A stretch of DNA of 64,000 nt from Aquila chrysaetos chrysaetos (taxonomy: Eukaryota; Chordata; Aves; Accipitriformes; Accipitridae): positions 1 to 64,000 of the forward strand of contig NW_024470395.1 of NCBI RefSeq assembly GCF_900496995.4. The letters are read 5' to 3'. Of this stretch, positions 1 to 64,000 are shown piece by piece. Numbering within the stretch: position 1 is the first letter of the stretch; each line of letters begins with the position of its first letter. The position numbers and the translations under genes were made by a program. The notes under the pieces were generated by a model. That model saw only the letters and a program-made list of their open reading frames with translations. It made no database searches and was not told the DNA's origin.

Positions 1-1449
1 CCGCCCCCCGTTCCTGTTTCCCGATCCTGCCCCAGGGACCCCAACACCCTTCACGGGGGGGGGTCGATCCTGCCCCAGGAGCCCCCCCCAGGCCCCCCAG
101 GGGCCCGATCCTGACCCCCCTCCCCAAAAAAAAGACCACACCGTGTTTCTCTCTCTCTCTCTCTCTCTTGTGGTTTATAAACCCGGGGGGGGGGGGGGGG
201 AACACGTGGGGGGGGGGTGGGGTCAGATCACGGGGACCCCCCCTTCCCCCCCCCCCGAAAGCAGCTTTAAATAAAAATTCCTTTTTAAAAAAAAAAAAAA
301 AAAAAAACAACAAAAAGACACCCCCCCCCCCCCCATCCCGCCCCCCCCCCGGATTCACATTTGGGGGTAATAAATAAAGGGGGGGGAGGGGCAGCGGGGG
401 GGGGGATGTGCAGGTGGGGGAGGGGGGTAAGTGCTGTAGCCCCCGCCCACCCCCAAAATGGGGGCTGGGACCCCATGGGCTCAGGAGAACACCCCCCCCC
501 CAAATTCGACCCCTTCCCCCCCCAAGGGGATTCCCACCTCCCAAATTGGGGTGAGACCCCCCCAAAATAGGGTCAGAGCCCCCCCCCCGATTTCAGGACA
601 CCCCCCCCAATTTGGGGACCCCCCCCCAAACCAGCTCCAGGGTGGGGGGGGGTGTCCCCAATTTGGGGTGTGCAAAGTGTCCCCCTCCCCCCATAAAGGG
701 GATTTGGGGGGGGCCCAATTTAGGGCAGGGGGGTCCACATGGGGGGGGGCCACGGGGGTCCCCAATAATTGGGGAGGGGGCAGAACCCCCCAAAAGCCCC
801 AGGGGGGTCCCCAGCACAGGGGGGGTGTCCCCAAATTGGGGGGGTCCTTGTCCCTGAAGGGGGGGGGTCCCCAACCTGGGGGTCCCCATCCCCACGGGGG
901 GGGGGTCCATGTTTTTGGGGGGGGTGGGGGCTGTGTCTCGGGGGGGGGTCCCTGCCCCCATGGGGGGGGGTCTCCTTCATGGGGGTGGGGGTGTGTCCCT
1001 GTCCTTGGGGGGTCCCCACTTAAGGGGGGGTCCCATCCCTGGGGGGTTTCCCCATCCTCTTGGGGGGGGTTCCCCATCCCCATTAGGGTTCCTTATCCCT
1101 GGGGTGGTCCCCACTTAGAGGGGGGGGTCCCCATCTTCTTGGGAGGGTCCCCAACTAAGGGGGGGCTTCCCCCATCTAGGGGGTTCCCCATCGCCTTGGT
1201 GGGGGGGGGTCTCCCCATCTCGGGGGGGGGTCCCCAACTAAGGGGGGGTTGCCCATCCCTGGGAATGGAGGAGGATGTTCCCCATCCCTGGGGGGGGGTC
1301 CCTGTCCTTGGGGGGGGTCCCCATCCCTGGGGGGGGTCCCCACCTTCTCGGGGGGGGTTCCCCATCCCTATGGGGGGGTGTCCCCATCTAGGGGGCATCC
1401 CCAGCCCCGGGAAGGGGGGCGGGGGGTGGGTGTCCGTCCCCCCCCCCCG
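1..1449. repeat. G-tract repeats 3' of NEURL4; no gene seen
   Basis: No recognisable exon. From about 600 to 1430 the plus strand is a degenerate minisatellite of the form GGGGGGGTCCCCATCCCTGG, so every frame gives Gly/Pro/Trp-rich nonsense ORFs. At 149-168 there is a (CT)n run. At 270-275 (AATAAA) followed by an A-run at about 287-307 there is a plus-strand polyadenylation-like end, with two more overlapping AATAAA at 369-378. These could be the 3' end of an unseen plus-strand transcript or an old retroposed tail; no coding sequence precedes them in the window. No AATAAA was found on the minus strand for NEURL4. Confidence 0.6.
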
Positions 1450-4400
1450 TCAGTCGACGCGGACCAGCAGCCCGCAGAGGACGGTGGCCCCCGGCTCCTT
1501 GGTGACCCACTCGAGCTCGGCGGGGTCCAGCCCCTCGGGGGGGGCGCAGGGAGGGGGGGCCGGCGCGGAAGGAGCCCGGCCGCACGCACACCTCCAAGGC
1601 CACCTGCGCCCCGTGCGCCCGCTGAGAGCCCGGGTCCCGGAAGCTGGGGGGTGGGGACGGCGTTAGGACACGCCCACCCCGCCCCTGGGACACGCCCACG
1701 CCGAGAAAGCCCGCCCACTCCTTCCCCACCCCATCCGCCCCACCCCCCCCAGAGGGGGACTGGCCCCTTTAAGGCTACGTGTGGTGGTGGGGTCATTTGC
1801 ATGGCCACGCCTACCCACCCCCGGGAATGGCTGGAAGCTGGGGGCGGGGACACCGATAGGACACGCCTCCATGTAGGCCACGCCCACACACGCCCACCCC
1901 CCCCGGGAGGGAACCAGGCCCTATAAGGTTGTATGCAACTATGAGCTCATTTGCATAACCACGCCCACCCGGGAAGCTTTTGCATAGCCCCAGCCCATAA
2001 AGCCTCCCAGCTGCTTCTGCAGGAGCTCCACCCACCTAGGCTATAATTTGCATGCCCACGCCTCCTGCCACAAAAGCCCCACCTCCCTCCCGTGGTTTCC
2101 AGGGGACACCCTTCCCAGGATAGCCCCGCCCACCCACCTCTTATTTGCGTAGCCCCACCCACCCCCAAAGGGGACCCCCTCCAGCCCCGCCCTCTCCCAC
2201 AAAGCCCCGCCCCCTCCCTCACCGAGGCCCCGCCCGCCGCCCAGGCCCCGCCCACGTACTGCACTTTGGTGGCGAAGGGCTCGAGGGCGGCGTAGCGCAG
2301 GGCGGGGGAGAGGACGAGGCGGGGCGGGGCTGAGGGCTGAGGCCCCGCCCCGGGGGCGGGGTTACCCCGCAGGGCTCCGCCCGAGGGCTCCGCCTTGGCC
2401 GTGCCGCTCAGGATGGACCAGGGGCCTGGGGGGGGGGAGGAGGGGGGGTCAGTGGGGGGGGGGGGGCCTGATGGGGGGGGTAGGGAGGGTTCTGGGGGGG
2501 CTAGGGGGGGCTGTGGGCTGTTTATGGGGGGGGTATGGGGGCTATGGGGGGGTTATGGGGGGGTATGGGGGTTATAGGCAGCTGGGGTGGGTTATGGGGG
2601 GGCTATAGGGGGGTCAAGGGGTGGTGTGGGGGGGCTATGGGAGGGTTGTGGGGGGGGCTATGGGGCGGTCCACCCCCCAGATGTTGGGGTGCCCTGATGG
2701 AGAAGGTCAGGGGGTCATGGGGGGCTCTGGGGTTCCCCCCCTGACTCCAGGGTCCCCCGACGGGGAAGGTTGGGAGGGGCTCTGGGGGTGTCCGGGGGGG
2801 GCCGTGTGTCCCGCCCCCCCCCGCCGCGCCGCGCCCCCCACCTGGCAGCAGCTCGCCCTGGTCGAGCAGACGGCGGACAGCGCCGGCGCTGGTGCCGTGG
2901 TACGCCGTCGGCCACTTCTGCCACGCGCCCCCCGCCTCCAGCCGCGGCTTCGTCCTGGGGGGGGGCAAAAAAGGGGGGGCGGGGGGGGCAGGGGCACCCC
3001 AAAACCCCCTTGGCATCCCCAAAACACACCCACCCCCCCACGCACGGCACCTAGACCCTTCCCAGAACCCCCAACCCCCCCAGAACCCCCAACCCCCCCA
3101 CGCCCCCCAAACTGCTTCAAGACCCCCAAACACCCCCCCAATGCCTCCCCAAATCCCTCCTGGACCCCCCTGGGCACCCCCAAAGCCCCCAGCACCCCCC
3201 AAACCCCTCCCAGAGCCCCCCCAGGACCTCTCAATCCCCCCCAGACCCCCAAAGTTCCCCCCTAATCCCCCCCAGGACTCACCCCAACCCCTCCTGGACC
3301 CCCCAAACCCCACTTAGACCCCCCCCAACCCCCCCAAATTCCTCCAAGGTCCCCCCAAAGTCCCCCCTGAAACCCCTCCTAGAGCCCCCCAATCCCCCCC
3401 CGGACCACCAGCATCCCCCTAAACCCCTCCTGCAGCCCCCCAAAATCCCTCTAAGGCCCCCCCAGAGCCCTTCCAACCCCCCCCAGGACCCCCCGACATC
3501 CCCCCATACCCCCCCAAAAACCCTCTTTGATACCCCAACCTGCCCAAGACCCCCCGAAACCCCTCCTGAGACCCTCCAACTCCCCCAAAAATCCCTCTTA
3601 GACCCCCCCCCCCCCCCCAGGACCCCCCAAAATCCCCCCAAAACCCTCTCTTAGAGCCCCCAAACCTCCTCTTAGACCTCCCCAACCCCCCCAGGGCCCC
3701 CCCAAGACCCCCCCCCTCAACTCACCGGAGGCTGAAGCGACACCAGCCAAGGGGGACGGGGGGGTCGCGGGGACCCTCCCCCCGCCGGCACCCCTCCTCC
3801 CCCCGGAGCTGCTGGCAGGACTCGCAAAAGCAGAGACTGCGCCGGGGCTCGGGGGTGAAATATTCATCTGGGGGGGGCGGTTAGGGGGGGTCAGGGGGGA
3901 CCCCAACCCCCCCCAAGGGACCCAGGTGTCTGGGGTGGGGGGGGGGGACACCCAGGGATCCGGGACCCCCATCCCCAGGGGGATTCCCCCCCCCCTCAAA
4001 GGAACCCAGGTATTTGGGACCCCCAAACCCCCCCAAAGGGACCCAAGTTGGGGGGGGGGGGGGGCACTCAGGCATCTGGGACCCCCATCCTTTGGGAACC
4101 CAGGGGTCGGGGGGGGTACCCCAACCCCCCCCCCCAGGGCACCCAAGCATCCAGGCCCCCCACCCTTCAACCCTGGGGGGGGCACCCAGGGGTCCAGGCC
4201 CCCCACCCCTCAACCCCAGCGGGACACCCAATGGTCTAGGACCCCCCCCCACTCTTTAAGGGGGGGCACCCAGGGGTCCGGGACCCCCCCACCCTTTTTG
4301 GGGGGGGGGGCGCCCAGGGGTGCGGGCGCACCGGGCAGCAGCAGGAGGTCCTTGAAGCGGGCGCAGAGAGCTTGGTACTCGCAGGGCTTGAGGGGGGGCC

Positions 4401-7400
4401 CGGCCAGGGGGGGGGGCCCAGCACAGGCTCTCCTTGATCCCTAGCGAGGAGGCGGGGCTTCTGTTAGACACGCCCAGGGGTGGGGCATTGCAGGGCCACA
4501 CCCAAGGGTGGGGGCTTTAAATGGGCACGCCCGCTCTGGTTCGGTCCTGAGGCCCCCCCTCCCCCCCAGCCCCATAGATCTGGGGGTCTGAGCCCCCCCA
4601 GACCCACAGGGAGGAGCGGGACCCCCCCAGCCCCATAGATCTGGGGGTGTCTGAGCCCCCCCCAAGCTCCATGGAGTTTGGGGGGGGCACTGACCCTCCC
4701 TCCCCCCCATTTTAGGGGGCCCTGACCCCCCCCAGCCCCATAAATTCCAGCAATCCCTGCCTCTGCCACCCCCACCCCATTTTGGGGGGCCCTGACCCCC
4801 CCCCAGCCCCCCACTTTTGGGTGCCCCCCCCCCCACTCACCATCCACCACGTCGGCCTTCTCCACATCCCCCCGCGTCCGGGGGTCCCCGCTGGGGCCCC
4901 CCCCCGTCCGGCGTCTCTGACACGATTGTCACCTGGGGGGGGGGGGACACACAGGGGCTCAGCGGGGCCCAGATGCCTGAGGTGCTTTTTTTGGGGGGGG
5001 GGGGGTGGGGGGGGGGGTGTGTGGTGTGTACCAGGATCCCTGAAGGGGTGGGACCCCCCCAGACCCTGGGGTCCCTTTGGGGGGGGGGGGGGGGGGGGAA
5101 GATCTCCCTGGACACCTGGGTCCCATTTTGGGGGGGTGCTCCACTGGGGTCCATTTGGGGGGGGCTAAGGGCTTCCCCACCCAGACATGGGGGTCCCTGG
5201 GGTGCTCCAAAATCGGGGTGCCCCCCCAGACCCTTTCTGGGGGGGGGGTGTGTGTGATCTCCCCGAATGCCTAGGTCCCTTTTTTGGGGGGGGGGGGGGG
5301 GAATACCAGAATCCCTGAGGAGGTGGGTGCCCCCCCCAGGTCCCTGGGGTGCTCAGAAACCAGGGTGCCCCCCCCAAACCCTTCGGGGGGGGGGGGGGGC
5401 GATCTCCCCAGACACCTGGGTCCCCCCCCAAGGCGGGTGCTCCCCTGGGCTCCGTTTTGGGGGGGGGGTGAGGGCTTCCCCACGCAGACACGGGGTTCCC
5501 TGGGGTGCTCCGAAATGGGGGTGCCCCCCCCCCTCACCTGCTGGCACTGGCCGTAGAGGTCGAGCAGGACGTAGCAGGGGGCCGGGACCCCCCCCGCCGC
5601 CACCCCCTGGTCGCAGCCGTTGACGTAGAGGTGGAGCCGCCCCCCCCCCGTCCACCAGCAGCCCCAGCAGCGTCCCCGCCGGCAGCGCGTCCAGGTTGGG
5701 GCCGTAGTTCTCGCAGATCTGGGGGGGGGGGGGGGACACGGGACACCCCCATAGTGTAAGGGGGACCCCCCGGTGGTGTGAGAGGGGATCTACGCCTCCA
5801 AGGGGATCGGGGGGCTTGGGAATGGGGGGGGGGGGGCGGCTTCGGAATGGGGCCTTAGGAATGGGGGGGGGGTCCCTGGGGGTGAGGGGGGCTTGGGAAT
5901 GGGGGGGGGGACTTGGAGATAGGGGGGGCCATGGGGATGGGGGGGGTCACCTGGGGGCAAGAGGGGCTTGGGGATGGGGGGGGCTTGGGAATAGGGGGTC
6001 CCTGGGGATGGGGGGGGGGTCCCTGGGAATGGGGGGGGACTTGGAGATATGGGGGGCCATGGGGATGGGGGGGGTCACCTGGGGGTGAAGGAGGCTTGGG
6101 AATGGGGGGGGACTTGAGAATGGGGGGGGGTCACCTAGGGGTGTAGGGGACTTAGGGATGGGGGGGGCCCCTGGGGGCAAAAGGGGCTTGGGAATGGGGG
6201 GGCCCTGGGGATGGGGGGGGGTCCCTGGGAATGGGGGGGACAACCCTGGGGATGGGGGAACCCCCTTGGGGATGCCCAAAAAATTGAGGACCCCCCCCTG
6301 GGGAAAGGGGGGGGGGTGTCCCGAGGAGTTTTGGGGGGGTCCCTGGGGGTGTTGGGGTCCCCGGGGGGGGGTCCATGGAGGGGTGGCGTGTCCCGAGGCG
6401 GTTTGGGGCGGGGGGGGGGGTTACGGTGGTCTCCCGGGTGTCGTGTGTCCCGTCCCCCCCCCCCCGCCCCGCGGTGGGGCGCGTTTCGGGGTGCCCCCCC
6501 CCACCTTGCGGGCGTTGTGGAAGACGCTGCGGCGCTGGAGCAGCCACGCCGAGCGCTTGAGGCCGGCGGCGCAGGCGGGGAGGGGGCCGCGCCCGGGGGG
6601 GGCCCCCGTCACCCCCAGGGCCAGCGAGGAGCTCCACTGCGGGTTCAGGGCGTCGATCTGCACCTGGGGGGGGGGGGGGGGCGGCGTGACGTCACCGTGA
6701 CGTCGTCGCCTCCCCGTGACGGCATCCCACCCCCCGTGACGTCACCTTCCCCCCCCCCCCCCCCCCCCCCAGGTCGTCGCCCCCAGCACCGAAGCCCGCC
6801 GCGGGCGCGCCGAGTCGCGCCGCGCCCCGGGGGGGGGGGACGGGGTGGGTGACATCGTTGTGATGTCATCGCCACTCTCTCGCGACATCACCGCCCCTCC
6901 GTGACATCACCGCCCACACCACCGGCCACCCCCCCCCCCCCTCCCCGCCACCGACGAGCTCCGCCGCCGCCATGGGTGACATCAGTGGGAGGCCATCACA
7001 CCCCCATGATGTCATCACCCCTCCCAGTGATGTCACCGCCCCCTCAGGGCCCCCCCCCCCCACCCCACCCAGCAACGAGCTCCACTGTGGGTTCAGCGAC
7101 TCCCCCTGCGCTTAAGGGCGTCTGTGACATCGTTGTGATGTCACTGGGACGTCGTGATCCAGCGTCACACACCACCCCTGCCATCAGACGGGACAGCTCG
7201 GTGTGATGTCAGGGGGACCCGGTGAGCAGCGATTGGCCGGCCCCGTGTGACGTCACAGCGACACCAAACAGCTGCAGTGCCGTCATTGGCCAGTCCCGTG
7301 TGACATCACAGTCCCTGGTCAGCTCACGCAACTGCAGCGCCGCCATTGGCCGTCCCCGGCGTGACATCACAACCCCTGTTGACCCCACATTGCCGCATTG

Positions 7401-10400
7401 CCGCCATTGGCCGCCCCATATGACCTCACATGCAGAGACACGCCCCCAGCCCCCCCCCCCCCCCCATCTCCCACTCCTCCGCCATGACCTCATCAGGACA
7501 CACAGCCACCATTGGCCGGCCCAGTGTGACATCATCACCCCCCTCCTGACCTCCCCCTTCTCTGACCTCCCCAACTTCATCTCTGACCTCATAGCAACGC
7601 AGGGCTACCATTGGCTGCCCGGGAAAGGGGCGGTACCTGGAAGAGGCGGCCGGGGGGGAGGGGCTGTCCCACCAGCACCAGTCCCTGGTTGTAACTGGAG
7701 ACGCGGGTGGCCGTGCGGTTCCCGTTGGAGAGCAGGATGTTCTTGCCGTGGCACCCCAAAAATGTGGGGGGGCCCTGGGGGAGGGGGAGGCACGGGGTCA
7801 GGGGCTGGGTTGGGGGGGATGGGAGCACCCCAAAAATGGAAAGGGGGGGCCAATGGGGATTTGGGGTTCTCCACAGCACCCAGTTCCCTCCCAGTCCCCC
7901 CCATCCCCTCTCCCTGAGCCTCCCAGTCCCTCCCAGCGCCCCCCCATGCTCCCCCCAAGCCCCCCAGCCACCCCCAGTCCCTCCCAGTTTCCCCCCAGTG
8001 CCCCTCTAGTCCCTTCCCAGTCCCCCCCAGTCCCTCCCAGTGCCTCCCCACTCACGGCGAGGGGGGTCCCAGCGGTGGGCGAGGGGCTGGGCGTGGGGGA
8101 GGGGCTGGGGGAGGGGGCGCTGCTGCCCCCCCCCCTCCCCGCCCCCCGCGCTGACGATGGAGACGGCCGTCACCCGCCCGTACAGGTCCAGCGCCACGAA
8201 GGCGTTCTGCGGGGGGGGGAGAGGCGGCGACGTCAGCGCGTGACGTCACGGCCCTGCCCCTCCCAGGCAGGGCGTGAGCTCAGGGACGCCAGTGACATCA
8301 CAGCGAAGGCCCTCCCAGGCACAAAGCGAGGTCAGAGCGCCCCGTGACATCGCTATCACTCTCTTCTCAGGCAGCACACGAGGCCAGGGAACCCAGCGAC
8401 ATCACAGCCAAGCACCCTCCCCAGGCAAGAGGTGAGGTCACAGAGCCCTGTGACGTCACAGTCAGGACCCTCCCGGGCAGGAAGTGAGATCAGAGAGCTC
8501 TATGACATCACAGCTGTGCCACCGCCAAGTAGCAAACGAGGTCAGAAAATGAAATGGCATCAGATCAAAGCACCTCTAGAACTGGAAATGAGATCACCTA
8601 ACCTGATGACATCATAACAAAGCTCATCCCAGGAAAGAAGTGAGCTCACCCTGCCCTGTGACATCACGGCCAGGCTGCTCCTGCCCAGGAACTGACATCA
8701 GAGAGCTCTATGATATCATACTTGTGCCCCTCCCAAACAAAAAGTGAGCTCGGGAAACCGAGTGACATCATGGTGAAGCCCCTCCCAGGCAGGAAGTGAT
8801 ATCAGAGAACCTCGTGACATCACGACCACGCCATTCCCAGGCAAAAAATGAGGCCAGAGAGCCTCATAACATCACAGCCATGCCTCTCCCAGGCAGAAAA
8901 TTAGGTCAGAGCACCTCATGATGTCACAGCCACGCCCTTCCCACGCAAGAAATGAGGCCAGAGAGCCTCATGACATCACAGCCATGCCCCTGCCAGGCAG
9001 GAAATGAGGTCAGAGAGCTCCCGGTGACCCTGGAGCCCTGCATCAGGTGACACTGCGGGGGTGACATCACGGAGATGACATCACAGGAAGCGACACCACG
9101 GGGGGGACATCAAAGGAGTAACGTGGAAAGGGGTGACATCAGAGCGGGGTGTGTGACCTCACGGGGGCGTTACCTTGGCGACGCCGGTGGCGGCGGGGCC
9201 CATGTCCTCCCCGTCCACCAGGATGTGCATCGTGTCATCGGGGCCGCGCCGCACCCCCAGCCGGTTCCCAACCTGGGGGGGGGGGCACCCGTCAGACCCC
9301 CCCGGGGACCCCCCCAAACCCCACCCCCACCCAGGGACCCCCAGGACCCCCCTGGGGACGTCCCTGGGACCCCCAAGACCCCAAGGGGACCTTCCTGCCC
9401 CCCCCAGGACCCTCCTGGGACCCCAAGACTCCCCTGGGGACCTCCTTGACCCCCCCCCCCCCCCCGAGACCCCCAAGACCCCAGTAGGGACCTCCCTGAC
9501 CCCCCAAACCCCCCTGGGACTCCCAGGACCCCCCTGGGGACCTCTCTGACCCCGCCAGGGCCCCCCTGGGACCCCCCAAGACCCCCTTGGGGACCCCCCC
9601 CCAACTCACCGCCAGGCGGTCGAGGGAGACGCCGTAGTTGTGGCGGGTGAGGGTCCCGTTGCGCCGGACCTCGGCCCCCGCCACCACCCAGGTGGGGGGC
9701 GCGGGCAGGTCCAGGAGGGTGGCGGGCAGGGCGGGGGGGCCGGGGGGGCCCTGCCCGGGGGGCAACGCCGTCAGCCCCAGCCGCACCGAACCCGCCCAGC
9801 GCTCGTCCAGCGCCTCGATCCGCACCTGGCAGGGCGAGGGTTAAAGGTGGGGGGGTGGGGCTTGGGGGAGGGGCGGGGCTACAAAAAGGCTCCGCCCACC
9901 GCGGGTGTGGCTACCAAAAAGCACCGCCCACTGTGGGCGTATCTATGGCTCGCCCTCGGGTTGAGTTGTAGCTGGGTAATAAGGGGTTAAATCGGGGCTG
10001 GGGATGGCGTGGGTGGTGCTTATAGAAGGGGCGGGGCTCCAGGAGGCTCCTCCCGCTCTTGGCAGAACCACTGCCAGGGTTAAATCTGGGCTGGGGAGGG
10101 GGCGGAGCTTAGAGGGGGCGGGGCTCCAGGATGCTCCTCCCACCCTGAACAGAGCCACTGCCAGGGTTAAATCTGGGCTGGGGTGGGGCTTAAAACAGGG
10201 GGCGGGGCTCCAAGAGACTCCTCCCACCCTGAGCAGAGCCACTGCCAGGGTTAAATCTGGGCTGGGGTGGGGCTTAAAACAGGGGGCGGGGCTCCAAGAG
10301 ACTCCTCCCACCCTGGGCAGAGCCACTGCCAGGTTTAAATCGCGGCAGGGGAGGAGGCGGGGCTTATACAGGGGGAGGAGCCCCCAACCCCTCCCACTTT

Positions 10401-13400
10401 TCTTAAAGAGACACCGCACCTCCCACCATTTCCCCCCCCCCCCCCCACTTTCCACCACGCAGGGGGGTGGCCGCTCCCCAACCCCTCCCACCCCGGTTGA
10501 CCCCACCCCCCAGTGGGCGTGTCCCTCGGGGGCCCCACCCACCTCGAAGAGCTCCCCGGGCCGGAGGTGGGAGCGGCTGAAGACGAGGCCGTGGCAGTAG
10601 CCGGCCACCCGGGCGGCCCCCAGCCCCTCCGCCCCCAGCGCCACGTTCTGCCCGCAGCGGCCGTGGAAACGCTGGCACGGGCCGGGGGCTGGGGGGGGGC
10701 GGCGGGAGAGAAGGGGCGGGGTTAGAGGAGGGTGTGGCAGTGGGAGGGGCAGGGCTTGGCAGGGGTGATGTCACGGGGGGGGACACGACATGTGGCCATG
10801 GGGCTGGGGGATGTGGGGGGTGTCGCTGGGGGACACATCGCCTCCCGAGTGACGTGTGTGCGTGTGCCCCGGGGGACGTGTCATCCTGGGGGGGGGACAC
10901 ACATCACCCAGAATGGGGACACGTCACCCGCGGGACACACGTGTCACCCTGGGGGGGGGGACATCAACCTGGGGGGGGATAGGACAGGACAATCACCCAG
11001 AATGGGGACACGTCCCCCCGGGGGGAGACAGGACACGTCACCCTCGGGTGGACACGTCACCCCATTGAGGGCCACAGCCATGGGGACACCAGTGCCCCCC
11101 CCCCCCCCGCCGCCCCCCCCGCCGGTGTCCCCTACCTGGGGAGGGGAGGGGACAAGCCTTCTCGGTGGCACTGCTGGTGGTCAGGCTGTTGTCGGCCGGG
11201 CCGGTGGCCCCGGTGAGGGACACCTGGACGCACTGGCCGTAGAGGTCCACCACCGCGTACACCTCTGCGGGGAGGGGGACACGTGTCACCCCCCATGGCC
11301 CCATCCCCACGTCCCCATCCCCCTCCGTGTCCGTCATGCTCCTGTCCCCGTCCCCACGTCCCCCCCACTGTGTCCTCATCCTTGTCCCCCGTGTGTCCCC
11401 CCCCCCACCATGTCCCCAGGGGACACCAGAACAGTTCAGGTCCCCAGGACCACATCACGCTGACACGGGAGCCCGTGTCCCCATCCCTGTCCCCCCCCCC
11501 GCAGCGTCCCCATCCCCACGTCCCCACCACGTCCCCATCCCCATCCCCGTATGTCCCCCGGGGACCCCAGACCATCACAGATCCCCACGCACCGAGCTCA
11601 TCGTGTGGACGCAGGACCCCACGCGTGCGCGTGTGCGTGTCCCCCCCCCCGTCCTCGTCCCCGCCGCGTCCCCAAGCTGTCCCCTTACCCGCCGGCAGCC
11701 CCGAGCAGGCGACGCCTTGGTCGGCGCCGTTGATGAAGTAACGCAGGTCGCCCCGCGCCGTCCGCATCATCCCGATGCGCGAACCCGTCCCCAACGAGTC
11801 CAGGTCGCAGCCGTAGTTGTTCCGCATGGTGTTACCGTCCTGCATGATGGCCGTCCCGCTGCGGGGACACGGGGACATCGTGGGGACACCGGGGAAGGGC
11901 TGGGGGGGACGGCGAGGGGACAAGAAAGCGCTCGGGGCTCGTGTGGCCCAGCAGGATGCTTAGGGATGGATGGGGACCTTTGGGGACAGACACGGACTGT
12001 GGGACGCACAGGGATCCTTGGGGACAGATGGGGACCCTTGGGGACAGACGGGGACCCTCCGAGATGGGACGAGGACTGTGTGGACACACGGGGATCCTTG
12101 GAGATGGATGGGGACCCCGGGGACAAGCAGGGACCCTTAGGGACAGATGAGGATCCTTGGGGATGGACAGGGACCCTGGGGACAAATGGAGACACTTGGG
12201 GACAGACGTGTTCCCTTTGGGACACATGGGGACTCCTGGGGACAGATGAGGACCTTGGGGACAAGCAGGAACCCGTAGGGACAGACAGATGGGGACCCTT
12301 GGGGATGGACAGGGACCCTGGAGACAGATGGGAACACTGGGGGACAAGCAGGGACCCTTAGGAACAGATAGGGACCCTGGGGACCAACACATTCCCTTGG
12401 GGACAACCCAGGGACCCTGGGGACAATTACGGACCCTCGGGGAACCCGACGAGCCAGCGCAACGCCTTGGGGACAGACGTGACCCCTTGGGGACACCGAG
12501 AACATAGTCCTGGCCCCTTGGGGACAGAAGAGGACGTTGGGGACAAAAGAGGGGTGGACGGGGGACCCCTCGGGGAACCTGGTGACCCAGTAAGGCCCCT
12601 TGGGCACCAAGGTGACCCCCCCAGGTGACACCAGCGTCCCCCCCTCCTCACCTCAGCATCCAGGTGTCGTAGTCGATGTCCGTCATGGTGTTGGGGAACT
12701 CCAAGTCCTCGGGGCGGATGGCGGTGACGCCTGCGGGGACAACGGGGATGACAGGGGACACCGAGGGGGGGACAGGAGATGGGGAAGGGTGTGGGGGACC
12801 CCCCCACGCCCTCCCCTCCGTGTCCCCTCTCGTCCCCTCTCACCCGCCTCGATGGAGCCGGACCAGCGATCCACCATCTTCTGGATGACGATCTCAAAGA
12901 GTTCCCCATCCCGCAGCGCCCTGGGGGACACCGGGGGAGGTCACCCCAAAACCTTGGGGGGGTAGGAGAGGGACAACGGGGTGGCGTGGGGGGGCACAGG
13001 GGTCCCTACATTGGGGGAGAAGGGCATAGGGACCCCCAGGGAGGTGTGGGGGGGGGTTATAAGCACCCTGGGGTGCTGTGGGAGAGTCCCAGGGTGGATT
13101 TGGGGATGAACTGGGGGGGGGGCAGTTTTGAGGCAGATTTGGGGGTGCAGAGGCCAGTTTGGGGACCCAGGGACATGTTTGGGGGTGCAAGGACAGGGAT
13201 GGGGGCAGATTTGGGGGACCTGGGGCTGGTTTTTGGGGTTCACAGGATGGTTGTGGGGTACAAAGGGAGGGTTTTGGGGTGCCCCGACCAGCTGGAGATG
13301 ACGATGGCGTCATTGCAGCAGCAGCTCTGGTGCAGATTTGGGGACCTGGGGCTGGCACTTGGGGACATTGGGGGACCCGTGGCCAGGTTTTGGGGTGCAG

Positions 13401-16400
13401 GAGAAGGTTTTGGGGTTCAGAGGGAGGTTTTTGGGGTGCCCCTGACCGGTTGGAGATGACAATGACGCGACTGAACTCAGAGCGGCAGTTCTGGCCCAGG
13501 TTGGGGGACATGGGGACAGCACTGGGGGACACTGGGGGACCCATAGTCAAGTTTTGTGGTGCAGGAGAAGGTTTTGGAGTGCAAGGCAGGATTTTGGGGT
13601 ACAGAGTGGGGATTTTTGGGGTGCTCCTGACCGGTTGGAGATGACGATGGCATCGTTGAACTCGGAGCGGCAGTTCTGGCGCAGGGCGGTGCGCCCGCCG
13701 TTGGTGATGACGGCGTTGGTGCCGTGCAGGCGGTGGAACCGCAGGTCACTGGGGGAACCCCCCGGGGACGGACTTTCGGGGGACCCCGGGGTGTCCCCCT
13801 CCGAGCCATCGCCCGCCAGCGAGGTCACCTCTTGGGGGACACACGCAAATGACCCGTGAATCCCCAATGTCAGGGCTCCAGCAATCCCCCTGCACCCCCA
13901 GGGCCAGCCCTGCACCCCGATATTGCCCCCCAGGTGGCCCTGCACACTGGGGTCCCCAATGTTCCTCAAACCCACACCCTGATGTCCCCAAGCCCCCCAA
14001 AACTCCACCTCTGATGTCCCCAGAACCCCTGTCCCCCCCAAACCCAACACCCCGGTGTCCCCAGTGGCCCCAAACCCCCACCCCGATGCCCCCAAGCCCC
14101 CCAAAACTCCAACTCTGACCTCCCCAGGTGCCCCCCCGAGCCGCCACGTCCCCAGTGCCCCCCCCCAGGAGCTCACCGCCGTCCTCGACGATGGTGGCCT
14201 GGGCGGCCTGGCCGTAGAGGTCCACCACGGCGTAGACGTTGGGGGGCACGTTCCAGGCGGCGGGTCCCTGCGCCGCCCCGTTGACGAAGAAGTGGAGGGT
14301 ACCGTCGTCCCTGCGTACCACCCCCACCGTGTCCCCCGCCTGCGGGGATGCACGTCACCCGGGGAGGGGGGACACCGACAGGTCCCAACCAGGGACCCGG
14401 GCGTCCGGGTTGTCCCACCTTGAGGCGGTCGAGGTTGTGGCCGTACTCGTCGAGGACGGTAGTGCCGTTGTGCATCACACCGTTGCCTGTCATCATCCAG
14501 GTGCCTGCGGGGACAGGGACGGGGTTGGGGACACGACCCATGGAGGGGAAGGGTGGCTGGGGATGCCCTGGAGTGGTTGGGGACACCCTGGAGTGGTATG
14601 AGATGCCCTGGGGACACCCTGGAGTGGCTGGGGACACCCTGGGGACACCCCAGAGTGGCTGGGGACACTTTGGAGTGGTATGAGATGCTCTAGGGACATC
14701 CTGGAGTGGCTGGAAACACCCTGGGGACACCCTGGAGTGACTGAGGACATTCTGGAGCAGCATGAGATGTCCTGGGGACATGCTGGAGTGCCTGGGGACA
14801 CCCCAAGTAGTATGAGATGTCCTAGGGACACCCCAGAGGGGCTGGGGACACACTGGAGTGGTAGAAGATGCCCTGGGGACGTCCTGGGGACACCCTGGAG
14901 TGGCTGGGGACACCTTGGAGTGGTACAAGGTGCCCTGGGGACACCCTGGAGTGGCTGGAGACACCCTGGGACAACCCAGAGTGGCTGGGGGCACCCTGGA
15001 GTGGTTTGAGATGCCCTGAGGACACACACGGGTGGCTGAAGACACTCTGGGGACATCCTGGAGTGGCTGGGGATGCCCCAGGGACACCCAGGGTGGCTGG
15101 AGACACCCTGGGGTGACTTGAGATGCCCTGGGGACTTTCTGGACCAGCTCAAGATGACCTGGGGACACCTAAGGCTGGCTGGGGAAGTCCTGGGGACATC
15201 GTGGGGTGGCTGGTGCCACTCTGGAGACACTCAGGAGAAGCTGGAGATGTCCTGGGGACACCCAGGAATAGCTGAGTGGTATGAGATGCTCTGGGGACAC
15301 TCTGGAGAGACCCTGAAGTGCCTCAAGAAATCCCGGGGACACCTTGGAGCGGCTGAGGACACCCTGGAGTGGCTCTAGATGCCCCAAGGACACTCCGGAG
15401 TGGCTGAAGATGTCCTAGAGTGGCTCAAGATGCCTAGGGGACATGCTGGGGTGGCTGGGAACAACCTGGGGACACCCTGGGTAGCTGGGGGCCTTGTAGG
15501 GACCCCAGAAAGATGTTTGGAACCCCTCGGGGACATCAGGAACCCAGCCAAACACAGGCGGGTCGTGGTGGGAGGGCAGGTGAAGGTAGGCAGGGGTGTG
15601 GGTGGTGACCCCATGGGGACGTTGGGGACCCCATAGGGTCCCCGTGGTGATGTTGGGGACCCACCTGAGCACTGGTTGGTAATGTTGGTGGGCAGCTGAG
15701 GGTAGATAAGGTGGTGACCCCATGGGGACGTTGGGGACCCCATGGAGATGTCGGGGACCCACCTGAGCGCAGGTTGGTCATGGTGGAGGGCAGCTGGAGG
15801 TAGGCAGGGTTGTGCGTGGTCACCCCGATCTCGATGGACCCGGCCCACTTGTCCACCATCTTGTCGATGCGGACCTGGAAGAGCTCGTTGTCCCGCAGCG
15901 CCCGGGCACTCAGCACCACCCCGTGGTTGAAGTCATCTGTCGCGCTGGGGACGGGGACATCGTGTCACCCGGGGGGGGGGCAGGGTGGAACGAGGGATGG
16001 GTCCGTCATGTCAGCGGGGACATGGGGACACCGCATCAGCAAGGACACAGGGAATGAACCCATCATATCAATGGGGGACACCAGGGATGGGGACACAGCG
16101 TCAGCAAGGACACCAAAGATGGGTTCATCACATTGTCAGGGACACCAGGGACAGGGACACAAAGACACAACGTCGGCAAAGACACCAAACATGGCTTCAT
16201 TACGTTGATGAGGACGCCAGGGATGGGGACACAAGAACTCAATGTCAACAGAAATGCCAGGGATGGGTCCATCACGTCAACAGGGGCAGCAGGGATGGGG
16301 ACACAAGGACACCACATCATCGGGGACACTGAAAATCGGTTTATCACATCAACAAGGACAGCAGAGAAACGGACACAAGGACACAACGTCAACGAGCCCG

Positions 16401-19400
16401 CCAGAGAGGAGTCAATGATGTCAACAGCAACAGCAGAGATGAGGACACAAAGACACGTCACTAAAGACACCGGAGACACGCTCATCACGTAAACACAGAC
16501 ACCAGAAACAGTAACACAAAGATTCAATGTCAGGGGGGACACCAGTAACGGGTCCATCACGTTGATGAGGACACCAGGGACGGGGGCACAAGGACACAAC
16601 GTCAGCACGGATCCCAGAGACGGGTCCATCACGTCAACAGAGAAAGCAGGAATGGGGACACAAGGACGCAACGTCCTTGAGGACACCAAGGATGGACTCA
16701 TGACGTCGACAGGGACAGCAGGGATGGGGAAACAAGGACACAACGTCAACAAAGACACCAGCGATGGGTCCATCACGTTGATGAGGACACCAGGGATGGG
16801 GACACCAGGGCTGGACCCATCACATCAAAGGAGACACGGTCACTCGCTGTGACCACAAGACCATCTCCCCCTCCCTTGTCCCCGTTCCCTCTGCACCCCT
16901 CCATGTCCCCAGGTCCCCCCAAGCCCCCACGTCCCTCCCCATGTCCCCCAGCGTCCCCCCGCGTCACTCACTGTGGCCGCAGAGCCGTGCGCCCCTCGTT
17001 GACGATGGCCGCCTTCTGCCCGCAGTTGGGGTGGAAGAGGAGACGAGGGGGCGGTGGGGGCCCGGCGGGGGGCCCAGCAGGGGGCTGGGGGGACGTGAGG
17101 GGACGCCGGCCACCCTCGGGTGACAACGCTCGCAGGATGGCATTGTTGCGCCGCAGGCGGTCGCTGTGGTTGTGGTTGTGGACGATGGTCACCTTCACCG
17201 CCATCCCGTAGAGGTCCACCACCCCATAGACCACCAGCGGCGTCAACGTCGTTGCCACCCCTGGAGACAGGGAGAGGGATGTCACCGCAGCCATGCTGGG
17301 GACACCCTGGTCCCCTCGAGATCATGGGGTGTCAACACTGGGGACACCCTATGGATGGGGACGTCACTAAAAACCAATTTGGTATCGCTTGTGCCCCCTC
17401 CCAGTCATGGGGTGTCAATGTTGGGGACACCCCATGGATGGAGGTGCCACCACAGACACCCTGGAGATACCCTCGACCCCTCCCAGTTGTGCAGCACCAA
17501 CGTGGTGGACAGCCCAGGGTTGGGGACATCACTAAGAACCACTTTGGGGTCTCCATGTCCTCTCAAGGTCATGGGGTGTCAACCTTAGGGACATTCCAGG
17601 GATGGAAACATCCCCAACAGCGAGTCTAGGGTCTCCTCTGTCCCCTCAAGGTCATGGCGCATCAACGTGGGGGACACCCCACGGCTGGGGACGTCACTAA
17701 GAACCACTTTGGGGTGTCCATGTGCCCTCAAGGTCATGGGGTACCACCATGGGGGGCATCCTGGGAATGGGGTTGTCCCCAAGAGCCACCTTGGGGTCCC
17801 CACGTCCCCTCCCAGTCATGACGTGTCAACCTGCAGGACACCATACAGACAGGGACAGCCCCAAGAGCCACTTTAGGGTCTCCATGTCCCCTCCCTGTCC
17901 TGGGGTGTCAACACTGGGGACACCCCACAGATGAACATGTCCCCAAGAACCACCTGGGGTCCCTCAAGGTCATTAGGCATCAACACGAGGGACACCCCAT
18001 GGATGGGGACATCTTCAAAGCCACCTTGCTGTCCCCATGTCCCCTCCCAGCGCCAAGATACCAATTTGGGGACTTTCAGGAGACCCCTGGGGGTATGGGG
18101 GGGGTGTCCCCATGTTCCCTGTGTCCCCCCAGGGTGTCCCTGTGTCCCCCCACCTTGGTCAATGCCGTTGATGTAGAAGTGGAGGGCGTTGTTGGCTTTC
18201 CTCGTCAGCCCGATGTGGTCCCCTTCCTATGGGGGGACACACACACATGACGTGGGTGACAACAAGCCCCCAAAAATCTGAGGGAAGGGCTTTGGGGAGC
18301 ATTGGGAGCCCCCCCACAACCCCCAGGGTGTCCTCAAGGGGTTGAGGGTGCAGCGATGGAGGGCTAGCATTGGTGGGACCCCCCAAAATCCTTGCAGGGG
18401 ATGGTGGGGACACCAGGGACACAAGCAGGGCAGGGGGACATCGCTGGGACCCTCCCAAAACTCCTGCAGTGGACAACAGAAGTGTGGAGAAAGGGGTTTG
18501 GGGGTCCCAAAGGGGGAATTGGGGGTGCAGGAGAAGGTTGACGTCGCTGGGGCCTCCCCCAAACCCCTGCGGGGACAGTGGAGATGGGGGGGGGGCGGGG
18601 CTAATGAGGAGTTGAAGGTCTCCAGGGTGGGTTAAGGGGGGTCCCCCCAATTTTGAGGGGCCCTGGGGAGGTTTTGGGAGTCTCAGGGGAGTTGAAAGGG
18701 GATCCCTCTGATTCTGGGGGGCCTCAGGGGGCTTTTGGGGGTTCTAGAGAGAACGTGGGGGTCCCCCCCCAATTTTGGGGGGCCTTGGGGACTTTGGGGA
18801 TCCCAGGGTGGGTTTGGGGTGTCCCACCTGATTTTAGGGGACCCCAAGGGAGGGGTTGGAGCCCCCAGGGGAGCGCATTGGGGATTTGGGGGTGTTTTGG
18901 GGGTCCTGGGGGTGGGGTTCAGGGGTCGCCCCCTGATTTGAAGGGGGTCCCTCCTGATTTTGGGGTGCCCTGGAGGTGTCACCTGCAGCTCGTCGAGGCT
19001 GAACTCGCAGTACTCGCGCCGCGTCCCCTTCCCGTTGGTCAGGATCCCACAGCCGCTCATCATGATGGTACCTGCGGGGGTGCAGTGGGGCGGGTCTTGG
19101 GGGGGGACCCAGGCATACAGAGAACCCCCCCACATCCTCTCTGGGGGGACACAGGCATTGGGGAACACCCCCACCCCTTTTCTAAGGGCATTCGGGGAGC
19201 CCCAGCTCTACTGTTGGGGGTCTTGGGAGGACTCAGGCATCCGGGGGGCCCCCCACCCCACTCTGGGGGAGGACCCAGGCATCTGAGGGGTCCCAGGCAT
19301 CCGGGGGGGCTCACCGGAGCGGAGGTTGGTCATGGTGGCGGGGTACTCGAGGCTGTTGGGGTTGTGCGCCGTCACCCCGATCTCGATGGAACCAGACCAT

Positions 19401-22400
19401 TTGTCCACCAGTTTGTCGATACGGATCTGGGACAGGGGGTGTCATGGGGTGAGGGGGAGGGTGTCAAGGGACCCCCAACCCCCCCCAGGATCCCCTGACA
19501 CCCCCCAGAATTCCCCTCCATGCACTTCACAGCCCCCCCCAATACCCCATGGGACACCCAGTTGCCCTCAGGACCCCAAAAATGTCCCCAAGACACTCTC
19601 AGGTCCCCAGTATTCTCCCAACCCCCCCCCCCAACTCTGCGACACCCCCCCCCAAGACGCCTACAATGTGCCAAGACCCCCCCCAGGACCCCTGTGATGC
19701 TCCCCGAGAACCCCCAGAACATCCATGAGACCCCAAGAACACTCAGGACCCCCATAAGTCGCCCAGGATCTCCATAAAGGTCCCCATGATACCCCCCTGA
19801 CCCCATAAGCCCCCCCAGAACCCCCATGATGCCCCCCCAGGTCCCCTGTAAGACCCCCACAACCACTCAGGGCCCCCGTGAGGCCCCCCAGGACCCTCAT
19901 AATGCCCCAGGGACCACCCTGATGCCCCAAAGACCCCCATGATGCCAGCCAGGCCCCATATAATGCCCCCCAGGACCCCCCACGACCACCCAGGACCCCC
20001 CCAAATCCCCTTCACGACCACCCAGGATGCCAGCGATGCCCCAAAAACCCCCATGATGCCCCCCAAGACCCCCAAAAGAACCCCCGGACCCCCCCAGACC
20101 TCGAACATCTCGCCGTCACGCAGGGGCCGGTTGGTGAGGACGACGCCGTTGTTGAACTCGTCGAGGGGCCGCCGGCGCTCGGCTGTCTTGTGCCCGTTGC
20201 TCAGTTTGATGAGCGCCCCGCACTTCTCGTGGAACAGCAACGCCTCATTGGACAGCGGAGCCCCTGGCCCCGCCCATGCCGCACCTGTGGGTGGGGTTGG
20301 TTAGGCCACACCCCCTGCGGGGGACACACCCTCCGGGCGGGGACACACTCTCCAGAGAATCGCTCCATCCATTCATTATGGCAATGTAGAGCAGTGGAAG
20401 CCCCGCCTCCTAGGGTGGGCCATGCCCCCCGGAGAGACCACACCCCCTGAGGAGACCCGACCTTTTTTCACACAAACACCACCCACAAAGACAAGCCACA
20501 CCCACTAAAATCCCTATTTATCAGATGTTTCAGAAAAAAAACACCAAACAGCCTATGTCCTGTGATTTGGCACACCCCAAGACAGGCCCCGCCCCTATTG
20601 AGGCAAGCCCCACCCCCATCGGGACAGGCCCTGCCCAACAGATCACACCCCCAGGACAGGCCCCACCCACCAAGAGAGACCACGCCCCTGCAAGATGCTC
20701 CACCCACTTGGAAAAGACTCCATAACTGCAAGTGGGGAGAGGAAAGGTTCCACCCCCTGGTAAGAGGCCACACCCCCAACACCAAAGACCCCACCCCCTG
20801 GAGAGGCTCCACCCACAAGGCCCCTCCCCTGTCCCAGCTGCAGGCAGGGATGGTGAAAGCCCCGCCCCTTCAAGCCAACTCCACCCACTGAGGCACACCC
20901 ATCTGGGATGAGGCCACACCCCCAAGGAGAGACACCACCCCCACAGACAGGTGGCAAAGGCTCTGCCCCCTGCAGCTGGCCACACCCCCGGGGACAAGCC
21001 CCACCCCCTCCCAGACAAGGCTGGTTGTGGCCCCGCCCCTAGAACTGGCCCCGCCCCTCGAAGCCAGGCCCCGCCCCCTGTCACTCACCACCCTCGGGGG
21101 GGGTCGAGGCTGTCTGGGAACTTGTCAGGGCGGGGCTGGGCCCGGGGCGGGGCCGGGGCGGGGGGCAGCGCTGGGAGGGAGCGGGGGGGGCACCAGTAAC
21201 CCCAGTGCCCTGCCAGTAATGTCCCCCAGTACTCCCCCAGCCCCCCCAAATCCCCCCTCCCCATATCCCCATACCCCAAAATTCCCCCCAAATCCCCCCA
21301 GCCTGCCTCCCCATCACCCCTGGACCACCCCAGACCACCCCTAATCCCCCCTCCCCATATCCCCATACCCCAAAATTCCCTCAAAATCCCCCCAGTCTCC
21401 TTCCCCATCACCCCCAGACCCCCGCAGACTCCCAAATAGCCCCAAATCCCCCTCCCTCACCCCCAGCCCCCCAAATCCCCCCTAGAACCCCAAATCCCCC
21501 CACCATCACCCCCCCAAATACCGCCCTGACCACCAAATCCTCCTCTCCATCACCCCCAGCCCCCCAAATCCCCCCCTAGACCCCCAAATCCCCCCCTAGA
21601 CCCCCAAATCCCCCCCAAATATCCCCCCCCCCCACTCCCAATTACCCGGCAGGGGGGTGGGTACCGGCGGTAAAGGGGGGGCCGGGGGGGGTCCAGCCAC
21701 CTCAGGGGGGACGACGGTAACCTGGGTACATTTCCCATAGAGATCCACCACGGCCCAAACGCGGGGGGGCAACCCGGCAGCCGCGACCCCCCAGTCCCGC
21801 CCGTTTACCCAAAGCCGTAATTCCCCCCCTGGGGTGGCTTGAACCCCGACTCGATCTCCTTCCCCTAAAGCGTCTAAATCCGGCCCAAAATCTTCCCGTA
21901 AAGATCTTCCGTCCCGAAGAACGGAACAGCCGGACACGACCCAGGAACCCCCCCCGGAGACCGGTGGCGCTACTGGGAAAATCCAGTTCAGCCGGATCCA
22001 GAGCCGTCACCCCCACCTCGATGGAGCCGCTCCAGGAGTTCACCTGGGGGGGGGGAAGAAAGGGTTAAGGGGGGGCCTTGGTGTAGGAAAGGGGGGAATG
22101 GGGGGGGTAAGGGGGAAATGGGGGGCAAACGGGGGGGAAAACAGGGGGAAATAGGGGGAAACGGGGGTCCGTGGTGTAGGAAAGGGGGGGAATGGGGGGG
22201 TAAGGGGACAAATGGGGGGAATGGGGGGGAAATGGGAGGTAAGGGGGAAGGAATGGGGGGGCAAGGGGGTCCTTGGGGGGGAAAGGGGGGCAAAAGGGGG
22301 GGTAAGGGGGGGGAATGGGGGTAAGGAGGGGAACGGGGGGAAATGGGAGGGTTAAGGGGGTCCTTGGTATAGAAAAAGGGAGGAATGGGGGGGAAATGGG

Positions 22401-23845
22401 GTCCTTGGTGTAGGAAAGGGGGGAGAAGGGGGTCCCTAATGTAGGGGGGCAAAATGGGGGGTTAAGGGGGTCCCTGCTGTGGGAAGGGGGGGGCAACGGG
22501 GGTTCAGAGAGTCCCTGATGGGGGGGCAGCGGACACAGGGGGTTAAGGGGGCCCTAATGGGGGAATGGGGGGGGTCAAGGGCCCCCCAACGCTGGTGTCT
22601 GTGTTACCCCGACACCGGAGGCTCTGGTGTGGGGGGGGGGCATTGCCTGATGTTGGGGAGCCCCAATAAAGGGGGGGTCATGCTGGGGGTTCATGTTGGG
22701 GTGCCCCTTCCCCCACCCCAGTTACACCCAGTTCCCCCAGTTGCCTCCAGGGCTTCCCCAGTCAGCCCCAGCCCCCTCTTCCCCAATCCCCCACCTTGTC
22801 CTTCCAGTTAACCCCAGTTTCCTGTCTTCAGTTAGCCCCAGGCTCTCCTCCCCAGTCCTCCCAGTGCCCCCTCTCCAGTAAAGCCCAGCCCCTCCTCCCC
22901 AGTCTTCCCAGTCACCTCAGTCACTCCCTTCCCCAGTTCTCCCAGTTACCCCAGTACCCTCTTCCCCAGTTCTCCCAGTCCCCCCAGTTACTCTTAGCCC
23001 CCCTTCCTCAGTCCTCCCAGTGCCCCCCAGTTCTCCAGATCGCCCCCAGTCACCCCCAGCACCCCCTTCCCCAGTCCTCCCAATGCCCCCATCTTCCCAG
23101 TTCCCCCTTTCCCAGTCGTCCTAGTTCCCCCAGTTACCCCCAGTCCCTTCTTCCCCATTCCTTCCAGTCACCCCCAGCACACCCTTCCCCAGTCCTCCCA
23201 ATGCCCCCCAGCCCTCCCAGTCCCCCCAGTTATACTCAGTTCCCCCTTCCCCAGTTCTCAGTCACTGCAATTACCTCCATTTCCCTCTGCCCCAGTCATC
23301 CCAGTTCGCCCAGCTACCCACAGTCTGCTCTTTCCCAGTCCTCCCAGTTATACCCAGTTCCCTCTTCCCCAGTTCTCCCACTCACTGCAGTTACCCCCAT
23401 TTCCCTCTTCCCCAGTCCTCCCACTCATCCCAGTTCCCCCCAGTCCCCTCTTCCCCAGTCCTCCCGCTCATCCCAGTTCCCCCCAGTCCCCTCTTCCCCA
23501 GTCCTCTCAGTCACCCCAGTTATACCCAGTTCTCTCTTCTCCACCTCTCCTAGTCATCCCAGTTCCCCCAGTCCCCTCCTCCCAGTCCCCCCAGTCCCCC
23601 TCACCGCCCCTTCCCCAGCCCTCCCAGTCCCCCCCCACCTTCCTGTCGATGCGGACGGTGAAGACGCGGCCGGGTCGCAGCGGATCGCGACTCAACACCA
23701 GCCCGTGATTAAACTCCTGACCCGGCTGGGCCCGGGCCGCGCTCCGACCCCCCTGAGACAACGACACCAGCTTCCCGGTACGGGGGTGCAGCTCCCCGGG
23801 CCCCCCCGGGCCCCCGCCCGCCCCACCGGGGCCCGGTGCCGCCAT
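1450..23845 (-). CDS. NEURL4: NEURL4, neuralized E3 ligase adaptor 4 (29 coding exons, complete)
   Basis: Adaptor protein with six neuralized homology repeats (NHR). The human protein acts at centrosomes/centrioles with the HECT ligase HERC2 and CP110. Coding exons, 5' to 3': 23639-23845, 21646-22043, 21089-21170, 20100-20284, 19315-19426, 18983-19071, 18154-18226, 16972-17260, 15763-15944, 14419-14504, 14177-14339, 13632-13830, 12844-12920, 12652-12730, 11689-11858, 11136-11264, 10543-10688, 9610-9825, 9174-9272, 8056-8206, 7637-7774, 6505-6663, 5538-5718, 4841-4932, 4332-4440, 3726-3867, 2842-2954, 2260-2425, 1450-1643. All have AG/GT borders and phases that join. Start ATG 23843-23845; stop TGA 1450-1452. 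Landmarks: [14 protein letters not shown] (exon 1), [30 protein letters not shown], end LLVRVD. Seven exons (2, 3, 20, 23, 24, 25, 29) carry one surplus base in a G/C run of 8-10; discounting these gives about 1472 aa (human about 1560). The shortfall is mainly the linker between NHR1 and NHR2. Confidence 0.97.
5719..6504. repeat. NEURL4 intron minisatellite (GGGAATGGGGGG type)
   Basis: The intron between NEURL4 exons 22 and 23 is filled from about 5810 to 6300 by a short purine-rich repeat alternating GGGAATGGGGGGG, CTTGGGGATGG and GGTCACCTGGGGG. The long ORFs here are by-products of the low-complexity sequence. Confidence 0.7.
6687..7630. repeat. NEURL4 intron 21 array of ATTGG plus CRE-like modules
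   Basis: The intron between exons 21 and 22 contains about six tandem modules of roughly 55-100 bp, each with ATTGG (an inverted CCAAT box) followed about 12-13 bases later by TGACGTCA or a near variant. ATTGG starts near 7230, 7285, 7346, 7405, 7510 and 7610. Perfect TGACGTCA octamers are at 6687-6694, 6737-6744 and 7248-7255. Whether CREB/ATF or NF-Y bind here is not known. Confidence 0.7.
8210..9170. repeat. NEURL4 intron 19 minisatellite rich in TGACATCA
   Basis: The intron between exons 19 and 20 is a tandem array with a period of roughly 58 bp. The unit reads approximately TGACATCACAGCCATGCC, CCTCCCAGGCAGGAAATGAG, GTCAGAGAGCCTC. Two units keep a perfect TGACGTCA (8241-8248, 8451-8458); most have TGACATCA. 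Confidence 0.75.
9970..10400. repeat. 85-bp tandem repeat in NEURL4 intron 17
   Basis: Four units of about 85 bp, marked by GGGTTAAATCTGGGCTGGGG at about 10078, 10163 and 10248 with a degenerate first copy near 9984. Each carries GGGGCGGGGCTCCA, a GC box. The unit stays open in several frames, which explains the overlapping ORFs on both strands. Confidence 0.8.
11940..12600. repeat. NEURL4 intron 14 GGGGACAGATGGGGACCC minisatellite
   Basis: The intron between exons 14 and 15 is a short-period repeat (about 18-36 bp) based on GGGGACAGACGGGGACCCT. Long ORFs on both strands here have no similarity to a protein family and simply translate the repeat. Confidence 0.75.
13286..13500 (-). repeat. 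Two tandem copies of the 3' end of NEURL4 exon 12 in the next intron
   Basis: On minus, the real exon 12 ends with codons for [15 protein letters not shown] and donor GTCAGG (13632). The downstream intron has two further copies of this exon end, at 13444-13500 (reading [15 protein letters not shown], donor-like GTCAGG kept exactly) and at about 13286-13335 (more diverged). Spacing is about 184 and 159 bp, and the flanking TTTTGGGGTGCAGGAGAAGG is repeated too. The minisatellite therefore amplified an exon edge together with its 5' splice site. Confidence 0.85.
14520..15540. repeat. NEURL4 intron 9 minisatellite (about 36 bp)
   Basis: About 1 kb of tandem units of the form GGGGACACCCTGGAGTGGCT with alternating spacers ATGAGATGCCCTGGGGACAC. 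Both strands are open for long stretches, giving repeated peptides such as [10 protein letters not shown] that are not a gene. Confidence 0.8.
15960..16840. repeat. NEURL4 intron 8 minisatellite (about 45-48 bp)
   Basis: Tandem units based on GGACACCAGGGATGGGGACA followed by CAAGGACACAACGTCAACA and GGGTCCATCACGTCAAC. Minus-strand translations look hydrophobic and repetitive; the intron sits between exons with clean borders at 15944 and 16972. Confidence 0.8.
17290..18060. repeat. NEURL4 intron 7 minisatellite (about 90-110 bp)
   Basis: About seven to eight units carrying TCATGGGGTGTCAAC, GGGGACACCCCATGGATGGG and AAGAACCACTTTGGGGTC. No exon is hidden inside; exon 7 (18154-18226) and exon 8 (16972-17260) flank it. 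Confidence 0.75.
20300..21080. repeat. CACCC-rich repeat in NEURL4 intron 3
   Basis: About 780 bp of loosely periodic (30-40 bp) sequence with repeated GCCCCACCCAC, GGACAGGCCCC and CCACACCCCC. No exon was found in this intron or the one before it for the human linker around NMELSEVVSNTILSAYNGG. Intron borders are 20284 and 21089. Confidence 0.6.
22060..23630. repeat. NEURL4 intron 1: GGGGGAATGGGGG and CCCAGTCCTCCCAGT repeats
   Basis: From about 22060 to 22600 there is a GGGGGAATGGGGGGGTAAGG repeat. From about 22720 to 23630 the unit is CAGTCCTCCCAGTTCCCCC. Nothing resembling an exon lies between exon 2 (ending 22043) and exon 1 (starting 23639). Confidence 0.75.
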
Positions 23846-24992
23846 CGCGCTCCGCCGCGCTCCACGGTACCGGCGGGCCTTCCCCCCCCACACCCCACCG
23901 ACCGCCTTTGCGACTTTTTGCGACGTTTTTACGGCGCGGCGCGACGCGGCGCGCTTGACGGCGGAGTGGCGCGGCGCGGGGATTAACCCCGATTTCGCCG
24001 CGTCCCTCCGGAGTTTTTCACGGCCCGACCGTGCCCCCCGCCTTGCACCGCGACCCCCCACCCCCCCCAAAGCTCTCCTCCCCCGCTTCCCTCCCCCCCG
24101 CCTCACCCCGCCACCCTTTCCCCGCGCTTTACGGCAGCGTGGCACCCCACTCCCCCACCACCCCTTGCCCCGAGTCACATTTACGGCACCGTCGCGCCAG
24201 CCGGCCGCTTGACGTCCCGGCAACAGTTGCCATAGGGACGGGGCCCTGCCCGGCAACGCCGCGGTCCCGCCGCTAATTAATCCCCGGTAACGAAGCTGGG
24301 CTAATTACGGTTCTGCCGCGGCCGGGGAGGGGGAGTGTGGGGGGTGTTAATTAGCGCTGGGATCTCATTCGCGACGGAAATAAAGCGGTTCTGAGGTATT
24401 AGCGGCCATCGCGGAGTAATTAACAAGTTATTACGATGTAATTAGAGGCTAATTAGCGCTCAATTAGGCGTTAATTAGAGGCTAATTAACTAAAAATAGG
24501 GGGTTGGGGGGGGGGGGCGCGCTTCCAGGCCCACTCCTGTGCCCGGATTGGGGTCAAGCTTCGTGTTAATGAACACAATCAGCCTAATTACTCTGCCCCC
24601 CCCCTTCCCCCCCTTGCTCCGTGTCCCCCCCGCGTCCCCTCCATCACCCCCCCATCCCGACCCCCCCCAAATCCCCCGTACCCCCCCCCCGCCCCCCCCG
24701 GTCGTACCCCCCCCATGTCCCCCCCCTCTATCCCCCCCCCATCCCCCCCTCCCCCCATCCCCGCTGCCCCCCCGGTCCCCCCCCCCATCCCGGTGCCCCC
24801 CCCCGTTCCCTCCCCCCGGGGCGGAGCCGCCTCCCGCCCGGCCCCGTCGCCGCCTGCCGCCTCCCGGCACCGCCGCCCGCCGGAGCCCCGGGACCCCCCC
24901 GGGACCCCCCCCCCCCACCTCCCCGGGACACCCCCCCCCTCCCTCCAGTCCCGCCTGTGCCCCCCCCTCCTTTTCCCGTTCCCCCCCCCGCC
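23846..24992. promoter_or_regulatory. Divergent NEURL4/ACAP1 promoter with TAATTA cluster
   Basis: The two start codons face away from each other, 1147 bp apart, as the human NEURL4 and ACAP1 genes do. CpG-rich sequence borders NEURL4 exon 1. In the middle, 24270-24600 is unusually AT-rich for the window and holds nine TAATTA hexamers (24274, 24302, 24348, 24417, 24439, 24450, 24472, 24483, 24585) and a perfect MEF2-type CTAAAAATAG at 24490-24499. The ACAP1-proximal 24600-24990 is C-rich. Transcription starts cannot be placed from sequence alone. Confidence 0.65.
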
Positions 24993-27900
24993 ATGACGGT
25001 GAAGCTGGACTTCGAGGAGTGTCTGCGGGACTCGCCCTGGTTCAGGTACGGGACCCCCCCCCGGGGTAATTGGGGACCCCCCTGGCACCGGGACAACCCC
25101 CCCCCCCCCCCCAACTTGTCCCCTGGGCCCCCCCCCGGACCGGGACACCCCCCCCGGACCGGGACACCCCCCCCTGGATGGGGACACCCCCCCGATTTGT
25201 CCCCGGGATCCCCCCCCCCGAGCATCCTCTGGTACCAGCACCCCTCAAGGCCCCCCCCGGCCTCCCCGACCCCCCCCCACCGCTCCCAGGACCCCCCCCG
25301 GTCCCCCCCAAACTCTATCTGCCCTCCCCATCCCCCAGGACCAGGCCCCCCCCCCCAAATACCAGCCCCCCCCCCCCCAATACCCCAGGGTTGGAAATGG
25401 AGGGGGGGGCAGCACTGGGAGCCCCCCAAAATGGGGGGGGGCCAGCCCCCTCCCAAGGCCCCCCCCCAAGCCCCCAGCTCCCCCCCCCATCACACTGGGG
25501 GGGGCAGGGGGCAGTTGGGGTCACAGGTGGCCTCGTGCAAGAGCCCCCCCCCTCCTCGTGCGACCCCCACCCCTTGTGCAAGGTCCCCTCACACAAGCGT
25601 GCGAGACCCCCGGTGCACTCCCCTCGCACGAGGGTGTCGCCCCCCCCCATCGTGCAAGGGGGGGCCCCCCCCCGGGGGGGGAGGAAGCGGTTTCGCACGC
25701 GGGTGCGCACCGGGGAGGGGCAGGAAGCCACGGGGGGGGGACGGGGTGTGCGATGGGGGTGGGGGCCTCTCGCACGGCCTCGCACACGCGCGTGTAATGG
25801 GGGGGCGTGTGATCTCGCACGGCCTCGCACACGCGTGTGCAACGGGGGGGTGATCTCCCACAGCCTCGTGCACACGTGTGCGCCGGAGCCGGGGTGGGAG
25901 CGTGCAAGCTGACACGTCTTCGCACACGCGTGTGTGCTTCCAGCCTGGTGCTTGCACGGGGAGGCAGGGCTTGCACGAGAGTGGCCTTGCACGGGGAGCT
26001 GCTCTTGCACGAGGGGGTTTTGCACGAGGGATGGGGGCCTCTTGCACGAGGGGGGTCTTGCACGCAAGGCCTTGCACGAGGGGAGTCTTGCACAAGAAGG
26101 GTCTTGCACGAGGGGGTCTTGTACAAGGGGGCAGGGCTTGCACGAGGGTTTCCCCTCACGCCGGGGGGGTCCTCGCACGAGGGTCGTCTCTCGCACGAGG
26201 CCTGGGGGGGGGGAAGGCGTCAGCCATCTTGGGGTGCCCCAATGCCCCCCCCCCCCAAACCTGCCCGTGATGTCACGGCGTCACCACGGCGACGGCGCCC
26301 GCAGGAAGCGCCGCCGGAAGCACCCGCCGACCGCGGAGCCCCAAATCTCCCCCCAACCCCCCCAAATCCTTCCCGGGCCCCCCCAGGGCCCCCCAAGCCC
26401 CCCAGGGCCCCACAAATTCCCCCCTGACACCCCAATTCCCCCCCAGGATCCCCCAAAGCCCCCAACACCCCCCGGGCCCCCCCAAAGCCCCTCTCTGGCA
26501 CCCCAAACCCCCCCATGACCCCCCCAAACCCATCTCAGATCCCCCAAACCACCCCATGTCCCCCCAAAACCCCTCTCTGACCCCCCAACCCTCCCCTGTG
26601 CCCCCCCAAACACCCTCTCTGACCCCCCAAAACCCCCCAGTGACCCCCCAAACACCTCTCTGACCCTCAAACCCCCCCGTGCCCCCCAGTGACCCCCAAA
26701 ATCCCCTCTATGAACTCCTAAAGCCCCCAGTGACCCCCCAAAACCCCCATGACCCCCCACACTGCCCCCTTGTCCCCCCAAAACTTCTCTCTGACTCCTC
26801 AAACCCCCCCAGTGACCCCTAAAGCCCCCCCGGACCCCCCCAAACCCCTCTCTGACCCCCCAGATCCCCCCAGTGACCCCCAAAACCTCTATGACTCTCC
26901 AAACTCCCCCTGGACCCCTCCCAACCCCCCCAGTGACCCCCCAAACCCCCTCTATGAACCCCTAAACCCCCCCGGACCTGTCCCAAACCCCCCAGTGACC
27001 CCCCAAACCCCCCCGTCCCCCCCCCAGGGCGGCCGTGGAGGAGGCGGAGGCAGATGTGGCCGAACTCGAGACCCACCTGGAGAAGGTTGGGGGGGGGGGG
27101 GGCAGATGGGGAGCCTTAAGGGATTTGGAGGGGTGGGATCCCTTGGGATTAGGGCCCCCCCTAAGGATTTAGGGGGGTCCCTAAGGGATCTGGGGGGGCC
27201 CAGGATGCTCCTAGTGTTTGGGGATCCCTGAGGGATCTGGATCCAGGAGGATCTGGGGGGGGGGGGCCTGGGAGCCCAGGCAGGGCCAGGGTGGTCTTGG
27301 GGGGGTCCTGGAGGTTTGGGGATCCCCATGGGATCTGGGGCGATCTCAAAGTCCCGGGCAGTGCTGGGGGGGGGGGGGATCCTGGGGGGTTCCCTGGGGT
27401 TTGGGGACACCCAAGAGATCCTGGGGGATTGGGGGGGGATCTGGGGGGGACCTCAGAGTCCCAGGCAGTGGCTGGGGAGGGGTCCTGGGGGTTTTCCCTG
27501 GGGTTTGGGGCTCCCTGAGGGATCCCAGGGGATCGGGGGGGTCTGGGGCCGGGGGGGGGGGATCCCCAAGAGGCTGACGGTGCCCCCCCCCAGGTGCTGA
27601 AGCTGTGCTCCGCCATGCTGGAGGCCGGACGGCAGCTGGAGGGAACGAGCCGGGCCTTCGCCGCGGGGCTGCGGGAGCTGGCGGGGATCCCCCGCGGGGA
27701 CCCCCTCGTGCGGGTGAGCACCCCCAAACCGAGGGGGGGTCCCAGGGGGTTTGGGGATCCCCAAAGCGGGGGAGCACCCCAAAATGGGGGGGCCTGGGGT
27801 GATTCCGGGGGGTCCAAAGTGGGTCTGGGGATGCCAGAGCCCCCGATGTGAGCAGGCGCCCCAAAATTGGGGGGGGTCACAGGGGCTTGTGGGGACCCCC

Positions 27901-30900
27901 TGATCCAGGTGAGCACCCCAAATTGGGGGGTCCCAGGTCTGGGGGAGGGGGCTACAGGGCTATTGGGGGGCCCCTGGGGGTTGGGGGGCCTTGGGCCCTG
28001 CTGGGGGATTTTGGGGGGCTCAGGGAAGGGGCGGGGGGGTGCCGGGGAATGTGGGGGGAGGGATGGGGGTCCCAGCCCCACCCCGACCCCCCCGACCCCC
28101 CCCAGGAGGCTCTGGAGAAATTCTGTGACTCCCTAGAGCAGATGATGGACAGCCACGAGGTAAGCAAGCCACGCCCCCTTTCCCTAGACCACGCCCCCCA
28201 CCCCAAGCTCCACCCCTCTCCAAGCCCCTCCCACCCCTCTCCAAGCCCCTCCCAACCCTCTCCCACCTGGCCCCGCCCCATCCCTTGCAAGACCACGCCC
28301 CCTCCCAACTGGCTCACACACCCCCATCCAGAGCCACGCCCCCTCCCGGCCTGGCCACGCCTCCTCCCGGTCTACCCACGCCCCTCCCGGCCTGGCCACG
28401 CCCCCAGGGGCCCAACGAGGGATCCCTCAGCCCCCTGCCCCCCTCCCTGGGGACCCCCCCGGGTCCCTCTGACCCCCCCCCGTGTCCCCCCAGGAGCTGC
28501 AGGACAGCACCCAGGTCGCCCTGCGCCGCCACCATCCACACCCTGCTCAAGGAGTGAGTGGGGGGGGGGGTCCCATGGGTGCTGGGGGGGGGGGGGCATG
28601 GGTGCCATGGGGGTCCTGGAGGTGCTGGGGGGCAACCAGGGATGCTGGGGGTAGCCCATGGGTGCTGGGGGGGGACCCACGAGTGCTAGGGGTAGCCTAT
28701 GTGTGCCATGGGGGTCCTGGAGGTGATGGAGGACCCCATGGGTGCTGTGGGGTCCCTACAGGTACTGGAGGGGGGGGGCATGGGTGCTGGGGGTCAGCCA
28801 GGGATGCTGGGGGCAGCCGATGGGTGCTGGGGGGTCCCATGGGTGCTAGGAGAGTTCTATGGGTTCTGGGGGACCCCATCGCTGCCATGAGGGTCCTGGA
28901 GGTGCTGGGGGGGTCCCATTGGTGCTGGGGGGTCCCACGGGTGCTGGGGGCATCCTATAGGTTCTGGGGGATCCCATTGCTGCCACAGGAGTCCTGGAGG
29001 TGCTGGGGGTCTCCCATGGGTGCTGGGGGTCTGGTGGGTGCCGTGGGGATCCTACAGGACCCTATGGGCGCCAGAGGGTCCCATGGGTGCTGTGAGGACC
29101 CTATAGACCCTGGCGGGGGGGGGGAAATGTCCCGGTGGGCCGTGCGGAGGCTGGGGGCGGGTGTCCTTCCCGGCACCCCCCCCCCCCCAGCAGGAGCACC
29201 CATGGGTACCCCCCCCCCCAGGGAGGCGCGGGGGCTGCGGGAGGCGCGTCGGGAGCGGGCGCGGGCGGCGGAGGCGCTGGCGGGGGCCCTGCAGCACCAC
29301 GCCGAGGTCCCGCGCCGGCGGCCCTTGGAGGCCCGAGAAGCTGCCGCTGCTTTGGGCGGGGCCCGGGGCGTGGCCCGGGCGAGGGGGCTGGATTATGTTC
29401 TGCAGGTGGGTGGGGCTCGAGAGGGGTGGGGTCGTGGGAGGGGCGGGGTTTGGGTGGTGGGGGGGCTGGGGTGGGGGAGGATGGGGAGGGATTGTATAGG
29501 GCTGGAGAAGGTGTGATTTTTTTACGGGGGCGTGGTTTAACTGGGTGGGGCTCGAGGTGGGAGGGGCTTGTGGGAGGGGGGAGGTTGGGGTGGGGGGTGG
29601 GAAAGGATTGAGTAGGGCTGGAGGGGGCGTGGCTTTTTGTAGGGGGTGTGGTTTGTTGGGTGGGGCTTGAGGTGGGAGGGGCTGGAGCAGGCAGGGCTTG
29701 TGAGGGTGGGGCTTAAGAGGGTGGGGCCAGGGCACCCCCTAACCTTCCCCCCCCCCCCCAGATCAATGTGATGCAGGACAAGAAGAAGACAGAGATCCTC
29801 CAGTTTGTGAGCGATGGGGGGTGGAGGGTATTGGGGGGTCCCTGGGGGGGGTTGGGGGGGTCCCTGAGGGTTTTTGGGGGGTCCCTGGGGGAGTTGGGGG
29901 TCCCTGAGGGTCATGGGGGTCTCTGAGGGGCCTGGTGGGGTTCTGAGAGGGTTTGGGTGTCAACTAGGGGGGTCTGGGGGGGTGTTGGGGGGCTCCTGGG
30001 GGGATGTGAAGGGGTTTGGGGGGGTCCAGGAGGCACAAGGGGGGGTCCTGGGGTGCCTGGGGGTCTCAAGGAGGGTCTGGGGGGGCCTGGGGAGGTCCTG
30101 GGGGTCTGGGCACCACTGGGGTTGCTTAGGGGTGTTAAGAATTTTTGGGGGGTCCCATGGGTGATGGTGGGGATCTATGGCTAGGCGGAGGGATCTAGGG
30201 GTCCTGGGGGGGGACAGACAGATGACACACTAACACCCCCCCCCCCCCCCCCAGGTGCTGGCCCTGCTGGAAGCCCAGGCCGCCTTCTTCAGCCAGGGCC
30301 ACCGCAGGGCCACCAGCACCCAGCAGTACCGGGGGCAGCTGGGGGCGCAGGTGGGGACCCCCACCCACCCCCAAACCCTCCCACCCACCCCAGGGGACCC
30401 CGGCATCCGGGAGGGACCCCCTACCCACCCCAGCAGACCCCAGCATCCAGGATGTGTCATTCCCCCCCCCCCCCAAAACTATCCGGGTGGGACCCCTTGG
30501 GCCCTTGGGACACCTCCCGCCCATACCCCCCCCCAGCCACCCCAGGGGACCCAGGTGGCTGGGGGGGACCCAGGAATCTGGGGGCGGGACCCAGGTATGG
30601 GGGGGACCCAGCATTTGAGGGGGGCCACAGGCATTCAGGGGGGGGACCCAGGAATCTGGGGAGGACCCAGCATTTGGGGGGGGGGCCCAGGGGTGCGGGG
30701 GGGGCCCCAGGCATTTGGGGAGGGGACACCCAGGTGCCCGGGGGGGGTGACCGAGGGGTCCGGTCCCCGCAGCTGGACCGGCTGGTGCTGGAGGGGGCCC
30801 GGCAGCAGCGGGACATGGAGCAGCGCCACGCCCTGCTGCTGCAGCAGGTGGGCGGGGCCGGGGGCGTGGTCAGGGCACGAGGGGGCGGGGTTAAAATCCG

Positions 30901-33900
30901 GAGGGGCGGGGTTAGAAGGCGGGCGGGGGGGCTGAGCCTAAAAGGCAGGGGGTGCACCAAGAGGGCTCTGCTGAGGGGGCGTGGCCTGAGCCGGAGGGCG
31001 GGGTCTTGGAGGCTTGGGGTGTGGCCTGGGGTGTGGGGGTGGAGCTAGCTCCAAGGGGCGGGGCCGTGGGCAGTGGGAGGGGTCTGTATCCAATCAGCAG
31101 CAGGGAGGGGCGGGCTCGGTTTTGATTGATGGGTGGGGACCCGGTTGATTGACAGGCGGGGTCAGCATTGACTAACAGCCTTCAGGTCGGGCTGGGATGA
31201 TTGACAGGTAGCTGGGGGCGGGGCCAGCTTTCATAAGCTTTGATTGACAGCTGGCCAGATGAAGCAGGTTTGATTGACAGTTCTAGGGCAGGACTACCTT
31301 TGACGGACAGCTTTGGGGGGGTGGGGCCAAGTTGATTGACACGTCCAAGAAGGGGGTGGGCCTTTAGCAGACTGGCAGCCCCCAGGACCTATTGGGGGCA
31401 AGCAGGGCTGAGGGGCAGGTCCAGAGAGGCTGGGGGCGGGCCCAGGCTGACGGGCGGCCCCCAGGACCTATCACAGGAGACGGTGGGCGGGGCCACAGGG
31501 GAGGCGGGGCCGGGGGCCCCCCCCCATGGAGGGGTACCTGTACAAGAGAGCCAGCAACGCCTTCCGCACCTGGAGCCGGTACCCCAAAACCCCCCCGGAT
31601 CCCCAAAAAGCCCCCCCGCACCCCACCCGCACCCCACTCAACCCCCAAATCTGCTCCCCCCCCAAACCAACCCCCCAAATCCCCCCTGACCCCCCCCGGT
31701 GCCCTCACCCCCCCCCCCGTACCCCCAAACAGCTCCAGGTACCCCTGAACAACCCCTGTACCCCCAAATCCCTGTGCCCCCCCGTACCCCCAACCCCCCC
31801 GTACCCCTGAATGCCCCTTTTATGGGGTGCCCCCGGACCCCCCCTTTCCCCTGGGGCATTTTGGGGTCCCCCTGACCCCCCCCTTTCCCTGGGAAAGTTT
31901 GAGGGGTCCCCCGACCCCCCCCTTGCCCCAGGGGGGTTTTGGGGTCCCCCCCAGCCCCCTTCTTTTCCCTGACCTCCCCCTTTCCCCTGGGGGGTTTTGG
32001 GGTCCCCCCTTGACCCCCCCTTTCCCCTGGGGGGGTTTGGAGATCCTCCTGACCCCCCCCATTCCCCCATGTGAGTTTTGGGGTCCCCCCCATTTCCCCC
32101 CCCCCAGGCGCTGGTTCTCCATCCAGAGCAACCAACTGGTGTACCTCAAACGGGCGCGGGTGAGCGGGTTTTGGGGGGCCCCGGGGGGGGCGATGAGCTT
32201 GGGGGGGGATGGATTGGGGGGAGCAGATTTGGGGGTTGAGTTTTGGGGGGGGTACTTTGAGGGTGCAGATTTTAGGGTGAAGTTTTGGGGAACAGATTTG
32301 GGGGGCTGCTTTTAGGGGTGACTTTGGGAAGCAGATTTGGGGGGCAGGTTTTTGGGGGTGTAATTTGGGGGGCAGGTTTTGGGGGTCACTTTGAGTGGGG
32401 TGAATTTGGGGACATGTTCTTTGGGGGGTGGTTTTGGGGGGGCAGGTTTGGGGGTGCAGATTTGGGGATCAGGTTTGGGGGGGCAGTTGGGGGGGGCCGG
32501 TTCTGGGGGTGCAATTTTGGGGGGTGGTTTTGGGGAGCAGGTGTTTGGGGATCAAGTTTTGGGGGGCAGATTTGGGGGTCAAGTTTTGGGGAGCAGATTC
32601 TGGGGGGCAGATTCTGGGGGAATAATTTGGGGGTGCAGTTTTGGGGGGGGTGGTTTTGGGGGGGCAGTTTGGGGGTGCAGTTTTTGGGGGTCAGTTTTGG
32701 GGTGCACTTTTGGGGGGGCTGTTCTCAGGGGGACACTTTGAGAGGCTGAACTTTGGGAGGTATTTTTTAGGGCCTGGTTTTGGGGAGTGGATTTGGGGGG
32801 GGGGGGCTTCAGAATTGGGGGGGGGATCGCTGGGGTTGAAATTTGGGGGTGCCCCCCCAGGACCCCCCAACAGTGGTGGTGGAGGACCTGCGCCTCTGCA
32901 CCGTCAAGCCCTGCCCCGACCTCGAGCGTCGCTTCTGCTTCGAGGTCGTCTCCCCCTCCAAGTGAGTGCCCAGAGACCCCCAAAACCTCGGGGGAACCCC
33001 AAAACCCGGGGGGGGACCCCAACCCTCCTGCGGGACCCCAAAACCTCCCAATCCCCAAAGGGGGGGGTCCAAAATCCCTCCCCCAAATCCCTGGGACCCC
33101 CAAATCTTCTGACAACCCGGGGGACCCCAAACCCTCTTGGGAATCCCCCAAAACCGGGGGGGGGACCCCAAAACCTCGGGGGGGACCCCAAAAACCCCCT
33201 TGTGCCCTGCTCCCCCACATCCCCCCCATGTCCCCTGACCCCCATATCCCTGTGTCCCCCCGTGTCCCCCCCACGTCCCCTGACCCCTCGTGCCCCCCCG
33301 TGTCCCCCCACATCCCCACGTCCCCCCGTGTCCCTGCGTCCCCTTCTGTCCGCTGACCCCCCAAGTCCCCCCCAAGTCCCTCTGTGTCCCCCGGCCCCCC
33401 CTGACCCCCCCGTGCCCCCCCTCGTCCCCCAGGTCCTGCGTGCTGCAGGCAGACTCGGCGGGGCAGCAGCGAGCCTGGCTCAGCGCCGTCCAGAGCAGCA
33501 TCGCCTCCGCCTTCAGCCAGGGGCCCCCCCGGGACCCCCCCGGTCAGGTGGGTACCCCAAAACCTCCTCCATTGGCAGGGGTGGTACCCCAAAAGCCCAC
33601 CTGGCTAGGTGGGTACCCCAAAAGTCCCTAGGGTGGGCCTGGGACCCTCGAAAACTCTCTTGGGGGCACCAGGAATCCCCCTCAAAACCCTCCTGGGATC
33701 AGGGACCCCCAAAAATCCTACTGGGGGGGGAGATGAGGGACCCCAAAATCCTCTTGGAGGGATCAGGAACCCCCTGGGCTGGGGCTGGGACCCCAAAAAC
33801 TGTCCTGGGGGCATCAGGGACACCCTAAAACCCTCTTGGGGAGATCAAGGACCCCCAAAACCCTCCTGGGGGAACCAGGGATGCCCCAAACCTCTCCTGG

Positions 33901-36900
33901 GGAATCAGGGACAACCCCCCCCTCCCCCAAAAAACCTCCCTGGGGGGGATTGGGGACCCCCAAAATCCTCACCGGGGGGTATTGCAGACCCCCCAAAACC
34001 CTCCTGGGGTGATCTGGAACCCCCAAAACCTTCAGGGGGGATTGGGGACTCTAAAACCCTCATGGGGGGGTCAGGGATGCCCCAAACCCTCCTGAAGAAT
34101 CAGTGACCCCCCCAAAACCCTTGTAGGGGAATCAGGGACCCCCAAAACTCTTCTGGGGGGGTCAGGGACCCCCCAAAATCCTCATGGGGTGATCTGGCAC
34201 CCCAAAACCTTCTCTGGGGGGGGATCAGGGCCCCCTCCCTGCCCCCCAAGGGGGGTCCCCAAGCACTACCCAACCCCTGCCCCCCACCCAGCAGCCCGCC
34301 GAACGTTCGTGGTCGGGGTCCCGGGGGGTTCGGGGGGGGGCCCCCCGAATCTCAGGTTCTGGAGACGGTGCTGGGGCTGGAGGGGAACGGGAGCTGCTGC
34401 GACTGCCGGGAGCCGGCACCCGCCTGGGCCAGCGTCAACCTGGGCATCACCCTCTGCATCGAGTGCTCCGGCATCCACCGGTGAGGGCACCCCAAACCCC
34501 CCCCCGGGCACCCCAAAAAACCCCCAGGGCACCCCGACCCCCCCCCTGCCCCCCAGGACCCTCTAATGTCTCCCCAAGGTCCCTCAAATGTCCCTCAAGG
34601 GTCCCCAGATCCAGCATCAGCCTCTGCCTTGAGGGCTTCAGCATCTACCGGGGCACCCCAAAATGAGATAAGGGCGCCCCAAAATCCCCCTGGCCCCCCC
34701 CAGACCCCCCAAAGATCTCGCCCAAGGTCCCTCCAAAGTCCCCCAAGGGTCCCCCCGTGGGCCTGCATAGCCCCCCCAAGAGCCCTTCAACACCCCTGCA
34801 AGATCCTCAGGGCACTCCAGTGACCCCCAAGATCGCCCAGAGACCCCCAAGACCCCCAGGGCCCCCCCAGGGACCTTCAGAGCCCCCCACGATCCCCAGG
34901 CCCCCCCCAGGACCCTCAGGGCCCCCCAATGCACCCCAAGACTCCCCCAGGGACCTGCACAGGCCCTGGGGACCCCCAGGACCTCCCACTGAGCCCCCCC
35001 AAGAGCCCCCTGAGACCACCCGGGGCCCCCCAAGACCCCCCCAGGGACTGTCAGAGCCCTCAGCCCACCCCCAGGGACCCAAACACCCTCCAGGGCCCCC
35101 CCAAGACCCCCCCGGACCCTCAGGGCCACCCCAGGGACCCCCCAAAATCCCCCAGGGCCCCCCCAACACTCCCCCCAGTGAGCTGTAGGGCCTCCAGGAC
35201 CCCCCCACTCCCCCAGGGACCACCAATGCCCCCCAAGACCCCCCCAAGGACCTTCAGAGTCCCCCAGGGATGCCCCCAGGACCATGAGGGCCACCCCTGA
35301 CCCCCCAAATCCCCCCCCCCCAGGAGCCTGGGGGTCCACTTCTCCAAAGTGCGTTCGCTGACGCTGGACTCCTGGGAGCCTGAACTGGTGAAGGTAACTG
35401 GGAGCACTGGAAGGGGGGGGGACGGGACTGGGAGGGCCTGGGTGGCCCCTCCAGGTGACACTCTGGGGGTAATGTGTGTCCCCCCCCCAGTTGATGTGCG
35501 AGCTGGGGAACAGCACCCTGAACCGCATCTACGAGGCTCGGGTGGAGGAGATGGGGGTGAAGAGACCCCCCCCCGGCTGCTCCCGGTGAGAGCCCCCCCT
35601 CATACTGCACCCCAAAATTGGGGGGGGGTGTCAGACACCCCCCAGGCCCTCAGAGACACCCCCCCCCAAGTCCCAAACTGGTGCCTCCTGGGATATCCCC
35701 CTCCCCACCCAAGAGGACCCCCCAGGACCCCCCAAACCGGTGACCCCCCACAGGGGGCAGTGATAGGAGCCGCAGGACCCCCCCCCCCCAGGATCCTCCC
35801 TGGGACCCCCAGAACCAGCCCTTAGGACCCCCCAGGACCCCCCCAAATCCCCACAGGGCACAGCGGGAGGACCCCAGGACCCCTCAGGCCCCCCTCCAGG
35901 ACCCCCCAGCCCCTCTAAACCCCCCCAGGGCGCAGTGGGAGGACTCGAGGACCCCCCAGGACCCTCCCAGGACCCCTCAGGACCCCCCAAACCCCCCCCC
36001 CCCCCCCAGGGCGCAGCGGGAGGACTGGATCCGGGCCAAGTACGTGGAGAAGAAATTCGTCACCGGGCTCCCGGGAGGGGGGCCCCGGCCCCGCCCATCC
36101 CGCGCAGGCCCCGCCTCTCGCCCAGGCTCCGCCCCCCGCGGCAGCCCCACCCCCCGCAGCTGCCACACCCAGGTAGGGGAGGGAAGGGGGTGGGGGGGAG
36201 GAAGGGGCGGGGCTCTGTGTATTGGGGAGGGGCTTGATGGGTGGGGTGGGGCTTGTGGAGGGCAGGGCTATCATTAGGTGGAGCCTGCCATTCAAGGGGA
36301 TGTGCTTGTGGTGGGGGGTGGGGCATAATGTTAAGGGGCGGGGCTTCAGTTGGAGGGGTGGGGGCTTGTTATAAGGGGGTGGGGGCTTATGGAGAAAGGC
36401 GGGGCTTATCATTAGGGCAGGGCTTGTGAGGGGCAGGGCTTAGCAGTGGGTTGGGCTTATGAAGGGCGGGGCTTATGGCAAAGGGTGGGGCTATTGCAAA
36501 GAGGCGGGGCTTATGGGGAAGGGGTGTGGTTTGGGGGGCGTGGCTTGTGATGGAGAACAGCTGCTGGGGGTTGCAGTTGCTGGGGGTGTGGCTTGCACCT
36601 TTGTGGGCGTGGCTTGTGCCTCAGGCATGGCTTGTGCCTTGTGGGCGTGGCCTATGCATTGTGGGCGTGGTATCCCGGGTGGGCGTGACCTCCCAGCCAG
36701 GTGGGCGGGGCTTACAGGCCAACAACCTCCTAGCAGAGGATGGGGGGAAGCTTTGGGAGGGTGGGTGGGCGGCAGGATGGGCGTGCCTCTCCGCGGGCGG
36801 GCGTGTCCCGAGCAAGATGGGCGTGTCCTGAAGCCCCACCCCCCCCAGAGCCCCCGGAGGCGGAGGGCCCCCCCAGCCTTCACCCCGGGGCTCTGCTCTA

Positions 36901-37248
36901 CTGGGCGGCCCAGCACCGGCGCCTGCCCACCATGGCCGACGCGCTGGCCCACGGCGCCGACCCCGGGTGGGTCAACGCCGCCGAGGACAACCGCACCCCC
37001 CTGCTGCAAGCTGTCGCCGCGGTAACCGAGGGGGTGTTTTCGGGGGGGGGTGGCACCCACAGGGGCACCCTAGGGTGCTGGGACCACCCCCCACCTAATT
37101 GTGTATGACCCCCCCCCCCCCCCCCCCCAAAAAAAAAGAACTCGCTGCTGGCTTGCGAGTTCTTGCTGCAGAACGGAGCCAGCGTCAACCAGAGCGACAG
37201 CCGCGGGCGGGGGCCGCTGCACCATGCCACCGTGCTGGGACATACTGG
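24993..37248 (+). CDS. ACAP1: ACAP1 exons 1-19 (5' part; exons 20-22 lie inverted at 52125-52976)
   Basis: Arf6 GTPase-activating protein of recycling endosomes, with BAR, PH, ArfGAP and ankyrin domains in that order. Exons: 24993-25045, 27028-27085, 27594-27713, 28106-28159, 28494-28553, 29222-29405, 29762-29806, 30255-30350, 30773-30847, 31465-31578, 32108-32159, 32861-32961, 33433-33547, 34292-34480, 35324-35393, 35491-35585, 36010-36172, 36849 or 36851-37021, 37139-37248. Start [17 protein letters not shown] matches human nearly exactly. [35 protein letters not shown]. ArfGAP zinc finger CCDC...CIEC, arginine finger in [13 protein letters not shown]. Ankyrin: [20 protein letters not shown]. 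Exons 5, 10 and 14 carry one surplus base. Exon 14 has a NAGNAG acceptor. Exon 18 keeps frame only if the second AG of CAGAG is used. The last exon ends HATVLGHTG in phase 2, and no further exon follows on plus. Confidence 0.97.
25541..26210. repeat. TTGCACGAGG minisatellite in ACAP1 intron 1
   Basis: Roughly 670 bp in which CTTGCACGAGGG, TCGCACACGCGTGTG and close variants recur every 20-60 bp. The same motif family reappears at 63400-63960 in the ATP1B2 intron. ORFs on both strands here have no family resemblance. Confidence 0.75.
28560..29110. repeat. ACAP1 intron 5 GGTGCTGGGGG minisatellite
   Basis: Tandem units of about 30-36 bp built from CCCATGGGTGCTGGGGG and GTCCTGGAGGTGCTGGGGG. It gives a long plus-strand ORF that runs into exon 6 but is not coding before 29222. 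Confidence 0.75.
31121..31345 (+). repeat. Cluster of TGATTGACAG decamers in ACAP1 intron 9
   Basis: Four perfect TGATTGACAG sites at 31146-31155, 31198-31207, 31241-31250 and 31271-31280, a near match (final base C) at 31333-31342, and weaker variants near 31121, 31168 and 31300. This decamer is the published consensus of PBX-PREP/MEIS heterodimers. Spacing is irregular (20-62 bp), so it is a loose repeat. Confidence 0.8.
32165..32830. repeat. ACAP1 intron 11 GGGGGCAGATTTTGGG minisatellite
   Basis: About 650 bp of short units (15-30 bp) such as GGGGGGCAGGTTTTGGGG and GGGGTGCAGTTTTGGGG, strongly purine-biased on plus. Exons 11 and 12 flank it. Confidence 0.75.
34612..34660 (+). repeat. Diverged copy of the 3' end of ACAP1 exon 14 in the next intron
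   Basis: Exon 14 ends with codons for [13 protein letters not shown] and a GTGAGG donor (34481). About 170 bp downstream, 34612-34660 repeats the same exon end in diverged form (AGCATCAGCCTCTGCCTTGA, then GGGCTTCAGCATCTACCG) and continues into GGGGCACCCC, which parallels the GTGAGGGCACCCC after the real exon. The donor GT is not kept here. Confidence 0.75.
35740..36009 (+). repeat. Copies of the 5' edge of ACAP1 exon 17 in the preceding intron
   Basis: The real exon 17 begins after CCCCCCCAG at 36010 with GGCGCAGCGGGAGGACTGG. Near-identical acceptor-plus-exon starts lie upstream at about 35923-35950 (CCCCCCAGGGCGCAGTGGGA, then GGACTCGAGG) and 35852-35880 (CCACAGGGCACAGCGGGAGG), with a weaker one near 35750. 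Spacing is about 72-81 bp. Each copy keeps an AG acceptor in a C-rich tract. Confidence 0.85.
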
Positions 37249-37372
37249 GTGCGTCCCCAGTAGCGTACTGGGAAGGGGTGGGGAGGGGGAACTGGGGGGG
37301 GGGGGTACTGCCCCTCACTCTGAGCCCTATGTTATCAGTGGTGGCGGCGCCCACCCCAAAAGCGGCCGGTTT

Positions 37373-37419
37373 GGGAAGCTAAACAGGGGCTGCCTTGGGC
37401 AGTGCCCAGATGGGTGACC
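37373..37419 (+). pseudogene. 5S rRNA-like fragment 1 (internal control region)
   Basis: GGAAGCTAAACAGGG (37373-37387) and GATGGGTGACC (37409-37419) match box A and box C of vertebrate 5S rRNA, and the spacing from AAGCTAA to GATGGG is 33 bases, the same as in 5S rRNA. The outer arms of 5S are not recognisable, so it is a fragment or a 5S-derived repeat head. Confidence 0.7.
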
Positions 37420-37921
37420 TGACCCTACTCATTGAACTGGGGGGGGGTAACCCTCTTTATTTTGAGCGCGGGCCTCTATTCCCTTGGGGGTATCCCTATA
37501 CCCTTTGGGGCGGTTCCTGCCCCATTTTGGGGGATCTCTATTCCTTTTGGGGTGGGGTTCCTGTCCCATTTTGGGGAAGTCCTATTCCTTTTGGGGGGGG
37601 GGGGTCTGTCCCATTTTGGGGGGATCCCTATTCTTTGGGGGGTTATTTATTCCATTTCGGGGGGGGTCTTTATTCCCTTTTGGGGGTCTCTATTGCCTTT
37701 CAGGGTTATCTATTCTATTTTGGGGGTCCCTAGTGCCTTGGGGGGTCCCTATTCCTTTTGGGGGGGGTCACTATTGCTTTGGGAGGGATCCCTAGTCCCT
37801 TTTTGGGGGATCCCTATTCTCTTGGGGGGTCCCTAGTCCCTTTGGGGGGTGCAATCCCTGCCCCCCCATCTCCTAAGTGTCTCCCAAAATGGGGGGGCAC
37901 CCAGCACAGCTTCCCCCACTG

Positions 37922-37967
37922 GGAAGCTAAGCAGGTGCCACCCTGTCCGGTGCCTGGATGGGTGACC
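37922..37967 (+). pseudogene. 5S rRNA-like fragment 2 (internal control region)
   Basis: GGAAGCTAAGCAGG (37922-37935) and TGGATGGGTGACC (37955-37967), again with the 5S spacing of 33 bases between AAGCTAA and GATGGG. It lies 548 bp from fragment 1 in the same orientation. The remainder of a 5S gene is not visible. Confidence 0.72.
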
Positions 37968-38168
37968 TCACCCCCGTGTGTCTGTTCCCCCTGAACCCCC
38001 ATGTTTCCAACCCCCCCCGGCAATGTGCCCCCCGGGAGGGCATCAGGGAGGGGAGAGGGCATGGCTAAGAGGAGAGGGTGGGGTTAGGAGGCGGGGGTAC
38101 GGTAAGATGGGCGTGGCTTCACGGAGAGCAGGGCAGGGTGGGCGTGGCCTCCAGAAAAGGGGGCGTGG

Positions 38169-41100
38169 TCAGTCGGAGTCCACCGGCTCCCCCTTCAGCA
38201 GCAGCTTCTTCCCGCAGCGCGGCACCAGCCCCTCCCCCCGCGGGCGGCGACCCTTCACCCTGGGGGGGGGGGGCGAGGGGGGGGTGTCAGGGACCCTCAT
38301 ACCCCCGCCATGCACCACCCCCCCCAAGGGGACCCAGACATCCAGCAGCCTGACACCCACCCTCATACCCACCCCCCCCCCCCCCCAAAAAGTGACCGCA
38401 TCATTCAGGACCCCTCCCCAAAACCCCACCCCCCACCCACACCCCCCCCCCCCCCCGCCCCCAGAGGACTGAGGCGTCTGGAAGCCTGACACCTGCCCTC
38501 AACCCCCCCATCCCCCCCCCCCCCCCCCCCCACACAGGCACCCAGGCACCTGGGACCCCCCCATCCTAAGGGGACGCAGGTGTCCAGCTGCCCCCCCCCC
38601 CCCCCCCGGGGGTCCCTGTCCGGACTCACGGCCGTGGCAGTGCCACCGCCCCCTCGGCCGCCTCCAGCGCTTCGTTGATCTCCTTCAGCATCTCGTAGCG
38701 GCGGCGCCCATGGACCTGTCCCCCCCCCCAAAAAAAACCAAAAAACCTCGGGTGTCTGGGATGGTCCTGACCGCCCCCCCCCCCCCCCCAACCCTAGCTA
38801 TAGACCACCCAAGTGGCCCCTGGGACCCCCAAGTTGTCCCCGAGGCCCCTCAGCTGTCCCCTGGGATGCCAAATTGCCCCCCCTGGGACCCCCAACTGAC
38901 CCATGGGACCCCAAATTTCCTCCTGGCACCCCCAAATTGCCGCCCCCAGGACTCCCAACTGCCCCCAGACCCTCAATTGCCCCCTGGGACTCCTAAACAC
39001 CCCCTGGGACCCCCAGCTGCCCAAAGAGATCCCCAAATTCCCTGCCTGAGACCCCCAACTGACCCATGGGACCCCAAATTTCTCCCTGGGACCCCCCAAA
39101 CCGCCCCCCCCCGGGACCCCCAGCTGCCCCACAGGACCCCAAATTGCCCCCCCTGGGACCCCAAATTGCCCCCCAGGACTGACCTGCAGGCAGAAGACCT
39201 CGGGGTCGGGGTTCAGCACCCGCTTCTTGGAGCTCTCGGGGGCTTCAGCCGTGGGGTGACATGGCTGGGGGGGGGGGGGGGGGGGGGCAAGAGTTGGGAC
39301 CCAGGCATCCGGGGGGGCCCAGGTACCTTGGGGGGCACCCCCACCCTAACCCCATTGTGGGACCCAAGTGTCCAGGGGGGCCTCAGGCATCTGGGAGGGA
39401 CCCAGGGACACCCCCCCCCCCCCCCCAAAAGGATCCACATGCCGAGGAACCACCAGGGACCCCCCCCCCCCCCAAGGACTCAGGTACCCAGAGAACTCCC
39501 AGCGACCCCCCCCAAGGTGTCCGGGGTGATGCAGGGACCCCCCCACAAAAAAAACCCTCAGCCATCCAAGGGACCCCCATAGACCCTCCCCCCCGCCCAG
39601 CCCCCACATATCTGAGGCGGGGGGACCCAGGAACATCCCCCCCCCCAAAAGACCCAGTGACCCCCCCAAGGACCCAGGTGTCTTGGGGACCCACAAGGAC
39701 ATTCCCCCCCCAAAGGACCCAAACATCCAGGTACTCCCCCCCCCAACAGAAACCCACATATCGGGGACCCCCCCTTGGCCCCGCCCTCACCCCTCTTAGC
39801 CCCGCCCTTGGCCCCGCCCCTCTTGCGATAATTCTCCTCCTCGATCTTGCGGTCCCGGCCGGGGCAGGCGCAGACCCGGACCTCGAAGCAGCGACGCCCC
39901 AAAATCTGTCCTCTGGGGGGGTGGGGGATGACGACACACACCCAGGAGTCCGGTGGGGGACCCAGGTGTCCGGAGACCACCAGGGACCCCCCCCACCCAA
40001 AAACCCAGATGTCTGGGTGGGGACCCACGCATCCGGGGACCCCCAGGGACCCCCCCCACCCGAGGACCCAGGTGTCTGGGGACCCCCAAAAACACCCCCC
40101 CACCCAAGGACCCGGGTGTCCAGGGATCCCCAGGGACCCCCCCCCCTTCACCCAAGGACCCAGGCGTCCGGGGACACCCCCCTACCCATGAACCCAGGCA
40201 TCCAGTGACCCCCAGGGACCCCCCCCACCCCAGCAATACCCCCCCCCATCCAGGGACCCAGGTATCCAGAAGGGTCCCAGACAGCCCCCTCCCAAGGGAC
40301 CCCGGTGTTCGGGGCAGGGGGGACCCAGACATCTGGGGTGGGGGGGACCCAGGTATTTGGGGGGGGGTACAGACACGACCCCGGTGTTCGGCTCACCCCG
40401 GCCCCTCCAGCGTGAGGATGGCCAAAATCGGGCGCCTGTTCATGCCCCCCATGCACGAGCTGTTGCACATGAAGTTGTAAAGGACGGTGGTACAGTCCGA
40501 CCCCACCTGGGACGGGGACGGCGACACGTCGTTACGGGGAAAGAGGCACCCCCAACCCCCCCCAGCACCTCAAATTCCCCCCCCCCAGCCCTCCCCACGG
40601 GGCTATGTGTGGTCCCCAGGGGAAGTTTTGGGGTCCCTGGGGAGGTTTTGGGGTCCCTGGGTGGCATTTAGGGAGTGTCCTGCAGAAGCACTTTTGGGTC
40701 TAAAGAAATATTTAGGGGTCCGAGATGAAGTACTGGGGTCCCAAAGGACGAATTGGGGTCCATGCAAAGATATTGGAGTCTATGGGGTGTATTTAGGGGG
40801 TAGCCTAGGGGAGCATTTTGCGGTCCAGAAAACAATTTAGCTGCCCCAAGAAAAGTATTGAGGTCTCTCAGGAGCATTTAGGGAGGATCCTGGGCAAGTA
40901 TTTTGGGGTCTAGAGAAGTATTTGGGGGTCACAGAGCGAGTATACCTCCTGGAACAGGTATTGGGGTCCCTGGGGGGCATTTGGGGGGGGCTCTGGGGCA
41001 GTGTTTTGGGGTCTACAAAGTATTTAGGAATCCCAAGAGAGGTATGGGGGGTCTCCGAAGAAGTATTGGGATCCCTGGGGGACATTTAGGGGGGACCCTG

Positions 41101-44100
41101 GAGGAGCGCTTTGGGGTCTAGAAATGTATTTAGGACTCCCAAAACAAATATTGGAGTTCCAAGGAAGGTATTGGGGCCTCAGGAGAAGTGTTTTGGGGTC
41201 TAGAAAAATATTTAAGTGTTGGAAACAAAGTATTGGGGTCCCAGAAAACGTATTGGCATCCATGGGGTGTATTTGGGGGGGGGTGTCCTGTGAAAGCGTT
41301 CTGGGGTCTAGAAAAGTATTTAGGAATCCCAAAAGAAGTACTGGGGTTCCTGGAGAGGTACTGGGGTCCCTGGGGGGCATTTAAGGGGGGCCCTGTGAAA
41401 GTATTTCAGGGTCTAGGAAAGTGTTTAAGAGAGTCAAGAGACATTCTGGGGTCCCTGGAGAGGTATTGGGGTCCCTGTGGGGCATTTGGGGGGGTCCTGG
41501 GGGGATATTTGGGGGTCTCAGAAAGTATTTGTGGTCTGAGGGAGCAGTTGGGGTGGTAATACTACCTTTCAGTGACCTAGAAAGTAAAATATTTAGAAAT
41601 CCCAAAGAATTATTTGGGGGGGGCTGGGAGTGTATTTGGGATACCTAAATTGCTCTTAAGTATTTCAGACATCTTTTTAGAGGTATCGGAGGAGTATTTG
41701 TGACTCTTGGAGGGTATTCGGGGGTCCCAGGAAAAATATTTGGGGATTGGGGAGGATATTTAAGGATCCCGGGGAGATATTTGGGGGTGGTGGGGTAACT
41801 GGGATGTATTTAGGATTGCTGACGGGTATTTAGCTGTCATGACAGATATTTAGGAGTACCTGAGCGGTATTTGGGGTCCCTGAGAAATACTTAGTTGTCT
41901 TTAAAAATATTTTTGGGTACCTGCAGATATTTTGAGCCTCTGAAAAGCATTTAATTATCTTGTCAAATACTTGGGGCTAGCTGGGGGGATTCACGGTTCA
42001 TTAGAAGTACTTACTTATCTTGAATAATATTTGAAAGTACCTGGGTGATGTTCAGTTGTCTTGACAAATATTTGGGGGTACCCGAGGGTATTTGGGGTCC
42101 CTGGGCGGTATTTAAGGGTGCTAGGTGGGTATTTGGTGACCATGGAATTTTGGGGGGGGGTATTTGGGGGTCCCAGGGGCTATTTGGGGGTCCTTGGGGT
42201 GTTATTGGGTGTCTGTGGGAGGATCGGGGGGGTCCCAGGAAGGCTATTTGGGGTCCTGGGGAGCTATGGGGGTCCGGGGTTTTCGGGGGGGTGTTACCTC
42301 AGGGGGCTCGTAGGGCACGGCCACGCTGTGTCGCTTGGTGGTCTCATCATCGTGGGGTAACGAGCCTGGGGGTTCCCCTCCACCCGGATGAGGTGCTGCG
42401 CGGGGGCCAGGCCTGGGGAGGGGGGGAGAACGGGACACCCCAAGTCAGGCCCTGACCCTCAACACCCCCCCCCCCGCACCCCCAAACACCCCCTCTGCAC
42501 CCCCACATTCCCAACCCCTTCCACCTCTCAGCCCCTCAATGACCCCCCCAGCCCCCCAATACCCCCCCCAGTTCCCCCAAGACCCCCCCAATGCCCCCCC
42601 AACTCCCCCCCAACCCCCAACAGACCCTCCAAACCCAATTCCCCCAAGCCCCCCCCCCCCCCCCCGATACCTCCCCCCCCGCCCCAAGCCCCCCCAGTCC
42701 CCCCCGCCCATCCCCAAGGCGGGGGTCCTCACCGTCTCCGGGTCCCCCACATCTCTCGTGGTGGGGGCAACGCCGCACCACCTCGGCCACGTGCTCCGAT
42801 TTCTTATACACGGCGACGGCGCGGAGCAAAGCCCCGGGGGGGGGGCGGGACCCCCACCCTCACCTGCACCGGGCAGGGTTTGGCCAGCCGGCAGTACAGC
42901 TTGTTCAGCTCCGGGGAGTACTGGGGGGGGGCGGACAGGACACACGACGTGTGTGGGACCCTGAGCTGGGACCCCCCCCATACTGCCCAGATACATGGGA
43001 CCCCGACCTTGGACCCCCTGGGTAGCGGGGGTCCCCTATTTAGGCCCCCCCCCCCCCAATATATGTAGACATCTCGGTGTCCTGTATAGAACACTCTAGA
43101 TGCCTGGGACCCCGACATCAGACCCCCCCATAACACCCAAACACCTGAGCCCCCTCTTTAGGACCACCCCCCAATACTTGGGACCCCCCCATAGCACCCA
43201 AATCCCTGGATCCCCTATCTAGGACCCCCCCCCCCCCCCAATGCTTGGGACCCCGAGATGGGACCCCTCAGATAGCTGGGTCCCCAAATCATGACCCCCA
43301 CCCATAGCGCCCAGACACCCAGTTCCCCATCTAGGACCCCCCCCAATGCTTGGGACCCCGAAATGGAACCCCCCCATGGCACCCAAACGCCTGGATCCCC
43401 TATCTAGGACCCCCCCCCCCCCCGCAATGCTTGGGAGCCTCCATAGCACCCAAATACCTGGGGCTCCTATTTAGGACCCCCCCCAATACTTAGGACCCCG
43501 AGCTGCGACCCCCCCATAGCACCCAAATACCTGGCTGCCCTATCTAGGACCCCCCCCAATACTTGGGACCCCAAGATGGGACCCCCATAGCACCCAAATA
43601 CCTGGCTGCCCTATTTAGGACCCCCCCAATACTTGGGACCCCGAGCTGGGACCCCCCCATAGCACCCAAATACCTGGCTGCCCTATCTAGGACCCCCCCC
43701 CAATACTTGCAACCCCGAGATGGGACCCCCTATAGCACCCAAATATCTGGGTGCCCTGTCTAGGACCCCCCCCCCCAGATGCTTGGGACCCCCCATAGCA
43801 CCCAAATACCTGACTGCCCTATCTAGGACCCCCCCCCCCCCCCAATACTTGGGACCCTGAGCTGGGACCCCCCCATAACACCCAAATACCTGGGTCTCCT
43901 ACTTAGGACACCACCCCCCCCCCCCCCCAAAACTTGGGACCCCAAGATGAAACCCCTCGGATACCTGGTCCCCAAACCATGACCCCCCCCCCATAGCACC
44001 CAGACACCTGGGTCCGTGATCTAGGACCCCCCCGATGCCTGCGACCCCAAGCTGGGACCCCCCCACAGCACCCAAATCCCTGGGTGCCCTATCCAGGACC

Positions 44101-45272
44101 CCCCCCCCCAATGCTTGGGACCCCGAGATGAGACCCCTCGGATACCTGGGTCCCCAAACCACGACCCCCCCCCCAGCACCCAGACGCCTGGGTCCCCAGT
44201 ACAGGACCCCCCACCCCCTGGGTGTCGTCCCCACCCCCACCCCCGGGGTCCCATGTGCCCCCCCCCAACTCACGGTGCAGGTGACGGACTTGGCGGTCCC
44301 GGCCTCGAGGAAGCCCAAACGGAAATTGTGGTGGCCCCCGTAGTCCTCGGTGGAGGGGACCACCGGGGAGGGGGGCACCGGCGGAGGGGGGTCCGCAGGG
44401 AGGGGGGGCACCGGCACCCCCCCAGGGGCGTCCGCGGGGGGGGTCCAGGGGGTCCAGCTCCTGCTGGGGGGAAAGGGGGGAGGTTAGGGCACCCCCATGC
44501 CTGGGACCCCTTTTTTGGGGGGGGGGGGGGATCAGGGTCCCTTTTGGGGGGGGGCTGAGGACACCTGGGTGCCATTTTGGGGGTCACCCACACACCTGGG
44601 TCCCTTTTTGGGGGTTCTCAGTGTCCCTTTTTGGGGGGGTCTCAGGACACCTTGGTCCCTTTTTGGGGGGGTCTCAGGGTCCCTTTTTGGGGGGGGGTCT
44701 CAGGACAGGACACCTGGGTCCCATTTTGGTGTCACCCAGACACCTGGCTGCCCTTTTTGGGGGGGGGAGGGGGTCTCAGGACACCTGGGTGCCCTTTTTG
44801 GGGGGGTCTCAGGGTCCCTTTTGGTAGGGGGGGGGTTCTCAGGACACCTGGGTCCCATTTTGGTGTCACCCAGAAACCTGGGTCCCTTTTGGGGGGGGGG
44901 GGGGGGGGGGCGGGGTCTCAGGACACTTGGGTCCTTTTTCGAGGGGGGGTTGTCTCAGGACACCTGGGTGCCATTTTTGGGGATCACGCAGATGCCTGGG
45001 TACCTCTTTGGGGGGGGTCTCAGGCCACCTGGGTCCCCTTTTGGGGGTCACCACGGCCCCCCCAGCACTTACCCATTCCGGCAGTTCCTCAGGAATCGAG
45101 TGGATGTTATCGGGGAGCCTGCGGGGGGGGGGTGTCAAGGTCAGAGGTCACCAGGGTGACCCCCCCCCCCCAATTCCCCCCCCCCTCCCAGACACCCGTG
45201 TCCCCCCACTCACATGTTCCAGAGGTCGAGGAAGCCCTCGCCCCCCAGCAGCGGCTCCAGCTCCTCCGCCAT
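38169..45272 (-). CDS. TP53: TP53, tumour suppressor p53 (ten coding exons, complete)
   Basis: Tetrameric transcription factor of the DNA-damage response. Exons, 5' to 3': 45214-45272, 45073-45118, 44274-44460, 42733-42920, 42298-42412, 40397-40506, 39791-39912, 39184-39264, 38630-38715, 38169-38259; phases all join. Start [20 protein letters not shown]; the MDM2-binding F..LW..L is present (FLDLWNML). DNA-binding core runs from [20 protein letters not shown] to [20 protein letters not shown]. Zinc ligands are visible in RRCPHHERC and [19 protein letters not shown]-contact arginines NRRPI and EVRVCAC are kept. Tetramerisation helix [15 protein letters not shown]; end GEPVDSD. Exons at 44274, 42733 and 39184 carry one surplus C and that at 42298 two; discounting them gives about 359 aa (chicken p53 367 aa). 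The GTGAGG at about 42859-42863 is not a donor: coding continues through it. The exon at 44274-44460 has a CAGCAG acceptor. Confidence 0.97.
40600..42290. repeat. TP53 intron minisatellite (GTATTTAGGGGTCCC type)
   Basis: About 1.7 kb between the exons at 42298 and 40506, made of units around 35-75 bp such as GAAAAGTATTTAGGAATCCC and GTATTGGGGTCCCTGG. AT content is higher than in neighbouring introns. No exon was recognised in it. Confidence 0.75.
43060..44230. repeat. TP53 intron minisatellite (about 75 bp)
   Basis: Between the exons at 44274 and 42920: units containing CATAGCACCCAAATACCTGG, CTGCCCTATCTAGGACCCCC and CAATACTTGGGACCCC, roughly 13-15 copies. Plus- and minus-strand ORFs here are repeat translations. 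Confidence 0.8.
44500..45050. repeat. TP53 intron repeat (CAGGACACCTGGGTCCC type)
   Basis: The intron between the exons at 45073 and 44460 is a degenerate 40-60 bp repeat alternating TCTCAGGACACCTGGGTCCC with TTTTTGGGGGGG. A sister array occupies about 45400-45860 upstream of the start codon. No coding content. Confidence 0.7.
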
Positions 45273-46566
45273 GATGGGGGGGGGGCCGGGGGGGGCGGCG
45301 GGGGGGGGCAGCACCGGACGCCTGGGTCCCCTCTTGGGTGGGGGGGGGGGCCTGTCCGGACACCTGTGTCCCCTGGAGGGGGGGGGGGGAGAACAAGGAG
45401 TTAGGGTGCCCTGGGTGCTTTTTGGGGGGGGGGACGACGACATGGAGATCTGGGTGCTTTTGGGGGGGGGCTGTCACCCGGATGCCTGGGTCCCCTTTGG
45501 GGGGGGGGGGGTCACCCAGACACCTGGGTGCCATTGGGTGGGGGGTCACCTGGGTGTCTGGGTCCTTTTTTGGGGGGGTCACCCGGACACCTGGGTCCCT
45601 TTTGGGGGGGGGTCACCCGGATGCCTGGGTCCTTTTTCGGGGGGGTCACCCAGATGCCTGGGACACCTTTTGGAATGGGGGGAGACCCAGACACCCGGGT
45701 CCTTTTTTGGGGGGGGTGTCACCCAGATGCCGGAGTCCTCTTTGGGGGGGGTCACCGGGATGCCTGGGTCCCTTTTGGGTAGGGGGGGGGTCACCTGGAT
45801 GCCTGGGTGCTGTTTGGGGGGGGTCACCCGGACACCGGGGTCCCTGCAGGTCACTCGAGGGGGCGGAGCCCCCCCCCCCCCCCCCCCCCGGGGAAGGGAA
45901 ATGAGACAAAACCAGAGTGAATCCGGCAAAACCCGCCCCGCGGGGGGGGGCGGAAGAGAGACCGATCCGGCCGGTTCGGGCCGGTTTTGGGGGGGGGGGG
46001 GGGGGGCACACCCCCCCATGGAGTGTCGTGTGTCCCCCCCCCCCCTTATAGAGGACCCAGGCGTCCTGGGGAACCCAAAATGGGGCCCAGGCCTTCCCCC
46101 CCCCCCCCCCCCCAATTAAAGGACCCAGGAGTCCGCGACACCCCCCCGGGGGGGACACAGGCATCTGGGGACGCCCCCCCCCCAAAAAAAAGGAGGGACG
46201 CACGCATCCAGGAGCCCCCCCCTCCCCAAAAAAACAGGAATACAGGTATCCACGAGCCCCCCCCCCCCAAGAAAAAGAGGGACCCAGGCGTCGTCCCCCC
46301 CGCCCAGCACCCAGATTTCTGGGTGACCTCCCCCCCCCCCACCCCATAGGTGGCCGGGACACCCCCTGCCCCCCCCAAAAAGCCGGGATCCCCCCTTTTT
46401 TTTGGGGACACACACACACACGATATGAGACCCCCCCCCCGTTACCTCCAGCCGCTCCCGCCGCCGCACGCTGTGGGGAATCCCCCGTCCCGGCATGCCC
46501 CGCGCGGGCGGGGCGGGGATGAAGCCGCGCCGCCATCTTGGGTGAGGGCAGGAAAGCAGGGAGGGG
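45273..46566 (-). promoter_or_regulatory. TP53 5' region with candidate noncoding exon 1
   Basis: Upstream of the TP53 ATG. 45400-45860 is repeat. At about 46446-46545 on minus there is a GC-rich, non-repetitive stretch containing AAGATGGCGGCGC (YY1-like) that ends in GGAG followed by donor GTAACG (46445-46440), a good candidate for the untranslated first exon found in other p53 genes. The start of transcription is inferred only. Confidence 0.5.
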
Positions 46567-46668
46567 GGGCGGGGCCTCCTCCCCGTAACCACGCCCCCTT
46601 CCCCGGGGCAGCCCCGGAGGGGGCTGCCCCGGGGAAGGGGGCGTGGTTACGGGCAGGAGGCCCCGCCC
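46567..46668. repeat. Near-perfect 49-bp inverted repeat (palindrome) between TP53 and SLC16A13
   Basis: Arms 46567-46615 and 46620-46668 are reverse complements with one mismatch (46581 against 46654) and a four-base loop GGAG. Arms include GGGGGCGTGG/CCACGCCCCC, a KLF/Sp-type box. A third, direct copy of part of the right arm (GGGGAAGGGGGCGTGGTTTA) begins at about 46672. It sits in the head-to-head interval of the two genes. Confidence 0.9.
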
Positions 46669-46899
46669 TGGGGGAAGGGGGCGTGGTTTATGGGCAGGAG
46701 CGCCCTTTGCACGGGGGGGGGTGGATCATTAACAGGGGCTCAGGACGCTGGGGACCCCCCCGTCCCCCCGTCCCCCATAGGGGACCCAGGCGGCCGGGTG
46801 ACCCCCGACCCCCCCCAGGGGACTTTGCCCCCCCCCCCCCCCTCCCCGAGCTGCTCCGACGCTGAACCAGGTAGGGACCGGGCCTGGATGCCTGGGTCC

Positions 46900-47650
46900 C
46901 CCCTGTGACCCCCCCCCCCCCCCTCCAAACTCCTGGGTCTCTTTTTTACAGGCTCCTGGTTCACATCCCGAACGCCTGGGACCCCCCCCGGACACCTGGG
47001 ACCCCCCCCCCCGGAGCACTTGGGGCCCCCCTGACCCCCTGGGACCCCTTGGCTGCCTGTGCCCCCCTGACTCCTGGACCCCCCCCGCCGGACACCTGGG
47101 TCCCCCCCCCCAGACTCCTGGGTCCCCCCCCCCCCCAGACATCTGGGTCCCCCCCCCAGAACTTGTGGGTGCCCCCCACGGACTCCTGGGATCCCCCCCA
47201 GACACCTGCCCCCCCCCAACTCCTGGGTCCCCCCCCCAGACTTCTGAGTGACCCCCCCAGCCACCTAGGTCCCCCCCCTAGGACTCCTGCGTGTGTCCCC
47301 CCCAGACACCTGGGTCCCTCCCTGAATTCCTGGGTCCGTCCCCCCCAGCTCTTGGGTCCCCCCCCAGACACGTGGGTGTCCCCCCCCAAACTCCTGGGTC
47401 CCCCCCCCGAAGGCCTGGGTGCCCCCCCCAGCCACCTGGGTCCCCCCCCCCTAAATTCCTGGGTGCCCCCCCAGCCATCTGCGTCCCCCCTAGCCACCTG
47501 GGTCCCCCCCCAAATTCCTGGGTCCCCCCCCCAGCCACCTGGGTCCCCCCCAGCCACCTGGGTGCCCCCCCCCCAGCCAGCCGGGTCCCCCCCCCCCCAG
47601 ACTCCTGAGTGTCCCCCCCCCCGGAGGCCTGGGTCCCCCCCCCGGCCACC
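46900..47650. repeat. CCCCCAGACTCCTGGGTCC minisatellite upstream of SLC16A13 coding sequence
   Basis: About 30 units of 18-30 bp of the form CCCCCAGACACCTGGGTCCC. It lies just before the first recognisable transporter exon and probably forms its 5' intron or leader. Long minus-strand ORFs through it are repeat translations. A possible leader exon ends at about 46870 (GCTGAACCAG followed by GTAGGG). Confidence 0.7.
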
Positions 47651-47670
47651 TGGGTGCCCCCCGGCCCCCC

Positions 47671-50600
47671 CCGGGGGGGTGGGGGGTGCTGGGGGGGGCG
47701 TTCCTGCAGGCAGCGCTGGTGGCCGGGGGGGTGCGGGCGCTGGGGCTCTGCCTCCGGCCGCTAGGGGGCGCCTTCGGGGCCAGGGCGGGGGCGGCGGCTT
47801 GGGTGGGCTCCGCCCCCTTGGCCGCCCTCCAGCTGGGGGGTGAGTGTGCGCCGGGGGGGCACTGGGGGCACTGGGAGCGCTGGGGTTGCCTCTATCCGTG
47901 CCTCTGGGGTCCCAGCGCACCAGTAGGGGGCACTGGGGGGCACTGGGAGGGCTGGGGTTGCCTCTGTCCATCCCTCTGGGGTCCCAGCGCACCAGTAGGG
48001 GGCACTGGGGGGCACTGGGAGGGCTGGGGTTGCCTCTGTCCATCCCTCTGGGGTCCCAGTGCACCAGTAGGGGGCACTGGGGGGGGCTGGGACTGACACT
48101 ATCCATCCCTCTGGGGTCCCATCACACCAGTAGGGGGCACTGGGAGGGCTGGGATTGCCTCTATCCATCCCTCTGGGGTCCCAGCACACCAGTAGGTGGC
48201 ACTGGGAGCACTGGGATTGCCTCTATCCATTTCTCTGGGGTCCCAGCACACCAGTAGGGGGCACTGGGAGGGCTGGGAGGGCTGGGACTGACACTATCCA
48301 TCCCTCTGGGGTCCCATCACACCAGTAGGGGGCACTGGGAGCACTGGGAGGGCTGGGGTTGCCTCTATCCGTCGCTCTGGGGTCTCAGCGCACCAGTAAG
48401 GGGCACTGGGAGCACTGGGAGGGCTGGGGTTGCCTCTGTCCATCCCTCTGGGGTCTCATCACACCAGTAGGGGGCACTGGGAGCACTGGGATTGCCTCTA
48501 TCCATCCCTCTGGGGTCCCAGCACACCAGTAAGGGGCACTGGGGGGGCACTGGGAGGGCTGGGGTTGCCTCTATCTGTCCCTCTGGGGTCCCAGCACACC
48601 AGTAGGGGGCACTGGGAGGGCTGGGATTGCCTCTATCCATTTCTCTGGGGTCCCATCACACCAGTAGGGGGCACTGGGAGCACTGGGATTGCCTCTATCC
48701 ATTTCTCTGGGGTCCCAGCACACCAGTAGGGGGCACTGGGAGGGCTGGGATTGCCTCTATCCATCCCTCTGGGGTCCCAGCACACCAGTAAGGGGCACTG
48801 GGAGGGCTGGAATTGCCTCTATGCATCTTTCTGGGGTCCCAGCACACCAGTATGGGGCACTGGGGAGGCACTGGGAGCACTGGGATTGCCTCTATTCTCC
48901 TCTCTGGGGTCCTATCACACCAGTAGGGGGCACTGGGGGCACTGGGATCCCCCTACCCTCTCCCTGATGTCCTAAGCACACCACTAAGGAAGGTTGGGGG
49001 CTACTGGGGAGCACTGGGAGCACTGGGAATGCCTCTAGCCATCCCTCTGGGGTCCCAGCACACTAGTAGGGGGCACTGGGAGGGCTGGGATTGCCTCTAT
49101 CCATTCCTCTGGGGTCCCAGCACACCAATAAGGGGCATTGGGGGGCACTGGAATCCCCCTACCCCCCCCCAGAGGTCTTAAGCACACCACTAAGGAAGAT
49201 TGGGGACTACTGGGGAGCACGGGGATTGCCTTTAGCCATCCCTCTGGGGTCCCAATCACACCAGTAAGAAGGGTTGGAGGCTACTGGGGGGCACTGGGAA
49301 CACTGGGATTGCCCCTATCCAGCCCTTGGGGGTCCCAATCCCACCAGTAAAGGGCCCTGGGATCACTGGCACCCCCCCATCATCCATCCCCTGGCTCCCA
49401 GTCCCCCCAGTAAGCAGCCCTGGGGGCTCCGCCCCCCCTCCCCCGATTGCAGGGCCGCTGGGCAGTGCCCTGAGCACCCGCTTCGGCGCCCGCCCCGTGG
49501 CCATGGTTGGGGGGTTCCTCTCGGGCCTGGGGCTCTTCCTGGGGGCCTTCGCCACCCACATGACCCACCTCTACCTCAGCGTCGGGTTGCTGGCGGGTAC
49601 GGAGCAGGGGCTGCTGGGAAACGGGGTGCCGGGCGGTTGGGTGACCTAGAACGTGGGGGGTCACCGGGCGAGGGATGGGGTGCGAGAGGGGTTGGGTGAC
49701 CTAGAACGTGGGGGGTCACCGGGCGAGGGATGGGGTGCGAGAGGGGTTGGGTGACCTAGAACGTGGGGGGTCACCGGGCGAGGGATGGGGTGCGAGAGGG
49801 GTTGGGTGACCTAGAACGTGGCGGGTCACCGGGCGAGGGATGGGGTGCGCGGGAATGTGGGTCATCTAGAACATCCTGCGGCATCGGGCGGCCTGGAGCT
49901 CTCTGGGCCGTTGGGTGACCCAGAACACCCCAAACCATGGGGCAACCTTAGAGGGCCCAAGGCTATCGGGTGCCCTCGCCCACCCCGCCCCATTGGCCGG
50001 CCGTGCCCACGGGGTGCCCCGCCTCTCCCCACAGGCCTGGGCTGGGCGTTGGTCTTCACGCCCTCCCTGGGGACCGTGGGTCGCTACTTCCCGGCACAGC
50101 GGGCGCTGGCCACCGGGCTGGTGGTGTCGGGCGCCAGCGTCTCGGGACTGGCCCTGGGGCCGCTGGTCCCGCTGCTGCTGGACGCCTACGGCTGGCGGGG
50201 GGCCCTGCTCCTCCTGGCTGCCGCCTCCTTCAACCTGGTGGCCGCCGGGGCTCTTCTCCGGCCGCTGCCCGTCCCCGGCGAGACCCCGGGGCCGCCGCGG
50301 GACCGGCCGGGGCTGACGCGGCTGCTGCGGCACGGGCCCTTCGTCCGCTACGCCTTGGCCTTCGTGTTGGTGGACGCCGGCTACTACGTGCCCTTTGTCC
50401 ACGGGGAAGCCCGCGCCCACGAGGTGGGGTGCGACGAGCACCGCGCCGGGCTGGTGATGGCGGCGATGGCGGCGGTTGACGGGGGAGGCCGGGTCGCCGC
50501 CGGCTGGTTGGCCGCCCGGCCGGCCACCCCCCTGCTCCGTCATCTCTTCGCCTGGGCCGTGCTGACGGGGCTGGTGTCGCTGCTCCTGCCCTTGGGGACT

Positions 50601-51442
50601 TCCTTCGGGGGTCTCCTGGCCTTGGCCTCGGCCTACGGGTTCTGCGCCGGAGCCGTCGTGCCCCTCCAGTTTGCCGGCGTGGCCGAGGTGGTTGGCGCCG
50701 GGCGGTTGGTCCACGCCATCGGCCTCATGCAGATGTTCGAGAGCTTTGGGTCTCTGCTGGGGGCACCCTTTGCCGGTATGCAGGTGACCCGCCGCGGTGC
50801 CGGGGGGCCGGGAGGGTTGGGTGACCTAGAACCGGTCACAGGGGGCACCCGGGGACCGGTTGGGGGATGTGTTTCCCATCCCCACGGCTGTTTGGGTGGG
50901 CGATGGCTCGTGGTGGGCTCGGGTGACCCGGATTCGGTGACGTGGGGTGACATCGGGTGACGTGGGGTGACGTCGGGTGACCTCGGCCACGCTGCAGGCT
51001 CTCGGTACCCCAAGAGGATTGGGGTTCCCCTTGGAACCCGGGCATGTTCTGGGCGCCCCGACCCACATGCTCCCGCTCCCCCAACCCTTGGGTCCCCCCA
51101 GCGGCGTGCGGGCAGGTTCTAGGGGGGGTCCCAGGTGGGGTTTCAGGTGCCCCAACCCACACACTCCTTGTTCCCCAACCCTTTGGCCCCCCCAGGTGGG
51201 CTCTGGGCTGATTCTAGGGGGGGCGGTTGGGGTTCCAGGTGCCTCAACGCTGCCATATTTTAGGTTGGCTGCGGGACGTGACCGGGAACTACACCATCTC
51301 CTTCCTTGCTGCCGGTGCCTTCCTCCTGGCCGGGAGCCTCCTCATCCTCACCCTCCCCGGCTTCTTCCACGCTTCCCAGGGTGCCGGCGGCAAAGAGGGG
51401 AGTCCCACCCCGGCCCCCACTGGCCCCGAGACCCCCTGCTGA
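47671..51442 (+). CDS. SLC16A13: SLC16A13-like monocarboxylate transporter (four coding exons; start codon not found)
   Basis: Major facilitator protein of the MCT family, expected 12 membrane helices, plasma membrane or Golgi. Exons: about 47671-47839, 49453-49596, 50035-50775, 51264-51442 (TGA 51440-51442), phases joining as G/GG, G/GC and G/GT. The first begins in the family's N-terminal GGWG motif, followed by [16 protein letters not shown]. Exon 2 reads [20 protein letters not shown] and [11 protein letters not shown], the start of exon 3 [17 protein letters not shown], the last exon [20 protein letters not shown], very close to human SLC16A13 ([19 protein letters not shown]). Parts of exon 3 resemble SLC16A11 almost as well, so the paralogue call is good but not certain. 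No AG acceptor or ATG is clear upstream of 47671 because the sequence is C/G runs. ATTAAA at 51584-51589 is a likely poly(A) signal. It is convergent with the ACAP1 3' end. Confidence 0.86.
47850..49345. repeat. SLC16A13 intron minisatellite (about 73-84 bp, about 18 units)
   Basis: Large tandem array with unit parts CACCAGTAGGGGGCACTGGG, GGGCTGGGGTTGCCTCTATC and CATCCCTCTGGGGTCCCAGC. Later units (from about 48950) add TAAGCACACCACTAAGGAAG. The array fills the intron between exons 47839 and 49453. Confidence 0.9.
49626..49860. repeat. 55-bp tandem repeat in SLC16A13 intron 2
   Basis: Four nearly identical units containing GGTTGGGTGACCTAGAACGT, GGGGGGTCACCGGGCGAGG and GATGGGGTGCGAGAGGGG, followed by a degenerate fifth. 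The high identity between copies points to recent expansion or ongoing homogenisation. Confidence 0.88.
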
Positions 51443-51583
51443 TCCGCTCTAGAACCAGCCATGTAAAACCCTCTGCTCCCCACAAAGCTCAGCCCGGGCT
51501 CCCGTCCTTCCTTCAGCACCCAAGGGTGGGGGTGGGGAGGGCGGAGGGTGGGTGTCACCCCCTTCCTGGGGTGGGGACACCCC

Positions 51584-51589
51584 ATTAAA
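51584..51589 (+). terminator. Poly(A) signal ATTAAA of SLC16A13
   Basis: ATTAAA 142 bp past the transporter stop codon, followed by CACCAGGTGTTCTAGGTG (T/GT-rich). It is the only candidate before the convergent ACAP1 3' end. Confidence 0.6.
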
Positions 51590-51599
51590 ACACCAGGTG

Positions 51600-52020
51600 T
51601 TCTAGGTGATGCATTGGGGTTGCTTTGGGGTGACCTGGCCAGGAGCCATTTTAGGTGAAAGACTGGCGCGGTGTCAGCTCTAGGTACCCCAACCAGGGCC
51701 CGTTGAGGGGGTTGGTTCTAGACGACCCAAGCGGAGTTCATTTTGGGTACCACATGGTGGAGGTCAGGCCCAGGTAACCCACCCCGGGCCCGTTTGGGGG
51801 GCGCGGTTCTAGGTAAGCCAAGTGGGGCCCATTGTAGGTAGAAGATTTGGGGGGGGTTGGTCCTGCATGACCCAACCATCGGGGGGGGGCTCAGTTCTAG
51901 GTAACGCAAGTAGGGTCCATTGTGGGGAGCAGATTTGGGGGGGCGGTTCTAGGTAGCCCAACCAGCCCCATTGTAGGTACCACATCAGATGTTCCCGGCC
52001 GGGCGCAGAGTCGGGACCAT
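51600..52020. repeat. GGTTCTAGGTAACCCAA repeat between SLC16A13 and ACAP1 3' ends
   Basis: About seven degenerate units of 50-65 bp with GGTTCTAGGTAACCCAAG, TGGGGCCCATTGTAGGTA and GATTTGGGGGGG. Related TGACCTAGAAC motifs occur in SLC16A13 introns. No gene. Confidence 0.7.
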
Positions 52021-52045
52021 GGGAGGGGCAAGGCCAAGGCGATGC

Positions 52046-52051
52046 TTTATT
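52046..52051 (-). terminator. Poly(A) signal AATAAA of ACAP1
   Basis: AATAAA on minus (TTTATT on plus), about 75 bp past the ACAP1 stop at 52125-52127 and in the direction of that exon. It supports the minus-strand segment being a genuine 3' end. Confidence 0.75.
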
Positions 52052-52124
52052 TCATTGGAAGCTGCCTGTAAGGGGGCGGGGGCCCTGCCCCGGGGGGGCG
52101 TGGCAGGGTCTGGAGGGGGCAGAG

Positions 52125-52976
52125 CTAGAGGGTGGTGAGCTTGTGGTGGGGGCGGGCGAGCTTCTCGGGGTGGTCAGAGGCCATGAGGGAGATGTCGCGG
52201 AAGATGTCGAGGGTAGGTGTCGTCGCCTGGGGGGGGTGAAGGTGGGTCGGTGGGGGGACCCCAAAATGGGGATCCCCCCTCAAGCTCCCCATCGGGGTCC
52301 CCCAAAACCAAGGATTCCCCCCCCCAAAACCTCCATGGGGACACCCCAAACTTGGGCTGCCCCAAATATAGGGACCCTCTTGGGGGAACCCCAAACCCAG
52401 GGAGCCCCCCAAGGACCCCCTCCAGGTCAGCTCAAACTCAGCCCCCCCCCCCCAAACCCATACTGGGACCCCCCCAAATCCAAGGACCCCCCCAAACCTG
52501 CTCCCCCCCCCCAAACCCAAGGACACCCTGAACTCAGGGACCCCCCCCCCCCCCCCGCCCTTAGGTCTTTCTCAGGACCTGAGGACCACACAGCAACACC
52601 CCTGTGCCCCCCCCCAACCCCCCCCCCAAGATCCTGCTCAGGACCCCCCCCCAAATCCAGGGACACCCCAAAAACCCTCCCCAACCCCTGGACCCCCCCC
52701 AAACCCACCAGTCTGCCCCTGGGCCACCTCCAGCTCCCGCATCTTGGCCAGCCGCAGCCTGGGGAGGAGAAAGGGGGGGGGGGGGCGGTGTAAGAAGGGC
52801 AGGTACCCCCACCCATGGGTGCCCCCCCCCACCACCCATGGGTGCCTCCCGGAGGGGAATCTCACAGGGTGACGATGTCGGCGTTGGCCAGCTCGATGGC
52901 GATGGTGAGGGGGTCCTTGCCCTCTGCGTCCACCGCGTTCACGTCAGCCCCCCGCTTCAGGAACAGGCAGGCCAGG
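52125..52976 (-). CDS. ACAP1: ACAP1 exons 20-22 (3' part, opposite strand to exons 1-19)
   Basis: Exon 20 52866-52976 reads CLFLKRGADVNAVDAEGKD and PLTIAIELANADIVTL (ankyrin repeat). Exon 21 52709-52758 reads LRLAKMRELEVAQGQT. Exon 22 52125-52226 reads LDIFRDISLMASDHPEKLA and ends KLTTL, stop TAG 52125-52127. Human ACAP1 ends with the same order of motifs. Exon 20 starts in phase 2, exactly what exon 19 on plus (ending ACT GG at 37248) needs, giving HTGLACLFLKRG across the join. Only 11 intron bases (CAAAATTCCAG) remain before the N gap. Exon 22 has one surplus base near 52211-52213. It is not a second gene: there is no upstream ACAP exon on this strand in the window. Confidence 0.95.
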
Positions 52977-52987
52977 CTGGAATTTTG

Positions 52988-53487
52988 NNNNNNNNNNNNN
53001 NNNNNNNNNNNNNNNNNNNNNNNNNNNNNNNNNNNNNNNNNNNNNNNNNNNNNNNNNNNNNNNNNNNNNNNNNNNNNNNNNNNNNNNNNNNNNNNNNNNN
53101 NNNNNNNNNNNNNNNNNNNNNNNNNNNNNNNNNNNNNNNNNNNNNNNNNNNNNNNNNNNNNNNNNNNNNNNNNNNNNNNNNNNNNNNNNNNNNNNNNNNN
53201 NNNNNNNNNNNNNNNNNNNNNNNNNNNNNNNNNNNNNNNNNNNNNNNNNNNNNNNNNNNNNNNNNNNNNNNNNNNNNNNNNNNNNNNNNNNNNNNNNNNN
53301 NNNNNNNNNNNNNNNNNNNNNNNNNNNNNNNNNNNNNNNNNNNNNNNNNNNNNNNNNNNNNNNNNNNNNNNNNNNNNNNNNNNNNNNNNNNNNNNNNNNN
53401 NNNNNNNNNNNNNNNNNNNNNNNNNNNNNNNNNNNNNNNNNNNNNNNNNNNNNNNNNNNNNNNNNNNNNNNNNNNNNNNNNNNNNNN
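52988..53487. other. Assembly gap of exactly 500 N
   Basis: The round length of 500 indicates a placeholder of unknown true size. It begins 11 bases upstream (on minus) of ACAP1 exon 20, i.e. inside ACAP1 intron 19, and is the natural right-hand breakpoint of the suspected inversion. Confidence 0.98.
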
Positions 53488-54180
53488 TAGATGTCTCAGT
53501 CATGGGGTAACTGGGGGGGGGGAATCCCAGTCTGGGTTGGGGGGGGGGGTACTGGGGTTCCAGTTTGGGGGGAGAACCCCAGTATGGGGTAACTGAGAAG
53601 GGGGGGGGGGGGCAAAGAGGAGGAGAGTTAACTGGAGGTCCCAGTTTTGTGGGGGGAAGCCTAATATGGAGGGGGGGGGAATTTTGGGGAACGGGGGGGG
53701 TCCCCCAGTATGGGGTAACTGCGAGGGGGTATCCCAGTCTGGGAGGGTCATTGGTGTACGGGTATTAATTGTCCCATTTTGGGTCCTCACATGGAGGGGG
53801 AGGATGTTTTAATGGGGGGGGCCTTCCCAGATGCCTGGGTCCCCCCCTCCCCCCCCCCCCAGCAGCCCCCCCCCACCGCCTGGGTCCTGCCAAGGCTCAG
53901 CCTGGAAAATTCCTCCGTCCCCTTGATTTGACCTTGAAATGCAGCCGGGGGGGGGGGACAAAGACACCCAGGCATCTGGGGGGGGGGCAACCAGGCATCC
54001 GGGGACCACCCCCCCCCCCCCAAAGGGACTCATCACCCACCCCCCAAAAAAAAGGGACCCAGGCATTGGGGGGGGGGGGCACCATCTGGCTGGGATTAGG
54101 GGGGATCAGGGGGGATTTGCCCCCCCCCCCCCCTCCGGTGCGATGTGGGTCATGGGGGGGGGGGGGTGAGTGGGGTGTCT
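53488..54180. other. Repeats after the gap with a short non-repetitive island
   Basis: 53488-53770 repeats CCAGTATGGGGTAACTGGG. A short unique island at about 53875-53945 contains GGAAAATTCC (NF-kB-like) and TTTGACCTTGAAAT, which includes TGACCTTGA, the perfect ERR/NR5A half-site extension. 53950-54180 is C/G tracts with GGACCCAGGCATC. No exon recognised. Confidence 0.5.
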
Positions 54181-55000
54181 GGGTGGGTAATTAAGGGGAG
54201 GTAATTAGGGGGATGTTAATTTGGGGTGGGGTGTAGGGGATTTAATTAAGGGGGGGGTGTTAATTTGGGGTGTCCATTAAGCTGTTAATTTGGGGGGGGG
54301 GAGCACTTCGGGGTGTCTATGGGGGTTAATTAAAGGTTCGTTAATTGGGAGGTATTAATTTGGGGTGGCGATGGGTGTGTGTATATATAGTATTAGGGAG
54401 TTTTTATTTGGGGGTTGTATATTGGGGTTGTTAATTATGGGCTCTTAATTGGGGGGGTGCTATTTGGAGACAGAGTTGGTATTTATTGGGGGGACTGTAA
54501 ATTGGGGGGCTGTTAATTTAGAGGTGGTTAATTGAGATTCTGTATTAGCGGGCTGTTAATTGAGGGTGTAAATTGGGGGGTGTTATTAAGGGCTTCAATT
54601 TGGGGGTGTCTATTAGAGGTATTAATTGGGGGGTGTTAATTGGGGGCCTCAGGGGCTTTAAATTGAGAGGTGTTAATTAGAGGATCTCTATTAGGGGCTG
54701 TTAATGGGGAGATTGTTAATTGGGGGGTCTATTGGAGGATCTTAATAGGGGGAATTAATGGGGTGCTGCTAATTAGAAGCTCTTAATTGAGAGGTATCAA
54801 GCAGCTGTTAATTGGGGGTCTTTAATCGGGGGGTCTTTAATCGGGGGGGTTGTTAAATGAGGAGTGCATTGGGGAAGTTACGGGGGAGCGTTAATTAGTG
54901 GGCTTTTTAATTGGGACATGTTAATTGGGGGCTCTTAATTAGGGGGGGCTGAATCAGGGAGGGGGATTTCCAGTGTTAATTGGGGGGGTCCTTAATTGGG
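54180..55000. repeat. GGGGTTAATT minisatellite
   Basis: About 800 bp of short units (10-25 bp) built on TTAATTGGGGGG with spacers such as GGGTGTC and GGGCTC; dozens of TTAATT hexamers. It is AT-richer than any other part of the window except the NEURL4/ACAP1 promoter island. No ORF or exon. Confidence 0.8.
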
Positions 55001-55085
55001 CTCTGCCAACTGGGGGGAGGAGTGGAGGTATTTGGGGCAAATTGGGGGGATTTTGGTGTCTCTCCCCCCCCCCCCCCCCCCCCAA

Positions 55086-55300
55086 TGACGTCAGTGGCGT
55101 GGCTCCGCCCCCCCCCATCCTGCATCATGAATGAGGCCACTGGGCTCGGACGCCTGGGTCCCTTCTGCCAAGGCTGGGGGGGGGCACAGTGGAAGGGACC
55201 CAGGCGTCCGGGCACCCTGCCCTGGCATCGCCTTCCTAACGAGCTCGTCAGGCTCATTAGCAGCCCTACCCCCACCCGTGGCCTAATTACCACCCCCCAA
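55086..55300. promoter_or_regulatory. Non-repetitive island with perfect CRE
   Basis: A unique stretch between two arrays. TGACGTCA at 55086-55093 is followed by GGCGTGGCTCCGCCCCC (GC/KLF box); further on are CTCATTAGC and CCTAATTACC. No splice-flanked coding piece was recognised. It could be a regulatory element of ATP1B2 or TP53, or part of an unassigned transcript. Confidence 0.35.
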
Positions 55301-55589
55301 GAGGACCCAGGTGTCCAGGGCCACCCCAGAGGACCCCAGGCACCCACCCCCCCCCCCACCCCCAAGGGGACCCAGGAACAAAAAATCCACAAAAGCAGGT
55401 ATTTCCACCAAAAAACAAAGGTTTAATACTGAGGGGATGGTCTCCCCCCCCCCCCGCCCCAGATTATCATCTCCCGGGGACCCAAAAAACGCTCAATTCT
55501 CCACCAAAAAGAGGGGGGCACCCTGCTGGGGTGGGGGGAGGACTCAGCACGGGGGGGGGGGGTGTTAGTAGGGGGAGCAGGAGGGGCTT

Positions 55590-57110
55590 CAAGATGGCTA
55601 CCAAGATAGCTGCCCTTAGAATGGCGGTGCAAAATGGCTGCCAAGGGCGGAGGGGCCAAGAGGGCTGCAGGGCTGATTGGAGTAGGGGCCAAGATGGCCG
55701 CTGACCCCACCACAGCTCTGGGTTGCCCAAGGAATGTACGATGGCGGGTCAAGATGGCCGCCAGCCCCTTCTGCAGGCAGTGGGGTTCAAGATGGCAGGT
55801 CGAGATGGCCGCCAGCCCCTTCTACAGGCAGCAGGATTCAAGATGGCGGGCGAAGATGGCTGCCAGCCCCTTCTACAGGCAATGGGATCCAAGATGGCGG
55901 GTCAAGATGGCCGCCAGCCCCTTCTACAGGCAACGGGATTCAAGATGGCGGGTCAAGATGGCCGCCAGCCCTGTCTGCAGGCAACGGGATTCAAGATGGC
56001 GGGTCAAGATGGCCGCCAGCCCCTTCTACAGGCAACGGGATTCAAGATGGCCACCAGGTTGTCATGGCAACGGCATAAGTCAAGATGGCCGCCGGGCCTG
56101 GTTACCATTGCTTACCATTACCGCCATCTTGTGCTGTGGGTGTGGCAGTGGCAGCCATCTTGGCCTGCTCAGCCAATGGCAGCCTTGCTCTGCCATCACA
56201 TTGGCGGCCATCTTGGCCTTCAAGTACACAATGGCGGCCATCTTGGCCTGCTCAGCCAATGGCGGCCTTGCTCTGCCACCGTACTGGTGGCCATCTTGGC
56301 CCTTATCTACACAGTCAACGGTGGCCATCTTGATCGCAACTGACGCTCAGCAGCAGCCACTGCATTGCCTCGTCTGGCGGCCATCTTGCCCTTGAGTTAC
56401 ACAACCAATGGCAGCCATCTTGATCTCAACCAACGCGCGACAGCAGCCGCCACGTTCCTTGGGATGGCGACCATCTCGCTCTTGATCTACACTATGAATG
56501 GCAGCCATCTTGGTGGCCATCTTGACCCCAACCAATGCTCAACGGCAGCCGCCATGTTCTGTAGAATGGCGCCCATCTTGCTCGCGATCTACACTACCAA
56601 TGGCAGCCATCTTGGCAGGCTGGTGGCCATCTTGAACACACCAACACTCAACAGCGGCCGCCACGATACCTACAGAACCAATGGCAGCCATTACGATACC
56701 AATCAGCGCAGCAGCCATCTTGCTCTTGACCTATACAACCAATGGCAGCCATCTCGGCGGGCTGGCAGCCATCTTAAACCCAACCAACGCTCAACAGCAG
56801 CGACCCTGCTCCGTGGCACAGCACCCATCTTACTCTTGACCTATAGAACCAATGGCAGCCATCCTGGCAGCCATCTCGATCCCAACCACTGCTCAACAAC
56901 AGCCACCCTGTTGCAGGGCAGCCATCTTGCTCCTTATCCACACAACCAACAGTGGCCATCTTGCTTGCTATTTATACAACCAATGGCAGCCATTTTGATC
57001 CCAACCACTGCTCTACAACAGCCACCCTGTTGCAGGGCAGCCATCTTGCTCCTTAGCCAACAGCAACCAACAGCAGCCATCTTGACAGGCAGCCTGGTGG
57101 CCATCTTGGC
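55590..57110. repeat. Long array of YY1-like motifs, orientation switching at about 56.1 kb
   Basis: 55590-56090 carries AAGATGGC-type motifs on plus, ending in a clean 51-bp tandem repeat (CAACGGGATTCAAGATGGCG, then GGTCAAGATGGCCGCCAGCC, then CCTTCTACAGG) with two motifs per unit. 56110-57110 carries GCCATCTT motifs, i.e. the opposite orientation, with spacers such as AACCAATGGCAGCC. Dozens of copies of the YY1 core in about 1.5 kb. The 51-bp unit is 17 codons, so long ORFs (MAGQDGRQPLLQATGFK repeats) are a side effect. Confidence 0.88.
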
Positions 57111-57335
57111 CTCCCCCTACATCACCCAACCTACCTACAAAACCCCAAAAAACACCTAAAAAAACCCTACCCAGCCGCCACCAAAGCGAGCCCCAAATCG
57201 GCACTCCTATGCAAAGGACAGGCAAATTTGGGGGGGCAAAACGCGGGCGTTTGGGGGGAGAGGGAAGGGAGGGGAGAAGCCAAGGCCCTACTGCACCGTT
57301 TAATATATATATAATATAAAAAATATCTATGTACA

Positions 57336-57341
57336 TTTATT
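57336..57341 (-). terminator. Poly(A) signal AATAAA of ATP1B2
   Basis: AATAAA on minus within an AT-rich 3' UTR (57300-57355) about 126 bp past the ATP1B2 stop codon. The surrounding TATATATTATA is unlike the G-rich flanks and is plausibly a conserved 3' UTR end. Confidence 0.7.
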
Positions 57342-57466
57342 ATTCTTATATTAGGAGCATCTGGAGGGTCGGGGGGGGGGGGGATTAGACCCGACTCAAG
57401 GGGCGAAGGTGGCGGGGGGGAGGGAATTGGGGGGCTACGGGGGAGGGGTTGGGGGCTCAGGAGAGG

Positions 57467-63399
<5,933 letters not shown>

Positions 63400-64000
63400 C
63401 TGCGCACGAGGACACGCCTCGCACAAGGACGCGCCTTGCAAACCCCGTGCATGCCGCTTGCACGGGGGCCGCGTGCCTCGCACGAGGGCTTGCGCGCCTC
63501 GTGCACGCCACTCCCACCCCCCCCCCATGCTTCGCGTGCTGCTTGCACACCTATCGCACAAGCAGGCAGCGTGCAAAAGGAGCACCCTGGGAACGCAACG
63601 GGCTCGCACGAGTCTCGCGCACGCCTGGCATGAGGGGCACACAAGGACGGATGGGCCGTGCACGAGGACCGCGCATCGCACAGCCCCCCCTTGCACGAGG
63701 ATTACACTGGGCTTGCACGCCTCACATGTGACAGCCGTGCAATGCGCAACAGCTGTGCAACACGCAACAGCTCTGCAACACGCAACAGGGGGCCCTCGTG
63801 CAAGCCCCCGTGCAAGGGGGTGTTGGGGAGGGAAGCCACCCATTACACGCCCTCCCCCGTGCAATGCCCCCCAGTGCAAGGTTCCACGTAAGGACCCTCG
63901 TGCAAGCCCTCGTGAACCCTCGTGCGAGGGCCATACTGGGGGCGGTGAGGCCGCCCATTGCACAACCACCCCCCTCCAACACTCCCCACCACGAGGCCCC
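63400..64000. repeat. TTGCACGAGG repeat upstream of the ATP1B2 63295-63399 exon
   Basis: Intron sequence with repeated CTTGCACGAGG, CTCGTGCAAGCC and CACGCAACAGC. The same motif family as in ACAP1 intron 1 (25541-26210), about 38 kb away. No exon seen up to the window end. Confidence 0.7.

Follow-up and report, generated by a model that had tools for sequence, protein, structure and literature searches.

We report that the split of ACAP1 between the two strands of the Aquila chrysaetos chrysaetos assembly, where the gene runs on the plus strand as far as exon 19 and continues on the minus strand from exon 20, is in all likelihood an assembly error (probability about 95%, judged from the assembled sequence), in which the block carrying the last three exons is a flipped contig-terminal segment. 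The window, i.e., the whole stretch of DNA that was analysed, consists of the first 64,000 bases of scaffold C103 (147,833 bp), one of 144 pieces in an assembly of 1.23 Gb. The scaffold has two gaps, at 52988-53487 and 87780-88279, each of exactly 500 N, and is made up of three gapless contigs, here called contig 1 (1-52987), contig 2 (53488-87779) and contig 3 (88280-147833). The equal sizes of the gaps suggest that they are placeholders set by the scaffolder.

The two parts of ACAP1, with exons verified by protein match, are arranged as follows.

24993..37248, plus strand: ACAP1 5' part, beginning at the start codon and finishing with exon 19 (human residues 1-654); tblastn with human ACAP1, PH and ArfGap Pfam domains, PDB 4f1p/3jue
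37139..37248, plus strand: ACAP1 exon 19, ending in phase 2 before a GT donor
52866..52976, minus strand: ACAP1 exon 20, starting in the phase left by exon 19
52709..52758, minus strand: ACAP1 exon 21
52125..52226, minus strand: ACAP1 exon 22 with the stop codon; one extra C against the expected frame
52046..52051, minus strand: AATAAA signal downstream of the ACAP1 stop

Exon 19 ends with HATVLGHTG and two bases of a glycine codon, and the first base of exon 20 supplies the third base of that codon and is followed by LACLFLKRG. The first-pass annotation had placed the end of the plus-strand part at 37248 in phase 2, which the exon 19 boundary and its GT donor confirm, and had seen exons 20-22 in the matching phase on the minus strand beside the 500-N gap; this is also what we find, the gap starting 11 bases into intron 19. 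The donors of exons 20 and 21 and the acceptors of exons 20, 21 and 22 are canonical GT/AG sites, and the protein encoded by exons 20-22 is conserved, with close identity to human, exon 22 carrying one extra base. Pfam detects PH, ArfGap and ankyrin repeats in this order, and the protein is closest to ACAP1. When the spliced ArfGAP-ankyrin part was compared with the PDB, with the low-complexity linker omitted from the query, it matched ACAP1 (4f1p, E 2.6e-146, aligned through the last residue; also 3jue); the exon 19/20 junction VLGHTG/LACLFLKRGAD aligned with ILGHTGLACLFLKRGAD.

The effect of turning the block was assessed by chaining matches to the human protein, with the left break placed arbitrarily at 37330. 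In the sequence as given, the chain falls into residues 1-654 on the plus strand (12 matches) and 652-740 on the minus strand (3 matches); with the block turned in a script, a single plus-strand chain covers residues 1-740 (13 matches), so that the strand-split gene becomes whole and colinear. The colinear chain supports the earlier claim that inverting the block rebuilds the gene; the putative 727 codons do not stand as a literal open frame, there being one extra C, seen by eye, in each of exon 22 and an exon near 28.5 kb.

The surroundings of ACAP1 consist of the following features, with strands as they stand in the assembly.

15539..15964, minus strand: exon with a Neuralized domain (domain match), regarded as NEURL4 and oriented head to head with ACAP1
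37249..38168, no strand: interval within which ACAP1 intron 19 passes into the inverted block (left join), unmarked and without a gap
38169..44477, minus strand: TP53 as far as matched, with its stop codon nearest the left join
49455..51440, plus strand: SLC16A13 exons, covering human residue 68 onwards (tblastn with the human protein; MFS_1)
52988..53487, no strand: gap of 500 N bounding the inverted block on the right
57473..64000, minus strand: ATP1B2, continuing to 67298 on C103 (match search; Na_K-ATPase domain)

The N-terminal exon of TP53 was not located. In human, NEURL4 and ACAP1 are head to head and TP53 and ATP1B2 tail to tail, and the naming of the Neuralized-domain exon as NEURL4 follows from the human neighbour of ACAP1. 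WRAP53 is the head-to-head partner of TP53 in human. A human gene list runs from ACAP1 by way of ZBTB4 and POLR2A to ATP1B2, TP53 and WRAP53 (PMC5791184), and a table restricted to selected human genes has NEURL4 directly before ACAP1 (PMC11876076). Once the block is turned, TP53 and ATP1B2 lie tail to tail and ACAP1 is whole, so one inversion repairs both edges; the proposal that the corrected order restores ACAP1 together with the TP53-ATP1B2 neighbourhood is thereby supported. Two other genes that would be expected nearby, EIF4A1 and FXR2, were not matched on C103 at the printed threshold. By title and the start of the abstract, no paper on the ACAP1-TP53 neighbourhood in birds was apparent among those listed.

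Two further observations concern gene order and content on C103. TP53 stands head to head with SLC16A13 (44.5-49.5 kb), and WRAP53 is found at 132072-136192 of C103, after POLR2A and ~88 kb away; the TP53-SLC16A13 pair and the POLR2A-WRAP53 pair each lie inside one gapless contig. A long tandem array with a unit of roughly 65-70 bases, as estimated from offsets, occupies 47855-49426, directly before the SLC16A13 exon at 49455.

Frame-breaking extra C bases occur in C-rich context at ~28527 and ~52213 in ACAP1 and at ~42354 and ~42845 in TP53, and are probably consensus errors. These frame changes of contig 1 that fit an extra C were recognised both by script and by eye in TP53 (two) and by eye in ACAP1 (two). 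The frame-error script returned none in SLC16A13 (404 of 426 residues), ATP1B2 (286/290), POLR2A (all 1492 residues used), WRAP53 (279/548) and ACAP1 (659/740); since it missed both ACAP1 cases, these zeros are not proof. It also reported in-frame stops, one in ACAP1 and three in POLR2A matches, the latter sitting where the matches overrun exon edges.

Uninterrupted sequence runs across the left join. AATAAA signals on the minus strand, at 37456, 37646 and 37669, suggest that TP53 3' sequence reaches this far, and hence that the join may be within ~200 bases of exon 19. A search for a repeat that could mediate an inversion or a misjoin, run inside each region as well as among join interval, right flank and block end, yielded low-complexity and tandem-array matches only. 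Between the join interval and the end of the block that carries ACAP1, the best match is an inverted one of 117 columns at 68%; it is rich in G runs, as is the longest inverted match within the right region (42 nt, 81%); long similar inverted repeats, which are a substrate for recombination albeit not an obligatory one, were thus not seen at the breaks.

The join interval has some features of its own. A repeat array at 37439-37849, with runs like TTTTGGGGG and CCCTATTCC, has a 68% match over ~410 bases on scaffold C1 (C1:2908388-2908808). Two fragments ~550 bases apart beside the left join, at 37374-37419 and 37919-37967, resemble the middle-to-3' part of 5S rRNA; against a 5S query they score 32, with a shuffle maximum of 31, and 33, with a maximum of 25 (500 shuffles each). 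Rfam did not report these fragments; no RNA family was found in the window at the Rfam gathering score, and the four matches at the left join are all at chance level.

In a protein search of the bird's own genome, with 150 of 156 candidates scored and 12 loci taken, the best match of exon 19 is at C103:37136 (+) and that of exon 20 at C103:52862 (-), with none elsewhere at a similar score among the 30 matches listed; the next matches are loci on C6 and C10, which we take as ACAP paralogues and where the equivalent exons are on one strand, ~0.4 and 1.0 kb apart, followed by weaker ankyrin matches. A DNA search of the assembly, which passes over simple repeats and very common words, with 52000-52987, 37249-38260 and 53488-55500 gave self-matches and short or low-identity matches only, the join interval finding no second copy and nothing beyond the 68-72% match to the repeat array on C1. 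Neither the protein nor the DNA searches found the second intact ACAP1 3' end that the first-pass annotation had named as a test.

The second gap of C103 offers a comparable situation. Over 3.7 kb, the end of contig 2 (83644-87287) matches contig 3 in the opposite orientation (92177-88434) at 94.5% identity. This is the only inverted duplicate of more than 150 bp and more than 82% found in C103 with the settings used, and it leaves uncovered 492 bases at the end of contig 2 and 154 at the start of contig 3. The BLAST alignment has 71 mismatches and 134 gap positions; realignment gives 38 mismatches and 100 indel events. Of these events 71 involve one base; the differences are bunched in patches, and three neighbouring 250-column bins contain one difference each. 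The duplicated piece encodes a BTB/zinc-finger protein, whose fingers have ZNF568 chains as their best PDB matches, with Kaiso next, and its position before POLR2A suggests a ZBTB4-like gene. In contig 2, the BTB/zinc-finger half is on the plus strand and extends up to the last base of the contig, and further zinc fingers, which we take as the C-terminal part of the putative ZBTB4-like gene, are on the minus strand up to ~83640. In contig 3, the BTB half is on the minus strand and is followed by POLR2A on the plus strand, in agreement with the gene order of the human list (PMC5791184) and with the strands in human. If the final ~4.1 kb of contig 2 were turned, the halves of the ZBTB4-like gene would come into one orientation and a proper overlap with contig 3 would result. 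The case thus appears to repeat that of ACAP1, except that a copy the right way round is present in the assembly. The differences between the copies, most of them single-base indels that lie in patches, make a noisy false duplicate a better explanation of the piece than a real palindrome. An error of the same kind, contradicted by the assembly itself, is accordingly seen on one scaffold, at the second gap of C103; the first 40 kb of another scaffold, C104 (145,414 bp), has no gap and no inverted duplicate of that kind, and without a gap it provides no test.

The two flips have several properties in common. Each concerns the terminal piece of a contig, continuous with its neighbour on the inner side and bounded by a gap on the outer one; the two contigs that have a gap to their right both end in this way; and each inner join is located within or next to G/C runs or tandem repeats. 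C103 has only two gaps in its 147,833 bp, and the right edge of the ACAP1 block is at one of them, the left edge not being at a gap; by hand calculation, the probability of either gap falling in the ~2 kb spacer between exon 20 and the end of ATP1B2 is ~3%. The first-pass annotation had proposed a scaffold inversion with an unmarked left join. Misassembly is supported by the right edge at the gap and by the second flip, which contig 3 contradicts, but since the left join is gapless the block is not simply a contig misoriented in scaffolding; it is a flipped contig end.

The gapless left join is at the same time a difficulty for an assembly error, as it requires the error to have occurred inside a contig; there is no strong repeat to account for the wrong join, and SLC16A13, within the block, is without frame errors by the script. 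A real inversion of either kind, fixed or segregating, which would cut ACAP1 in intron 19, move TP53 and SLC16A13, and leave a truncated ArfGAP or a functional loss, is nevertheless very unlikely on the sequence features considered here and carries little weight in our assessment. Were it fixed in the species, through germ-line breaks in ACAP1 intron 19 and in the TP53-ATP1B2 spacer with ACAP1 truncated or lost, the uninterrupted left join and the failure of the assembly searches to find an intact ACAP1 3' end elsewhere would be as expected, and a real gene-splitting inversion is on record for STARD5 in the greater horseshoe bat (PMC8081667). Against this, the splice sites of exons 20-22 are still canonical and their protein is close to the human one in identity, the breaks do not both lie in uninterrupted sequence, the right one coinciding with the 500-N gap, the right-way copy on contig 3 contradicts the matching pattern at the second gap, and the breaks have weak low-complexity matches only (42 nt at 81%; 117 columns at 68%), so that we hold fixation to be highly improbable. 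A real inversion present on only one haplotype, with ACAP1 intact on the other, and incorporated into a mosaic assembly would account for a gapless left join along with a broken right side, and the single copy found of each edge fits with the other haplotype not being visible. That reading requires a second coincidence for the ZBTB4-like case at the second gap, and its alternative copy is absent from the assembly; we consider it exceedingly improbable.

On the favoured reading of an assembly error, contig 1 (1-52987) was built with its last ~15.7 kb reversed, leaving ACAP1 exons 20-22, SLC16A13 and TP53 misoriented behind exon 19, and a flip of the same type in the last ~4.1 kb of contig 2 splits the ZBTB4-like gene. 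The true order at the left join we infer from the turned block: in the animal it would most likely be NEURL4(-), ACAP1(+), SLC16A13(-), TP53(+), ATP1B2(-), with ACAP1 intact. A probable cause is sequence rich in G/C runs, which together with thin coverage and noisy long reads may have led to a wrong path at contig ends.

Similar cases are described in the literature. The GC-rich gene KCTD15 had an inverted contig, lying between gaps, in an earlier assembly of the zebra finch (PMC9516821); as here, the gene is a GC-rich one in a bird, an exon-bearing piece is reversed beside gaps and the gene is not annotatable whole, but the inverted contig was surrounded by gaps, whereas the ACAP1 block is a contig end with a gapless left join. 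The bat STARD5 inversion likewise parts the last exon or exons from the rest of the gene, but it is real according to its authors, much larger and accompanied by RNA-seq, while C103 has a second flip contradicted by the assembly (PMC8081667). For Hi-C scaffolding, more than half of the errors in simulated data were inversions, among them small ones (PMC6719893); short pieces are wrongly oriented there too, but whole contigs are turned, and the ACAP1 block has one edge inside a contig.

The finding is mainly a warning, the split being, at the probability given above, an artefact and not a real feature of the bird. Automatic annotation of the sequence as it stands would give a truncated ACAP1, TP53 and ATP1B2 not tail to tail, and a ZBTB4-like gene either split or duplicated. 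Flipped contig ends in small GC-rich avian scaffolds can thus pass for gene loss or for a lineage-specific rearrangement around TP53.
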